Assembly: GCA_026390435.1 (NCBI GenBank)
Contig: JAPLFY010000110.1
Span: forward strand, 1 to 56,428
Length of the DNA: 56,428 bases
Source of the DNA: Pseudomonadota bacterium
GTDB taxonomy: Bacteria > Bdellovibrionota_B > Oligoflexia > Oligoflexales > CAIYRB01
Direction: 5' to 3'
Made by a program: the position numbers and the translations under genes. Within the stretch, counting starts at the first letter, position 1; each line of letters starts with the position of its first letter. The notes under the pieces are model-generated. The model was not told where the DNA came from, made no database searches, and saw only the letters and a program-made list of their open reading frames with translations. This document shows, piece by piece, positions 1 to 56,428 of the stretch.

Positions 1-61
1 CAGGTCAGGTCAAATTTAGCTGGTAACGCGGCATACGATATATCGATTGAGCCAAAGTAAC

Positions 62-478
62 TTAGCTGATCTGCTCTGTCGGCGTTGCTGGCGATTTACA
101 TGCAGCCAATTGAGCTTCAAAAACGCGCAGAGAAATCGCAAAATCTTTGATAAAGAAGCCCAGCGCCGCAATCATCAGCGCCACGCTAAGAGAAAACAGC
201 GTCGGGACGACCACGGGAAGATCCAAGCTAAATAGCAGGCTCCCAAAGATCACGAAGATGGTTAAAGCGACGCAGAAGATACTCGCCGAGTTGAGGATGA
301 TGGTTAGTCTGAGCAGTCGCGCGCGGCGGTGTAGCACGCGCAATTCAGACCAATCTAGTTGTCCACGGTCCATGAGGACGCGCGCCCGATCAATGACTCG
401 TCCGAACCGTACTGACATTGAGGCTAGGAGAGTGCCGGCGCCCATGATCAAAAAAACCGGAGCGACGGAGGTTTGCAT
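62..478 (-). CDS. DUF2721 family membrane protein
   Basis: Small inner-membrane protein of the DUF2721 family, function unknown. Three hydrophobic segments are visible, with the family-typical charged stretch after the first one (RFGRVIDRARVL, then RVLHRRARLL). I start it at the ATG at 478 because family members begin just before the first membrane segment (APVFLIMGAG) and this gives 138 residues, close to the usual size. The frame is open back to a GTG at 589, which would overlap the upstream glutaredoxin by 56 bases; neither start has a strong ribosome-binding site. It is the last gene of the leftward operon that starts near 6650. Confidence 0.75.
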   Translation of the reverse strand: MQTSVAPVFLIMGAGTLLASMSVRFGRVIDRARVLMDRGQLDWSELRVLHRRARLLRLTIILNSASIFCVALTIFVIFGSLLFSLDLPVVVPTLFSLSVALMIAALGFFIKDFAISLRVFEAQLAACKSPATPTEQIS

Positions 479-533
479 GGCATGAGTGACATCTGTAACG
501 GAATGAAACACGGCTGGAACTCGCTGAAAAAAA

Positions 534-896
534 CTATTTAGATAAAAGACTACCCGCTGCCAGACGCTTCTCCGTGTCTTGGTAGCCACCGATTAACACG
601 CCGTTCACAAACACTTGGGGGAATGTTGGCCAGCCGCTCCACAATTTAATGGCCAAGCGTTTTTGCCACTGTGAGGTATACCCACCGTATTCAATGTAGT
701 GAAAGGAAACGTTTGCCTTCGTCAGTGCGGCGCGAACCTTGCGTACAAAAGGATTGGATGCCATGCCTACCACTACAACCTTATGTTCCTGAACAGCTTT
801 GCTTACTTCGGCAACGGCATCTGGATAAAACGCAGCGATTGCTGCACCCGCCTCGGGGCTAATTTTGTCTTTGGGTAGCGGTTCGCGTGTAGCCAT
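534..896 (-). CDS. Cysteine-free glutaredoxin-like protein
   Basis: A 120-residue thioredoxin-fold protein of the monothiol glutaredoxin type. The second half carries the family signature WPTFPQVFVNG (cis-proline loop) followed by the glutathione-contact GGYQD. The active-site position, normally CPYC or CGFS after the first strand (VVVVGMA), reads SNPFV, and the whole protein has no cysteine. It can therefore not do thiol-disulfide exchange or hold a [2Fe-2S] cluster through its own thiol; a binding or structural role is an inference. It sits 62 bases downstream of the ABC exporter in the same orientation. Fold assignment is confident, function is not. Confidence 0.85.
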   Translation of the reverse strand: MATREPLPKDKISPEAGAAIAAFYPDAVAEVSKAVQEHKVVVVGMASNPFVRKVRAALTKANVSFHYIEYGGYTSQWQKRLAIKLWSGWPTFPQVFVNGVLIGGYQDTEKRLAAGSLLSK

Positions 897-958
897 TGGG
901 GAATCGCCTTTTCTTTTAATACTGATACCGCGCGCCTATCGTGCTGCGGTTCCGAGGT

Positions 959-2716
959 TCAGTGTGCCATCTGCTTCTCGACTAGGTGAAAGTAAACCCC
1001 TTGCTTATCCTGGATGAGTTCATCGTGAGTCCCTTTTTGCACGATGCGTCCATGGGCGAGCACGACCACTTGATCTGCGTACCTCACCGTCGATAGGCGA
1101 TGCGCAATCACGAGCACAGTACGCCCACGCATCAAGCGTTGCAAGGCCTCCTGTACCAAAGACTCACTCTCAGCATCAAGTGCACTAGTAGCCTCGTCTA
1201 GGATCAGAATCTTTGGGTCTTTTAACATCGCTCGTGCAATCGCAATGCGCTGGCGCTGCCCTCCAGAAAGTTGCACGCCCCTTTCTCCAACGAGAGTGTC
1301 GTAGCCGCTCGGAAACCGCTGAATGAACTCCTCTGCGTGTGCCGATAAAGCTGCCGACTTGATGTCTTCGAACGATGCATCTGGGCGCCCATAAGCGATG
1401 TTGTCGCGGATGCTGGTCGACATTAATATTGGCTCCTGAGCCACTGTGCCGATAGAGCGCCGCAGGCTTGAGCCAGAAAGTTTAGTTAGATTTTGGCTGT
1501 CTAGGGTAACGGCACCACCTAATGGGTCATAAAAGCGCTGCAGTAAGCCTGCAATAGTCGATTTTCCGCTACCGGAAGCGCCAACCAGGGCAACTACTTT
1601 TCCCGGACGGATATCCAGGTCGATATCTTGCAGGACTGGTACGTCGGGACGAGTCGGGTAGGCGAAGCTAACATGTCTAAATTGAATATCACCATCGACC
1701 TGAGTCAGCGTCTGCCCGTCTTCGTTTGGCAAACTTGGCACGCGGTCGAGTATTTGAAAAATGCGCCCCGCCGCGCCTGTCGCACTCATAAAATCGGTCC
1801 ATAGACTGCCTAAGGTTCCGGCGCTTACAGCGACGGTCACCGTGTAAAGAATGTAAGCCGACATCGTCCCAATGGTTAGCTCGCCAACTACAACCTGCCT
1901 AGCTCCGTACCATAGGACAGCGGCTATGGCAGTCAGGCCCCAAAGAGAGATGAGTCCCATAAATTTACCGATTTTTCTGATCCGTCCGCGTGCTAATTCC
2001 AATGCATGATCTAATGCTAGCGAAAATCTGTTGTTTTCGGTGTGTTCCGCCGCAAAGGAGCGGACCGTGCGAATGTTAGTCAGGGTTTCGTCAGCGACGG
2101 CACTGGCAACTCCAAGTGCCTCCTGGACCTGCCGCGAGGTGCCACGAATTTGTCCACCGAATTTGGCGACAACCACTGCTGCTGGTGGTAGTGCAGCCAA
2201 AAGCACCAGCGTCAGCTTGGGTGCTGTAATCACCATTAACACTAGACCACCAATAGTGGAGGCGAGATTTCGCAGTAGCATCGAAATGTTCACGCTCAGT
2301 GCATTTTGCAAAACACTAGCATCTGTCGTCAGGCGACTAAGAAGATCGCCAGTCATTTGACTGTCAAAAAAACCGATTTCCTGGCGTAGTAGCGACTGAA
2401 ATAGCTGGGCCTTGATCGCCCGCACTGTGCGTTCGCCAGAATAGGTGAAAAGGTAATAACGTGCCGCGGAGGTAATCGCCGTGGTGATAAGGATAGCCAT
2501 CATCGCGAGACCGATGCGATCTATGCTTGCAACATCGCCGTGATTTAGAGCTTGATCTAGAGCCTCTCGTACTGCTTGCGGAAAAATCAATGTGAGTGAT
2601 GATGAGATAACCAAACACACGGTGCCCCAGATTAGGCGCCGCCGTTCCGGTTTAGCGAACTTGAGTAGTTTACTGAGGGCAGTGAAACGGCCTAGGTTCG
2701 CAAGATCGTCATTCAC
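959..2716 (-). CDS. MsbA-type ABC exporter (fused permease and ATPase)
   Basis: A 585-residue half-transporter: six membrane segments in about residues 25-320 and a nucleotide-binding domain from about 345. Walker A is GASGSGKST (about residue 380), the signature is LSGGQRQR, Walker B is ILILDEATSALD, and the switch histidine is in IAHRLSTV. Such proteins act as homodimers exporting lipids, drugs or peptides across the inner membrane. The GTG start has AGGA 7 bases upstream. It lies 25 bases after the dikinase gene, so an export role for a product of this operon is plausible but not shown. Substrate cannot be read from sequence. Confidence 0.93.
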   Translation of the reverse strand: MNDDLANLGRFTALSKLLKFAKPERRRLIWGTVCLVISSSLTLIFPQAVREALDQALNHGDVASIDRIGLAMMAILITTAITSAARYYLFTYSGERTVRAIKAQLFQSLLRQEIGFFDSQMTGDLLSRLTTDASVLQNALSVNISMLLRNLASTIGGLVLMVITAPKLTLVLLAALPPAAVVVAKFGGQIRGTSRQVQEALGVASAVADETLTNIRTVRSFAAEHTENNRFSLALDHALELARGRIRKIGKFMGLISLWGLTAIAAVLWYGARQVVVGELTIGTMSAYILYTVTVAVSAGTLGSLWTDFMSATGAAGRIFQILDRVPSLPNEDGQTLTQVDGDIQFRHVSFAYPTRPDVPVLQDIDLDIRPGKVVALVGASGSGKSTIAGLLQRFYDPLGGAVTLDSQNLTKLSGSSLRRSIGTVAQEPILMSTSIRDNIAYGRPDASFEDIKSAALSAHAEEFIQRFPSGYDTLVGERGVQLSGGQRQRIAIARAMLKDPKILILDEATSALDAESESLVQEALQRLMRGRTVLVIAHRLSTVRYADQVVVLAHGRIVQKGTHDELIQDKQGVYFHLVEKQMAH

Positions 2717-2741
2717 AGTTTATCCTGTCGTCAGAAAGACA

Positions 2742-5444
2742 TTAGCTAAGTGAGGGGGTCGGCTCTATAGCCTCCGGTACTATACGCACTTCACCGGCAC
2801 CCGCATCAACGATCAGGTGTTGTCCGGAGCGGATGCTCGATGTTAGGCCCGAGACGCCAATAATCGTCGGTAGTCCAAGCTCCCGTGCCACGACAGCGGA
2901 GTGGGATAGCAGGCTGCCCCTTTCCACAACCAAGGCGGAACAAACGGGATAGAGGGTGACCCAGCCTGGATCCGTGCGCTCTGCCACAAGTATCTCGCGG
3001 TTGACTACTTTTGCTTCGGTAAAAGTACGTGCTACTAGGGCTTTTCCCTCGACCCTCCCAGGGTAACAGGAGGTGCCCACAAGGATGTTGGTGTCTGTGA
3101 CGCCTTGGGTTTGCGGCTGTTGGTGGAGCGCGGAATAAATACTCGTTAGACCTGGGAGGCCCCTGCTGACTATTCGTTCTGCCGGTGCCGGAGTCTGATC
3201 GTAGGTCACATATTCGGTGCTTCTTAGATGAATCATGCCCTTAAGATCAAGGCTCACAGCTTTGCCGTGGACCAGATTTTCAAGTTCGTCAACAGTGAGC
3301 CAGAAGATATCTTTCGGACTGGAGATTAGGTTGAGTTTTGTCAGATGCTGGCCCATGGCTCTAAAGATTCGCCGTGGTACTCCGTAGGTGCGAGAGCGGA
3401 GCAAGCGGAGGCTTTCCCTGTCCGCTATTGCAGCACTGCACTGCTTGACGAGCCAACGCATAATCCAGCGCCGCATGCCGCTCATGGCCGCGATCAATAG
3501 TTCCGCCTCCTTGCGGCGGTCGTTTTTGTCATCGCGCCGCGTTTCCGTGGTCTGAAGGGGTGCGCTTAGATAAGTTTTTAGCAAAACAAAAATAGGACTG
3601 GCGTCGTAGGTCAAATCCTCTGTCTCTAGTTTTGCCTCGTCGGCACATCTGCAGCCATACTCGCGCAGATATTCGTCAACCTCTTTGCACAGAGCGCGCA
3701 GCTCGTAGGATTCGCGCAATTTGCTGATGGCCTCCTCTGGCCGGACCTGCAGTAACCAGTCGCGGCCGGGTAATGATCCTTCCCGGATTCGCTGGGCTAG
3801 TTGCATTAGAATGCGGGCTGGTGCAGCTGACACGAGCTCTGCTTCTTGGCCAAGAAGATCGTTAAAAATTTGCTTGTCGTTCGGTAACCAAGTCTCTGTG
3901 GTCTTTTTCAAAATGCCAAAAGACAGCATACAGCGCGTGTCATTTAGTATCGGAGCCTGCCAATGCAGGACCAGATCGTTGTAGGCACGCTGATACGCCT
4001 GTAGTTGGTCCTTTAAACTCATTTTTGAATAGTCGGCTTCCATGGCAGCGTCGCAGACTTTCACGACCCGTTGACGGAAGTCCTCAATACTTTTTTGCAG
4101 AGTCGCAAGGCGGTAGATTGCCGTGCCGATCAGAAATATTTTACGCTTCAAACTTGGTTTATAGCCGGGACCGGTGGAGTCAAAAAACTTGTCTGCTTGA
4201 TCGCCGAGGCTCTCTTTTACCCCCATCATTGTTTCCATAAAGCTGGAACTAGATTTGGCATTGGGTAGCAGATAGAGCATCTTGTACCAGTTTAGCAAAT
4301 TGTAATAGACACGGCCGCGGACTAGGCCCAGCATATTGCCAAATAAGCTATCATTCGCGTGGATAGTGGCCTCAGGTACTCCCATGATCCGACAAAAATC
4401 AATATAAACTTGTTTATATGACCGTGTAGCATGGCTAAATGTTAGCGGCATCACTGTGCCAGAAAAACTCTCGACAATATTGGCATTGTCCCAGATAATT
4501 CGTTCGTCGCCGGCAATTTTCGTGGAGAATGCCGAATTACTCGGTAGACTTGCAATGGGTCTGGCTTGAAGTAGTAACAAAGTTCCATTCGCGACACACC
4601 ACTCAAGATCTAGCGGGTGACCCATGGACTGCTCGATCGCCAAAGATGCTCGGGCTATCTCCTGCACCTGCGTGTGGCTAAGAGTTGCGGCAGTTGCTTT
4701 TGTCTCCGGTACTTCAACCTTTTGGGTGCCGCCTCCGATGCCTCTGCGGTAGCTGGACGTTTTGTTTGATACTTTACTCACCACAGTAAAATCGTGGCGA
4801 TGTACTTCGAAGTGATCCGGTTCTAAGTCACCGTTCACCAGACCTTCACCAACACCTAGCACTGCATCAATAAGTAACCAATCATGAGTTTTTCCCGGCA
4901 GAGGGCTGCGGCTAAAAGCCACTCCAGATACATCGGGATCGATCATCTCTTGAATAATGATTGCCATGCGACAGTCGATATTTGAGAGCTTTTTAAGCTG
5001 CAGGTAAGTATTTACCCTGGCGCTGTATGCAGAGATCCAGACAGCTTGAATTGCTGAGGTAATAGCATCCATGCCACTGACATAAAGTTGTGATTCGAAT
5101 AGGCCGGCGAAGCTGTGGTCTCTGTGATCCTCACCTATTGCACTTGAGCGTACGGCGAGGTCTTTGTTGATCAGGCCAGTAACCGTTAACGCTGAACATA
5201 TCTGAGATTTTAGCGCCTCAGGCCATTGACCACTACGCAGTGTGTCAAGAATCACCTTCCTATCCGACCCGGGACTCACGCCATTAGCAATGAGAAAGTT
5301 GTCGCGCCACTCAGCGGCAAGGCAGATAAAGCGAGGGATCTTGAAGCCTAAATCAGTGAGTCTGGCTAGGCCTAAAGCTTTTCCCCCAACATTTTGGCCT
5401 GCTAGCAAAATATCGCGACTGCTCTTTAATACGGTCGATTTCAT
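2742..5444 (-). CDS. PEP-synthase-like dikinase (PigC / rifampin phosphotransferase architecture)
   Basis: A 900-residue protein with an N-terminal PEP/pyruvate-binding ATP-grasp domain (residues 1-300: GGKALGLARL, AVRSSAIGED, closing motif LLLQARPI) and a C-terminal swivelling phosphohistidine domain (about 800-890; LLSHSAVVARELGLP, histidine near 847). It lacks the PEP-binding TIM barrel of true PEP synthase, and the 500-residue middle is unlike PpsA. This layout is shared by rifampin phosphotransferase and by ATP-dependent condensing enzymes such as PigC of prodigiosin synthesis, so it probably phosphorylates or condenses a small molecule; which one is unknown. ATG start with AGGA 8 bases upstream; in operon with the DUF3419 gene (40-base gap). 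A true ppsA is present elsewhere in the window at 23967. Confidence 0.85.
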   Translation of the reverse strand: MKSTVLKSSRDILLAGQNVGGKALGLARLTDLGFKIPRFICLAAEWRDNFLIANGVSPGSDRKVILDTLRSGQWPEALKSQICSALTVTGLINKDLAVRSSAIGEDHRDHSFAGLFESQLYVSGMDAITSAIQAVWISAYSARVNTYLQLKKLSNIDCRMAIIIQEMIDPDVSGVAFSRSPLPGKTHDWLLIDAVLGVGEGLVNGDLEPDHFEVHRHDFTVVSKVSNKTSSYRRGIGGGTQKVEVPETKATAATLSHTQVQEIARASLAIEQSMGHPLDLEWCVANGTLLLLQARPIASLPSNSAFSTKIAGDERIIWDNANIVESFSGTVMPLTFSHATRSYKQVYIDFCRIMGVPEATIHANDSLFGNMLGLVRGRVYYNLLNWYKMLYLLPNAKSSSSFMETMMGVKESLGDQADKFFDSTGPGYKPSLKRKIFLIGTAIYRLATLQKSIEDFRQRVVKVCDAAMEADYSKMSLKDQLQAYQRAYNDLVLHWQAPILNDTRCMLSFGILKKTTETWLPNDKQIFNDLLGQEAELVSAAPARILMQLAQRIREGSLPGRDWLLQVRPEEAISKLRESYELRALCKEVDEYLREYGCRCADEAKLETEDLTYDASPIFVLLKTYLSAPLQTTETRRDDKNDRRKEAELLIAAMSGMRRWIMRWLVKQCSAAIADRESLRLLRSRTYGVPRRIFRAMGQHLTKLNLISSPKDIFWLTVDELENLVHGKAVSLDLKGMIHLRSTEYVTYDQTPAPAERIVSRGLPGLTSIYSALHQQPQTQGVTDTNILVGTSCYPGRVEGKALVARTFTEAKVVNREILVAERTDPGWVTLYPVCSALVVERGSLLSHSAVVARELGLPTIIGVSGLTSSIRSGQHLIVDAGAGEVRIVPEAIEPTPSLS

Positions 5445-5484
5445 TAAGGTATCCTAGTCTAAAGAGATAGAAATAGCGCCAGCG

Positions 5485-6630
5485 TCAGCATGGGTAGCGA
5501 TTATTAGTCCGTCCTTCAACCTTCTGAAATACACCGATTTTATAAATGCAGGTGATCTCGCTGCTGATAACCTTTTCGTATTTTATTGTGACATCTTCTA
5601 ACTCATCTAATTGAGTGGTTGGGGGACAGAAACGAAAATATCGCGCCACCGCGAGGCCGCCTGTCGCCATGCCCACATTCAGCTTTTGCATGATGTTAGG
5701 GGCGGACGTAGCTGATCCAGAGTAAGAAGGAGTGTCAGAAAGTGACACGAAGTTGGCAATACTGGGATTTTTTTCGAGGAACTCGTAAAGATCGGATTGT
5801 ACATAGCTAATGGCGCAGGATTTGATACCCCGTTGAATCTCTGAATAATGCAAATTAGAGCACTCGAGTGGGAGAGCCTCATCGTTTTCAAGTCGGCCAC
5901 GCAGCAGGATTTTCAAAAAAAAGTTCTCTCGGGCTAAGCTCACTCTCAGCGTTGAGGCAAGCCTGTCGTTAAAGTAGCAGTAATCACTTTTCGCGAGATT
6001 TAATTGTGGCAATTGATTGCCGTAAATAAGGCGATTAAATACATACGATTGACCGATCAGGGCCACTGCTAGTCGCCAGCGCCAGCGTGGAAATTTGTCT
6101 GCGAGATATTGCCTCTGCTCATCCATAGTGCGGCAGTGAAAAATAGCCAGTCCACTTGGCCCGATGATTCGTGCAGCAAATCGAGCTAATTTGCCGAATG
6201 CCTGCTCCCAGCGCCCTAAGTAAATAATGGGGCCCCAATTGGAACGACTGAATAATTCCGCTAAGCTAATTTTGGTATCGGTTGATAGGTTGAGGCGACC
6301 AAATACCTCTTGCCGTTCCTCAGCGCTAAAAGGCTGAGAACCGTAGCCAAAAAACCTGCGATAATCGTCTAGGCCTAAGGTTTTGGCGGCCTCGATTCTA
6401 AGTTCTGTCAGATGGAGTTGCTGTGGTGAAACGTCCACGCACACCAGAGACTTAGGTGCTTTTGCAAATAAAGGTAGAACTCTCGCCCCGCTGCCGGCTA
6501 CGCAGACGACGCAGTTAGCATCCCGTGGCAGGATACTTAGTTCCACCGCTGTGTCTTCATTGGCAAGGCTGTAATTCAGGACTGAGAAGTATTCCAATGA
6601 TTTTGGCCCCAAAGCAACAGAGCTCGGCAA
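5485..6630 (-). CDS. DUF3419 / BtaA-like AdoMet:3-amino-3-carboxypropyl transferase
   Basis: A 381-residue DUF3419 protein. The N-terminus shows the family hallmark LNYSLANEDTAVE followed by an AdoMet-binding glycine motif VAGSGARVLPL and the acidic strand VCVDVSPQQLHLTELR. BtaA, the characterised relative, moves the 3-amino-3-carboxypropyl group of AdoMet onto diacylglycerol on the way to betaine lipid; no BtaB-like N-methyltransferase is adjacent, so the acceptor here may differ. The annotated start is a TTG only about 20 bases after the predicted transcription start and has no clear ribosome-binding site; a TTG at residue 12 preceded by GGGG is an alternative. First gene of the leftward operon. 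Confidence 0.8.
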   Translation of the reverse strand: MPSSVALGPKSLEYFSVLNYSLANEDTAVELSILPRDANCVVCVAGSGARVLPLFAKAPKSLVCVDVSPQQLHLTELRIEAAKTLGLDDYRRFFGYGSQPFSAEERQEVFGRLNLSTDTKISLAELFSRSNWGPIIYLGRWEQAFGKLARFAARIIGPSGLAIFHCRTMDEQRQYLADKFPRWRWRLAVALIGQSYVFNRLIYGNQLPQLNLAKSDYCYFNDRLASTLRVSLARENFFLKILLRGRLENDEALPLECSNLHYSEIQRGIKSCAISYVQSDLYEFLEKNPSIANFVSLSDTPSYSGSATSAPNIMQKLNVGMATGGLAVARYFRFCPPTTQLDELEDVTIKYEKVISSEITCIYKIGVFQKVEGRTNNRYPC

Positions 6631-6656
6631 GCCGCGACTGCGTGCCGTTTGGATAT

Positions 6657-6685
6657 ATTATATAAACATGTCCGAATTAGTCTAA
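6657..6685 (-). promoter_or_regulatory. Sigma-70-type promoter for the DUF3419 operon
   Basis: On the minus strand TTAGAC and a perfect TATAAT are separated by 17 bases, ending about 27 bases before the TTG start at 6630. It would drive the DUF3419, dikinase, ABC exporter, glutaredoxin and DUF2721 genes. Confidence 0.6.
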
Positions 6686-6730
6686 GTTAGGCTTACTCTA
6701 GCACAGAGATTTATTGAATCCAAACGAGAT

Positions 6731-6758
6731 GAGACTGCCGACTAACGTCGGCAGTCTC
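6731..6758. repeat. Perfect 12-bp hairpin in the 6631-7048 intergenic region
   Basis: GAGACTGCCGAC and its exact complement are separated by the loop TAAC. There is no T-run on either side, so it is not a standard terminator. It lies upstream of the leftward operon promoter and upstream of the small lipoprotein gene. The rest of this 418-base gap holds the promoter at 6657-6685 and a weak sigma-54-like element, and nothing else I could recognise. Confidence 0.6.
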
Positions 6759-6953
6759 CGTCCATAAATAAACTAAACCTACGCTGTAAACCAACTGTAC
6801 GCTGTCAAATCCTTGGTGGATTCGGTGGGCGCTGGGCAGTCGGGTCAGTAGCCCTTCTAGATCTCAGGATACTGTTTATAACTATCTGAATTTATTGATT
6901 TACTTGCCATCCTGCCGCACTTGGCTCTGGCGTTAATCCGGGGCTGAATTTTT

Positions 6954-6969
6954 TGGCGCAATTTGTGCA
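6954..6969 (+). promoter_or_regulatory. Weak sigma-54-like element upstream of the small lipoprotein
   Basis: TGGCGCA-N4-GTGCA keeps the GG-N10-GC spacing but has GTGCA in place of TTGCA. It lies 80 bases upstream of the ATG at 7049. Weak match; listed because stronger copies occur before many genes further right. Confidence 0.25.
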
Positions 6970-7048
6970 TTGTTTACTTCAAAGCCAGCGCTTAAAATTG
7001 ATTCTTAACTAGTCCTAATTGTATTCATCTCCACCATAGAGGCACACC

Positions 7049-7225
7049 ATGCAAAATGTTCTGAGCATTAAATTGAAAAGAATCTGGATCATCACTGCCG
7101 TAGCCGGAGTTATGCTGTTGGCATCAGGATGTAGCACCACTGGCGGCGGTGGCGCCATGGGTGGTTTTTCAAACACTAGGGGAAGTTGTTTTGTCGCCGC
7201 TAGCGGCACGCCTTGGTGCCGCTGA
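7049..7225 (+). CDS. 58-residue lipoprotein
   Basis: A short gene: ATG with GAGG 7 bases upstream, then a basic, hydrophobic signal peptide (KLKRIWIITAVAGVMLL) ending in the lipobox LASGC at residue 28. The mature part is only about 30 residues: a glycine-rich run (TTGGGGAMGG) and a tail with two further cysteines, ending SGTPWCR. It would be attached to a membrane by the lipidated cysteine. Function unknown; the ribosome-binding site, signal peptide and lipobox together make it convincing. It is convergent with the ANL-UbiA fusion gene (15-base gap). Confidence 0.75.
   Translation: MQNVLSIKLKRIWIITAVAGVMLLASGCSTTGGGGAMGGFSNTRGSCFVAASGTPWCR
7203..7222. terminator. Hairpin at the end of the small lipoprotein gene
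   Basis: GCGGCAC-N6-GTGCCGC, a 7-bp stem over the last codons, overlapping a 12-base palindrome GCCGCTAGCGGC at 7197-7208. It sits between convergent genes and may limit read-through, but has no T-run, so termination is a guess. Confidence 0.3.
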
Positions 7226-7240
7226 ACTATTGGCGGAGTG

Positions 7241-9487
7241 TTATTTCAGCATTGCTAAAGCCCATAGCTGGCTGATGCCAACTAATAGGCTGCTTACCTC
7301 GACAAGTTGATAGCGATCCGGCCGGCGACGCCAGTATTGGATAGCGACAAAAAACAGTAAAAGGGTCGGCCAGGTCCATATGATAGTGCGCATGGATGCT
7401 CCGCCCAGTGCAGACACCAAGCCGCAGATCATGAGGAGGTATCCGGTCAGTTTCGGCCCATAGGCATGCAAATAGGTTTCCCGTCCCGGTGGAGCTTTGG
7501 GGTCTAACTTGCGTGACACTTCGTATGCCATCGAGCCAGCAAGATTCGCAAGAATGAAACCACATAGGATTCGTAGGTCGAGATCAGGGCGGCGTGGCAC
7601 TGCCAAGACCGGTAGCAAGTAAAGAGGTATGACAAGTAGTTGGTGAGTTAAAGCGTAGAGTAACGGAGACTTGGCTAAGCGCTCGCCAACAAAGAACTCT
7701 CGTTCCATCAAGAGAAGATAAAGAGTTGCCGTAAGGCCCATGATGGCGGCCCATGTGGCTTGCATGTAGGCTAGGCTGAAGGCCATTACTGCCATGCAAA
7801 TGGTCATTAAGTGTATTGCGGAGCGCGCTTCACTGATTTTTAGTAAGCCGCGAGGTAGTGGCCGTCCCGGATTGACGACGCAGTCTTTTTGATAGTCCTT
7901 ACATTCATCCATTAACCGGGCTAGTACTAGAGCTGCGACGACAAAGACAAAGCTCAGTGCTGCAAGCAGCCAATTTGAAGTCGGGCCGCTTGTATCCATG
8001 CCGCCAAAAGTTGGTCCAGAGGCCACCAGTGCGAGTCCGGGCAAGGCTGCACGCTCGTGGAAGAACATCAGCCAGCGTTTGACCTTTGATTTAGGGCGCA
8101 AAGTAGCAGCGCGGTCGATGCGGGTCCTGTGTCGCGGATCGCGCGCAATCGGTAGTCTGCAAATTGATGTGATCTCAGGAAAGCGGCGAAGAATGTCGAC
8201 TGTTTTCTTTGGGAGACGGTCAGTTACCAGAAAGCGCGAGTTAGCCGGTGAACGTGCGATGAATGCATTCGTGTGTTTCAGCAGAGGGAACAGTTTTTGC
8301 TCCAGCTGGAAATCATCGGAAGGTAGGTGTGATCTGCCTGCATAGTACCAGCCATCGGACCTGATTTCCATGCGGTCACCAGTTAAGTGCCAAGGGTACC
8401 CAGTGTTAATAGCGGGAGTTGGAATAATAGCCCGACTCGAATCGAGACATGCTTCGGAGCATACATTAGGTCCCGATACCCAAAGCCCTTCGGGGCGTAC
8501 CTCTGTTGTTAGGAAAGGAAGTGGCTCCCCGATATAGCGAATCTGACTCTCACCATTGGCCCTTGCCTTGCTCAGTGCCACTCGGGCGTCAACAAGCGCG
8601 ATCGGTTCTGCTTCACTGCAGCCGTAGACATGAGTTATCTCCGATTTCGGCCACCGTTTGCTTGCTGATTCAATCAGACGACAGTCAGTCGAGGCACCGC
8701 CGATATAGATATGTCTTAGGCTTTCAAAGCCGGGAACTTGCAGCAGTCGCTCGAGAAAGGCTGGGCTGGTGGTTAGAGTCTTGGGCTTCCGTGTCTTGGC
8801 GGCTCCTGCGAGCTTGGTAAGGGCACCATTGCTCCAACGGTGGTCGACAAGCATAGTGCCTCTGCCGCTAAATAAGTGCAGGGCTCCGATGGCGGGGAAT
8901 AGCGTCAGGTCGGGCTCTTCGTAGGGATCGCGGCAGCCACCCTCGGTCAAGATGTCGACTAAATCTACGGTGTATTTATGAGTGCGGATAATGCCCTTCG
9001 GGCGCCCCTGTGTCCCCGAACTGAAGGTAATAGTCGCTCCGGAGTCGCCTGGAGCATCTTCTAAAATAAAATCACCAGATCGTCGGGACAGAAGTTGGCT
9101 CAAGGTTGGTTGTACTTCAATCTTGCTCAAGGCGGGTATGCGGCTCATCAGGCGCCGAAGGACGGCGGACGTGACAAGAAACTTTGGCTGCGCCATTTGC
9201 ACTGCGTATTCAATAGAATGAACATCAAGCCATGGCTCTAGGAACATCAGGCGCCCACCTAGGCCGAGTACCGCGCAATATAAGGCGTAGGTTTCCGGGC
9301 TGGGTCTTAAAGCGAGCAACAGCGTGTCGCCAGGCTGAAAACTTAGGCTCATCAGGCAGGTTTGCATACCTGCCGCCAAAGTCAGCAGCTGCTCGTAGGT
9401 GACATCTCCGCTCGTCTGGTCCCACGTGGCTAGTTTGGTCGGAGCGCGGTCGCGGCATAAAACGATACGTCCAAGGGAGTTCGTCAC
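7241..9487 (-). CDS. Fusion of an ANL adenylating enzyme with a UbiA-type prenyltransferase
   Basis: A 748-residue two-domain protein. Residues 1-455 form an acyl/aryl-adenylate ligase: the phosphate loop TFSSGTQGRPKG near 152, HVYGCSEAE, and GDRMEIRSDGWYYAGR. The C-terminal ANL motif reads DPRHRTRID, where relatives such as OleC have DPRHNAKID, so the catalytic lysine is replaced. Residues 470-748 are a UbiA-family membrane protein with about eight hydrophobic segments, the acidic motif MDECKDYQKD near 524 followed by RPLPRGLL, and a second motif YEVSRKLDP. ANL enzymes activate carboxylates with ATP; UbiA enzymes put isoprenoid chains on aromatic or other acceptors. The fusion suggests an activated acid is handed to a membrane prenyl or acyl transfer step. 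GTG start with AAAGGA upstream; divergent from the GNAT gene. Confidence 0.85.
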   Translation of the reverse strand: MTNSLGRIVLCRDRAPTKLATWDQTSGDVTYEQLLTLAAGMQTCLMSLSFQPGDTLLLALRPSPETYALYCAVLGLGGRLMFLEPWLDVHSIEYAVQMAQPKFLVTSAVLRRLMSRIPALSKIEVQPTLSQLLSRRSGDFILEDAPGDSGATITFSSGTQGRPKGIIRTHKYTVDLVDILTEGGCRDPYEEPDLTLFPAIGALHLFSGRGTMLVDHRWSNGALTKLAGAAKTRKPKTLTTSPAFLERLLQVPGFESLRHIYIGGASTDCRLIESASKRWPKSEITHVYGCSEAEPIALVDARVALSKARANGESQIRYIGEPLPFLTTEVRPEGLWVSGPNVCSEACLDSSRAIIPTPAINTGYPWHLTGDRMEIRSDGWYYAGRSHLPSDDFQLEQKLFPLLKHTNAFIARSPANSRFLVTDRLPKKTVDILRRFPEITSICRLPIARDPRHRTRIDRAATLRPKSKVKRWLMFFHERAALPGLALVASGPTFGGMDTSGPTSNWLLAALSFVFVVAALVLARLMDECKDYQKDCVVNPGRPLPRGLLKISEARSAIHLMTICMAVMAFSLAYMQATWAAIMGLTATLYLLLMEREFFVGERLAKSPLLYALTHQLLVIPLYLLPVLAVPRRPDLDLRILCGFILANLAGSMAYEVSRKLDPKAPPGRETYLHAYGPKLTGYLLMICGLVSALGGASMRTIIWTWPTLLLFFVAIQYWRRRPDRYQLVEVSSLLVGISQLWALAMLK

Positions 9488-9551
9488 GCTCAGATCCTTT
9501 ACTTAATATTCAGGAGCTTATGTTCGCATTCTAACCCAAGGAGTGTAGTCA

Positions 9552-9574
9552 AAACAAATATCTGTGATTTGTTT
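9552..9574. promoter_or_regulatory. Dyad between the divergent ANL-UbiA and GNAT genes
   Basis: AAACAAAT-N7-ATTTGTTT is a perfect 8-bp inverted repeat with a 7-base centre. A possible -35/-10 pair for the rightward gene (TTGTTT, 17 bases, TAGGAT) starts inside its right arm, so the dyad is placed like an operator. The bound factor is unknown. Confidence 0.4.
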
Positions 9575-9677
9575 CAATATTGGTCGCATGATAGGATAGA
9601 GGAAATTTCCCAGCTCCGAAGTTTTTGTACACAGATACATTTAAGAAATCCGGTAGGGTGCCTTGCCGCGGGGTCAA

Positions 9678-10715
9678 ATGTCACTACGTATCGAATCATT
9701 TGCTGACACCGCAGATAAGGCCGAATTTATCCGGGCTTTTAGCACCTTTGGCCCCGAAGTCGTGGGGCTTTCGCAGCACTACCTCGAAACTCTCTTGCCG
9801 CTTTATATTGCATCCGGAAACATGTGGGTTGCGCGAATCGACGGCACAGTGGTGGGGCGATTAGCGGGTAGTAGATCGACAGTGGATCTGAGGCGGGGCG
9901 GCCTTGGACTTTTAGCGCTTGATGAACATCATTCAAGGCGGCGCGAGATCGGGCAGTTATTAATTCAAGTGTCACTAGACTGGCTGGTTAAACTCGGCGT
10001 GGATCAAACGTTCGCACCCATTGATATCAATACTTGGTTCAGATTTCGCCTAGCAGAAGAAGACTTTCGTCATCCGCCTCCTTTCTCTTGGGAGCCAGGT
10101 GTGCAGCAGCTTTGGCAAGAAATTCTCCAGAAATCTGGATTCTCCAAGGCGATTCATTTCAAAACTGCCATATTTGACACGCCAGATCTTTCCCCCGCGC
10201 TAAATGTACTGGGTCCGCATGTGCGAAGGGCCGAGGCAGAGGGGTATACCTTTCGTAATTTTGCCAGCGATGGTGATTTGGACCGCGACCTGCGACTAAC
10301 CCATCAATTTTCCCACGCGTGTTTTCAAGGCAGTGCCTTATTTGAACCCCTCGAGTTTTCACTCTATGAGAGTTCGTTTGGGGATATTGTCAGGGCTGGT
10401 GCTAAAGACACGTCATTTTTTATCTGTGGCCCAGACGGGAGGGAGCTCGGATTCATTTTTGCGTTTATAGAAAATAATTATCTGGTGGTTAAGACGATTT
10501 ACGTACTACCAGATTTCGCGCGGGAAAAAGCTCGTAAATGGGCTGCTTCAGCCACTTTACTGCACAGAGCTATTCAGCGGGGCATGGAACTAAAGGTGAG
10601 GGGAGGGGTGGCGGCTATGATGCGTGATGATGCCACTAGCAATCTCCTCGTGCGTTGGCAGAAGTGGATGGAACCTATCATGCGTCACTACTTCCTACTG
10701 GCGCATGATGTTTGA
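9678..10715 (+). CDS. Tandem GNAT-family acyltransferase
   Basis: About 345 residues that look like two GNAT (acyl-CoA N-acyltransferase) folds. The first half has the central strand and acyl-CoA loop (GLLALDEHHSRRREIGQLLI); the second has a similar pattern (VVKTIYVLPDFAREKARKWA). GNAT proteins transfer acyl groups to amines; the substrate is not readable. I place the start at the ATG at 9678 behind GCGGGG; a TTG at 9663 is the alternative. It is divergent from the ANL-UbiA gene and 86 bases before the lipoprotein gene, so it may open the rightward half of the same cluster. Confidence 0.7.
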   Translation: MSLRIESFADTADKAEFIRAFSTFGPEVVGLSQHYLETLLPLYIASGNMWVARIDGTVVGRLAGSRSTVDLRRGGLGLLALDEHHSRRREIGQLLIQVSLDWLVKLGVDQTFAPIDINTWFRFRLAEEDFRHPPPFSWEPGVQQLWQEILQKSGFSKAIHFKTAIFDTPDLSPALNVLGPHVRRAEAEGYTFRNFASDGDLDRDLRLTHQFSHACFQGSALFEPLEFSLYESSFGDIVRAGAKDTSFFICGPDGRELGFIFAFIENNYLVVKTIYVLPDFAREKARKWAASATLLHRAIQRGMELKVRGGVAAMMRDDATSNLLVRWQKWMEPIMRHYFLLAHDV

Positions 10716-10801
10716 TACGGAGCCATTGAGACGACTAGAGATAAGACCTTTTATTTTCCGACACGATTTATTTTTAAATCTATCTCAAATTTGGAGGCTT
10801 T

Positions 10802-12220
10802 ATGAAACGTAAATTAGTAGCCCTAACCTTTGGCGGAGTAGCCTTATTTTCTCATGTCGGTTGCAAAAACCCGACTAATTCAGAAAGCAAAGCCAGGGAT
10901 TCATCAGTTAAAAGCCGCGTAGGTAATGCGACTGAAGAACAGGAATCACCAGCATACAAAGCATTTGTGAGCGAATTTGTTGCCATCAAAAATGCCGATG
11001 ATTTTGCCGCCCTTGTTGGCAAACTTCAACGAGATTACAATACTTATCCCGTCGACCTGAAGTTCGTTGCGGCGCAACTCATACCTCTATCTGGTCTTCG
11101 GGGCCTTGGATATCTGGTGCATAACCTCGCTGTTCAGAGCAAGGTTACGGACAGTCTAGCAGTGACTGGTCTGATGGTGACTGCGAGTGGGATCAACCTA
11201 TTTTCGCCACCCCCGGCAAATGGGGGAACTGGTACTGCGGCATGGTCGGCGATTTTTGATTATCTAACTATGCCCTTTGCGGGTGTATCTGAGAAGTTCA
11301 AAAGTGTACGAGATCTGCAGGCTTTTATTCACACCAATCTGGTTGCTAATAAAGCCTTGGATACGGCGATTTCCAGGATTTCTGAGTTGAATATCACGGC
11401 AAATACGCCAGTGGTCTGGGACAATCGTTTGGTATACGGTGCAAATGGCTTCGCGGATAGTCAAGACCGCTTTGTCACCCTAACAGACTCTGAGAAGAAT
11501 GTAGCCATTGCTGGCCTACACTCGATCTATCACAACACATTAGTCTTTCTGTCCTATAATTATGACGACTCCATCAAGGCTATGGATAAAGTCGGTAGGC
11601 TGGTTGGACTGGATGTTGTTTTGCCTGGTCAACCTGACGGAGTTGCGGCGCAAGATAGAGCTAAAATCATTCGCAGCTTCCCAGCTTTGTTCACAGCACT
11701 GCCAGCTGCTGCTGAATATATGCCTGCGGCATATGCACATCTGAAGGCTTCAGTCGATGCCGTTGGCGAGGCATGGCGCGCAACTAAAGCTCAGGGCAAC
11801 AATAGCTCAAATGATTTCCAACTACTCAGTCCGGCAAAGATCTTGCCATGGCAACGCATCAACGATGTGTCTTTGAGCAATATCAGGGCTCTGGTGAATG
11901 GTCAGCCTGTGCGTAGCGCGGTCACTGGAGAAACAGTGACGATGAATATACCCGCATTTTACAACAATCCGCCGCAGAATATGCAGGCATTTTTACCCGT
12001 CGCCTTCAAGGCGGGAGACCATAATATTGTAGTGGCGGGACAAACGACGCGTAATTATCACTACGGTGAGGCAGAGCTGTGGGACGTCAACGCCTTTAAG
12101 CCTTATATGCCTGGTGTTAATAGTTCAACAGACGTGGCGCGTGATATTCGGATTTTAGGACAGGTATGGGGCGGATGGTTTGCCAGTGTTCCGACGGTGG
12201 CTATGACTATTGCAATGTGA
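10802..12220 (+). CDS. Lipoprotein of unknown function (472 residues)
   Basis: Strong ribosome-binding site (GGAGG, 4 bases before ATG). The N-terminus (MKRKLVALTFGGVALF) followed by SHVGC at about residue 21 looks like a lipoprotein signal, with an atypical residue before Val-Gly-Cys as is common in Bdellovibrio-like bacteria. A polar serine/asparagine/lysine linker follows, then a mostly helical globular part. I recognise no domain. It is 23 bases upstream of the MMPL exporter gene and probably co-transcribed, which suggests a periplasmic or outer-membrane partner of that exporter. Confidence 0.8.
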   Translation: MKRKLVALTFGGVALFSHVGCKNPTNSESKARDSSVKSRVGNATEEQESPAYKAFVSEFVAIKNADDFAALVGKLQRDYNTYPVDLKFVAAQLIPLSGLRGLGYLVHNLAVQSKVTDSLAVTGLMVTASGINLFSPPPANGGTGTAAWSAIFDYLTMPFAGVSEKFKSVRDLQAFIHTNLVANKALDTAISRISELNITANTPVVWDNRLVYGANGFADSQDRFVTLTDSEKNVAIAGLHSIYHNTLVFLSYNYDDSIKAMDKVGRLVGLDVVLPGQPDGVAAQDRAKIIRSFPALFTALPAAAEYMPAAYAHLKASVDAVGEAWRATKAQGNNSSNDFQLLSPAKILPWQRINDVSLSNIRALVNGQPVRSAVTGETVTMNIPAFYNNPPQNMQAFLPVAFKAGDHNIVVAGQTTRNYHYGEAELWDVNAFKPYMPGVNSSTDVARDIRILGQVWGGWFASVPTVAMTIAM

Positions 12221-12243
12221 TTTTCCGATAATTGCGAGCATGA

Positions 12244-14505
12244 ATGAACGCATTTAATTGGCGGCAGATATTTTTGGTGTTTCCGGGAGTGCCGCTGCAG
12301 CGTATGTTGCGCGCGGCCTTCCGGCGCCCCAAGAGTGTGTTAGCAGTGTTTGCACTTGCCACAGCTTTGCTATTGCCCGGTTTAGGTAGTCTTAAAATAT
12401 TATTATCTGTAGTCGATATGCTTGACTCAAAGGCCCCGTCTCGACAAGCTAACTTGCTGGCTAAAAGCGCATTTCCTGGTGATCAAGAACTAAGCGTGAT
12501 TTTTCAGCGGCGTGATGGTCAGCCGCTAAATCAGGGTCAATTATGCCGAATCCGTACTTGGACTCGGAATCTTGATTTTACTAATCAAGAATTACAATTT
12601 ATCAATTCTCCGTTCCATGTGCGTATAGGCCAAGAGGCGACGCGTGAATTGCAATATCCGCTGCTTATGCCGCTGGACTGCGATGCTGTCTCCAGTCCAA
12701 ATAACACAAGGCTAGGGCTAGTGCTTGACTCGCCATTTGAGCGGATTTTCGTGGGTACGCGTCAAGATACCGTTCTTGTGGACTTATTCCTAAGAAATAC
12801 TTTAGGCGGTAGCCGATATGGTGCGTTTGACCCTGCACCTGTGAGCGAGATTCAGACCAGTTTGGCTTCAGCATTTCCTCAGGCGGAGAAGATCCAGACA
12901 AGTATTAGCAGTAGCGCTGCTTTTAAGTGGTATTTCGTCAAAAGCTTGATGCAAGACCAGAGTGTAAATTTGCTGGTGCTAGTTGTCTTTTGTTTTGGTT
13001 TTCGTGCACTTTTTGGATCGTGGCGCGGTGCTTTTTTGCTAGCTGCGTCTTTAATTATGAGTACTTTGATTCTTTTTTCTGGGATGGGATTCTTTGGTAC
13101 TCCCATCGATATCCTTACAAATAGTCTATTCACTATCGTTGCGTTGGCTTCCGCTGAAGACTTTTTGTATCTTTCTCAGGCTCAGCAGAGTCAGCCGCCC
13201 GGATCGAGTTGGCGCGAGCCATTTCGCAAGTTGATTCTACCGTCTTTTTATACTTCCCTCAGTACTGTGATTGGCTTCGCCTCACTCTGTTTGTCCGATA
13301 TCACGCCGATCCGACACCTCGGACTTTGGGCGGCGGTTGGTGCTGGCCTCGAATTTTTTATCGTGTTTTTGATGCTTCCGGGCTTCCTACAAATATTTCC
13401 GAAGATGCGGCGTTGGACTAGGCAGCACCCGACTAGTTTGACCCGTCGTTTGTCAGTTTTAAGTCATATGCGTCTACCTGTGCCTTTTTTTCACGCGCTT
13501 ATCGTTATATTTGTTGTGGCCTCTTTCGGTTTTACGCGCCTTGAGGTTCAAGATTCCCTTGAACGTATGTGGGACTCGCATCACTCATTTAATCTGAGCA
13601 TGCGGCAACTGCGGGATAGTTTTGGCTGGAACGGTGCTCTCGACTTGGTCCTGCGTGACTCTGGTCGTAGCGCGGAGCATCGCGCCATCCTGAACAAAAT
13701 TTCGCATGTCCCAGGGGTAGTTAAGATCGAAGATCCTTATGAACTTCTCGATTTCACTGGCAAGGATTTATCAACAAGTCGGCGGGAGCTACAGCGCCGA
13801 GAATTTGCTCTGTCCCCGGCATATGCACGATGGTTTTCGACGAAAGATCCTTTGGTAAGGGCGACCATTTTTACCTCAGGTTCCGACCTGGCTACTTTGC
13901 GGCCGATCAGAGAGAGAGTCGAAGAACTCTGCGGTAAGGAATTGTGTTTTTTGACCGGCGATCTTGCCGCATATGCTGATTTTTCGGATCATGTGATCAC
14001 CACTCTGATAGGCAGCTTTGTGCTAAGTCTTGTTCTCGTGGCCGCACTTATTTTTGCACTATCCAGAGCTCTCAGGGTGCGTGCCGCACTGCCGTTGATA
14101 GCCTCTTCGATGTGGGGACCGTTCGTTCTTCTCGGCCTGACGCCACTTGTGTTTGGGGGTGTGAATTTTGTTACCTGCGTATTTGCAGCCGTACTGGTCG
14201 GTCTCGCTGGTGACAGCGGTATTCAATTTTTGTTCGCCAGCCGGCATGGGAGTATAGAAGAGGGTATGCGAAGCAAAGGTGTGGGATCGGTGCAGATGGC
14301 TTTTCTTGCATCTACGGCATCACTTGCCTATTTAAAGTCAGATTTCGCTCAGCCACGGATTTTGGGCCTGCTGTTTGCTGCCGGGTTTATTTGCATGCTC
14401 GTGGGAGACCTCTGGCTACTGCGGGGTTTTTTGGGTCTGAAGTGGCATCGAAAGCGTAAGTATGGTTTAGGCTTTGATTCCACAAGCGAGACTCGGCGAA
14501 TATAA
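12244..14505 (+). CDS. MMPL/RND-family lipid exporter
   Basis: A 753-residue transporter of the MMPL/HpnN branch of RND proteins: one N-terminal membrane helix (about 35-55), a soluble periplasmic loop, five or six helices at about 235-380, a second membrane helix near 415, a second loop, and a final helix bundle at about 590-735. The conserved intramembrane acidic motif is visible twice (ALASAEDFLY in the first bundle, GLAGDSGIQFLF in the second). Relatives export complex lipids or hopanoids using the proton gradient. With the upstream lipoprotein it probably forms an envelope export unit for the lipid-type product suggested by the neighbouring genes. Confidence 0.88.
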   Translation: MNAFNWRQIFLVFPGVPLQRMLRAAFRRPKSVLAVFALATALLLPGLGSLKILLSVVDMLDSKAPSRQANLLAKSAFPGDQELSVIFQRRDGQPLNQGQLCRIRTWTRNLDFTNQELQFINSPFHVRIGQEATRELQYPLLMPLDCDAVSSPNNTRLGLVLDSPFERIFVGTRQDTVLVDLFLRNTLGGSRYGAFDPAPVSEIQTSLASAFPQAEKIQTSISSSAAFKWYFVKSLMQDQSVNLLVLVVFCFGFRALFGSWRGAFLLAASLIMSTLILFSGMGFFGTPIDILTNSLFTIVALASAEDFLYLSQAQQSQPPGSSWREPFRKLILPSFYTSLSTVIGFASLCLSDITPIRHLGLWAAVGAGLEFFIVFLMLPGFLQIFPKMRRWTRQHPTSLTRRLSVLSHMRLPVPFFHALIVIFVVASFGFTRLEVQDSLERMWDSHHSFNLSMRQLRDSFGWNGALDLVLRDSGRSAEHRAILNKISHVPGVVKIEDPYELLDFTGKDLSTSRRELQRREFALSPAYARWFSTKDPLVRATIFTSGSDLATLRPIRERVEELCGKELCFLTGDLAAYADFSDHVITTLIGSFVLSLVLVAALIFALSRALRVRAALPLIASSMWGPFVLLGLTPLVFGGVNFVTCVFAAVLVGLAGDSGIQFLFASRHGSIEEGMRSKGVGSVQMAFLASTASLAYLKSDFAQPRILGLLFAAGFICMLVGDLWLLRGFLGLKWHRKRKYGLGFDSTSETRRI

Positions 14506-14654
14506 AACTTAGCAGCTCACCGTTCATGGAGTGAGTGTCTGAACTTACGGCGAAATGGACGGGATAACTCATCGCTCTACTTAACGCTTGCTCATCTTCT
14601 TAGTCTGCTTACCCACCACTCAACCAGCAACTTTCGGGCCAACTTTATTAGTTG

Positions 14655-14696
14655 GGCTGGGACAGGGCTCTGAGCGCGCGTCCCAGCCTTCGTTTT
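14655..14696 (+). terminator. Rho-independent terminator after the MMPL gene
   Basis: GGCTGGGAC and GTCCCAGCC form a 9-bp stem with a 16-base loop, followed by TTCGTTTT. It ends the rightward GNAT-lipoprotein-MMPL transcript, just before the convergent LRR gene. Confidence 0.75.
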
Positions 14697-14698
14697 GA

Positions 14699-15862
14699 CT
14701 AGTTTTTGTCGACAAATATATCGCGACAGAAGGTGTTGACCGCTTCGCTATCGCCGATGATAGGGCATTTGCCGCGAGAGATCGGGTTATTACTAAAGTC
14801 GAGATACTTGACATATCGAAGCGAACTATTTTTTGCCAAGGACCTCAGGTCGGTAACTTTATTGTTAGCGATGTGCAGTACTTCAAGATTGGTTAGTCCG
14901 GCCAATGGGGCCAGATCGTCGAGTTGATTATCGTTAGCGTAGAATCTGACCAGTGTCTTGGCTGCGGCTAGCGAATCAACCGATTTAATTTGGTTAGCGG
15001 AAACGTCAAGCTCTTCAAGAGCAGTCAGTTTTTCGACTCCGCTTAAGTTAGTCAGACCATTGCCGGACACGTTGAGAATCGTCAACTGCACCCAGTCTGT
15101 GCTAGCGGGTAGTTTCGTCAGTTTGTTGTTGGCAGCGACTAATGAGGTCAGGTTCTTGAGTTGGTAAAGAGGCCCAAGGTCATTAAGCCCGTTGTCTGAG
15201 ACATCAAGCGTTTCCAGTCGGGTGGCTCGGGTCAGTAGCGTCAAATCTACAAGGCCTTGTCCTGGAAGTGCCAGATCGGCCATGCTGGCTAGACGCTTTA
15301 GCATGTCAATACAGTTACGTGTTTGCGTGGACTTTTGCAAAATAAGGGCTGTCTTGCCTAATTCGCCTTGATCATTGGCTGCCCTGTCGCAGACCTGCTG
15401 GTCACTCGACGTGATCGAGCGTATTGCGCGTACGCCTCCTTGTCTCAGGAGCGAGGCAGCGTGCCCTCGCCAATCAGTGGCTTTACCCTCTGGGAGTGTG
15501 CTGATGTCTACCCAGGCCGTGGTTGCGTCGCTTCCGAACGATATGCGCCCGGTGACGGATTCGCTAATGGTAACAGTTAGGTCGTAGCGGACATCGTCGC
15601 CTAAGTTCGCCACTTTTAAATGGCGTATCGAACCGAGCATCCGGAGTTTGTCTTTGGTAAATTGAAGCTCATCTGGCGTTGGGACCTGCCAATGGTCGCC
15701 GAATAGATGGACATCTTTGGCCTCATCATGGCCTGCTAAAGCCGTGGCCACGCGGTCTAAGTCGGCATTGTCTGGGCTTGATAGCGGCGCCGATCCAGTC
15801 GTCCGACACCCACTAAGCGCGAGGCAAATGATTGTACATAAGCTGACGAACCGCCTGTTCAT
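14699..15862 (-). CDS. Leucine-rich-repeat lipoprotein
   Basis: A 387-residue lipoprotein. The start at 15862 is set by AGGAG 6 bases upstream and by the signal peptide it gives (MNRRFVSLCTIICLALSGC, lipobox LSGC); the frame is open 33 bases further back. The first 180 residues have no recognised domain. From about 210 to 370 there are six or seven internalin-type repeats of about 22 residues (LETLDVSDNGLNDLGPL, LEELDVSANQIKSVDSL, LEVLHIANNKVTDLRSL) and a C-terminal cap with two cysteines. Likely a surface or periplasmic protein-binding scaffold. It stands alone, convergent with the MMPL gene. Confidence 0.9.
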   Translation of the reverse strand: MNRRFVSLCTIICLALSGCRTTGSAPLSSPDNADLDRVATALAGHDEAKDVHLFGDHWQVPTPDELQFTKDKLRMLGSIRHLKVANLGDDVRYDLTVTISESVTGRISFGSDATTAWVDISTLPEGKATDWRGHAASLLRQGGVRAIRSITSSDQQVCDRAANDQGELGKTALILQKSTQTRNCIDMLKRLASMADLALPGQGLVDLTLLTRATRLETLDVSDNGLNDLGPLYQLKNLTSLVAANNKLTKLPASTDWVQLTILNVSGNGLTNLSGVEKLTALEELDVSANQIKSVDSLAAAKTLVRFYANDNQLDDLAPLAGLTNLEVLHIANNKVTDLRSLAKNSSLRYVKYLDFSNNPISRGKCPIIGDSEAVNTFCRDIFVDKN

Positions 15863-15908
15863 GAGATCTCCTGCACTGAAATGAATCTTGAACATGAGCC
15901 TAGCAAAG

Positions 15909-15923
15909 GATCATCTTATGATC
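15909..15923. promoter_or_regulatory. Short dyad between divergent genes
   Basis: GATCAT-CTT-ATGATC, upstream of the LRR gene and about 180 bases upstream of the sigma-54 element at 16102. Possible operator or enhancer site; short and unproven. Confidence 0.25.
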
Positions 15924-16101
15924 TAGCGCGGTCCTGATGATTGTTATAAGTACCTAAAATAATGCACCTTATTGCCAGCCAGCGCGGGGCAGCGTTAGGA
16001 GTGCCGCTGTCACCCTCGGCGCGGTAAAGTCTTTGCGATTTAAAGCGGGTCATAAGCCACATTTCTAATCGAATCGCACCACAACGCTCATGATCGGCCC
16101 A

Positions 16102-16117
16102 TGGCTCCGGATTTGCA
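16102..16117 (+). promoter_or_regulatory. Sigma-54 promoter for the APH-like/ATPase gene
   Basis: TGGCTCC-GGAT-TTGCA: GG and GC are 10 bases apart and the -12 TTGCA is intact. It lies 35 bases before the ATG at 16152. Confidence 0.6.
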
Positions 16118-16151
16118 TCGGGATCATCAGAGTTAAGGGAGGTGACGCTAC

Positions 16152-17852
16152 ATGGATGATAAAACTAACAATGAGCTCGGGGAGCAAAACCCAAATTGGC
16201 AATTGGTTGCAGATTTTCTCAGAACTCCTGATGCCTTTGTAGGGTGCGGCGTGCCAGACCTGATTGAGACCCATATCTCACTTATTTTTTTAACCAAGAA
16301 CTATGTCTACAAGTTGAAGAAACCGGTTCGTTTTGACTTCCTAGATTATTCAACTCTACAGGCGCGTAAATATGCCTGTGAGCAAGAAGTGCAACTCAAC
16401 CGTCGTCTTGCCGCGAATGTATATTTAAGTGTGCTGCCAGTGAAGGCGAGTGAAAGTGGCGCGCTAAGCATAGGTGGCAAAGGCGAACCAGTAGAGTGGC
16501 TGGTTAAAATGCGCCGCCTGCCACAAGAACTTATTTTGGACCGGATGTTAGAAGCGCCGAACAAAGCCGGCCTTGACCTGAGAAAGCTAGCAGAGATCCT
16601 AACAAATTTTTATCGGCGAGCACCATCCCTCAACATCAACGCTGAGACCTATGCTCGTCACCTCAGTGAGCATGTGCAGAGTAATCGTCACGAGCTACTG
16701 CGCAGCGAACATGGACTTCCTGAAGCTTTGATAAAGAGAATTCATGGGCGGCAATTGCAGTTTATTGCTTTTGAAGCTCCTCTGTTGGCGCAAAGGGTGC
16801 AGGAAGGACACATTGTGGATGGTCATGGTGATCTGCGTCCCGAGCATATTTGTCTTGAGGCAGATCCAGTGGTCTTTGATTGTGTTGAGTTTAGTGATGA
16901 GCTGCGCCAAGTTGATACTGTCGATGAACTTTGTTTTTTTGCAATGGAATGTGAGCGGCTAGGTGTTCCCGAGTACGGTGACACTGTCATTGATCATTAT
17001 GCAGAAGCTGCCAGTGACGTTGCGCCTCAGCAGCTCATAGCTTTTTACAAATCATATCGAGCATGTGTGCGAGCAAAGGTAGCTGTACTGAGAGCCTTGC
17101 AGTCGGTAGGTGCAGACCGCGAGAATGCAAAAAATCTTGCTCTTAAATATCTAGCAATAGCTGATCAAGGCTTTGGCTTGGCGAGTGCTCCCTTGTGTGT
17201 GATTACGCGAGGTATTGTTGGCACCGGAAAATCCACCATCGCTAAGCAGCTAGCTGAACTTTTGGGTATGGATCTGCTGCAAACGGATGACTTGCGGCGT
17301 CGGATCCTGCTCGAAGTACCGTCGCCAGGTTCGTATGGTGCTGGGATTTACCGGACTGAAAGACGGCGAGAAGTTTACGATCTCCTATTCGAGTTGGCTT
17401 CTTCAAAGTTGTCAGAAAGGATCTCGGTGATTTTGGATGCATGCTTTTTGACGCATGATCTCCAGCAAAGTGTGCACTATTTGACCGAAGCCATAGGGGT
17501 ACCATTAGTAATCATAAACTGTGAATGTCCAAGCGATACTGCCGTTGCGCGCATTATTGCTCGTTCGCACGACCCATCCTGCCTCTCCGACGCCAAGCCC
17601 CAACATTTTGCTCAGCAAAACCTTGAAGACGAAGGGATATTGCCGGGAGTTGCATCGATCCGTGTTGACACGTCTAAAGGAACAACTCAGAGTCAGTTGC
17701 GGATGATTTGTGCGGCATTGCGCCAGGTAGCTTTCACTAAGCAAAAATCTGACGCCAGCTTAATAGAGGCGTCAGAGATAGTGAAAAATGCTGTGGCCTT
17801 TAGCTCGACCAAGATGGCGAGGGCTAGAAGCACAATGGAAAACAAATCATGA
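16152..17852 (+). CDS. Two-domain protein: APH-like kinase plus P-loop (zeta-toxin-like) ATPase
   Basis: A 566-residue protein. Residues 1-330 resemble aminoglycoside-phosphotransferase-type kinases (YVYKLKKPV lysine near residue 55, catalytic loop GHGDLRPEHIC near 224, then VVFDCVEF in the place of the metal-binding aspartate). Residues 345-540 form an AAA_33-type P-loop kinase with Walker A GIVGTGKST near 353 and the downstream acceptor-like DLLQTDDLRR. Strong ribosome-binding site (GGGAGG). Genes of this type are frequent in low-oxygen and hydrogenase-linked stress clusters, but the substrate is unknown. Its stop codon directly abuts that of the convergent CBS gene, with no base between. 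Confidence 0.8.
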   Translation: MDDKTNNELGEQNPNWQLVADFLRTPDAFVGCGVPDLIETHISLIFLTKNYVYKLKKPVRFDFLDYSTLQARKYACEQEVQLNRRLAANVYLSVLPVKASESGALSIGGKGEPVEWLVKMRRLPQELILDRMLEAPNKAGLDLRKLAEILTNFYRRAPSLNINAETYARHLSEHVQSNRHELLRSEHGLPEALIKRIHGRQLQFIAFEAPLLAQRVQEGHIVDGHGDLRPEHICLEADPVVFDCVEFSDELRQVDTVDELCFFAMECERLGVPEYGDTVIDHYAEAASDVAPQQLIAFYKSYRACVRAKVAVLRALQSVGADRENAKNLALKYLAIADQGFGLASAPLCVITRGIVGTGKSTIAKQLAELLGMDLLQTDDLRRRILLEVPSPGSYGAGIYRTERRREVYDLLFELASSKLSERISVILDACFLTHDLQQSVHYLTEAIGVPLVIINCECPSDTAVARIIARSHDPSCLSDAKPQHFAQQNLEDEGILPGVASIRVDTSKGTTQSQLRMICAALRQVAFTKQKSDASLIEASEIVKNAVAFSSTKMARARSTMENKS

Positions 17853-18308
17853 TCAATGAGGAGTCAGAGCAGATACCACTCGTTCGTTCGCGATTTGTCG
17901 TGCACTTACCTTTGAAAGTGTAGACAACTCAGTGGCAAAGAGTTCATAAAGATCATCAATTGATACGATTCCGGTCAGATGACCTTGATCATCGATCACT
18001 GGCAAGCGCCGAATACCAGTCTGCTCTAGCTTACGAGCTGTCTCGAAAAGTCCGTCGCTTTCTTTCGCAACTGTCGGATTTCGAACCATGATCTCATTTA
18101 TCTGAATCGTTCTAGGATCCATGTTGTTTGCCATTACTTTGGTCACTAAATCGCGATCAGTGATGATCCCAATGGCTTTTTTGTCCTGTGGTTTTACGAC
18201 AACAAGTTCTCCGACGTGTTTGTCTCTCATTAAGCGTGCTGCGTCAGCGGCTGAAACGTCCGATGTTGTGCATACTACTGAGCTTTTACATACATCCTTG
18301 AGGGCCAT
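17853..18308 (-). CDS. CBS-domain protein
   Basis: 151 residues made of two CBS motifs and little else (ISVQ-type pairs: LVVVKPQDKKAIGIITDRDLV and LPVIDDQGHLTGIVSIDDLYELF). Paired CBS motifs bind adenine nucleotides and serve as energy sensors; stand-alone versions in stress clusters have no fixed partner. AAGGAG 7 bases before the ATG fixes the start. It is divergent from hsp20, each with its own sigma-54 element. Confidence 0.9.
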   Translation of the reverse strand: MALKDVCKSSVVCTTSDVSAADAARLMRDKHVGELVVVKPQDKKAIGIITDRDLVTKVMANNMDPRTIQINEIMVRNPTVAKESDGLFETARKLEQTGIRRLPVIDDQGHLTGIVSIDDLYELFATELSTLSKVSARQIANERVVSALTPH

Positions 18309-18324
18309 AAAAATCTCCTTGAGC

Positions 18325-18345
18325 TGAAATAAATCGTAGATTTCA
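18325..18345. promoter_or_regulatory. Dyad between CBS and hsp20 genes
   Basis: TGAAAT-N9-ATTTCA, with a nested AAATC-GTA-GATTT. It lies about 80-100 bases upstream of the hsp20 sigma-54 element, at the distance where an enhancer-binding activator could sit, but it is also inside the CBS leader. Role inferred only. Confidence 0.3.
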
Positions 18346-18377
18346 TTCCAAACCTATCAATCAGGTGAGCTAGTTAA

Positions 18378-18393
18378 AGCAAATGCTGTGCCA
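18378..18393 (-). promoter_or_regulatory. Sigma-54 promoter for the CBS gene
   Basis: On the minus strand TGGCACA-GCAT-TTGCT, one mismatch from the consensus, 70 bases before the ATG at 18308. Confidence 0.75.
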
Positions 18394-18427
18394 GAAATTA
18401 GCTGGAGTGCGATAATGCGCAGATTTA

Positions 18428-18443
18428 TGGCACGTCGTTTGCT
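18428..18443 (+). promoter_or_regulatory. Sigma-54 promoter for hsp20 (perfect consensus)
   Basis: TGGCACG-TCGT-TTGCT, a full match to TGGCAYG-N4-TTGCW, 93 bases before the ATG at 18536. Back-to-back with the CBS promoter. Confidence 0.85.
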
Positions 18444-18535
18444 TATGATTAAGCTGAATGCATAAGGTTGTCTGGATTTTGAAAAAGGATCCGGCCTTAT
18501 TTTGGTCTGTAAAAATAAATATTAGGAGACAAATC

Positions 18536-19030
18536 ATGTTAACGGATCTAGTTCCAGGCGGTTTTAGGGCTCTTGCACCGTGGCGCCGTCGCGACGAGTT
18601 GGCTGATTTTCAGCGGAGTGTGAATAGGCTGATGCGGGACTTTTTTGAAGAGGAGCCAGCATTTCTCAGCCCACTTGATGTCGCTGAAGTCGGCGCGGCA
18701 TTTGCGCCACGGATGGAACTGCAAGAGTATGATGATAAGATAGTCTTGTCCGCTGAGTTACCCGGACTTAGCGAAAAAGATGTCGAAGTATCGATGGATA
18801 AAGAGGCGCTTACGGTAAGGGGCGAGAAAAAAGAAGAGAAAGAAACAAAAGGAGTAGGGCGTAGTTTTAGCGAACGCCGCTACGGTGCGTTTGAACGCAC
18901 TATCCGTCTGCCGGCATCTGTAGATAAGGATAAGATCTCTGCTAAGTTTGAACATGGCATTTTGACTGTCGAAGTGCCGAAAACGCCAGAAGCACGTAGA
19001 GAAGTCAAGAAAATCCCAATCAAGCACTAA
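18536..19030 (+). CDS. Hsp20/alpha-crystallin small heat-shock protein
   Basis: 164 residues: an N-terminal arm (DFQRSVNRLMRDFFEEE), an alpha-crystallin domain at about 60-155 (ELPGLSEKDVEVSMDKEALTVRGE, closing motif FEHGILTVEVPK) and the C-terminal IPI motif (KKIPIKH) that docks neighbouring dimers. ATP-independent holdase that keeps unfolding proteins soluble. The ATG at 18536 has AGGAG upstream; an in-frame start at 18458 lies beyond this site and too close to the promoter. Ends at a strong terminator. Confidence 0.95.
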   Translation: MLTDLVPGGFRALAPWRRRDELADFQRSVNRLMRDFFEEEPAFLSPLDVAEVGAAFAPRMELQEYDDKIVLSAELPGLSEKDVEVSMDKEALTVRGEKKEEKETKGVGRSFSERRYGAFERTIRLPASVDKDKISAKFEHGILTVEVPKTPEARREVKKIPIKH

Positions 19031-19040
19031 GCTTGAAATA

Positions 19041-19077
19041 GAGTCCCCGGAACTAGTGCCCGGGGACTCTTTTTATT
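19041..19077 (+). terminator. Rho-independent terminator after hsp20
   Basis: GAGTCCCCGG and CCGGGGACTC form a 10-bp stem with a 9-base loop, followed by TTTTTATTT. It sits between hsp20 and the convergent hpf gene. Confidence 0.9.
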
Positions 19078-19102
19078 TGCTGCTTTTGGGCAGATTGATA
19101 AT

Positions 19103-19648
19103 TTATGCATGAACCGTGCTGGCCTGTGGACCTTTTTCACCACGCTCTTCAAAAAACCTTACCTTTCGCCCGACTTCCAGATTCTCGAATGGCTTATCGA
19201 GCACAGAGTTCGCGTCAAAATAGATTTCACGATTATCATCAGTCAATATGAAGCCATAGCCTTCGTAGGGAAAAATTCGTTCAATTTTACCGTCCGCTAG
19301 AGATGGCTCATGATGTTTAACTTCACCGCGTAATTTTCTAACATAGTCCTGCAGAATCCGTTCCATGGCGTCAAAGGCGTCACGCATAGCTACGTAGACA
19401 TCAGAGTGTGCGTGGTTTTCTGCGGCGTCATTGCTAACTACCAGTCTTTCTCCGGGAACATTTAACTCTATCCGAATACGGAATATATTTCCTTTGCGCC
19501 GCCGATGATTAGATAGCTCAACCACAACTCGCCCATCTATGATGCGAGGAAAAAGTTTCTCGAGATGATCAACCCGACGCTTAATGCGCGCCGAAATCGC
19601 ATCTGACGGGCCGATCCCATCAAATTCAATTTGTAGCGGACTTTGCAT
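19103..19648 (-). CDS. hpf: Ribosome hibernation factor fused to a cold-shock domain
   Basis: 181 residues in two parts. Residues 1-110 are an HPF/RaiA-type domain (IDGRVVVELSNHRRRKGNIF, DVYVAMRDAFDAMERILQDY) that binds the 30S decoding channel and silences or dimerises ribosomes. Residues 117-178 are a cold-shock OB fold with an RNP1-like GYGFI and EIYFDANSV. The usual long-HPF dimerisation tail is absent and the cold-shock domain takes its place. GGGAGG upstream sets the ATG. Has its own sigma-54-like promoter, which fits a role in energy-starved cells. Confidence 0.9.
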   Translation of the reverse strand: MQSPLQIEFDGIGPSDAISARIKRRVDHLEKLFPRIIDGRVVVELSNHRRRKGNIFRIRIELNVPGERLVVSNDAAENHAHSDVYVAMRDAFDAMERILQDYVRKLRGEVKHHEPSLADGKIERIFPYEGYGFILTDDNREIYFDANSVLDKPFENLEVGRKVRFFEERGEKGPQASTVHA

Positions 19649-19714
19649 GTAGAACCTCCCAGGAATTTATTGTGCGCCGCAAGTGCGGCAGCTCCAATCG
19701 CCCGGTTTGATCTT

Positions 19715-19730
19715 TGCAAAGAGTGAGCCG
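19715..19730 (-). promoter_or_regulatory. Sigma-54 promoter for hpf
   Basis: On the minus strand CGGCTCA-CTCT-TTGCA: the GG-N10-GC spacing and TTGCA are kept, the -24 half has mismatches. It is 67 bases before the ATG at 19648. A small GCCGC-AAGT-GCGGC hairpin follows in the leader. Confidence 0.5.
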
Positions 19731-19855
19731 AAGCGGGGATAGATTTAACCTGTGGTATTTGCCACTAAGTATGAAAAAAATTGTCGCATATTCACATCAG
19801 TGTAATTTTAAACTACAATCTTTGAAGCGCACTGAACATTACGGGGTTTTAAAAA

Positions 19856-20635
19856 TTAAGACTTTTTAATGAGCGCTAAGATAAGCTCTAGGGCAATTAG
19901 GGCAATGATCAGCACTTCCAGGATATTGGCCCGTCGGCTGGACACTAGGTTCGCTAAAATTTCGATATTGTCTTGGACTAGAGTCAATTTTCTATCTAGG
20001 GCGCGAAAGCGAACGTCAATATCAAAGCATTGTTGTGCTTCTTTAAACAACTTTTGCATGTCATGACTGCGCCACGTTTCCTCCGGGGGATCGAGTATCG
20101 CTAGATTAGACACGATGCTTTGCCGTGTGCTGGCTGCAGATCCAATAAACTTCAGTAGAACCTTAGCCCTAAGCGGTACTGATCCAATCTTTTCCAGCCT
20201 CTGCATAAAGTCGGCCGAGTCCCGCAACATACTGTCCGAATTGATTTCGTAAGTCTCGAGAGCTGCAGACTGGCCCACCGTCAAGGCGACCATGCTCAGA
20301 CTTTGCGGAGTCACTTCCCTCAATTCCACGAAGTCAAAATCGAAACGATCCTGGGTACCGATCTGGATCTGAAACGTCTCAGTAGTGGTGTTAACTACAG
20401 TGGGTCCAAGTACGGATTTTATTTTTCCCATTTCTTCATCAATTTGTTCTTGCGACATATTAAAGAAGACTAGGGCGCCGAATCGATAGACGAAAAGATA
20501 ACTGTCATCCCCATATTGAACCTGTAGCTCAGAAGGGCTGCTGTCTATGATGCGGCCGTTAAGTACGGCACGGACCGACTTGATCGCGATCGAGTGGTAA
20601 AGGTTGTATGCCTGTAGCAGGTAAGTTGCTGACAC
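19856..20635 (-). CDS. RMD1/DUF155 family membrane-anchored protein
   Basis: 259 residues of the RMD1 (DUF155) family, known from yeast sporulation and mitochondrial proteins but of unknown biochemical role in bacteria. The hallmark strand pair is YLFVYRFGALVFFNMS; the middle is helical, and a single C-terminal membrane helix (VLIIALIALELILALI) ends in KKS. The start is a GTG with only a weak AGGG upstream. No sigma-54 element was found before it; it may be read from the BON gene through the hairpin at 20656-20705. Confidence 0.85.
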   Translation of the reverse strand: MSATYLLQAYNLYHSIAIKSVRAVLNGRIIDSSPSELQVQYGDDSYLFVYRFGALVFFNMSQEQIDEEMGKIKSVLGPTVVNTTTETFQIQIGTQDRFDFDFVELREVTPQSLSMVALTVGQSAALETYEINSDSMLRDSADFMQRLEKIGSVPLRAKVLLKFIGSAASTRQSIVSNLAILDPPEETWRSHDMQKLFKEAQQCFDIDVRFRALDRKLTLVQDNIEILANLVSSRRANILEVLIIALIALELILALIKKS

Positions 20636-20655
20636 TTCGGCCCTGATATTTAAAC

Positions 20656-20705
20656 GGGCTGCCTTACTTCGGTTTCGTAGTTTGAACCCGAAGCATCAGC
20701 AGCCC
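20656..20705. terminator. Two-step hairpin between BON and RMD1 genes
   Basis: Outer stem GGGCTGC/GCAGCCC and inner stem CTTCGG/CCGAAG. In the leftward direction no T-run follows, so it may attenuate rather than end transcription, or act as a processing site. Confidence 0.45.
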
Positions 20706-20738
20706 TACTCGATTTGGTTTTTGGCTACTATTCTTATC

Positions 20739-21386
20739 TTATTCGATTGATAGATTTGTTTCAACCGCTGTAACACCTGGAGCTGCCCAGGCCGCCCATT
20801 TTGCATCCTGTAATTCTGCCTGAGACCTTACTTTGCCGGTCAATGTCACTTTTCCATTGACAGTGGCGACCCTGATTCGCTTCGCGTCGGCTTCAGCGCT
20901 TCGTACCAGTGCCTGCTCGATTCGGTTTTTAATATCTGTAGGCTGTGGTCGCTGGTGAATAGCCAGATGATTTTTTACCTGACGCACTCCTGTTATGTAT
21001 CTTACAGCGGATGTTGCGGCATCACGTTGATATTGCCAATCTACGTCACCGCGTAAAATGACAATGCCATCTTCAACCGAAAGTTGAATCGTAGAAGGCA
21101 AGCTAACATTCCAGCGTACAGCATCAGCGGCAGCCTTAGCGATTTCTTGATCGCTGCGCATGCTTGTGCCGGGTAATTTCACCTCTATTTCCTCAGCGAC
21201 TGCTTTGACGCCAGCTACCCGGAATACAGCCTTTTCAGCGGCATATTTATCGGCAAAGCTAGGAACAAAACCACTTAATGTAACAACACCATCCGCGACC
21301 GAGACAGCGATATTTTCCGATGATACACTTGGATCAAAGCTGAGTTCGTCGAGGGCATCTTGGCGCATCTCGGTATCCGATTTCAT
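20739..21386 (-). CDS. Triple BON-domain protein
   Basis: 215 residues with three BON repeats in a row (about 1-70, 75-147, 148-215), each with the pattern VSVADGVVTLSGFV, LSVEDGIVILRGDV, VATVNGKVTLTGKV followed by a helix and a V..V strand. BON domains bind phospholipid or envelope surfaces and stabilise membranes under stress (OsmY-like). No signal peptide is visible, so this one may be cytoplasmic or use another route. GGAGGA 7 bases upstream. Divergent from the phosphoribosyltransferase gene. Confidence 0.92.
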   Translation of the reverse strand: MKSDTEMRQDALDELSFDPSVSSENIAVSVADGVVTLSGFVPSFADKYAAEKAVFRVAGVKAVAEEIEVKLPGTSMRSDQEIAKAAADAVRWNVSLPSTIQLSVEDGIVILRGDVDWQYQRDAATSAVRYITGVRQVKNHLAIHQRPQPTDIKNRIEQALVRSAEADAKRIRVATVNGKVTLTGKVRSQAELQDAKWAAWAAPGVTAVETNLSIE

Positions 21387-21469
21387 AATAATCCTCCAGT
21401 GGCAATTGGCACATTAATCAACCATGTAACTTGCGAATATAAATTTCGCACAGCTAACGCCAGATCATG

Positions 21470-21485
21470 TGCAGGTTTCATGCCA
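21470..21485 (-). promoter_or_regulatory. Sigma-54 promoter for the BON gene
   Basis: On the minus strand TGGCATG-AAAC-CTGCA: perfect -24 half, one mismatch in the -12 half, GG-N10-GC kept, 84 bases before the ATG at 21386. Confidence 0.65.
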
Positions 21486-21498
21486 CTGAATAAACGTA

Positions 21499-21520
21499 CC
21501 ATGCGTCATAGGCCGCATGG
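21499..21520. promoter_or_regulatory. Dyad midway between divergent BON and phosphoribosyltransferase promoters
   Basis: CCATGCG-N8-CGCATGG, a perfect 7-bp inverted repeat. It lies just upstream of both sigma-54-like elements. A shared activator or repressor site is possible; it is closer than usual for an enhancer. Confidence 0.4.
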
Positions 21521-21536
21521 GAGCGTGAGATACTTA

Positions 21537-21552
21537 AAGCATGCTTATTGCA
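21537..21552 (+). promoter_or_regulatory. Possible sigma-54 element before the phosphoribosyltransferase gene
   Basis: AAGCATG-CTTA-TTGCA: correct spacing and -12 half, but AG replaces the -24 GG. It is embedded in an inverted repeat (ATACTTA at 21530-21536, TAAGTAT at 21554-21560), so it could instead be an operator. Confidence 0.35.
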
Positions 21553-21589
21553 TTAAGTATCCTGTATTGCCTACTACTCGGAGGTTTGT

Positions 21590-22315
21590 ATGTCGCTGTT
21601 TAAGAATCGGCGTCAGGCAGGTGAACTGCTAGGCCGGAGCTTGCAGACTCTGCCAGCCCTGCAAGGAATGACAGATCTTCTGGTGGTGGGACTGCCACGC
21701 GGTGGTGTGCCAGTGGCGTATGAAGTAGCACAAAAAATCCGTGCCGGTCTTGATGTGCTTATAGTGCGCAAGCTGGGTGTGCCGGGTCACGAAGAGTTGG
21801 CTATGGGCGCCATAGCTAGCGGAGGTATTCAGGTATTAAATCGAGATGTGCTTGATTCATTGTCAATTTCGGAAAAAGAAATCGAACAGATCGCTGCGCA
21901 AGAAGAACGAGAGATCTTTAGGCGTAACTCGTTGTACCGGGATGGTAAACCAGAAATTAATGTGCGGGGAAAGGTTGTTATAGTGGTGGACGACGGACTT
22001 GCTACAGGCTCTACTATGCGAGCTGCGGTCCAGACTTTACGAAAGGATCAGCCGAAATTATTAATAGTTGCTGTGCCGGTGGCACCAGCGTCAATTTGCC
22101 AGCAGGTACGTCGCTGTGTTGATGAATTAGTGTGCCTACACACACCCGAAAACTTCCTAAGTGTTGGGTTGTGGTATGACGAGTTTGAACAGACTAGTGA
22201 TGAGGAGGTCGGTGAGCTTTTACAATCAGCCAAGATGTGGCCTAAGCCGGTCGAAAGCTCGCGTATTGAAGGTATATCCGCTAAGAATGTTCCTAGTGCG
22301 GAATTGTCGGTCTAG
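21590..22315 (+). CDS. Phosphoribosyltransferase-family protein
   Basis: 241 residues. The PRPP-binding motif VVIVVDDGLATGSTMRAAV is intact (about residue 130), preceded by the family PPi loop (GLPRGGVPVAYEVA) and VRKLGVPGHEELAMGAIA. This is the stand-alone type found in stress and dormancy clusters, for example in mycobacteria, rather than a known purine or pyrimidine salvage enzyme; the base it acts on is unknown. GGAGG 6 bases before the ATG. Its 3' end overlaps the convergent CBS gene by 23 bases. Confidence 0.9.
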   Translation: MSLFKNRRQAGELLGRSLQTLPALQGMTDLLVVGLPRGGVPVAYEVAQKIRAGLDVLIVRKLGVPGHEELAMGAIASGGIQVLNRDVLDSLSISEKEIEQIAAQEEREIFRRNSLYRDGKPEINVRGKVVIVVDDGLATGSTMRAAVQTLRKDQPKLLIVAVPVAPASICQQVRRCVDELVCLHTPENFLSVGLWYDEFEQTSDEEVGELLQSAKMWPKPVESSRIEGISAKNVPSAELSV

Positions 22316-22757
22316 CTGCAAGTTCAGCTTGTTCAAGCTCGGATTCCGTTACCAAGTGCTTGATGAAGTCTGATTCTGTCAAAATTCCAACAAGTCGATT
22401 ACCTTCGACCACTGGCAGGCAGCCAATTTTGTTCTCCATTAATAGCCTCCCAGCATCTGCCAATGGCATCTCCGGTCCGATAGTATCGGGGTCTGTGGTC
22501 ATTACATCCCGTACAAGCATGCCTTTTAATGCATCTCTTTGATCGAGGTACGTTAAATCGTCAAATTCATAAAGAGCGGTCCGTATCAAATCTCTGTGCG
22601 AGATCACCCCCTCTATGTTCCCCTCGCTATCAATGACAGGGACGTGACGAATCATCCTTTCACTCATCAATGCATAGACTTCTCCGAGTTCGTCATCGGG
22701 AAACACGGTCTCGGGATTACCGGTCATTAGGTCGCTTACCGTCATTATGTCTTCCAT
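22293..22757 (-). CDS. CBS-domain protein
   Basis: 154 residues with two CBS motifs (MSERMIRHVPVIDSEGNIEGVISHRDLI and NKIGCLPVVEGNRLVGILTESDFI form the cores). Probable adenine-nucleotide sensor. I use the ATG at 22757 because GGGGGA lies 8 bases upstream and CBS proteins start this way (VSDLMTGNP); an in-frame start at 22823 lies inside the gene upstream. It follows the eRF1-like/host-attachment gene by 34 bases and is probably co-transcribed with it. Confidence 0.9.
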   Translation of the reverse strand: MEDIMTVSDLMTGNPETVFPDDELGEVYALMSERMIRHVPVIDSEGNIEGVISHRDLIRTALYEFDDLTYLDQRDALKGMLVRDVMTTDPDTIGPEMPLADAGRLLMENKIGCLPVVEGNRLVGILTESDFIKHLVTESELEQAELAARPTIPH

Positions 22758-22791
22758 ACTATTAATCCCCCGTACGATAAGTAATTGTAAA

Positions 22792-23214
22792 TTAGTGAGC
22801 GCGTGTTTCTTGACCAAATGCATTTTTCACCCGCTCAACTAACTGGCCCTGTGTCATATGCGCCGCTGGCTGCACTCCAAGTATTCCGAGAGTTGGACCG
22901 GCATGCTCCCTAAGATAGGCTACAAACCCAGACTTCGCTGGTCCAGGTCCCATGACCAAGATTTCAGCGTCCTGTGGTAGCGCTTTGAAGATACTCTGGT
23001 AATGTCGCTTCCAATCATTGCGTCGATTCTCCTCATCCCTAGCACCCGACATAGCTGATCTGTGTGCATATGGAAGTTTTCCGCGTACACCGCCCGTAGA
23101 TTTATGACGTCGTTCCGCTTGGGACTCTATTCGATCAATCGAATAGCTATCACTGCCGAGTTTAACAATCAGAGCTTCTTTATGGCTTATCCAAATACCG
23201 CATTTTTCATGCAT
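22792..23214 (-). CDS. eRF1-like / host-attachment-family protein
   Basis: 140 residues. It resembles the small proteins annotated as translational machinery or host-attachment protein, related to the middle domain of release factor eRF1: an N-terminal strand pair WISHKEALIVKL and the signature ILVMGPGPAKSGFVAYLRE, followed by GILGVQPAAHMTQGQL. The classical eRF1 GGQ tripeptide is not present. Likely ribosome-associated; function unproven. GGAGGA 7 bases before the ATG at 23214 decides the start. First gene of a two-gene leftward operon with the CBS gene. Confidence 0.75.
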   Translation of the reverse strand: MHEKCGIWISHKEALIVKLGSDSYSIDRIESQAERRHKSTGGVRGKLPYAHRSAMSGARDEENRRNDWKRHYQSIFKALPQDAEILVMGPGPAKSGFVAYLREHAGPTLGILGVQPAAHMTQGQLVERVKNAFGQETRAH

Positions 23215-23241
23215 ATAATAATCCTCCGTCAATTTTATCTG

Positions 23242-23257
23242 AGCAATTTTCATACCA
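23242..23257 (-). promoter_or_regulatory. Sigma-54 promoter for the eRF1-like and CBS genes
   Basis: On the minus strand TGGTATG-AAAA-TTGCT: one mismatch from consensus, 28 bases before the ATG at 23214. Confidence 0.65.
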
Positions 23258-23260
23258 AAA

Positions 23261-23284
23261 ATCTAGCTGGGAAATGAATCTAGC
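23261..23284. repeat. Direct repeat ATCTAGC between divergent sigma-54 promoters
   Basis: Two copies of ATCTAGC, starting at 23261 and 23278 (17 bases apart), lie between the promoters at 23242 and 23330. Possible binding sites for a shared activator; short, so uncertain. Confidence 0.3.
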
Positions 23285-23329
23285 GGTGTGATATGCCACT
23301 CGCCACTTTCGGTTTTCTTTTTGAAAAAT

Positions 23330-23345
23330 CGGCATGACTTTTGCT
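23330..23345 (+). promoter_or_regulatory. Sigma-54 promoter for the ppsA-hydrogenase operon
   Basis: CGGCATG-ACTT-TTGCT: one mismatch (first base) from consensus, 58 bases before the ATG at 23403. All genes from there to 36654 run in the same direction with small gaps, so it may drive the whole hydrogenase operon. Confidence 0.7.
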
Positions 23346-23402
23346 TTAGCCAAGGAGTCTTAATGTTAGCCATCGTTTCATTTAGATCCTGGGAGGCCGA
23401 AC

Positions 23403-23930
23403 ATGAGAAAAAAAACAATTCAAATCCTTTTTTTGGGATCGGCTTTATTGGTAGGTGCGGGTGCGAGTGTTGGTTCGGCGGCAGATACGGAGAATGCGCC
23501 CTCCAGTCATGATTGGGCATGCCCAGCAATGGGCAACGGACAGATGATGGGCGCTCACGGAGCTCAGTGGCTTAGGGAGCTCAAGAGGGAAACTATTGAA
23601 GGGCGAATTGAGGACGTTCATGTGCAAGAAGCTTGTATGGGAGAGCATCATGGCCTGCATTTAAAAGTGCGCCGCGGTGACACTACCTATAACGTTCATT
23701 TAGGGCCTACCAGCGTTGTCGATGACCGGAAATTTCGCTTCGCCTTGGGCGATGATATTCGGGTAAATGGCGCATTTTACGAAGCCAATGGCGAGAAATT
23801 CATTGTCGCGTTTACCGTCGAAAAAGGTCAACAAAAACTCATCTTGCGCGATGAAGATGGTCGGCCTACTTGGACAGCTGCGCGAGGTCGGATGCAAGGG
23901 CGTCGAGTTAAATCGGCACCTGCACATTGA
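23403..23930 (+). CDS. Exported OB-fold-like protein of unknown function
   Basis: 175 residues with a clear Sec signal peptide (MRKKTIQILFLGSALLVGAG, cleavage after GSAA-type residues near 28). The mature part starts with a Met/His/Cys-rich stretch (WACPAMGNGQMMGAHG, EACMGEHHG) that could bind metal, then a compact beta-rich domain (YNVHLGPTSVVDD, LGDDIRVNGAFYEANG) ending ILRDEDGRPTWTA. The last part resembles small OB-fold periplasmic proteins. GGGAGG upstream. First gene of the hydrogenase operon; a periplasmic partner for a cytoplasmic hydrogenase operon is unexpected and its role is open. Confidence 0.75.
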   Translation: MRKKTIQILFLGSALLVGAGASVGSAADTENAPSSHDWACPAMGNGQMMGAHGAQWLRELKRETIEGRIEDVHVQEACMGEHHGLHLKVRRGDTTYNVHLGPTSVVDDRKFRFALGDDIRVNGAFYEANGEKFIVAFTVEKGQQKLILRDEDGRPTWTAARGRMQGRRVKSAPAH

Positions 23931-23966
23931 TCAAGCCCAACTTCCCTTTGGAAAGGATGGCATGCT

Positions 23967-26393
23967 ATGGCAGCCAGAAGTCAGCAGTCGTACATCCAGT
24001 GGTTTGAGGATATCTGTTACAAGGATGTGGCTAGGGTAGGTGGTAAAAACGCCTCCCTTGGTGAGATGTTCCGTGAGCTAGGTCAAGAGGGTATAACAGT
24101 TCCGCCCGGCTTTGCCGTAACTGTGGAGGCATATTGGCGTCATATTGACGCCAACAAGCTTCGCAGCAAGATTGAGGAGTTGTTGATTTCTCTATCCAAG
24201 CGTCCAGATGATTTGCCAAAAATCGCACAGGATTTACGCCACTTAATCCTTGAGGCGCCACTTCCCATTGATCTTGTCCGCAGCGTCACTCAGGCCTATG
24301 ACGAGTTGTCTGAGCGTTGTGGAGAACTGGCGGACGTAGCCGTTCGCAGCAGCGCCACTGCTGAGGATTTGCCAACTGCGAGTTTCGCCGGCCAGCAGGA
24401 AACATTTCTCCATGTGCAAGGTCAAAATGCTCTACTTGAAACGTTGCGCCAGTGCTTCGCATCTTTGTTTACTGATCGAGCTATATCGTACCGCACGGAT
24501 AAAAAATTCGAACACCTTAAGGTAGGGCTTTCCGTCGGCATTCAGCGCATGGTGAGGTCCGATCTCGCTGCGGCTGGCGTGATGTTTACCCTCGACACAG
24601 AGACGGGTGCGAGAGACGTAGTGCTGATCAACTCATCCTACGGACTCGGTGAGGCTGTGGTTCAGGGTGCTGTAAATCCTGATGAATTTTATGTTTTTAA
24701 GCCGACGCTACTGCAAGGTAAAAAGGCTATCTTGCATAAGCGCGCTGGTAGTAAAGAGTTCAAACTAGTGTACGACACAGGTGCTGGACGACGTACGCGC
24801 ATCGAATCTGTCGCCGTGGTAGATCGAGAGCGCATGTCGTTATCCGATGAGGATATTCTGCAGTTGTCGCAGTGGGCTTGCCGTATCGAAAAGCATTACA
24901 GCGACAAGCTTGGCGTGCCTACGCCGATGGACATCGAGTGGGCCAAGGATGGTTTAACGGGTAGGCTGTTTATACTGCAGGCTCGCCCCGAAACGGTTCA
25001 TTCGCAGCGAGGGGCGCTGAAGATCGATGTTTATTCTCTAGACGCTGCTATTCGAGAAAAAGCGAAAGTCATTTTGCGGGGAAGAGCAGTTGGAGACCGC
25101 ATCGGTGTTGGTTTAGTGCGTGTTATAGATGATCCTCGGCATTTGGACCAGCTGCAGCAGGGAGAGGTTTTAGTCGCCCAAAAAACTGATCCTGATTGGG
25201 AACCAGCTATGAAACGGGCTGCAGCCATCATTACCGATCGTGGTGGGCGTACGTGCCATGCTGCCATAGTTAGTCGTGAGTTGGGTATTCCTGCAGTTGT
25301 TGGTTGTGAGTATGCCACCTCGTTACTCAAGATAGGCCAAAATGTCACTGTCTCCTGTGCGGAAGGTGATACAGGGACAATTTTCGACGGTCTACTTCCG
25401 TTTACGCGTCAAGCGGTGGATGCTTCGACTCTCAGGCCGACCTTTACAAATATCATGCTCAATGTAGCGAATCCGGACGAAGCGCTGCGTCTTGGCCTAC
25501 TGCCCAGCGACGGCGTCGGCTTAGCGCGGATGGAGTTTATTATCAGCCACGCGATTAAAGTTCATCCGATGGCCCTGGTAAAATATGATGATTTTCCCGA
25601 TTGTGAAGAAAAGCGTGAAATCGACAAAATTACCAAGGGATGTCTGCGTCGCTCGGATTACTTTGTCGATAAGCTGGCTGAGGGCGTCGGGATGATAGCT
25701 GCGGGCTTTTACCCGCGTGAAGTAATCATTCGCTTTAGTGATTTTAAAACGAACGAATATGCTGGGCTTCTCGGCGGTAAATTCTTTGAACCAGTCGAAG
25801 AGAACCCAATGCTCGGATTCCGCGGAGCCTCACGTTATTACCATGAACGATATCGACTTGGGTTTGCATTGGAGTGCGCTGCCATTCGGCGCGTCCGAGA
25901 TGATTTCGGTCTAACAAACGTTAAGGTGATGATTCCATTCTGCCGGACTGTTGCCGAAGGTCGCAAAGTGATCGCTGAGATGGCGCAAAATGGTCTGAAG
26001 CGAGGTGAGGCTGGTCTGGAAATTTACGTTATGTGTGAAATCCCAAGTAATATCATTCTTGCTGACGAGTTCTCAGAGATCTTCGATGGTTTTTCTATTG
26101 GATCAAATGATTTAACCCAGCTGATCCTGGGAGTCGACCGCGATTCCGAGATTGTGGCCTCACTCTTTGATGAGCGCAACAAAGCCGTCACCTCTATGAT
26201 TGAAACTGTAATAGAGAAGGCTCATGCCAAAGGTCGTAAGGTTGGGATTTGTGGCCAGGCTCCAAGCGACTACCCAGAGTTTGCCAGTATGTTGGTGCGG
26301 TTCGGTATTGATAGTATATCGCTGAGTCCGGACAGTTATGTGCGTACCGCAAGGATGATTGCACAATTAGAAGAGACTGGCCATGACCGTTAG
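23967..26393 (+). CDS. ppsA: Phosphoenolpyruvate synthase
   Basis: 808 residues, near the 792 of E. coli PpsA. Converts pyruvate, ATP and water to PEP, AMP and phosphate. Domains: ATP-grasp (1-340; GGKNASLGEMF, AVRSSATAEDLPTASFAGQQ, LFILQARPETV), phosphohistidine domain (about 375-480; GGRTCHAAIVSRELGIP, catalytic histidine near 431) and PEP-binding TIM barrel (about 490-800; GFRGASRYY, GSNDLTQLILGVDRDS, GICGQAPSDYP). All expected motifs are intact. Located immediately before the hydrogenase beta gene (23-base gap), coupling gluconeogenesis to hydrogenase expression. Confidence 0.96.
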   Translation: MAARSQQSYIQWFEDICYKDVARVGGKNASLGEMFRELGQEGITVPPGFAVTVEAYWRHIDANKLRSKIEELLISLSKRPDDLPKIAQDLRHLILEAPLPIDLVRSVTQAYDELSERCGELADVAVRSSATAEDLPTASFAGQQETFLHVQGQNALLETLRQCFASLFTDRAISYRTDKKFEHLKVGLSVGIQRMVRSDLAAAGVMFTLDTETGARDVVLINSSYGLGEAVVQGAVNPDEFYVFKPTLLQGKKAILHKRAGSKEFKLVYDTGAGRRTRIESVAVVDRERMSLSDEDILQLSQWACRIEKHYSDKLGVPTPMDIEWAKDGLTGRLFILQARPETVHSQRGALKIDVYSLDAAIREKAKVILRGRAVGDRIGVGLVRVIDDPRHLDQLQQGEVLVAQKTDPDWEPAMKRAAAIITDRGGRTCHAAIVSRELGIPAVVGCEYATSLLKIGQNVTVSCAEGDTGTIFDGLLPFTRQAVDASTLRPTFTNIMLNVANPDEALRLGLLPSDGVGLARMEFIISHAIKVHPMALVKYDDFPDCEEKREIDKITKGCLRRSDYFVDKLAEGVGMIAAGFYPREVIIRFSDFKTNEYAGLLGGKFFEPVEENPMLGFRGASRYYHERYRLGFALECAAIRRVRDDFGLTNVKVMIPFCRTVAEGRKVIAEMAQNGLKRGEAGLEIYVMCEIPSNIILADEFSEIFDGFSIGSNDLTQLILGVDRDSEIVASLFDERNKAVTSMIETVIEKAHAKGRKVGICGQAPSDYPEFASMLVRFGIDSISLSPDSYVRTARMIAQLEETGHDR

Positions 26394-26416
26394 TTTTGGA
26401 CAGGAGGCAACTTTAC

Positions 26417-27586
26417 ATGTCAAGTGCATCTGATCTTGTTGGTAGTTGTTTTCGAGTCAGTTCTGACGTGCTTGGTTTATTGATCAGAGCACTCAAAGAC
26501 GATGGATACATGACGATAGGGCCACGTAAAGTTGCCGAGTCCATCCAACTAGAGGTCATAGATAGTGTCGACGATCTGCCACGAGGCTGGGGTGATCAAC
26601 AGGACGCCGGCTCATATCGCCTGGTAAGGCGTTCCGATTCAGCTTATTTTGGTTACAATCTTGGTGCTGATTCATGGAAGAAATGGTTAGATCCGCGTCG
26701 CAAGTTGTTGTGGCGAGCAAAGCGTGACGGTGAGTCCTGGGAGGCAGAACAGTCGCAGATGCAGGTCCCTAGGATGGCCTTCATCGGTGTGCGGGCGTGT
26801 GAATTGGCAGCAATTAAAGTCCAATTACGCGTTCGCGAAGTCACGCAGGCACATTCAAGCTCGCCTGATGCGCAATCATCCACCTTAAGTGCTGAGGCTC
26901 CGGCAGGAGTCCCCGAAGAGCCTTTTTTAGTCGGGATAAATTGTTCGCAGGCAGCCGCAACTTGTTTTTGCTCCTCGATGCATACGGGTCCAGCTTTCGG
27001 TAGCGGCTGTGACTTGGTGCTTACTGAGGTTATTAATGACGACAATCACAATTTTCTCATTCAAATTCGGACAAAACGCGGAGCAATAATTTCCTCGAAA
27101 TTGCCTTTGCTACCATCTATTGAGGATGATCTTGCTCACATAGATCGCCAAATAGCTAGGGTGTCTGACTCACAATCGCGACAGCTTAATATCTCGAACC
27201 CTGCGGAATTTTTTAGTCGTCGTCTGGAACATTCTCACTGGGACGATGTAGCCACTAGGTGTTTGAGTTGTGCTAATTGCACTCTAGTTTGTCCGACATG
27301 TTTTTGTTCAACCGTCGAAGATACTACCGATGTGAAAAACGCTGTAGCCGAACGATGGTTGCGCTGGGATTCTTGTTTTCATTTAGACTTTAGTTTTATT
27401 CACGGCGGTAGTGTGAGGTCCTCGACACGCTCCAGGTACCGGCAGTGGCTGACACACAAACTGGGCACTTGGCATGAGCAATTTGGTAGCTCTGGCTGTG
27501 TTGGTTGTGGTCGCTGTATAGCTTGGTGTCCAGTCGGCATCGATTTGACCGCTGAGGTTAAATCTCTGTCGCAGCCGACCCAGTGA
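26417..27586 (+). CDS. hydB: Group 3b-type [NiFe] hydrogenase beta subunit (4Fe-4S dicluster)
   Basis: 389 residues, homologous to the sulfhydrogenase beta subunit. An N-terminal domain with [14 protein letters not shown] and a cysteine group ([13 protein letters not shown]) precedes two [4Fe-4S] motifs, [16 protein letters not shown] (about 292) and [12 protein letters not shown] (about 363). It relays electrons between the FAD-bearing gamma subunit and the small subunit, or serves as a second electron outlet. Start at 26417 is set by AGGAGG nine bases upstream; that sequence itself lies in a slightly longer open frame beginning at a TTG at 26396. Cytoplasmic, no signal peptide. Confidence 0.92.
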
Positions 27587-27596
27587 AAGGTGGATT

Positions 27597-28076
27597 GTGG
27601 TGACTTTACGAACGATAGACGATCAGATTGCCGATCATCCTTTCTTTGCGGGGTTGGGCTCCGATTTTTTACACTTTATTGCTGGCTGTGGTCGCAACCG
27701 CTATGTCGAAGGTGGCGAGTATTTAGCCCACGAGGGCGATGATGCGAACGCTTTTTTTCTGATTCGGATCGGGAAAATCTCAATAGAAACGAATGTACCT
27801 GGCCGTGGTCCAGTGGTGTTAGAAACCTTTGGAGCTGGCGACATTGCTGGCTGGTCCTGGATTTGTCCGCCTTATAAATGGGCATTTGATGTAGTTGCCC
27901 GTGAGGCCGCGTCATTTATCGAAATCAATGGCCTATGCCTGAGGGGTAAATGTGAAGCTGATCCGGTACTTGGGTATGCGGTCTTGAAACGCTTTGCCGG
28001 GATGATGAGTGAACGTCTGCGGGACACTCGGCTGAGGCTCTTGGATCTTTATGGTAACGATCGCAAAAGAAGTTAA
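27597..28076 (+). CDS. Stand-alone cyclic-nucleotide-binding-domain protein
   Basis: 159 residues containing only a CRP-type cyclic-nucleotide-binding fold ([43 protein letters not shown]) and a C-terminal helix ([24 protein letters not shown]). The helix-turn-helix of CRP/FNR regulators is missing, so it is not a DNA-binding regulator by itself. The phosphate-binding cassette is divergent. Embedded between beta and gamma subunit genes and overlapping the latter by 26 bases, it probably binds the hydrogenase complex as an allosteric or assembly protein; that is inference. Starts with GTG. Confidence 0.85.
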
Positions 28077-28968
28077 TTTCAGCCAAGCTGAAGTCCCACT
28101 CAAAGGCACAGTGGTAGGTGCCGGGGATGGTCATCGCTATTTGCCGAGGGCATATATTGTCTCTGCTAGGAAACGGGAGGCTGCTGATACGGTAACGCTG
28201 ACCCTTAAACCAAAAGACTCGATTACTGATGCATGTCCACTTCCCGAGCCAGGGCAGTTTAATATGCTGTATGTGTTCGCGGTTGGAGAGATTCCGGTTT
28301 CGGTTTGTGGGGTTGAGTCTGACGGCGCCTTTCGACATACAATCCGCCGTGTCGGTGCTGTATCTGCCGCCCTTTGCGATTCCAAAGTTGGCTCCACCGT
28401 CGGTGTCAGAGGTGCTTACGGCGTGGGTTGGCCAGTCGCAAGAATGAAACAACGGTCGCTGATTATTTTGGCTGGAGGCCTTGGTTTGGCCCCATTGCGT
28501 ATGCTGATTCTTCAGGTGGTGCGGAGCCGGGTTGATTTTGCCGATATTACTATCTGTATCGGTGCCCGGACACCAAGTGATGTGCCATTTCTAAGAGAGA
28601 TCCGTAGTTGGCAAAGGTTGAAGTGCGACGCCGGGCTGTTTGACGTTCGCCTGATTGTCGACCGGGCAGATCGCGACTGGCGCGGGGAGGTTGGGGTGGT
28701 GACTGCACTTTTACCACGGTCTCTGACAGCGCCAGAGCTCAGTTTAGCGATGATCTGTGGACCTGAAGTAATGATGCGACATGCAGCGAGTGGCTTAGTG
28801 CGACTTGGTTTGAGCCGTAGCGATATCTATCTGTCTTTAGAGCGAAATATGAAGTGTGCCTTCGGGCAGTGTGGGCATTGTCAGTTCAATAGGTACTTTG
28901 TATGTCGCGACGGTCCCATTTTTTCATTCGAAAAAGTTGCATCATTGCTGAATGTGAAGGACTTGTGA
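28051..28968 (+). CDS. hydG: Group 3b-type hydrogenase gamma subunit (FAD/NAD(P)-binding reductase)
   Basis: 305 residues of the ferredoxin-NADP reductase fold. FAD domain in residues 20-115 ([20 protein letters not shown]), NAD(P) domain from about 130 ([28 protein letters not shown]), and a C-terminal [2Fe-2S] motif [17 protein letters not shown]. It exchanges electrons with NAD(P)H in the cytoplasm. The GGLGLAP loop is typical; NADP versus NAD preference cannot be told by eye. Overlaps the cyclic-nucleotide-binding gene at its start and shares a base with the delta gene (TGATG) at its end, indicating translational coupling. Confidence 0.93.
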
Positions 28969-29777
28969 TGCGCCGTCGAGCTCAAAAAAAATTGGCAGTT
29001 TGGAAGTTCGCCTCATGTGACGGCTGTCAGCTTAGTCTACTCGACTGCGAAGACGAGCTGTTGACCTTGGCCCGGCGCATTAAATTCGCTAACTTTATGG
29101 AGGCAAGTAGTGCTGTAGTGCGTGGGCCCTACGATCTTTCGATCGTAGAAGGATCGATTACAACACCAAGTGACGCGGAACGTATTTTAGATGTCAGGCG
29201 GCGGTCAAAGTTTCTCGTAACTATAGGTGCTTGTGCTACTTCCGGTGGTATTCAAGCGCTCCGCAATTTTGCTGATGTCAAAGAATTCATTTCTATAGTT
29301 TATGCTAGGCCTGAATATATTGAGACTCTAACTAAGTCGACTGGCATTGCTGATCATGTCCACGTGGACTATGAATTGCGCGGATGCCCCGTCAATAAAC
29401 ATCAACTTCTCGAGGTAATTGTCGCCTTTCTAGTGGGGAGGCGGCCAAATATCCCGGCAGAAAGCGTTTGTGTCCAGTGTAAGGAGCGGGGCACCACTTG
29501 TATTTCGGTGGCGCAGGGTGTGCCCTGTATGGGACCAGTGACTCAATCAGGCTGCGGTGCTATTTGCCCAGCATATGGACGGGGTTGCTACGGCTGTTTT
29601 GGGCCTAAGGAAAAGGCAAATGTCGATGCACTAGTCGCGGATTGGCGCCTTCATAAAAGCGTATCAGAGGATCAAACGCGCAGGCTACTACACACATTTA
29701 ATGCCTGGGCCGAGCCGTTTCGCAGCGCAGGTAGCAGTCCTGGTGTGGAACATATAGGGAAGGATCTTCGTGACTAA
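28968..29777 (+). CDS. hydD: Group 3b-type [NiFe] hydrogenase small (delta) subunit
   Basis: 269 residues. Proximal-cluster cysteines lie in [23 protein letters not shown] and [12 protein letters not shown]; further cysteines for the other [4Fe-4S] clusters are in [17 protein letters not shown] and [19 protein letters not shown]. No twin-arginine signal, so the enzyme is cytoplasmic. I start at the ATG at 28968 (AAGG upstream, TGATG overlap with the gamma gene); the frame is open to 28902, but that part is antisense-like and would lie deep in the gamma gene. Overlaps the large-subunit gene by 8 bases. Confidence 0.94.
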
Positions 29778-31107
29778 GGGTGCAATCAAAACCAAAACCA
29801 TCAAGGTTAACTATCTGGCTCGAGTTGAGGGAGAGGGTGCTCTGTTGGTGCGTCTGCGCGGTAAGGATGTTGAGGATGTGCAACTCAAAATATTTGAGCC
29901 CCCGCGATTTTTTGAAGCTTTTTTGCGTGGTCGCTCTGTACTGGAAACGCCCGATATCACAGCCCGTATCTGCGGTATTTGTCCTGTTGCCTACCAAATG
30001 AGTGCAGTTTACGCGGTAGAGCAAGGCCTCAATGTGATAGTGCCACCACCTATTCATGACCTTAGGCGCCTACTCTACTGCGGCGAGTGGATCGAAAGTC
30101 ATGCTCTGCATGTGTTTATGCTGCATGCACCAGATTTTCTTGGGTATCCAGATGCGGTTGCTATGGCGAAGGATCATGCGCAGAGAGTTGAGCACGGTCT
30201 TGCAATTAAAAAAGCTGGCAATGCAATAGTGGCGTTAGTGGGTGGTCGTGAGATTCATCCAATCAATGTAAAAGTCGGCGGTTTTTACCGCCTTCCTAGC
30301 CGTCGTGAGCTCAACCAGTTAAAGGATCAGCTCAGTGCCGCGCTGGAGCTCGCAGTTGCCAGTACCCTTTGGGTTTCTGGTTTCGACTTTCCGGAATTTG
30401 ATCGCAGTTTGGTTTTGGTCGCATTGCGGTCGACCGATGAATATCCGATGGCTCGTGGACGTATTGCGTCTAATCACGGATTTGATCTTCCAGTCACAGA
30501 ATTTGAGGAGTTTTTTGAGGAAATCCATGTTCCCTATACCAACGCACTACATTCCGTCGTCAAAACAGAAAAAGGTGGGGGTTCATATTTAACTGGTCCG
30601 TTGGCACGCTACGCAATCAGTCGGCAATGGCTCCATGGTCGGGCGGGAGAATTGGCTCTGTCCCTGAATTTAGGATCCGTGGTGACCAACCCTTTCAAAA
30701 GTATCGTCGTTCGTGCCATCGAAATAGTTCACGCGTTAGAGGAAGCTATCAGGATTATTCAATTATACGAGGATACTGCTATTGCCAGTGTTGAGGTTAA
30801 GCTGCGCGCCGGGCAGGGAAGTGCAGCGACAGAGGCTCCGCGAGGACTACTATATCACCGCTATAAATTCGATGCCGGTGGCATTATCTATGATGCCAAG
30901 ATAGTGCCGCCAACGTCTCAGAATCAAAAATCGATCGAAGGTGATTTGCGCAGTTTGCTGCCAAGGTTTTCAGATTTGCCTAAAGCTCAGATGACGCATT
31001 TATGTGAACAAGCCATTCGTAACCATGATCCGTGCATCTCCTGCGCCACGCATTTTTTGAAGCTTGACTTCGAATCAGTGGCAAATGACGCCATAGGACA
31101 TTTATGA
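29770..31107 (+). CDS. hydA: Group 3b-type [NiFe] hydrogenase large (alpha) subunit
   Basis: 445 residues carrying the NiFe site. N-terminal motif [13 protein letters not shown] (about residue 65) and C-terminal DPCISCATH supply the four cysteine ligands. In the first motif the usual downstream histidine is a tyrosine, which I recall in other group 3b enzymes. After the final histidine there is a 17-residue tail that the maturation protease must remove. Catalyses reversible H2 oxidation coupled to NAD(P). GTG start with AAGGA 6 bases upstream. Group 3b is assigned from the four-subunit beta-gamma-delta-alpha order and the dicluster beta subunit. Confidence 0.95.
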
Positions 31108-31583
31108 GCATTCTGTTGATTGGTATGGGCAATATGTTTCGCGGTGACGACGGGGCGGGCCTCGTGTTCGCTCGTCGCTTGCTGTCACGATTTAATGCTG
31201 AAGAACACATAGATTTGGAATTTGAAATTCGCGAATCCGATGGTTCGGCATTTTCCTTAATAGAGCTTTGGCGAGGTTGGGAGAGGGTGATGGTGGTGGA
31301 CGCTCTAATAGACGCATCAAGACCACCTGGGCAGATTCTCAGTATAAACGGTTTGCGGGAGGATTTTCCATGGGACCCCTTGAGCGTGTCGACACATGCC
31401 TTTGGTCTAATTGAGGCAATCAAACTCTCTCGCGTGCTGGGGATGCTCCCAAAGGAATTACAGGTGTTAGCGATCGTGGCAGAGAGTTTCGCCATGGGGG
31501 ATGGGCTTAGCCCATCTGTCGATCAGGCGATCGACATGGCGGTCTGTCAGTGGCCGAAGCCAGTTTTTCAAACGTTTCAGTGA
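31104..31583 (+). CDS. Hydrogenase maturation protease
   Basis: 159 residues of the HycI/HyaD/HoxW family of nickel-dependent endopeptidases that clip the C-terminal tail of the large subunit once nickel is in place. The N-terminus [19 protein letters not shown] is diagnostic; the aspartate of RGDDG and one in VVDALI, with the histidine in VSTHAFGL, are the expected nickel ligands. ATG overlaps the end of the large-subunit gene by 4 bases, as expected for its dedicated protease. Confidence 0.92.
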
Positions 31584-31610
31584 TAAAAAAAGCAGGGAGG
31601 TCGAGAAATC

Positions 31611-31877
31611 ATGCATGAATTTTCCATTATGAATAACTTAATGAATCAGATCAGAGAATTAGCTAATCACGAAGGTGGTGGCCGAATAGTTGGAGTGAAG
31701 GTGCGATTTGGTGCCTTGTCAGGAATGTCTTCCGAGCATTTTCGGGAGCATTTTATTGCTATAGCTGATCATAGCATTGGGTCAGGTGTAGTGCTGCACA
31801 TGGAATCATCTCAGGATATTTATGATCCTAACGCAACAGCTATCGTTTTAGATGGAATCGAAATTGAGACGAATTGA
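31611..31877 (+). CDS. hypA: HypA nickel chaperone lacking the zinc domain
   Basis: 88 residues against about 113 in normal HypA. The nickel-binding start MHEFSIM (residues M1, H2, E3) and the core VGVKVRFGALSGMSSEHFREHF are normal. After VVLHMES the protein goes directly to the C-terminal strand (AIVLDGIEIETN); the two CxxC pairs of the zinc loop are missing and the protein has no cysteine. The reading frame is clean on both sides, so this is an internal deletion, not a frameshift. AGGGAGG upstream. HypA normally delivers nickel with HypB, which is not encoded here. Confidence 0.9.
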   Translation: MHEFSIMNNLMNQIRELANHEGGGRIVGVKVRFGALSGMSSEHFREHFIAIADHSIGSGVVLHMESSQDIYDPNATAIVLDGIEIETN

Positions 31878-31901
31878 TCCCTAAACCAGGTTGAGTTCAC
31901 T

Positions 31902-34208
31902 GTGGGTGTGCGAATTATACTGAAGGTAGAGGGTAGAGTTCAAGGTGTGGGATTCCGTCCCTATGTGGCAAAGCTCGCATCTGAGTTAGGCCTGGGAGGC
32001 TCGGTGCAAAATGCGCGGCGCGGTGTGGTTATTGATATCGAGGGTTCTGAACTCGCGGCCGTGACATTCATCGACAGACTAAGAGCAATACCACCGCCAG
32101 CCATGATTCATGCTATTGGTAGGGAAGCGCTGCCGGAACAAGGAACATCGACATTTGATATTTTGCCTAGCGATGTCCGTGGCAGTGGATCAACGCTTAT
32201 TCCAGTCGATTTAGCTCCTTGCAGTGAGTGCCTAGAGGAGATGTTAGACCCTGGTAACCGGCGTTACCTGTATCCGTTCATCACCTGTGCTAAATGTGGC
32301 CCTCGATTTAGTATATTGCGGGAACTGCCTTTTGATCGCGCGCGAACGTCGATGAGGGATTTTACGACGTGTCCGGAGTGTGCAGTTGAGTATGCGGATC
32401 CACAGAGTCGGCGCTTTCATGCCGAGACCATTTCTTGTAGTAACTGTGGCCCCAAAGTAAGACTGGATAGTTCTCAGAGAGAGATGCTGGCTACAGGTCT
32501 TTGTGCGATTAATCTCGCGGTTGAATATTTGAAGAACGGCGCTGTCGTGGCGTTTAAAGGTATAGGCGGGTACCAATTATTGGTAGATGCCTCAAATGAT
32601 CCAGCCATAGAGCGTCTTCGTATTAGTAAGCAGCGACCAGGTAAGCCTTTAGCTGTGTTGTTTCCTTCACTCGATTCGGTGTTGCAGTGTTGTGAGGTTA
32701 GCGAGGGAGAGGCTAAGGTTCTGCTGTCGATGCAGCGACCGATTGTCTTGTTGGCGAAACGCCTAGAATCAAGCAGTGATTTCATCAGCCAGCTAGTGGC
32801 TCCCTACTCCCCAGAGATTGGTGTGATGTTGGCAGCGTCGCCTTTGCATAGCCTGTTGCTCGCTGCAATGGACTGCCCTGTCGTTGCGACTAGTGGCAAT
32901 AGAGATGGAGAGCCAATTTGCAAAGATGACTCAGCAGCGTTTGATCATCTAAATGGCATAGCGGATGTGTTTTTAACCCACGATCGAGAGATTGTGCATC
33001 GGTGCGATGATTCCATTGTGCGCATGATCGCAGATAAGCCACGTCTGTTTCGTGTCGGCCGAGGCTACGCGCCAATGTTCATTAATTATGAAATGTTGCG
33101 AAAAAAATCGGTGCTTGCGGTTGGCGGGCAAGAGAAGAATGCGTTCGCTTTGACGACGCCGGAACATATAGTGCTGAGTCAGCATATAGGTGATATGGAT
33201 AGGCCTGCTGCTCTCGATTTGTTGATTACTGAGTCCTCTTCCGTGGCAACGCTTCTCGGTGTCGAGCCGTCGGTAGCAGCCGTAGATCTTCATCCCGATT
33301 ATCAATCGGTATTCGCGGTGAAGCCGCAGATGCACAGGCTAGCAGTCCAGCATCATCATGCGCATGCCCTGGCCTGTATGCTGGAACATAATATATCTGG
33401 GGCCGCTCTTGCCGTGGTCTGGGACGGGACAGGCTATGGCACCGATCATACTGTTTGGGGTGGCGAGTTTCTAAGTGTTGAGGGTCTAAATTGCAGCAGA
33501 ATTGCTCATTTCAGAACTTTTCCACTCCCCGGTGGAGACGTTGCCATTCGTGAGCCACGTCGTGCGGCGCTTGGTCTGCTATTCGCGATGCAAGAGAAAT
33601 TAGGTTGCACTGGTCCAAGTCTGCTTGCTACAAAATTTTCTCCTCTCGAATTGAGACTCTTGACTGCTGCGATGTCCAGCAAGCTTAATGCACCGTTAAC
33701 TTCAAGCGTGGGTAGATTGTTTGATGCGTTGGCATCCATACTGAATTTGTGTCAGATCGCGCTTTATTCTGAACAAGCCGCCGTAGCGGTTGAAGCCTGT
33801 GCCAAAGCAGCGGTTCACGCGAGGCCCTATCATATTGAACTGGTCCATGGTGCCAACGGAAAATATGTGCTGGACTGGCAGCCCATGATCGAGGGGATAA
33901 TTGCGGATCTAGACGTTTGTATTGATGCATGCGCTATCGCCCGAGGCTTTCACGAGGCATTGGTTGATGCCGTGGTGAGGCTGGCTAATTGTGTCGGTTT
34001 GCATCGGATCGTTCTGTCGGGTGGGGTATTCCAAAACGCGCTGCTTACTTCGATGCTGGAAGTTAAGCTGAGTGACCTGGGATTTAGTGTCTATAGTCAC
34101 CAGTTAGTGCCGGCGGGAGACGGCGGATTAGCCGTTGGCCAAGCATTTTACGGTCTGCTGTCGCAGGTCGCTGAGGGAGGAACTCATGTGTCTCGCTGTT
34201 CCCGGTAA
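31902..34208 (+). CDS. hypF: Carbamoyltransferase HypF
   Basis: 768 residues. Makes the cyanide ligand precursor from carbamoyl phosphate for the NiFe site. Domains in order: acylphosphatase-like (1-90; GRVQGVGFRPY), two zinc motifs (CSECLEEML to CAKCGPRFS, CPECAVEYA to CSNCGPKV), YrdC-like (about 200-385; KGIGGYQLLVDA, SKQRPGKPLAVL) and Kae1-like carbamoyltransferase (about 400-768; VQHHHAHALACMLEH, VVWDGTGYGTD, LSGGVFQNALL). All motifs are intact. GTG start with a weak site. It overlaps hypC by 23 bases. Confidence 0.95.
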   Translation: MGVRIILKVEGRVQGVGFRPYVAKLASELGLGGSVQNARRGVVIDIEGSELAAVTFIDRLRAIPPPAMIHAIGREALPEQGTSTFDILPSDVRGSGSTLIPVDLAPCSECLEEMLDPGNRRYLYPFITCAKCGPRFSILRELPFDRARTSMRDFTTCPECAVEYADPQSRRFHAETISCSNCGPKVRLDSSQREMLATGLCAINLAVEYLKNGAVVAFKGIGGYQLLVDASNDPAIERLRISKQRPGKPLAVLFPSLDSVLQCCEVSEGEAKVLLSMQRPIVLLAKRLESSSDFISQLVAPYSPEIGVMLAASPLHSLLLAAMDCPVVATSGNRDGEPICKDDSAAFDHLNGIADVFLTHDREIVHRCDDSIVRMIADKPRLFRVGRGYAPMFINYEMLRKKSVLAVGGQEKNAFALTTPEHIVLSQHIGDMDRPAALDLLITESSSVATLLGVEPSVAAVDLHPDYQSVFAVKPQMHRLAVQHHHAHALACMLEHNISGAALAVVWDGTGYGTDHTVWGGEFLSVEGLNCSRIAHFRTFPLPGGDVAIREPRRAALGLLFAMQEKLGCTGPSLLATKFSPLELRLLTAAMSSKLNAPLTSSVGRLFDALASILNLCQIALYSEQAAVAVEACAKAAVHARPYHIELVHGANGKYVLDWQPMIEGIIADLDVCIDACAIARGFHEALVDAVVRLANCVGLHRIVLSGGVFQNALLTSMLEVKLSDLGFSVYSHQLVPAGDGGLAVGQAFYGLLSQVAEGGTHVSRCSR

Positions 34209-34479
34209 AGTGATCGACCTTGATAGTTCTGAACCGCTGATGAAAACCGGACGTGTTGCTTTCGGTTCTGTTGTGAAAGTCGTGAACTTTGCCTACTTAC
34301 CTGAAGCTGTACCGGGGGATTATGTATTAGTCCATGTGGGCTTCGCGATGAATGTCATCAATCAGTCGGCTGCTGAGAATACTGTGCGAAGCATCATGGC
34401 ATTAACCTCGGATACGCCATCTGCGAAGGAGGCAAATCCTAACATTGTGTGCGCGTCGCCTTTTTGGTCTGAAATATGA
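34186..34479 (+). CDS. hypC: Hydrogenase assembly chaperone HypC
   Basis: 97 residues. The start at 34186 is fixed by the essential N-terminus MCLAVPGKV, whose cysteine binds the Fe(CN)2CO precursor and the large subunit, and by GGGAGG upstream; the frame is open further back inside hypF. The rest (VGFAMNVINQSAAENTVRSI) matches the family. Slightly long C-terminus (about 20 extra residues). Overlaps hypD by 4 bases (ATGA). Confidence 0.95.
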   Translation: MCLAVPGKVIDLDSSEPLMKTGRVAFGSVVKVVNFAYLPEAVPGDYVLVHVGFAMNVINQSAAENTVRSIMALTSDTPSAKEANPNIVCASPFWSEI

Positions 34480-35633
34480 GATTTGTCGATGATTTTCGAG
34501 ATGAAGAATTAGTCGCTACGTTGGCGTTAGCCATTAAACATGCCATGTCTAAGCCACGGCGAATCATGGAAGTGTGCGGCGGCCAAACCCATACTATTGT
34601 TAAGCATGGTTTAGATCAACTTTTGCCTTATGGTCTGGAACTAGTGCACGGGCCTGGGTGTCCTGTCTGTGTGACGCCGATTGAAAAAATTGACGCAGCT
34701 ATAAAAGCGGCGTCCGTAGATGGAGCCATTTTGTGTACTTTTGGCGACATGATGCGGGTTCCAGGCACTACTCAGGATCTATTGACTGCTAAAGCGCATG
34801 GCGCAGATGTACGCACTATTTACTCACCACTCGAAGCGCTAAGCATTGCTCGAGATAATCCCGTTCGTGAGGTGGTCTTTTTTGCCGTGGGTTTCGAGAC
34901 CACAGCCCCGGCGAATGCTATGGCTGTGTATAGAGCAAAGAGCGAGGGACTGAGAAATTTTTCTATTATTAGTGCACTGGTTTTAGTTCCTCCGATATTG
35001 CATAAATTACTCGACACGGCCGGGGTCGAGCGAGTGGATGCAGGTTCTGACCGCGGTGTTGATGCAGTTCTTGCTGCGGGCCATGTCTGTGCCGTGATGG
35101 GTCTAAAAGAGTACCATCGACTAGCTGAGTCATTGCGTTTACCTATTGTGGTTACGGGGTTTGAACCAGTAGACCTTATGCAAGGCATTCTCATGTGTGT
35201 GCAGCAGCTAGAAGCGCACCAATACAGGGTGGAAAATCAATATTCCCGGGTGGTTTTGCCTCATGGCAATACTATTGCGCAGCGCATCGTTACGGAAGTT
35301 TTTGCAGCCACAGAGGCTGGGTGGCGCGATTTAGGTCGGGTATCAGCCAGTGGTCTTAGTTTGCGTGATGGGTATCTTGAATTCGACGCAGAACTAAAGT
35401 TTCCACTCACGGCAGACTCGCTTTGCTCCAATCATCAGCGCGGACTCTGCCGAGCGGGCGCTGTGTTGACAGGCCAGATTAAGCCGCCGCAGTGCTCTGC
35501 CTTTGCTAAAGAATGCACACCAATGCACCCTCTCGGTGCGCCAATGGTATCGAGCGAAGGGGCATGTGCTGCTTATTTTCATTACCGTGGAGGACAGGTC
35601 GATGGCGCCAGTCAGTTCTCAGATTTGTCCTAG
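34476..35633 (+). CDS. hypD: Hydrogenase formation protein HypD
   Basis: 385 residues. Scaffold with a [4Fe-4S] cluster on which the Fe(CN)2CO unit is built with HypC and HypE. Recognised by MEVCGGQTHTIVKHGLDQLLP, HGPGCPVCVTP, GFETTAP and the C-terminal cysteine cluster (CSNHQRGLCRAGAVLTGQ, PPQCSAFAKECTP). Full length. Starts within the hypC stop and overlaps hypE by 32 bases. Confidence 0.96.
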   Translation: MRFVDDFRDEELVATLALAIKHAMSKPRRIMEVCGGQTHTIVKHGLDQLLPYGLELVHGPGCPVCVTPIEKIDAAIKAASVDGAILCTFGDMMRVPGTTQDLLTAKAHGADVRTIYSPLEALSIARDNPVREVVFFAVGFETTAPANAMAVYRAKSEGLRNFSIISALVLVPPILHKLLDTAGVERVDAGSDRGVDAVLAAGHVCAVMGLKEYHRLAESLRLPIVVTGFEPVDLMQGILMCVQQLEAHQYRVENQYSRVVLPHGNTIAQRIVTEVFAATEAGWRDLGRVSASGLSLRDGYLEFDAELKFPLTADSLCSNHQRGLCRAGAVLTGQIKPPQCSAFAKECTPMHPLGAPMVSSEGACAAYFHYRGGQVDGASQFSDLS

Positions 35634-36654
35634 CCCTCTGTTTGCCTCATCCGTCATTCAGATGGCGCACGGCAGCGGTGGACGTTTGATGCATGAATTA
35701 CTTGCTCGTTTGTTGCCGCTGCTGCCTGGAACGGTGCACCAAAATGTGCGGCATGACGGTGCTATTATTCCAGTTGGGCCGTGGGAAAATCTGGCATTTA
35801 CCACCGATTCCTATGTCGTGCGACCGCTATTTTTTCCCGGTGGAGATATTGGCAAGATCGCTGTGAACGGCACGGTCAATGATTTGGCAATGTGTGGGGC
35901 TCAGGCAAAGGCGCTATCCTGTTCCTTGATCATAGAAGAGGGGTTCTCGGTAGCAACGCTGGAACGCGTGATGGCTTCTATGGCTGAAGCGGCGCGAGTT
36001 GCTGGTGTTGATATTGTTACCGGCGATACCAAAGTGATAGATGGTGGGTCTGGGGGTAATTTATTTATTAACACGGCAGGAATTGGGGCAGTGAATCCAG
36101 GAATTACGATCACTCCGAGCCGTATCGTTTCAGGCGATGCGATTATCATAAGTGGCGATATTGGTCGCCATGCAGTGGCGGTGATGAGTGCGCGTAGTGA
36201 CCTGACTTTCAATCCCCCTATTGAGAGCGATTCGATGCCGTTAACCGCTCTAGTCCAAGCACTAATACAGGCAGGAATTCCTATCCACTGTTTGCGCGAC
36301 GCAACGCGAGGCGGTTTGGCCTCGACGCTTGTGGAGCTGGCGGAAAGCTCGGGGTGTGGCATGGCCGTTGTTGAAAAAGAGATTCCTGTCAGCACGCAGG
36401 TGCGTGGCGTCTGTGAAATCCTAGGCCTTGATCCGGTGTATTTGGCGAATGAGGGGTGTCTAGTGGCAATTGTTGCTGCGGACTTCGCTGAGAGCGCTCT
36501 TAAAGTGATGCGCACAGTCGCCGCCGGGGAGCGAGCGCAGCTTATTGGGCGGGTTACGTCACAGCATCCTGGGGTATTGATGATGGCTGGGCCATATGGG
36601 ACCAAGCGTACGGTGCCGATGTTAAGCGGAGACCAGTTGCCCCGGATTTGTTGA
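35602..36654 (+). CDS. hypE: Carbamoyl-phosphate-derived cyanide synthesis protein HypE
   Basis: 350 residues of the PurM/ThiL-like ATP-binding fold. ATP-dependently dehydrates the thiocarbamate on its C-terminal cysteine to thiocyanate. The N-terminal MAHGSGGRLMHEL and GDTKVIDGGSGGNLFINTAG are typical, and the protein ends in PRIC with the essential terminal cysteine. Start at 35602 behind GGAGG; the frame is open to 35503 inside hypD. Last gene of the hydrogenase operon; no hypB follows. Confidence 0.95.
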   Translation: MAPVSSQICPSPLFASSVIQMAHGSGGRLMHELLARLLPLLPGTVHQNVRHDGAIIPVGPWENLAFTTDSYVVRPLFFPGGDIGKIAVNGTVNDLAMCGAQAKALSCSLIIEEGFSVATLERVMASMAEAARVAGVDIVTGDTKVIDGGSGGNLFINTAGIGAVNPGITITPSRIVSGDAIIISGDIGRHAVAVMSARSDLTFNPPIESDSMPLTALVQALIQAGIPIHCLRDATRGGLASTLVELAESSGCGMAVVEKEIPVSTQVRGVCEILGLDPVYLANEGCLVAIVAADFAESALKVMRTVAAGERAQLIGRVTSQHPGVLMMAGPYGTKRTVPMLSGDQLPRIC

Positions 36655-36730
36655 CCAATACCATCGGCATTTGGCAATCCTCGCTCGTTGCCTGTGTAAG
36701 CACCGAATTTTTTTGAGGTTACAGCCGCCA

Positions 36731-36754
36731 ATCAAAATCCTCTAAAGTTTTGAT
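36731..36754. repeat. Inverted repeat after the hydrogenase operon
   Basis: ATCAAAA-N10-TTTTGAT, a perfect 7-bp inverted repeat in the gap between hypE and the next lipoprotein. A longer-range pair, ATCGGCATT at 36663 and AATGCCGAT at 36760, encloses it. No classic terminator follows hypE; this structure may serve that role or be an operator. Confidence 0.35.
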
Positions 36755-36831
36755 CGAAGAATGCCGATAACGGTCCCGTTCCTGGTGCAGTTCCAATTGC
36801 CTAAATACACACTGACGGCGCAAGGTGGCTT

Positions 36832-38211
36832 ATGTTTAGAGGACAATTGATCATGGTTTCCTTGGTTAGCTCACTTACCACTTTGGCGGTGAGTGGGTGC
36901 AAGGATAGTTCGAAGTCTAAAATAAACGAATCGTCATCCGGTGAAGTTGGCGCTGGCGGAGGTAATAATCCTGGCTCGCAAGCGGCCCAGGGTAAAGGGA
37001 CTCTCGACGTCAAAATAAAAAGTCAGGAGTACTTCAGCCCCAAAGGGCAGTCTTTTGTCTGGACTGATACCATGACCGATCAAGTGGTCAGCAGTCTGCC
37101 GACTACTTGCGATGGAGACAGATCATGGCCAGGTTGGTCGGAAACTGTTGCAATTGCCATTACCGGGGACTGTAAAGCGGTAGCTAAGCCAGCGGCGCAA
37201 AAAGAGATCTCTGAGCTGGGTACCATGCTCGCCGCTCAGGGCACAAATCTTCTCAATGTTGTGCGTACCGACGCAGGCTCGAAGGAGTTAACTCGAGTTG
37301 AAGCGGCTACCCCGAAAGTTGATCTTGGCGCCATCGTCGAGCGGCAGAAGGCTAACTCCGAGAAAAATCAGGGCCAAATGAGTGCCGATGCCGGAATTGG
37401 CTTCAAGGCGGAAGACGGCTGGGTAGGTGGTGCAAGGAGTTACAACATCGGTAGCGATCAATTTTCCGCTTCGGCTAGTGGCTCTTTATTTTTTAGTACT
37501 AAACAGGGTCTTGGCCTGCATAGTTTCGCCGATGTAAACGGAAGAGCATTTGGTGCGCAACGCTCTTTGATCTTTGCAAAAATTGATGCCCAGGCGCTTG
37601 CGATGGGTAAACAAGCAAGTATTGATTTGGGGGTACAAATTTTTGGTCAAGATGCGTTCGCTTTGGCCGAAATTCAACCAGCTCTACTTAGCGATACTAA
37701 AAATCTTTTAAGCGTCAACCATACTTTACCAGGTAGCTTGAATTTTGCCGTTGGTCCGGTGCCTTTTAATGTGTCCTGGGCATTTCGCCTTTCAGGTTCG
37801 GTGCCAGCGAGTTATAAATTGACGGCAACATCGGCAAGTGGCGGCATCAGTCCAAATGTTGCAGCTACCGTCAGTTTAGAGGGTGGACCTGATATAAAAG
37901 TCGCTAAAGCTGGGGTAGATGGGTCTTTAACTCTCGTCGATGCGGGAATGAGGGGTGATGCAGTAGTTGGTCTTTCTACGACTACTGAAGGGAAGCCTGC
38001 AATTTGCTACAACGGCGACGTCCAATTTGACATGCGTCAACTACTCGGTGGCAGCTTGTCGGCTTACGCTCAAATTGGTCGGCCCAACGAAAAAGTTAAA
38101 CAGATGCCTCTAGGATGGCGCGGCGATATGAAATTTGTTGACTGGAAGGGTATGAGCTACGTTATGCCCATCCTGGTCACAGGAGAAAAGTGTATCAGCG
38201 CTCAAGGCTGA
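36832..38211 (+). CDS. Lipoprotein of unknown function (459 residues)
   Basis: Signal peptide with lipobox AVSGC at about residue 23, then a serine/glycine linker (SSSGEVGAGGGNNPGSQ) and a domain rich in alternating strands (FSASASGSLFFSTKQGLGLHSFADVNGRA, FAVGPVPFNVSWAFRLSGS), suggesting a beta-sandwich or beta-prism on the cell surface or in the periplasm. No family recognised. The ATG at 36832 has AAGGTGG close upstream; a second ATG at 36853 with AGAGGA is equally good. Not obviously linked to the hydrogenase operon. Confidence 0.8.
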   Translation: MFRGQLIMVSLVSSLTTLAVSGCKDSSKSKINESSSGEVGAGGGNNPGSQAAQGKGTLDVKIKSQEYFSPKGQSFVWTDTMTDQVVSSLPTTCDGDRSWPGWSETVAIAITGDCKAVAKPAAQKEISELGTMLAAQGTNLLNVVRTDAGSKELTRVEAATPKVDLGAIVERQKANSEKNQGQMSADAGIGFKAEDGWVGGARSYNIGSDQFSASASGSLFFSTKQGLGLHSFADVNGRAFGAQRSLIFAKIDAQALAMGKQASIDLGVQIFGQDAFALAEIQPALLSDTKNLLSVNHTLPGSLNFAVGPVPFNVSWAFRLSGSVPASYKLTATSASGGISPNVAATVSLEGGPDIKVAKAGVDGSLTLVDAGMRGDAVVGLSTTTEGKPAICYNGDVQFDMRQLLGGSLSAYAQIGRPNEKVKQMPLGWRGDMKFVDWKGMSYVMPILVTGEKCISAQG

Positions 38212-38281
38212 CATATACTTAACGACATGAGTTAGCGATGCTGCCTGAATGTCAGGCGCTGGGTGGAGCGGTATAAGTTTG

Positions 38282-38923
38282 ATGGATCTAGAAAGTACGA
38301 TCAGAGCAAATACTGTTATCGTTACTCCCAGAGTACTGCCAGAGTTAAAATTAAGGCTTGTCACCTTTGAGCAGGATTGGTGGCGGGCAGATCCAAAAGA
38401 TCTAGAGGCGATTGGTATCGTTGATCCTTACTGGGCTTTCTGTTGGCCAGGGGGCTTGGCGTTGGCACGGTACCTGCTTGATTTTCCAGAATCCGTCCGT
38501 GGTAGGCGGATCTTTGATTTAGGTAGTGGGTGCGGCGTTGTGGCGCTGGCGGCGATGAAGGCAGGCGCGGTGGCTGCGGTTGCTTGCGACATCGACTCAT
38601 TAGCCCTCTGGGCATGTGCTGAGAATGCGATGTTAAATGGATGTGAGTTGAGCCTAGAGAGTCGCGACTTAATCGGTCAGCCTTTATCTGGGGTTGATTG
38701 TGTTCTCGTTGGCGACGTCACGTATTCCCCTGAACTTGTCGGCCGCATATTACCGTGGTTAGAGCGACTTAGGGCCGACGGTGTCACTATCTTGATGGCT
38801 GACCCACAGCGCGGTTTCTTGCCCACTGATTTAAAGCCCCATGCCATTGTGCGTGTGCCCCCAGATCTCGGCGATATGCCGGCTGTTGCAAGCGTCGCGG
38901 TGCCCATTTACCATCTTCGCTAA
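38282..38923 (+). CDS. Class I methyltransferase of the ETFB-lysine (METTL20) type
   Basis: About 213 residues. The N-terminal IRANTVIVTPRVLPELKLRL and DPYWAFCWPGGLALARYL are typical of the METTL20/ETFBKMT group, which methylates lysines of electron-transfer flavoprotein beta; the AdoMet motif is FDLGSGCGVVALAAMKAGA and the post-motif is VGDVTYSPEL. I use the ATG at 38282; an earlier ATG at 38249 sits in a GCCTGA-atg-TCAGGC hairpin and lacks a ribosome-binding site. No ETF genes are nearby, so the target protein is elsewhere. Confidence 0.85.
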   Translation: MDLESTIRANTVIVTPRVLPELKLRLVTFEQDWWRADPKDLEAIGIVDPYWAFCWPGGLALARYLLDFPESVRGRRIFDLGSGCGVVALAAMKAGAVAAVACDIDSLALWACAENAMLNGCELSLESRDLIGQPLSGVDCVLVGDVTYSPELVGRILPWLERLRADGVTILMADPQRGFLPTDLKPHAIVRVPPDLGDMPAVASVAVPIYHLR

Positions 38924-38974
38924 TCTCCGCCGAGAATTGCGGATTTTTCCGGCTTTAGTTGGTGCGGCGGAACT

Positions 38975-38990
38975 TGGACCGTGATTTGCA
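38975..38990 (+). promoter_or_regulatory. Sigma-54-like element before the cytochrome gene
   Basis: TGGACCG-TGAT-TTGCA: GG-N10-GC and the -12 half are intact, two mismatches in the -24 half. 62 bases before the ATG at 39052. Confidence 0.45.
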
Positions 38991-38997
38991 TTTTCGT

Positions 38998-39014
38998 AAT
39001 TAGCTGGGCTAATT
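38998..39014. promoter_or_regulatory. Dyad downstream of the cytochrome promoter
   Basis: AATTAGC-TGG-GCTAATT, a perfect 7-bp inverted repeat starting 8 bases after the sigma-54-like element. Its position, over the expected transcript start, suits a repressor or a leader hairpin. Confidence 0.4.
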
Positions 39015-39051
39015 CACGCAAGTTGCAGTCCTGATAGGCAAGGGGTGGCTC

Positions 39052-39477
39052 ATGAAGTTTCGAAATTTGATAGCTGCTGGTGTCGCTGGAATGGCTTTCA
39101 TTAATCATGTTAGTCTTGCCGCCTCTGCAACTGCTCCAGCAGCAAATGCAGTGACTTATGATCAAGGGGCCATGCAAGCTCGGATGCGACAAAAATTCAA
39201 CGATATGCAAAGTGTGCACGAGGGCATGTTGCTTGGTGACTGGGTCACAATGGAAAAGGCGTTGATGGATTTGCTCGAGCTTGCCAAATCTTCGACGTGG
39301 GCAAATATTCGCACAGGCGGCTACCACAGAGCAAGCGGCCGATTCTACGAGGCAGCAGAAGATCTTCTTGATGCGGTTAAGAGAAAAGATGGCAATGCGG
39401 CGACACTACCATACTTGAGATTGACTACTTCATGTCTGGAGTGTCACCAGCAGGTGCGGACTAAGATAGGGCGCTGA
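39052..39477 (+). CDS. Exported single-heme cytochrome c, possibly c-prime-like
   Basis: 141 residues with a Sec signal peptide (MKFRNLIAAGVAGMAF... cleavage after SLA near 24) and one heme-binding motif CLECH close to the C-terminus, preceded by several amphipathic helices (FNDMQSVHEGMLLGDWVTME, YEAAEDLLDAVKRK). A heme motif at the end of a helical bundle is the layout of class II cytochromes (c-prime, c556), used for electron transfer or NO handling in the periplasm. Good GGGGTGG upstream of the ATG. Confidence 0.85.
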   Translation: MKFRNLIAAGVAGMAFINHVSLAASATAPAANAVTYDQGAMQARMRQKFNDMQSVHEGMLLGDWVTMEKALMDLLELAKSSTWANIRTGGYHRASGRFYEAAEDLLDAVKRKDGNAATLPYLRLTTSCLECHQQVRTKIGR

Positions 39478-39531
39478 CCGCCCATATCTATTGTGCTTAC
39501 TGAAGTATGAGGAAAGAGTCGTTGATTGAAC

Positions 39532-40170
39532 TTAACCCATCAAGGGGGAATAAGTGACGGAATGATTATGCACAGTCGGATTTGCAAAATGTGTGTTTGT
39601 TGAGCTTTTAATGGTGACGCTTTGGCCTTGCGCCAGAGCTTGTAGGTGCTCTGGTTCGATAACCAGCTCGTGAAAAGTTCCTTCACATTTTGCTCTAATC
39701 TGCTGCCCTGACTCTATTTGGGCGAGACTGAGCTGCGGCGCACCGAGGCTGAAGAAGCCACCGTCAGGCTTAGCGCCTTTTACTCTTGAGTCGGCCCTCT
39801 GGCCGGCGGTTGGTTGGTTGGAAGCTGCTGGATTTGTCGCTTGACCGTTTTGTGCGACCTGCGCATCTTTGGCACCACTACTGTCCAAAGGCTTAACGTC
39901 GCCTAGTTCGGCATCGCTGTCTGATGGATCTTTGCTATTGGTGCTTACTGAGTCATCGGTCTCGTTCGACCTGCTGCTTCGCGATGACCGGCTATCGCCT
40001 GAAGTGCGTGCAGCTTTTTTCGCTGGCGTCGCGGCGCCACCACTTTGCTGCGCTGTTTCTGTCCCGCATGCTGTGGCCAGGCTTGGCACAATCACAAAGG
40101 CCAAAATGAGCCCTAGCTGGTCTCCTAGTAAAGACCGTCTCGACAGAGTGTGATGCTTTTGTTGAGTCAT
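39532..40170 (-). CDS. Lipoprotein with serine/asparagine-rich linker
   Basis: 212 residues. The N-terminus has a twin-arginine-like SRRSLLG followed by a hydrophobic stretch and a TAC-G lipobox-like site near residue 35. About 90 residues of low-complexity linker follow (SRSSRSSRSNETDDSVSTNSKDPSD). The last 75 residues are a small ordered domain (IRAKCEGTFHELVIEPEHL, VTIKSSTNTHFANPTVHNHSV) with several histidines and one cysteine; I do not recognise it. Convergent with the cytochrome gene. Confidence 0.75.
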   Translation of the reverse strand: MTQQKHHTLSRRSLLGDQLGLILAFVIVPSLATACGTETAQQSGGAATPAKKAARTSGDSRSSRSSRSNETDDSVSTNSKDPSDSDAELGDVKPLDSSGAKDAQVAQNGQATNPAASNQPTAGQRADSRVKGAKPDGGFFSLGAPQLSLAQIESGQQIRAKCEGTFHELVIEPEHLQALAQGQSVTIKSSTNTHFANPTVHNHSVTYSPLMG

Positions 40171-40484
40171 TGTGATGTTTGCCTCTAAGTGGTGTCTTTC
40201 CGGTACACTCGCGCAGAACCGAAATTTCTATCGGTAAACGCTTTGAAAAACTTTAGGCTAAAATGAAAGGAATTTGAAAAAGCCTGGCGATTTTAACTTG
40301 CTGTGCATTCTATTTGGGCGAAGGATAAAACTGGTCACAGTGAGAAGCTGACGGTGCCTTTCCAATGTGCAAAGGATATGCTAAGGATTTTTTTCCGCAA
40401 GTATCTGATTTATATGAATTTATGTTATTGTTGACCGGTTAATTTTTCGTCGGTGTTTAGACTTTGTGGAGTTTGGGGCTAACG
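40171..40484. other. Intergenic region between divergent lipoprotein genes
   Basis: About 310 A/T-rich bases without a credible open frame, terminator or strong dyad. It should hold the promoters of both flanking genes, but I see no convincing -35/-10 pair and no sigma-54 element. Confidence 0.5.
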
Positions 40485-41867
40485 ATGGTCAGAGGAATTG
40501 CGTGTTTTTCGTCGGTAGCAGCGTTAATTGCGTTTATGTTGTCCGCTACTGCCTGCAGGTCTAAAGGGCGGTTTAGTGAGGTCTCTGAGGCCAATGATCT
40601 AAAGCTAGGGGCTACCGAGTTAAGTAGTTCGATCATCACGGTTGGGGACAGTGATATTTTGTCTGATCGCTGTGTGCAGATGGTCGATCGGGCAACCAAG
40701 TTTAAGCAAAGTAAACTCATGTTCGTCCCAACATTGTTCTGGGTCCAGACAGGGGAAGGTCCCGTCGATTATTACTGCTATGATCGCACCTACGATAATA
40801 ACGGGCATGTTCAGTGCCCCGCAGCGACCAGTGACGCGATCGAACGGTTCCGCTGGGCCATGCAGCGCTGTTTCCAAAGAGCTATAGATAGTAATTTGTC
40901 CATTGCGCTAAGCCCCCATGTTGATGACGGCAGGGGCGAGGGACGTTGGCGAAATCTCCTCGCTTTTGATCCCCTTGAGAAAAGGAACGGCTATAGCTAT
41001 GCGGATGTGGTGCTATATCCATTGGCCGAGGCAATCCGCGCGGTAGCTAAAGCTGAAACAAAAATTTACTTCGGAATGCAAGGCGAAATGAGCTCCACGG
41101 TATTTAGGTATCCGCAAAGTTGGCGGCGGCTTATCCCCGATCTCAGACAAAGGCTGTCGCTTAGTATTGCCAAACCATGGAATATTCATATTGGTGTGAA
41201 CACTAATTTTAATAAGATATGCGGCTGTGTGGGTGCAGATATCATTGATCCCGCAGAATTTGTTGCAAAATACCCAGCACTTTGGGATCAAAAAAAGACT
41301 GAATTTGACCTAACCGGAATCAAGGACCTTTACTACGAGTTGGATTATTTTGGGATATCTTCTTACCCATCGTTAAAGCCCGGTTTCAATACATCTGACG
41401 TCCAAAATGCGATTTACCAGTTTGATTTCGAGTTGAAGTTGGTTCATCCCGAGCTGAGCGTGCAGAAACTTCTGGCGGCAGGCAAAAAGCTCCACTTGTC
41501 TGAGTACGGGATCGGGGGTGGCGCCGATCAAAACGGAACAGTACTAGCGAGCAATGCTGAAGAAGCAGCAAAATTCCCATTTTTCGGTATTTTTGGTGCC
41601 TATAGGAAGGCTACGGATCCTTGGCGCCTATATGACACCGGGACTCCATACGAGCCGCGCGCCTACATGCATTATTTTTATGACAAGACCCTTGAGTTCC
41701 TGCGCAATGATATTCAATTTGAGTACACGGTCGATGCCGCCTTTTTATGGAATCAAGGATCCTGGGATATCCAGGCGATTTATCCCGAAAGCACGACGTG
41801 GGAAGGGTCTTTTGCGGATCCATATGTGATCCAGAAAATTAATGAGCATAACAGCCGTGTTTGGTGA
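40485..41867 (+). CDS. Glycoside-hydrolase-like lipoprotein (TIM-barrel)
   Basis: About 460 residues. Signal peptide and lipobox-like SATAC near residue 24. The body follows the pattern of a TIM-barrel hydrolase: SIALSPHVDDGRGEGRWR, KIYFGMQGEMSSTVFRYP (possible acid/base glutamate), DYFGISSYPSL and KLHLSEYGIGGG (possible nucleophile glutamate), AFLWNQGSWDIQAIYPES. This suggests a GH113/GH53-like enzyme acting on a polysaccharide outside the cell; family not certain. I start at the ATG at 40485, 7 bases after GGGG; a TTG at 40464 is in frame. Confidence 0.7.
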   Translation: MVRGIACFSSVAALIAFMLSATACRSKGRFSEVSEANDLKLGATELSSSIITVGDSDILSDRCVQMVDRATKFKQSKLMFVPTLFWVQTGEGPVDYYCYDRTYDNNGHVQCPAATSDAIERFRWAMQRCFQRAIDSNLSIALSPHVDDGRGEGRWRNLLAFDPLEKRNGYSYADVVLYPLAEAIRAVAKAETKIYFGMQGEMSSTVFRYPQSWRRLIPDLRQRLSLSIAKPWNIHIGVNTNFNKICGCVGADIIDPAEFVAKYPALWDQKKTEFDLTGIKDLYYELDYFGISSYPSLKPGFNTSDVQNAIYQFDFELKLVHPELSVQKLLAAGKKLHLSEYGIGGGADQNGTVLASNAEEAAKFPFFGIFGAYRKATDPWRLYDTGTPYEPRAYMHYFYDKTLEFLRNDIQFEYTVDAAFLWNQGSWDIQAIYPESTTWEGSFADPYVIQKINEHNSRVW

Positions 41868-41890
41868 CTCTTGCGCCTTCAGTGAGGACA

Positions 41891-44800
41891 TCAGACTTGT
41901 CGACGCTCAAAGTTTTGCTGGTGAGCAAGGTCAAAAATAGCTCCGATTAATTGGTCGGAATTAGATGGCTTGGTTAAGTATAGTTGAAATCCCGCAACTA
42001 TCGCTCGCTCTCGGTCATTTGCGCTGCCATATGCCGTCAGTGCTAGTGCAGGTAAATTTTTGCTTTCGCTTTTCATCTCACGAATTTCCCGAATAAATTC
42101 ATATCCGTCCTTATCTGGCATACCTATGTCGCTTACGAGCACGTCCGGTACATCGTGTTTAGTTATGACCAGTGCTTCGGCAGCGGTCATTGCTGCCGTG
42201 ACTACGGCACCCTGGCTCGTCAGTAAAGCCGTTAGGTATTGTCGATCCTCTGGCGAATCATCAACCACTAAGATCTTCAGACCGGCAAGCTTATTTTCTT
42301 TGACTGTTTTTTTATGTGTTTGTGTTTGCTCAGGAATCGGACTCTCTGCCCGATGATTTGGCTGTGTCAACGACAGGGGGAGCTCAATGCGGAATGTACT
42401 GCCCAGTCCTACGCCTGGACTCTCGACACTTATACGGCCGCCATGTGCTTCGACTAGTTGGCGAGCTAGCGCCAATCCCAGACCAAGCCCACCGAATTGA
42501 CGCGTGGTGGAGCTGTCAGCTTGGCGAAATCTTTCGAAAACATGCGGTAGAAAATCGGGCCTGATCCCGATTCCATTATCGGAAATTTCTATCACCGCGT
42601 GTTTATCATCGCTGGTGAGTCGGACGTCGATCCTGCCGCCCTCGGGAGTAAATTTTATTGCATTACCGAGAAGGTTCCAGATGACTTGCTGAAGTCGTCT
42701 GGTCTCTCCCCTGATCACACCTAAAGAGGCTGGGGGTACACTAACGTTAAGCGTTATGTTTTTTGCTTCTGCCGTCAATCTTACTGTTTCTATGGCAGCT
42801 TTCAGGGGGTCAATTAGATCGATTGGGTTAAATTCAATAATTAGCTTTCCGGAAATAATCCGCGAGGTGTCGAGTAGATCCTCGATCAATTGCAGTTCGT
42901 AGCGTGCACTTCTTTCTATAGTCTTTAGTGCCTCTGCTATGCCAGTACTGTCTAAAGAATCACTGTTGATTAATCCGATCCATCCAATAATCGGAACTAG
43001 CGGCGTGCGTAACTCGTGCGAAAGAGTGATTAAAAACTCGTCTTTTAACTGCGCTAGATGCTCCGCTTCGAGGCGTGCAGCGCGTTCGGCTGTTTCGCTT
43101 TGTTTGAGTATTTCGTTAGCTTGCTTTAACGAGGCAGTGCGCTCACTAATTTTTCGCTCAAGATCTAGATTAGCTAGTCGCAGCGTCTCTTCTGACTTTT
43201 GGCGCTCCAGGGACAGATCAAGCATGGTTTCTACGCGTGCGATAAGTTCCCTGGGGTGGAAGGGTTTGAATAGATATTCGTCAGCACCGGCCTGCCATCC
43301 TTGTAGAAGTGCATCGCGATGCGTTAAAGCTGTAAGCAATATTACCGGTATTTTAGCAGTATTTGGGTTGCCTTTGACTTCGCGGCAGAGGCTTATTCCG
43401 TCGCGCTTTGGCATCATGACGTCCGATAGAATTAAATCTGGCTTCCATGTATTGATCGACTCGAGGGCCTCGTCTCCATCGTTAGCCAATCGCGTTTCGC
43501 AAATTGATCGGAGCTGAGACACGATGTAACGAGCAAGCTCGATATTATCCTCGACAATCAAAACCTTAGATGTGCTGTGCCTGCCACTTGCATCAGCCTT
43601 TTGTAACTCGAGAGTGTGATCTAGAACCTGTGTTTGGTTTCTTAATATATTGCCGCTGATAATAGGTGCCGCGTCGGCCGGGTTCGCGCGCATCACATCA
43701 CAGTCAACAGTGAAGATGCTGCCCTTGCCGATCGTGCTTGTAACCGAAACGTCGCCATTTATAAGTTGGGCAAATTCTTTAACTAGAGAAAGCCCCAGAC
43801 CAGTTCCTTCAAAACGCCGGGTGGAAGCACTTTCGATTTGGCGGAATTTCTGAAAGAGTAGCGGCATATTGGCTTCGGATATGCCGATGCCAGTGTCCTT
43901 TACTTTAAGCACCAGGTGCTCATCATGAATGCCTACGCTTACCGTGATGCGGCCACCTTTGGGTGTAAATTTTATGGCGTTGGACAATAGGTTGAAAACG
44001 ATCCGTTCCCAGAGATAACGATCGATGTTTACCCAAATCTCACTTTGGCTGCTGAAAAATTCGTAAGTGACACCGCACTCCTGGATCAGTGGCATAAAAT
44101 CGGCTGCAATACTTTGGGTCAAAGCGCTGATGTTGGTTGGCTCGAGTACCGGGGTGAACTTTTTGGCGCCAAGTTTTGAAAAGTCAAGAAGTCCAGTGAC
44201 CATCTGAAGCAGGCGAAGGGCGTTATTATGGATGACATTCAACATTGGCTTTTGAGCCTTAGAAATGTAGCCGTAGTCTCCAGAAAGTAACGATTCCAGG
44301 GGAGCTATAAGGAGAGTTAATGGGGTTCGGAGTTCGTGGGAGACGTTTGAGAAAAACTCCCCTTTTAGTTCTTCTGCTTTGGTCAGTTGGGCGTTGGCAT
44401 CGGCCAATTCTCGGGCCTGCGATGCTGCGAGTTCCTCTGCCTTCTTTTGACTGTCTATATCCGTGCAGCTGCCAAACCATTGGGAAATTTTTCCGGACGC
44501 ATCGCGCAAGGGCATGGCGCGTCCTAGCACCCAGCCATAGCCACCATCTGCCCGAACCAGCCGATATTCAATCTCGTAGGCCTCACCGGAAGCCGTGGCT
44601 TGTTGCCACCGTTCTAAAGTGCGAACACGGTCGTCCGGGTGAAAGGCTTCGAGCCAGCCGAAGCCGTAACTTTCGTCCAAGGTACGGCCGGTATATTCCA
44701 CCCAGCGTTGATTGAAATAAATATGGAAGCCGTCTGGCCGCGTTGTCCATAGCATCTGCGGTAGAGCTGCAGTCAGATCTAAGTGTCGTTGCTCGGCAGA

Positions 44801-44971
44801 TTTGAGCTCTTTTAGTAAGTCTGTGGCTATGGCTATAGAGGATCCAGCCAGTTCTAGAGCGTCTTCTTTAGCGGTTGAAATATCAACATTTGCCTGTAGC
44901 GTCGCTAAACGACCTTGAAGTGCGTGTACGGTGATTGTGCGTTCAACGGATGTAGTATGGAGTTGGTCCAT
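41891..44971 (-). CDS. Hybrid histidine kinase with two kinase and two receiver domains
   Basis: About 1026 residues: PAS (about 65-180, typical PAS_3 FNQRWVEYTG), HisKA with NVSHELRTPL (histidine near 210), HATPase (DTGIGI, GTGLGLSLV), receiver 1 (LILSDVMMPK, aspartate near 513), coiled coil, second HisKA with TLSHELRTPL (near 648), second HATPase (DNGIGI, GLGLGLALA), receiver 2 (VLVSDIGMPDKDG, near 950). No membrane segment, so a cytoplasmic sensor. The ATG at 44971 fits AAGAGGG at 8 bases; the GTG at 44980 would be too close. No output regulator gene adjoins it. Confidence 0.93.
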   Translation of the reverse strand: MDQLHTTSVERTITVHALQGRLATLQANVDISTAKEDALELAGSSIAIATDLLKELKSAEQRHLDLTAALPQMLWTTRPDGFHIYFNQRWVEYTGRTLDESYGFGWLEAFHPDDRVRTLERWQQATASGEAYEIEYRLVRADGGYGWVLGRAMPLRDASGKISQWFGSCTDIDSQKKAEELAASQARELADANAQLTKAEELKGEFFSNVSHELRTPLTLLIAPLESLLSGDYGYISKAQKPMLNVIHNNALRLLQMVTGLLDFSKLGAKKFTPVLEPTNISALTQSIAADFMPLIQECGVTYEFFSSQSEIWVNIDRYLWERIVFNLLSNAIKFTPKGGRITVSVGIHDEHLVLKVKDTGIGISEANMPLLFQKFRQIESASTRRFEGTGLGLSLVKEFAQLINGDVSVTSTIGKGSIFTVDCDVMRANPADAAPIISGNILRNQTQVLDHTLELQKADASGRHSTSKVLIVEDNIELARYIVSQLRSICETRLANDGDEALESINTWKPDLILSDVMMPKRDGISLCREVKGNPNTAKIPVILLTALTHRDALLQGWQAGADEYLFKPFHPRELIARVETMLDLSLERQKSEETLRLANLDLERKISERTASLKQANEILKQSETAERAARLEAEHLAQLKDEFLITLSHELRTPLVPIIGWIGLINSDSLDSTGIAEALKTIERSARYELQLIEDLLDTSRIISGKLIIEFNPIDLIDPLKAAIETVRLTAEAKNITLNVSVPPASLGVIRGETRRLQQVIWNLLGNAIKFTPEGGRIDVRLTSDDKHAVIEISDNGIGIRPDFLPHVFERFRQADSSTTRQFGGLGLGLALARQLVEAHGGRISVESPGVGLGSTFRIELPLSLTQPNHRAESPIPEQTQTHKKTVKENKLAGLKILVVDDSPEDRQYLTALLTSQGAVVTAAMTAAEALVITKHDVPDVLVSDIGMPDKDGYEFIREIREMKSESKNLPALALTAYGSANDRERAIVAGFQLYLTKPSNSDQLIGAIFDLAHQQNFERRQV

Positions 44972-44979
44972 CAAGTTCA

Positions 44980-44996
44980 CCCTCTTGAAAAGAGGG
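44980..44996 (-). promoter_or_regulatory. Hairpin burying the ribosome-binding site of the hybrid kinase
   Basis: In the mRNA, CCCTCTT-TTC-AAGAGGG forms a perfect 7-bp stem whose right arm is the ribosome-binding site. Folding would block translation until opened by a factor, temperature or a passing ribosome. Confidence 0.55.
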
Positions 44997-45043
44997 ATGT
45001 ACTACAAAGACGGTGAGAGACGCGTGAGCGCGCGATGAGATCG

Positions 45044-45790
45044 TTATTTTATTGATCCGCATACGTCAGCAAAAGCTTGTCGTACATTATATGTCCCGCC
45101 CAATTGTTCTAGGTGCTCGTAGAGGCAGGCGAGCATCCCACCTAAGGCGAGAAAGTCTGGGTGCATTCGGGACCTTGCCTGTTTGCAAGCGAGGAACACT
45201 TCATGAAAGGTGGCCCTAAAGCTGGCCATCTCAAATCGGACCCGGTCTTGGTTTTCACCGAAATGCTTTAGCAGCACACTTTTACCCGCAGTCAAACCAA
45301 GATGGGCAAGGGCGTCATCCATGAGGTCTGTGCGGTCGGTGTAGAAGCCTAGATATAAATTCCGTGCGGCACTGATAAACTTCGGATCCCAGCGAGTAAA
45401 TAACGGGCTTGGATGCCATGCGTTTACGTTTTGTGGTTGCGGGAACGCTTTGGAGCGGAAGTCTAGTAGGGCCTCATCCAGTGCAAATATTTGCCAGAAA
45501 TATAGGCGAAGGAGCACATCACCAGGTTTAATTTCGGGACCTGGAGCAGGTATCTCGACCTTCATCCCCACCCTGTTAAGGTTGTCGATTCTTACGTTGA
45601 GTGGGCTATTTTCCAGCGCGCCATTGACCCTAGCTGCAATCTCTTGGAACTTAGACGGTGACATATAGCCGCTGACCATCGATTTTAGTTTTTGTGCCAT
45701 TCCAATCGGCGGCACAATTTGGAAAAAGACTGGCGAAAGATATTCGGTCAACTGCGACCAGTCTGTTCCCTTTACCAATGCGCTTAACAT
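45044..45790 (-). CDS. Conserved-looking cytoplasmic protein of unknown function
   Basis: 248 residues without signal peptide or membrane helix. Notable stretches: VLLRLYFWQIFALDEALLDFR, SPLFTRWDPKFISAARNLYLGFY, LGLTAGKSVLLKHFGENQ and a C-terminal helical part with HPDFLALGGMLACLYEHLEQLG. I recognise no family. The ATG at 45790 has AAGGTG upstream; the one at 45808 has none. It lies between the kinase and a secreted protein, all leftward, with no sign that they form one unit. Confidence 0.7.
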   Translation of the reverse strand: MLSALVKGTDWSQLTEYLSPVFFQIVPPIGMAQKLKSMVSGYMSPSKFQEIAARVNGALENSPLNVRIDNLNRVGMKVEIPAPGPEIKPGDVLLRLYFWQIFALDEALLDFRSKAFPQPQNVNAWHPSPLFTRWDPKFISAARNLYLGFYTDRTDLMDDALAHLGLTAGKSVLLKHFGENQDRVRFEMASFRATFHEVFLACKQARSRMHPDFLALGGMLACLYEHLEQLGGTYNVRQAFADVCGSIK

Positions 45791-45810
45791 AGTCACCTTT
45801 CCATTCATCT

Positions 45811-45833
45811 ATACAAGCATACAAGCATACAAG
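45811..45833. repeat. Three tandem copies of ATACAAGC
   Basis: An 8-base unit repeated 2.9 times directly upstream of the unknown gene at 45790. Could be a slippage-prone spacer affecting promoter geometry; length is too short to be sure. Confidence 0.5.
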
Positions 45834-45863
45834 AAATGAGGCACAAGGCACGCCAGAAACGAA

Positions 45864-46184
45864 TTAGCGGCAGCTTAGAATACGAGTTTTGCCGTCTAGA
45901 ATTAACTGACCAACGCGTTTGTTGCCGACAGGTGTCACGACAAATAGGACTTCGTTGCCTTTGGTGGCCGCGCCGCAGTCCCTTACAAAGCTGGTATCGA
46001 GATCTTCGATTGTGGTGAGGTCTTCACCGTAGCCGTAGGTCAGAGTACCCAGACCGGTGCCGTGCTCGATTTTTAGTACAGCTTTGAAATCGTCGGCGCC
46101 AGTGCAGCTAATTTGCGGGACAGCCGCTAGTGCAGAGCCAGCGGTTGCTAGAGTCAATACAGCAAGTGCATTACGAATCAGCAT
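45864..46184 (-). CDS. Small exported protein of unknown function
   Basis: 106 residues with a standard Sec signal peptide (MLIRNALAVLTLATAGSALA, cleaved before AVPQ). Mature part of about 86 residues, beta-rich (VLKIEHGTGLGTLTYGYG, VLFVVTPVGNKRVGQLIL) with three cysteines. No family recognised. The ribosome-binding site AAGGAAG is good but is the right arm of an inverted repeat (46188-46237). Confidence 0.75.
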   Translation of the reverse strand: MLIRNALAVLTLATAGSALAAVPQISCTGADDFKAVLKIEHGTGLGTLTYGYGEDLTTIEDLDTSFVRDCGAATKGNEVLFVVTPVGNKRVGQLILDGKTRILSCR

Positions 46185-46187
46185 AGT

Positions 46188-46237
46188 GCTTCCTTTTCAG
46201 TGTTCGAGGTGTTCTCGGACCCTAGGATAAAGGAAGC
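46188..46237 (-). promoter_or_regulatory. Long hairpin covering the ribosome-binding site of the small exported protein
   Basis: GCTTCCTTT and AAAGGAAGC are exact complements separated by 32 bases in the mRNA leader; the second arm contains the ribosome-binding site, 4 bases before the ATG at 46184. Confidence 0.45.
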
Positions 46238-46267
46238 TCAGATGATAGCAAGAGGATTCGCAGTCTG

Positions 46268-48211
46268 CTAGCCTTCGAGACTCCGAGTATGTCGTCTAGA
46301 ATTCCGTCGGCTACGGACTACAACCTTGGCAAACACTGGAGCTATGGCGCTCGCGAGAGCCGGAGTTAGCAGGATGGCTAAGACGAACCACGACGGTAGG
46401 GGTGATGTCCCGCCTACTGTGCCGCAAGATATGCCAAAAATCTTCGGCTTTGAGGAGCTAGATTTGGTAACAGCCGGCTCGTCACTCGGCGCCAAACTGT
46501 TGTCACCCGTCCCAGTGAGCTGGGGCAGGTTCTCGCAGCCTGCAGGTGCATCAGCGATGAAGCTACCGAAGTTTCTTTTGCCGATGGCCTGTCTGATGGC
46601 GGAATCATAGGAGCAGTTGAACACCGTTTTGTCCGCGATCAGCAGGGCCAACAGAAAATCGCGGATGCCACTATCAGCTTTAAAGTAGGTAATCGCAGTC
46701 ATGGTGAGGTTGGCGGCATCTGGCGCACTCATAGTCTTGTTTTTCACCAGATCCCAAACCACGCCACCAATCACCTGCCCGTGCTTGTGCCCGCAGCACG
46801 AGCCGTACATCTGGGCGCTCCACTGCTTCCAGGACGTATCGTTATAAACCCACTCATTATCGGCAGTGCGCAGGCAGCCACTTTTCACGCAAAACGGTGT
46901 CCCTGGCGGGCATATGGATTCCCCGAGGCATGCTGCGTTCACGATGCCTTTACTCCGTTTATGCAAATATACTAAAAGATCGGCTACACCTTCATGGATC
47001 CCCAGCGGTTCGTCGCGGGTCACTTTTAAGTAGTTATATACGAAGTAATGCCCAGACTCGTGCGATGGTACATCGGAGTCTGTCGCCAAATTCTGCAGGC
47101 CTTCACCGTCGCCGTCACCAAGTTGGATGACGAATGGTTCACCTGTTTTTTCGTTGCCCGGGATAAAGAGAGCGTTATTTTTTGTCATATTAATGAGTTG
47201 ATGTAATTCAAGATGCAGCGGCAAGGCTCCGTAGGTTTTGCCGCCTAGACCGAGCATCCAACGGAAGTGCTCGTCCGTATGGGCGTAGGCATTCGGCTGC
47301 GCGAATCGACTATCGTTCGGCTGATAATTAAACCTATGACTGGCCTCGATAGCTTGTAATTTATCGGTTGGCACATTTGTTTTTAAGTACTGGCTTGTAA
47401 GCGTACCGTCGCCTGAAAGGTCTTTGAGAGTATAATTGACTAGTGCGCTGTCGTTCTTGTTATTGGGGTGAATGCTGGCACTGCCATCGACTTCAAAATA
47501 TCGCCTGGAAAAGCTAAAAACCGTGGAGTCGTCGGCCAAGACTTCGTAGGGAAGTTTGCCTATTTTGGCAACGAACAGCCACGCTGGACGAAGTTCGTTA
47601 GCCGAGGTTGGAAAGTAAAAGCGTTCGGTTGCCACGAGCTGCAGGTCTTTGGTATCCAGACCTTGCTCAGCGACACTGCGCGCTACCACACCCTTAATTG
47701 AGTCTAAGTCTGGCCAGGATTTTAATGCATTCGCGACTGCAGAGGCGGATACATTGGGCATGGTCCCGAGTAAAAATGGTTCCCGGCCCTTCAGCATGTG
47801 TGCCGCAATTTGAGTGCCGAAAATCGCGATGCCGTTTACCATAAATTTGCCATCAAAACGCCGCCCACCGCCGCCCACTTGCGGCGGTAACACCGTTTGG
47901 TGCATGTCTAGATGGACACCGTTAGGTAGGCGCTCACCAACGATTGTCTGTACTGCCTCCGAAAAATTAATTTGACCGGCAGAAAATAAGCTTAAACCCC
48001 GCGATGGGGATAAATTTCCTAGTGGATGCATGGTTAAGTTGATTGTGGCCTTAGGTAAGCCGCGCAGAGGAAAGGGGAGGGCGCCGGCGACACCGTTAGC
48101 CTGTATTGGCTCGAAAATGCCGCAGGAGCTGGTACCTATCAACGCGGCCATGAGTCCGAGCGATCGCATGACCCGACCTATGTCCATTTGTTTGCGCAGA
48201 CTGATACCCAC
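46268..48211 (-). CDS. Gluzincin metalloprotease (M4/M36-like) lipoprotein with C-terminal anchor-like tail
   Basis: About 647 residues. The GTG at 48211 is chosen because GAGGGAG lies 6 bases upstream. A signal peptide with TSSC lipobox is followed by a propeptide-like part (about 60-300). The zinc site is HESGH near 383, and HEGVADLLVY about 20 residues later supplies the third ligand, as in thermolysin and fungalysin peptidases. The C-terminus has SCGTVGG, one membrane helix (WFVLAILLTPALASAIAPVF) and an arginine cluster (RSRRNSRRHTR), like GlyGly-CTERM or MYXO-CTERM sorting tails. Secreted or surface protease; substrate unknown. Confidence 0.85.
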   Translation of the reverse strand: MGISLRKQMDIGRVMRSLGLMAALIGTSSCGIFEPIQANGVAGALPFPLRGLPKATINLTMHPLGNLSPSRGLSLFSAGQINFSEAVQTIVGERLPNGVHLDMHQTVLPPQVGGGGRRFDGKFMVNGIAIFGTQIAAHMLKGREPFLLGTMPNVSASAVANALKSWPDLDSIKGVVARSVAEQGLDTKDLQLVATERFYFPTSANELRPAWLFVAKIGKLPYEVLADDSTVFSFSRRYFEVDGSASIHPNNKNDSALVNYTLKDLSGDGTLTSQYLKTNVPTDKLQAIEASHRFNYQPNDSRFAQPNAYAHTDEHFRWMLGLGGKTYGALPLHLELHQLINMTKNNALFIPGNEKTGEPFVIQLGDGDGEGLQNLATDSDVPSHESGHYFVYNYLKVTRDEPLGIHEGVADLLVYLHKRSKGIVNAACLGESICPPGTPFCVKSGCLRTADNEWVYNDTSWKQWSAQMYGSCCGHKHGQVIGGVVWDLVKNKTMSAPDAANLTMTAITYFKADSGIRDFLLALLIADKTVFNCSYDSAIRQAIGKRNFGSFIADAPAGCENLPQLTGTGDNSLAPSDEPAVTKSSSSKPKIFGISCGTVGGTSPLPSWFVLAILLTPALASAIAPVFAKVVVRSRRNSRRHTRSLEG

Positions 48212-48434
48212 GGTGTGCTCCCTCTTGACCCCGCAACAATCTCCTCCGACACCCAAACCCATATCGGCATTTTGCCTATAAAAGTTGAGTTTACCCGCTA
48301 TGCTATGGTTTATTATTTAATGATTACGGTATTTTGATCCGTGTTCTTGGAGGCAGTGCTAAAAGCTATGTGGGGTCGAATGGGGTCGGTCTTTGGGTCA
48401 CCATGGGCAACCCAGGTATGGGAGTGGTGGCTGA

Positions 48435-50498
48435 TTAAGTGGCCGAGGGTTCTAGCTGCCACAGTTCTACATTCCCGGCGCGCTGGAGGATCCGAGCTGC
48501 TGCCCGCTCCCGTAGGGCTGTCGCGAGTGACGATGTGTCGTCGGTGATCACGTAGTCAATGTGATGTTCGTATAATTTCTCTAAAACCTCGGGCCCAGAG
48601 ATACTCTGCACATTCCAAGTCCATGCCGGATGAGTCTTATTGGGGTGCCAAAACTCAGCATTGTTTAGGAAGTACTCCGCGTAACAAATTGTGTTCGCGT
48701 ATACTTTAGGCACAAAATTTGGCGCTTCTGCTTTAATTTTCTGCGCTAAATAATCATTGAGCATGAAGTTGGGTTTGCGAGCCAAGAATGTTGACGTGAT
48801 GTTGCTACTCGAGATGCCGCGGTAAAGGTCCCGCGCAGCCACGTCAAAGTTTGAGTACCCTAGGCCTATTAAGGCTATGGCAGTTGGTGTGATCCAAGTT
48901 CTATGCTGATCACTAAAAGGTGCCACAAACACTGTAGCACTTAATACGAGCAGTGGTCCCAGCACTACTAGATAATGTCTAGATTCTAAGTGGTGGCCAA
49001 ATTCTCCGGTAAATAGCTGTAGCAAAACAAAGCCTATTATCAGGAATACCAGCATGAGCTGGTTGCCTGGATCTTTTGCAATGTTTGACAGAGACTGTCT
49101 GCTTTTTCTCATAATTAAGGAAGCTAGCAAAGTTGCCGTAGCGACAACGATCATCGCGTCACTGGTTAAAAGTCTGCCGAAGGAGCGCAGTAGCGAGTCC
49201 AAGTTAAGTTTAAAGGGCGCAGCTTCAGTAATGACTCGACTTAGGCCGGGGGCAAACGGCGTCGGGAACATTTCAGTGAGTAGCGGGAAAAATGGATCGC
49301 CCGTAACGACCGCATTACGCCAACCAAATGGTGCCCAGGTCAGAATCATAAGCACAGCACCAGCAAAAAGAAGGCGTACACTTTGCGCCACTTCACGCCA
49401 GCGGTTTTGCGACGTAAACATCTTGCAGATAATCGTCGCCAAGCCTAAAGCCACAAAAGTTACGCCAGCTGTAGGCTTCATAATCATTGCGCTTGCCGCA
49501 CCGGCGAGAAACATCACTGGCATGCTGCGTACCAAGCCCACTAAAGCTAGTCCGGCTGATGCAGCGAGGTAGCCATCATTTTTCGGTAGCAGCATGAAAA
49601 AAATCAGCCAAGTATGCATGCATACTAAAATAAACGCGGCTCGCTCTCGCCGCTTTAGCCATGGTTCAGCCAAAACCAGTAAGGCGCATACGAATGTGCC
49701 GTAGCCAAAGATGGCGTGGCTCAGCTGTGCCAGGGCGTTTTGTTCGGCATTGCCACGCGCTAATAGTTTTAAGAATAAATAGTAGTGCTCAACCGCGAGT
49801 GCATAGCCGGAGAATATGTTGGTGAGAAATACTCCTGTTTGGCCGCGCTGCAACCAGCTTTCTGCCGCAGACAGGTGATAAAGATACGCGTCTTCGTGGC
49901 CCTGGAAAAAGTACACGCCCGAGATTCGTACAAAGACGGCGACGCCCAGAAGCCAAAGCAGCCGCTTGTCCCACGATTTAGACTTTTTTGGGTCGCGATG
50001 AAACACGTGCGTAACACATGGGCGCCAGCTCAGCCAACGCCGACTCCAGGCCAATGCGAACAGTAAATAACCCGAACTCACTAGGGGGAGTGCACCCTCC
50101 CAACTCGGTGCCCACACTAATCCAGATAGAAATATGAATAGGCCAGTTGCGGCAACTCCGAGCAGCAGGGCGCAGCCCGTCCACAAGGCTAGTCGAGGCC
50201 GAGTCACAGAGCTTTCGTCGCTCATCCCGATCACCTTAGCAACCCTGCCCAGTAGTCGGAGTAGGAACAGTCCCCAGCCAAGCAGCATGGGGAAAAGGGA
50301 GATAAAGGTTAATGTCGACTTGATTATGAATAACAGAGGACCAACAGAGCTCGTTACTGACGCCTCTAGAGGCAATAACCGGCCTCCTAGCAACCAAGCT
50401 AGGGCCAAGATCAGAAGCATCGGCAATAATTTGTCTGACTTCACGACTAACGGTCTCCGGGAGATTGTGTGCATCAAGTTATCGCGGAAAGCCGGCAT
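48435..50498 (-). CDS. Multi-pass membrane glycosyltransferase-like protein
   Basis: 687 residues with about 12 membrane helices in residues 25-540 and a C-terminal soluble part with VLEKLYEHHIDYVITDD. The first large loop has YFFQGHEDAYLYHLSAAESWLQRG, whose Glu-Asp motif is placed like the catalytic acidic motif of GT-C (PMT/ArnT-like) enzymes. Likely transfers a sugar from a polyprenyl carrier on the periplasmic side. Family assignment by architecture only. Start uncertain: ATG at 50498 or 50474, neither with a strong ribosome-binding site. Divergent from secB. Confidence 0.7.
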   Translation of the reverse strand: MPAFRDNLMHTISRRPLVVKSDKLLPMLLILALAWLLGGRLLPLEASVTSSVGPLLFIIKSTLTFISLFPMLLGWGLFLLRLLGRVAKVIGMSDESSVTRPRLALWTGCALLLGVAATGLFIFLSGLVWAPSWEGALPLVSSGYLLFALAWSRRWLSWRPCVTHVFHRDPKKSKSWDKRLLWLLGVAVFVRISGVYFFQGHEDAYLYHLSAAESWLQRGQTGVFLTNIFSGYALAVEHYYLFLKLLARGNAEQNALAQLSHAIFGYGTFVCALLVLAEPWLKRRERAAFILVCMHTWLIFFMLLPKNDGYLAASAGLALVGLVRSMPVMFLAGAASAMIMKPTAGVTFVALGLATIICKMFTSQNRWREVAQSVRLLFAGAVLMILTWAPFGWRNAVVTGDPFFPLLTEMFPTPFAPGLSRVITEAAPFKLNLDSLLRSFGRLLTSDAMIVVATATLLASLIMRKSRQSLSNIAKDPGNQLMLVFLIIGFVLLQLFTGEFGHHLESRHYLVVLGPLLVLSATVFVAPFSDQHRTWITPTAIALIGLGYSNFDVAARDLYRGISSSNITSTFLARKPNFMLNDYLAQKIKAEAPNFVPKVYANTICYAEYFLNNAEFWHPNKTHPAWTWNVQSISGPEVLEKLYEHHIDYVITDDTSSLATALRERAAARILQRAGNVELWQLEPSAT

Positions 50499-50641
50499 TT
50501 TGAAGTCGAATATTCCCCCTGCTAGCTCACTTAGATTTTCGCTACGGCCGCTAGCCTGTGAGATAGCGCTAGCTAACTTATTCTAGACTCGCCATAGTTA
50601 ACGGTTCAGCGCCAAATCTAGCCAGCTCTGTCGGAGGCAAC

Positions 50642-51091
50642 ATGCAGGATTCAGCATCAAATCAGGCCAATCAATCGATCCAACTAGGTATCGTCCGGGT
50701 TTACGTCAAAGACCTATCCTTTGAGTCACCTAGGTCACCACAAATCTTTCGTACTCAGTGGCGTCCCGAGATCAAATTGGATGTCTCTGTGACGCCTCGG
50801 CACATTGAGGAATCACTGTTCGAAGTAGTTTTAGCAATCAACGTCGAAGCTCGCGAGAATAAGGACCTGGGCTTTATCGTCGAGGTTGAACAGTGCGGTT
50901 TATTTGATGTGCGTGGTCCAGAGGGTCAGCCCATGGAGCATGCTCTGCGGGTAGTCTGTCCAAACGTCTTGTTTCCGTATGCGCGGCAGGCCGTCGATCA
51001 GGCGCTAGTGGCGGGAGGATTTCCACCACTTATGCTGGCTCCGATTAACTTTGAACTGCCCAATCATCAGAAACCAGCAAACTTAAGCTGA
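50642..51091 (+). CDS. secB: Protein-export chaperone SecB
   Basis: 149 residues. Keeps preproteins unfolded and hands them to SecA. Recognised by RVYVKDLSFESPRSPQIF near the N-terminus, EVVLAINVEAR, FIVEVEQCGLFDVRG and CPNVLFPYARQAVDQALVAGGFPPLMLAPINF. Good GGAGG before the ATG. Its stop is 2 bases from that of the convergent phosphatase gene. Confidence 0.95.
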   Translation: MQDSASNQANQSIQLGIVRVYVKDLSFESPRSPQIFRTQWRPEIKLDVSVTPRHIEESLFEVVLAINVEARENKDLGFIVEVEQCGLFDVRGPEGQPMEHALRVVCPNVLFPYARQAVDQALVAGGFPPLMLAPINFELPNHQKPANLS

Positions 51092-51093
51092 GC

Positions 51094-52902
51094 CTAGCGA
51101 GCCGCTCCGGCCTTGACGGCGGGAGTGGCCAGTAACTCATCGCGGCTGACGACGTCGCGAAAAAACCGCTGCGAGGTTGGCTTGCCCTTGGTTAGCCAGT
51201 CGTCTGCCAGCATGTTCCAAGGTGCTTTCATGGGCACTTCGTAGCTGCGTAGGTAGGTGACTACATCGGCGACGGTATGGCCGTTGCGAGCTAGTTCTTT
51301 TTGGTTAAGCCACAGCTGAGAAGCGCCGACGTAGGGTACCGCTTGTACTTGACTATCGGATTTACTGAAGTGGGCGTTGAGGTCTGCCTGGAGTTTACCG
51401 CGGTCGTAGCGAAGGCCACCACTGAGTTCCGGTAGGGGAGCGGCACCGTGATCGGCTGTGAAAGCGACAACCAGCTGACCATCAGTGGCCTTTTCCAACT
51501 GGGCGACCACTTTGGCTAGTTCTGCGTCAACGACATCAATGACCGAGCCGCACTCCTCGCTTTCGTAGCCGAACGCATGCCCACAATAATCCGACGATTT
51601 AAAGTTCATGAAGAGTAAATCGGTATCGTCGTGACTGCCTAGTTTCATCTCATTTATCGCAGCTTGCACGAGGTCACTTTCGAAGCGCACCATCGCCGGC
51701 GTGGCGCGCACTAGCTTGATGTCGATACCGTGATCACCGTGTTTTAGGGAGTGACCGAACCAGGCACCGTCGCCCTCCTTGAGTAAGGCCTCGACGTAGG
51801 GGTGAACCGACTTGTCCTTAAGGCTTTCCGGGACTCTATAAAAATTGGTATCGGCTGTATAGGTTCCCGCATCTTTGCCCTTCTCAGCGAAGTAGACGAC
51901 GGCGGTTTTCTTGTTGTCTTTAAACATGGAGCCGTGGCCGCCAAGGGACACCGAGGCGCGTGCTGCTGCACAAAGGGAAAAGATTTCGGGTTTATTCTGC
52001 CGCGCCTGGAGCCAGACATCGGCCAGTGTGGCTGCACTAAGTTGCAGCGGGAACTCTTCGCTAGTTAGGTCTTCTGTCAACTTGGTTGCGTATACGGGTT
52101 GTGCTGCCCATAGGCCAGTTTGCCAGCGAGTATTGGCGCTGACTCCGTGGCCCTTGGTGTAGGCGCCAGTCCCGATGGCAGCGTGTCCGACCGCGGTCTC
52201 GACATCGACGTGCGCCACTTGCGCGGCAGTGAATAAAGCACTGCGTTTAAACAGCGAACGCAAAAAGGGCAGTCTATTGGGGTGCGCATCAAAGTACTGC
52301 CAGCCCATCTGATCTTGCACGATCACCGCGACAAGTCGTGGGCGTTTAATCTTGACTAGATTGCTACTTATTTGGGTCCGAGCCTCCGCCAGCACGCGCC
52401 CTTCGGCACGGTCCGGAGCGGCGATGCCCAGCACGTCCGCTAGGGTAGGGGCGATATCTTGCTGCACGGCAAGCTTTGAATAGACGCCGGCTTTGAACCA
52501 TTGGCCCGATGGGTCATAAAATGCCAACGGGATTTGCAGATCGTAGTCCCAGGCGTAACCATGGGTTATATCGGGGTGCGCTGGTAGGACTGTGTCGACT
52601 TTGCCGTCATGCTTTGTGGCAATGTGGCTGGCGTGAAAGCCAGCGGGCTTAAAACTTCCCGATTCGAGCATGAAATTATATTTTTCCGTCAGGAAAAAAA
52701 TATCGCCAGACGTATCACTGATGCTGCGTTTAAAGATTTCCCGCGGGGTAAGGCCGGACGCCGCTGGGTGAACCCCTGCACCCGCTTTGCCGGCAGCCTT
52801 AAGGTTAGTCGGGGATGGGGCTGTCTTGCCGACAGCGCTTTCGCTGGTTGCCGTTAAAAAAGCGAGTAAGCAAACACGCCAAGCCATGGCTGCGGTGCGC
52901 AT
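51094..52902 (-). CDS. Alkaline-phosphatase-superfamily enzyme, apparently circularly permuted
   Basis: 602 residues with a signal peptide (MRTAAMAWRVCLLAFLTA). The catalytic core, like PafA or nucleotide pyrophosphatases, starts only at about residue 190: first aspartate in VAVIVQDQM, nucleophile threonine in VDVETAVGHAAIGTG, metal ligands in SSDYCGHAFG and TADHGAAPLPE. The segment that normally closes the core, with the last histidine ligand (here DITHGYAWDYDLQIPLAFY) and QDIAPTLADVLGIAAP, lies instead at residues 75-170. Core plus displaced segment together give a full metal-site set. Exported phosphatase or phosphodiesterase. Confidence 0.85.
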   Translation of the reverse strand: MRTAAMAWRVCLLAFLTATSESAVGKTAPSPTNLKAAGKAGAGVHPAASGLTPREIFKRSISDTSGDIFFLTEKYNFMLESGSFKPAGFHASHIATKHDGKVDTVLPAHPDITHGYAWDYDLQIPLAFYDPSGQWFKAGVYSKLAVQQDIAPTLADVLGIAAPDRAEGRVLAEARTQISSNLVKIKRPRLVAVIVQDQMGWQYFDAHPNRLPFLRSLFKRSALFTAAQVAHVDVETAVGHAAIGTGAYTKGHGVSANTRWQTGLWAAQPVYATKLTEDLTSEEFPLQLSAATLADVWLQARQNKPEIFSLCAAARASVSLGGHGSMFKDNKKTAVVYFAEKGKDAGTYTADTNFYRVPESLKDKSVHPYVEALLKEGDGAWFGHSLKHGDHGIDIKLVRATPAMVRFESDLVQAAINEMKLGSHDDTDLLFMNFKSSDYCGHAFGYESEECGSVIDVVDAELAKVVAQLEKATDGQLVVAFTADHGAAPLPELSGGLRYDRGKLQADLNAHFSKSDSQVQAVPYVGASQLWLNQKELARNGHTVADVVTYLRSYEVPMKAPWNMLADDWLTKGKPTSQRFFRDVVSRDELLATPAVKAGAAR

Positions 52903-52919
52903 CAGAATAGACCTCGGTC

Positions 52920-52969
52920 GTCAGGTGATTGGATGAGAAGCTTGGACCTTCTCTACGGTTTCACCTGAC
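52920..52969 (-). promoter_or_regulatory. Two-tier stem-loop in the phosphatase leader
   Basis: Outer 9-bp stem GTCAGGTGA/TCACCTGAC, inner 6-bp stem GAGAAG/CTTCTC. It ends 17 bases before the ATG at 52902, just upstream of the GAGG ribosome-binding site. Could be an mRNA-stabilising or regulatory structure; no known riboswitch recognised. Confidence 0.45.
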
Positions 52970-53344
52970 CATAAGCTCTGCGGATCTCCAAGGACTAAAT
53001 TTCGGTAGCATGTTGAAATTGCAGTCTGATGTCTGGAATGTCGCTACTGCCATGACGGTTTCGTCGTAAGAATTTAAGATAATTAACTATTCCAGACTTT
53101 TATAGAATGCCCCCTACCAGCGTCCTTGCCGCGCAGCTCCGTTGATTGGCCACCGACCTGAGGTTGTTCACGAAGGATTCCTAACAAATTCAGAATATTT
53201 GCCGATATCAACCGCGGGGCCAGTCGACTGAGGAGTAGTCCGATACTTTCCATATTTGAAAATTTTAGGCGCGCCAAAGACCGAGTCGCACCTTCAAAGG
53301 CGCAGGACACTGCAGAGGTACGTGCTGAGCTAAGGCATTGGTTT
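52970..53344. other. Intergenic region with open frame leading into the SpoIIE-type gene
   Basis: The left half is A/T-rich and should hold the phosphatase promoter. From 53162 the frame of the gene at 53345 is open without a stop, translating to a plausible basic helix (IFENFRRAKDRVA), but it contains no ATG, GTG or TTG. Confidence 0.45.
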
Positions 53345-54643
53345 TTGCAGTATCAGTATGAATTGCGCGAAGCGACTGCTCTCGCAACGGCGCCGATCTG
53401 CGTCTTTGGCGGTATCGCGATGTATATTTTGGCACCGCAACCTGTGAAGCTTGCGTACGTGGTTAGCCTTTTTTTGCTAGCTTTTACCAATGGGGCCTAC
53501 TACCTCTGTCAGAAAACTCAGCGGCTGAAACGCTCCTTCCGTTTGGCCGTGGCTCACAGTTTGTTCACTCAGACCGTGAATATCGTTGGCTTCGGCCTCA
53601 GTACTTGGCTGCTTGCGTCGGATCCAAGTATGGCAGCCGAGCATTTAGTCATAGGCTTCACGTTTTTTGCATTTATGAGCTCACTTATCTGCGATGTGAG
53701 CAAGTCGTTGTATGGGATATCGTTGGTTGGCGCGATCTTGCACACAGCCGTAGGCGTGTTCATTTGGCAGCACGCACAATTCAACCATCTTAATGCGTGG
53801 GTATGTTTGATCTCAGGGATAGATGTATACATGTATCTTTATAATTTTCGGCGTGTGGTTAATTTGCGAGAGCAAGCACGGGTTAGTTTTGAGTCCCGCC
53901 GACTGGCAGCGCAGAACGAAAAATTAAAGCGTTTAGCGATGGAAGCTGAATTACAGCTAGCCAAGGAAATTCAAGAATCGTTGACCCCTCCACCGGCGTC
54001 GCTACTAGTCGGGCGTAATCGAGTCGATTTTTTCCATGTTCCGTATGGAATCCTAGGTGGCGATTGGTTTGCGGCTCGGGAGATAGCCCCTGGTCGCTGG
54101 GCCATTGCAGTTGCCGACGTAACTGGCAAAGGTGTTCCTGCTGCGATGGTCGTACAGTCGCTGCAATGTCTTTGGGCGCAAACTTTTAGTGACCTAGCTT
54201 TTGATCCGAAAGCTTGGATTAATATGGTAAACCGTACATTATTTACTCTGGGTAGTAAGCAGCCTCACACCTTGACCTTAGGTCTAATGATTTTAGAGGA
54301 AGGCAAACTGTCCTACTATTGTGCAGGCCATCTGCCGATTTACTTGGTACGAGACATTACTAATCCAGAAACAGTTGAAGCTAATGGTGGAGGCGGCGGC
54401 CTTTTAGGCATCGGCCCATCCCTTCAGATCGAACCAACCATAGTGAACCTGCCCACCCAAGGTAATTATGCGGTCATGCTGGGGACAGATGGTGTCTTTG
54501 ACTGGTCCGTGCGCAAGGGTAGGCGCAAAGTTTTTCAGTTAATGACAGATCTCTCTCTTAGAGGGCGAGACGCCATTGTGGATCGCGACATCGACGATGA
54601 TAAGATCTTGGTGCTAGTTCGTAGCGGCAAGCTTGCCGCTTAA
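53345..54643 (+). CDS. Membrane-anchored SpoIIE/RsbU-type protein phosphatase
   Basis: 432 residues from a TTG start (AAGG 9 bases upstream). Five or six membrane helices in residues 15-165, a coiled coil (RRLAAQNEKLKRLAMEAELQLAKEIQESLTP is its region), then a PP2C-type SpoIIE domain (about 215-430): GGDWFAA and VADVTGKGVPAAM provide metal-binding aspartates, ILGT-type GTDGVFDW the third. These enzymes dephosphorylate anti-sigma-factor antagonists or similar partners. The frame is open 183 bases further upstream with coding-like content, so the true start may be a rare codon. Overlaps the convergent rlmI by 4 bases. Confidence 0.85.
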   Translation: MQYQYELREATALATAPICVFGGIAMYILAPQPVKLAYVVSLFLLAFTNGAYYLCQKTQRLKRSFRLAVAHSLFTQTVNIVGFGLSTWLLASDPSMAAEHLVIGFTFFAFMSSLICDVSKSLYGISLVGAILHTAVGVFIWQHAQFNHLNAWVCLISGIDVYMYLYNFRRVVNLREQARVSFESRRLAAQNEKLKRLAMEAELQLAKEIQESLTPPPASLLVGRNRVDFFHVPYGILGGDWFAAREIAPGRWAIAVADVTGKGVPAAMVVQSLQCLWAQTFSDLAFDPKAWINMVNRTLFTLGSKQPHTLTLGLMILEEGKLSYYCAGHLPIYLVRDITNPETVEANGGGGGLLGIGPSLQIEPTIVNLPTQGNYAVMLGTDGVFDWSVRKGRRKVFQLMTDLSLRGRDAIVDRDIDDDKILVLVRSGKLAA

Positions 54644-55836
54644 AGGACCCGACAGAGGAGTCCCTTTAGGTAAAGCGATTCGGGAAAGGTTAGTAGCACT
54701 GGGTGATCGTCTGCCTGAAACAGATAGGACGTGATCTGCGCGTTACGATCGGCATCAATCGCAGCTCCAAACACGATCTTCTGGTAGAGGTCTAAACTTA
54801 TGTGTCCTGAGCATGAGAAGGTTGCCAACATGCCGCCCGGGTTTAGTAGTTTGAGTGCCAGCATGTTCAGATCTTTGTAGCCGCGCGCCGCTTTTTCGAC
54901 TTGCCCGCCGCTAGCAGCAAACTTGGGAGGATCCAGGGTGATTAGATCAAAGCGCTCACCAGACTGCACTAGGTCACGCAGCACTTCAAAGGCATTGCCA
55001 GCCCTTTGCTGAAAGCGCGCATCGTCGGCAGCGAAACCATTAGCACTGAGATTTTCCCTGAGACGAGCGAGTGCGGGCTCGCTGGCATCGACACTCAGAA
55101 TACTGGCGGCGCCGCCTTTGGCAGCATGCATCGTAAATCCACCAGTGTAAGAAAAGCAGTCCAGTACTTTACGGCCTGATGCGAGGCTACCAATGAGGGT
55201 GTGGTTTCGTCTTTGGTCCAGGTAGAATCCGGTTTTATGCCCAGCTCCGATGTCGATGCGAAAGTTAACGCCTTGCTCCACGATTAAGACGTCGTTCAAC
55301 GCCGCTTCGCTGCCGTGAAGTAGCCGATTGATTCGCGGTAAGCCCTCAAGATCACGAACGCTATCGTCGCTGCGCTCACTGATGGTGAGGGGCGACAGGG
55401 TGTTGTGTAAGGCTGTGACGATGGGCGCAATGTGGCGGTCAATGCCAGCGGTTAAGGCCTGAATTACAAGATGCTCGCCGTACTTATCGACGATAAGGCC
55501 CGGGAGTTGATCGGCTTCGCTCATGATTAAACGACAGGCAGTTTGATCTGCGGAAAGCAGGGGGCGACGCCGAGCTATGGCGGCATCAACGCGGCGCTGC
55601 CAAAATGCAGAGTCGATAGTCTCAGTCGGGTCCCACGTCAGGGCTCTAGCAGTTAACTTGGATGCTGGGTTGGCATAGCCTCTGGCGAGAAAGCTTCCCT
55701 TATAATCGAGGATATCGACAATGGCGCCGGGAGGCGCTGCATCGCTCCTTTGGATGGCACCGCTAAACACCCATGGGTGACGCTGTCTTAGCGGTTTTTC
55801 GCGACCTTGCTTAATATAAATGGCGGGAGTCGACAT
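54640..55836 (-). CDS. rlmI: 23S rRNA m5C1962 methyltransferase RlmI
   Basis: 398 residues from the ATG at 55836 (GAGG upstream), almost the length of E. coli RlmI (396). PUA domain in residues 1-75 (IYIKQGREKPLRQRHPWVFSGAI), then the RlmI-type linker and Rossmann methyltransferase (VNFRIDIGAGHKTGFYLDQRRN, VLDCFSYTGGFTMHAA, LITLDPPKFA, catalytic cysteine in ATFSCSGHIS). Methylates C1962 of 23S rRNA. An in-frame start at 55911 would add a short unlikely extension. Confidence 0.93.
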   Translation of the reverse strand: MSTPAIYIKQGREKPLRQRHPWVFSGAIQRSDAAPPGAIVDILDYKGSFLARGYANPASKLTARALTWDPTETIDSAFWQRRVDAAIARRRPLLSADQTACRLIMSEADQLPGLIVDKYGEHLVIQALTAGIDRHIAPIVTALHNTLSPLTISERSDDSVRDLEGLPRINRLLHGSEAALNDVLIVEQGVNFRIDIGAGHKTGFYLDQRRNHTLIGSLASGRKVLDCFSYTGGFTMHAAKGGAASILSVDASEPALARLRENLSANGFAADDARFQQRAGNAFEVLRDLVQSGERFDLITLDPPKFAASGGQVEKAARGYKDLNMLALKLLNPGGMLATFSCSGHISLDLYQKIVFGAAIDADRNAQITSYLFQADDHPVLLTFPESLYLKGLLCRVL

Positions 55837-56029
55837 CATGGCCTCACTGATCGGGTCTGGGTAGCCTTGGGCGGAGGTTAGGTACCAAAAAAATCGCCTC
55901 TTAGCGACCATTAGCAGGGCTGGTCGGGCCCTAAGACAACGGAATCTTGCTCAGAGCTTGAGTGTTAGTCTCGGGAAAGATATAAAAAGAAAGAGATAAA
56001 AAGTAGGTAAAGCCGAACAGTTACGACGA

Positions 56030-56067
56030 CCAGTGACAACGATCCAGTGACAACGATCCAGTGACAC
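56030..56067. repeat. 14-bp tandem repeat upstream of the GT9 gene
   Basis: CCAGTGACAACGAT occurs twice in full (56030 and 56044) and once in part (56058), ending 17 bases before the ATG at 56085 and just before the ribosome-binding site AAGG. Confidence 0.7.
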
Positions 56068-56084
56068 TGATAAGGCGGTGAGCG

Positions 56085-56428
56085 ATGGCGCGGCGGCAAG
56101 CGGATAGGCAACGCATACTCGTCATTCAACTCCGCCAGCTCGGCGATATCCTGCTGACCACTCCGTGTGTCAGGGCGCTCAAGGCGGGCGTCGATGTTGC
56201 CACGGAATATCCGGGGGAAGTTCACGGCAAACAGGCACCGGAAATTGTCTTTTTGAGTCACCCGATGGGGCGTCTGGTGCTGTCCGACAATCCCTATATC
56301 GATGAGCATGTGACCTACGATCCAAACGGCGGCTGGCGGCAAGAAGTGCAGTTGGCGCGGCAGCTCCGAGCTCGTCGGTTCGATCTAGTCTTAGATTTTA
56401 TGAACAATCCACGCAGTGCATTTTATGC
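56085..56428 (+). CDS. Heptosyltransferase-like GT9 glycosyltransferase (partial, cut by window end)
   Basis: 115 codons are visible. The N-terminus ILVIQLRQLGDILLTTPCVRAL is the signature of ADP-heptose:LPS heptosyltransferases (GT9), followed by the first Rossmann half (FDLVLDFMNNPRSAFY). It would add a heptose to the lipopolysaccharide core. AAGGCGG 9 bases upstream sets the ATG. The C-terminal donor-binding half lies beyond the window. Confidence 0.85.
   Translation, partial: MARRQADRQRILVIQLRQLGDILLTTPCVRALKAGVDVATEYPGEVHGKQAPEIVFLSHPMGRLVLSDNPYIDEHVTYDPNGGWRQEVQLARQLRARRFDLVLDFMNNPRSAFY

Follow-up and report, generated by a model that had tools for sequence, protein, structure and literature searches.

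A conserved fusion of an adenylating (ANL) domain and a UbiA-family membrane domain with altered motifs in both active sites

The gene described here encodes a genuine two-domain membrane protein, which lies in a conserved cassette with constant partners and carries fixed changes in both of its active sites. ANL and UbiA enzymes form large families, and their members are usually separate proteins. Our reading is that the fusion is a membrane enzyme acting in two steps in an uncharacterised prenyl-lipid or meroterpenoid pathway, and that its ANL half forms an adenylate for use at the membrane; we put the probability of this reading at about one half. The gene lies in a stretch of 56,428 nucleotides ("the window") from the genome of a bacterium of the phylum Bdellovibrionota_B (contig JAPLFY010000110.1).

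The fusion gene and its two active sites

An ANL (AMP-binding) domain and a UbiA-family membrane domain share a single stop-free open reading frame of 748 codons on the minus strand (7241-9487). A preliminary description, made from the sequence, had given these coordinates and the single-chain layout without stating the strand; the open frame, the Pfam matches and the existence of fused homologues bear it out. The Pfam model AMP-binding covers residues 15-330 (E 2.6e-29) and the model UbiA residues 499-722 (E 5.8e-9; 36 bits vs a gathering cut-off of 34.2). Upstream of the GTG start (9487) lies AAGGATCTGAGC, which is kept in a 94%-identical relative. An AlphaFold model (two input sequences) has a mean pLDDT of 33 and a pTM of 0.21, too low to read a domain interface from.

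Table 1. Features of the fusion gene and of the adjoining genes in the window
Feature	Position	Strand	Basis
MsbA-type ABC exporter adjoining the cassette	959..2716	-	profile matches
PPDK_N + C-terminal PEP-utilizers (phospho-His) protein, RPH/PigC domain order	2742..5444	-	profile matches; 19/21 loci
DUF3419 (BtaA-like, SAM-dependent) protein, cassette partner, cl2	5485..6630	-	Pfam PF11899 1.4e-31
ANL-UbiA fusion protein, 748 aa	7241..9487	-	GTG start at 9487
UbiA-superfamily membrane domain, residues 499-748, ~8-9 hydrophobic segments	7244..7993	-	Pfam + alignment
Altered UbiA motif 2 EVSRK, residues 656-660, replaces DxxxD	7508..7522	-	alignments
UbiA motif 1, RLMDECKDYQKDCVVNPGRPLPRG, residues 524-547	7847..7918	-	alignments
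Linker/joint, residues 460-500; split relatives stop and restart here	7988..8110	-	dN/dS 0.07
ANL C-terminal subdomain, shortened, residues 385-459, A8 loop deleted after GR	8111..8335	-	alignment
R456 codon, column of the catalytic A10 lysine	8120..8122	-	alignment
ANL N-terminal core, residues 1-384, A3/A5/A7 intact	8336..9487	-	Pfam AMP-binding 15-330 + alignments
A7 motif TGD, residues 369-371	8375..8383	-	alignments
A3 phosphate-binding loop SSGTQGRPKG, residues 156-165	8993..9022	-	alignment
Two-part GNAT acyltransferase, divergent, cassette partner, cl4	9663..10715	+	Pfam 2e-7
Uncharacterised protein, lipoprotein-like start, cl14; also beside paralogue II (L032)	10802..12220	+	
MMPL/RND (HpnN-like) transporter, cl15; also beside paralogue II	12244..14505	+	profile matches

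The ANL domain had been called complete. That is true of its N-terminal core, which holds A3 (SSGTQGRPKG), A5 (YGCSEAEP) and A7 (TGD), with A3, A5 and the A7 Asp conserved and all three motifs kept across homologues of 29-94% identity; it is not true of the C-terminal subdomain, which is shortened, lacks the A8 loop and is not matched by Pfam. The replacement of the catalytic lysine, already recognised in the preliminary description, proves to be a trait of the whole clade of fused and split-gene proteins: DPRHRTRID occupies residues 450-458, R456 aligns exactly with the A10 lysine, and, among scorable members, this alignment column holds Arg in 11 and Gln in one (L031) of the 12 fused and split proteins, as against Lys in 9/9 stand-alone relatives. 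The same clade is without approximately 8 residues of the A8 loop after GR, and 84-86 residues separate its A7 Asp from the A10 column, vs 94-107 in the scorable stand-alone relatives.

What might these changes do? Adenylation, the first half-reaction, is the step in which the A10 lysine acts (PMC8388817); losing this residue should therefore weaken that step, and would not halt the enzyme at the adenylate. The earlier suggestion that the enzyme may stop there cannot be argued from the lysine, then, and is better argued from the missing A8 loop, whose loss would speak against ordinary CoA transfer. Adenylation by the Arg-bearing ANL half may persist, since arginine keeps the positive charge.

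The proposed likeness of the ANL half to OleC stands at the level of family: the best NCBIfam model is PRK09274 (7.7e-29), and the OleC models match as well (1e-10 and 1e-5), far below cut-off (40.6 and 23.7 bits vs equivalog cut-offs of 900 and 850). A stand-alone ANL relative matches PRK09274 at 4e-110. An Ole hydrocarbon pathway was considered for the window and rejected for want of ole neighbours: profile searches of the window genes scanned found no OleA, OleB or OleD. An OleD-like reductase (cl12) adjoins one fused locus, L037.

In the UbiA half, motif 1 ((N/D)xxxDxxxD) is kept, with D527, D531 and D535 invariant. The DxxxD of motif 2 is absent, and ExxRK is found in 22/22 subfamily proteins compared, fused or not, a comparison that takes in Roseinatronobacter and Streptomyces clavuligerus; the initial assignment to a UbiA subfamily with EVSRK was correct. 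Mutating the motif 2 aspartates abolishes the function of EcMenA (PMC4106721). Y590 is nearly invariant in the fused proteins and is a putative TM4 tyrosine, equated with Y139 of AfUbiA by position only. Pfam UbiA is matched by 11/16 members of the subfamily at E 0.001. Among solved structures, digeranylgeranylglyceryl phosphate (DGGGP) synthase 6m31 comes nearest (34.5 bits, E 1.1e-7), a match that is, judged by its score, too weak for a reaction to be assigned; no DGGGP synthase equivalog of NCBIfam is matched over its cut-off by the fusion, and Asp motif 3 differs. Besides the fusion, the same genome encodes three UbiA proteins, namely a heme O synthase, a UbiA of the quinone type and a HAD-UbiA, and for that reason the fusion probably has a dedicated role. 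A housekeeping part in quinone or heme synthesis was considered and is unlikely, given those canonical proteins.

Conservation and origin of the fusion

The same gene with the same neighbours occurs in an independent lake MAG (contig CAIWTN010000077.1, 94% identity, in a scan sensitive to close relatives), and seven further genomes of the phylum carry fused homologues of 29-54% identity (G004, G005, G015, G048, G050, G052 and G053). With its own genome and the lake MAG counted in, the fusion occurs in 9 of the phylum's 58 genomes. G004 and G005 have two copies each (one of those in G005 is cut at a contig end), and the copy in G053 has its N-terminus cut. G004 and G005, of two species of one genus, each carry two paralogous fusion genes, every one with its own neighbours (L031 and L032 in G004; L033 and L041 in G005). 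No record in a plasmid search covers 80% of the fusion, which is accordingly not seen outside the phylum, and no relatives of it were found among viral contigs. Between the two closest copies dN/dS is 0.11 overall, 0.12 in the ANL core, and 0.07 in both the ANL C-terminal subdomain and the linker; the value in the linker shows the joint to be under purifying selection as coding sequence.

Might the long frame nevertheless result from a missed stop or a frameshift between two genes, introduced in sequencing or assembly? The preliminary description had held that relatives with separate genes and a stop between them would point that way. Two such relatives, G030 and G054, exist, but so do many fused copies alongside them, and an artefact is not implied. 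Against it stand the 94% copy in an independent MAG, several fused homologues, diverged in sequence and from different genera, and the purifying selection on the linker. An artefact is so improbable that it can be set aside, being ruled out by the intact diverged homologues; the separate genes show ancestry or fission instead.

A coupled pair of ANL and UbiA genes is the source of the fusion. In the split pairs of G030 and G054 the two genes overlap at the same joint as in the fusion, with the start of UbiA lying 16 bases (L039) or 1 base (L040) ahead of the end of ANL. In more distant relatives ANL and UbiA are encoded by stand-alone genes, which are adjacent in L042-L046. Trees of the ANL and UbiA parts both separate the stand-alone proteins from a single clade of fused and split ones (support 100/100 and 97/99). 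In this clade the ANL tree pairs the fused protein of L037 with the split one of L039 (96/96), so that at least two changes must have occurred: either two fusions, or one fusion and a later fission. Pairwise distances of the ANL part, the UbiA part and a PPDK-like partner correlate (r 0.86-0.94; Mantel p 0.001), partly through a shared organism history.

Stand-alone ANL relatives have entered into another fusion, of an alpha/beta hydrolase with ANL (L043 9235-11757; also L044-L046). In these loci it adjoins a formyltransferase-like gene, a UbiA gene and a PPDK-like gene.

The gene cassette

The neighbours of the fusion were not raised in the preliminary description, and these conserved partners say more about its function than does the fusion by itself. 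The PPDK-like protein is the most constant: it is found in 19 of 21 loci (window counted in), and the two loci without it lie on a 9.9 kb contig and at the end of a contig. DUF3419 (12 members) and GNAT (8 members) proteins also recur among the 21 loci compared.

The PPDK-like protein of the window (2742-5444) is without the PEP-binding barrel PF02896, which is present in the window's canonical PEP synthase (23967-26393); its identity as a PEP synthase was rejected on that ground. The full-length PPDK-like cassette proteins share a conserved phospho-His motif (SHSA or SHTA). Against NCBIfam the protein matches PigC (2e-98), Rph (1e-75) and also RedH, all below the equivalog cut-offs. Since the barrel is missing, the phospho-His kept, and the matches are to PigC, RedH and rifampin phosphotransferase, it is taken to be a phosphotransferase or ligase of the PigC/RPH arrangement.

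Elsewhere in the window, a short open reading frame on the plus strand between the DUF3419 gene and the fusion (7050-7226) encodes a 58-residue lipoprotein-like peptide (MQNVLSIKLKRIWIITAVAGVMLLASGC...), and a leucine-rich-repeat protein (14699-15895, minus strand) lies downstream of the transporter genes. The canonical PEP synthase gene opens a NiFe hydrogenase locus (23967-34208), in which Fe-S, NAD-binding, NiFe-hydrogenase and HypF genes follow.

Six cassette loci hold an extra HMG-CoA reductase-kinase fusion of 794-945 aa; an extra HMG-CoA reductase beside the cassette points to a demand for isoprenoid. The window's own cassette is without one. HMG-CoA reductase is encoded in 57 of the 58 genomes of the phylum, mostly at ordinary length, and the form joined to an APH/ecdysteroid-kinase-like domain (L033 1768-4566, L032 10715-13552, L047 8951-11677) is additional to the ordinary enzyme. 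Further genes at other loci encode a lipid kinase, acyl reductases, an AurF-like protein, and LolCE-like or MsbA-like transporters.

An unfused set is found on a plasmid of Roseinatronobacter sp. S2: UbiA, PEP/pyruvate-binding, DUF3419, membrane, GNAT-like and AMP-binding proteins. The membrane protein (L080 18464-19783) matches no Pfam or NCBIfam family; by eye it looks like a CTP-dependent prenol/phytol kinase. This being a cultured strain, the product of the cassette can be searched for. On a plasmid of S. clavuligerus (L082), genes for AfsA-like, isoprenylcysteine methyltransferase, PEP/pyruvate-binding and UbiA-like (ExxRK) proteins stand in a row, and on one of S. durmitorensis (L083), genes for AfsA-like, isoprenylcysteine methyltransferase and PigC-arrangement phosphotransferase proteins lie near each other.

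Proposed function and its rivals

How might such a protein work? The ANL half would bind ATP and a carboxylic acid and form, or at least hold, an acyl-adenylate; with A8 lost, the acyl group would not be passed to CoA in the usual way and would go instead to a membrane-held acceptor. Onto this acceptor, or onto the product, the UbiA half would transfer an isoprenoid chain from the cell's mevalonate pathway, and the fusion would hold a reactive intermediate in position within the membrane. The PigC/RPH-like phosphotransferase, the DUF3419 protein (aminocarboxypropyl-transferase-like) and the GNAT protein might then decorate the prenylated lipid or meroterpenoid, and an ABC or MMPL transporter might move the decorated product. 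The intact ATP-binding motifs, the conservation of the fusion and of its joint, the constant partners, and the conserved phospho-His of the PPDK-like protein argue for this two-step enzyme; the near-universal HMG-CoA reductase, its extra copy in six cassette loci and the DGGGP synthase as nearest solved relative argue for the use of an isoprenoid. Telling against it are the absence of the A10 lysine, which serves adenylation (PMC8388817), the replacement by E and K of the motif 2 aspartates that are essential in EcMenA (PMC4106721), the lack of an extra HMG-CoA reductase in the window's cassette, and the part of the distance correlation that is due to shared organism ancestry.

The same changes in the ANL half (the A10 Lys replaced by Arg, or Gln in one protein, the A8 loop lost, the C-terminal subdomain shortened and unmatched by Pfam) can be read as the marks of a pseudoenzyme, which would bind a nucleotide or acyl-adenylate and serve the UbiA half as a scaffold, sensor or membrane-side lid, and do no chemistry. 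We hold this to be doubtful, if the strongest of the alternatives: A3, A5 and A7 are kept across 29-94% identity, dN/dS is low in the core and lower in the C-terminal subdomain, and the charge is retained by Arg in 11/12. That the protein is an ordinary CoA ligase and prenyl-diphosphate transferase pair, like MenE/MenA or XimA/XimB, merely brought into one chain, is unlikely; known pathways, such as that of xiamenmycin (PMC4053376), do use an ANL and a UbiA enzyme together, and UbiA motif 1 and the putative TM4 tyrosine are kept, but the residues that those chemistries use (A8 loop, A10 Lys, DxxxD of motif 2) are changed throughout a clade or subfamily, and the cassette partners differ from those of quinone or benzoate pathways.

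A further reading lays the novelty on the donor of the UbiA half: ExxRK might grip a monophosphate, the acyl-adenylate made by the ANL half, or an alcohol phosphorylated by the PPDK-like protein, in place of a prenyl diphosphate with two magnesium ions. The constancy of ExxRK in the subfamily and the phosphotransferase near almost all of its members fit such a donor, but motif 1 is of the diphosphate type and the idea hangs on two residues, and we think it less probable still than the ordinary pair. That the acyl-adenylate of the fused ANL is consumed in the same chain by the ExxRK-rebuilt UbiA-fold site, with a donor other than prenyl diphosphate, is likewise a long shot; if true, acid activation and membrane transfer would be one channelled reaction, and the lipid pathway a new one. 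The two-step prenyl-lipid or meroterpenoid enzyme is the reading that we prefer to all of these. The fixed changes in both active sites invite tests of how much rewiring the chemistry of ANL and UbiA enzymes allows.

Comparison with known systems

Among open-licence papers, we found no ANL-UbiA fusion, no account of the cassette, and no UbiA protein together with DUF3419 or PEP-utilising enzymes. The conserved cassette that the fusion marks occurs in a phylum that has been little studied and on a plasmid of Rhodobacterales; no description of its product was found.

A parallel is found in xiamenmycin synthesis, where XimA (ANL) and XimB (UbiA) serve one meroterpenoid pathway (PMC4053376); they are separate proteins from separate genes, the prenyltransferase is aromatic (acting on 4-hydroxybenzoate), the ANL enzyme makes an amide, and the five xim genes include no PPDK-like, DUF3419 or GNAT partner. 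The arrangement of a soluble domain fused ahead of a UbiA domain has its counterpart in the HAD-UbiA fusion PRK08238 of the same genome (L003), but there the soluble domain is phosphatase-like instead of ANL and the family is a described one, matched over its cut-off. The UbiA-like enzymes EboC and Ubi-297 (PMC9235831) likewise belong to a conserved multi-phylum operon without a known product; the operon and subfamily are other ones, and EboC is absent among the models listed for the fusion.

Taken part by part, the ANL half has its best NCBIfam match in the family of PRK09274 and the OleC-type beta-lactone synthetases, but scores below every curated cut-off, has Arg for the A10 Lys, has lost A8, has no OleA adjacent and is fused to UbiA. 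The UbiA half shares motif 1, the putative TM4 tyrosine and 8-9 membrane segments with the UbiA superfamily and 6m31, but has ExxRK for DxxxD, matches the profile weakly and stands outside all NCBIfam equivalogs. The PPDK-like partner shares with the prodiginine ligases PigC and RedH and with rifampin phosphotransferase an ATP-grasp domain, a middle region and a C-terminal phospho-His domain; it branches apart from PigC in the tree, falls below the cut-offs and has other neighbours. Both superfamilies, then, are known; what is new is the ANL-UbiA architecture with its altered motifs.
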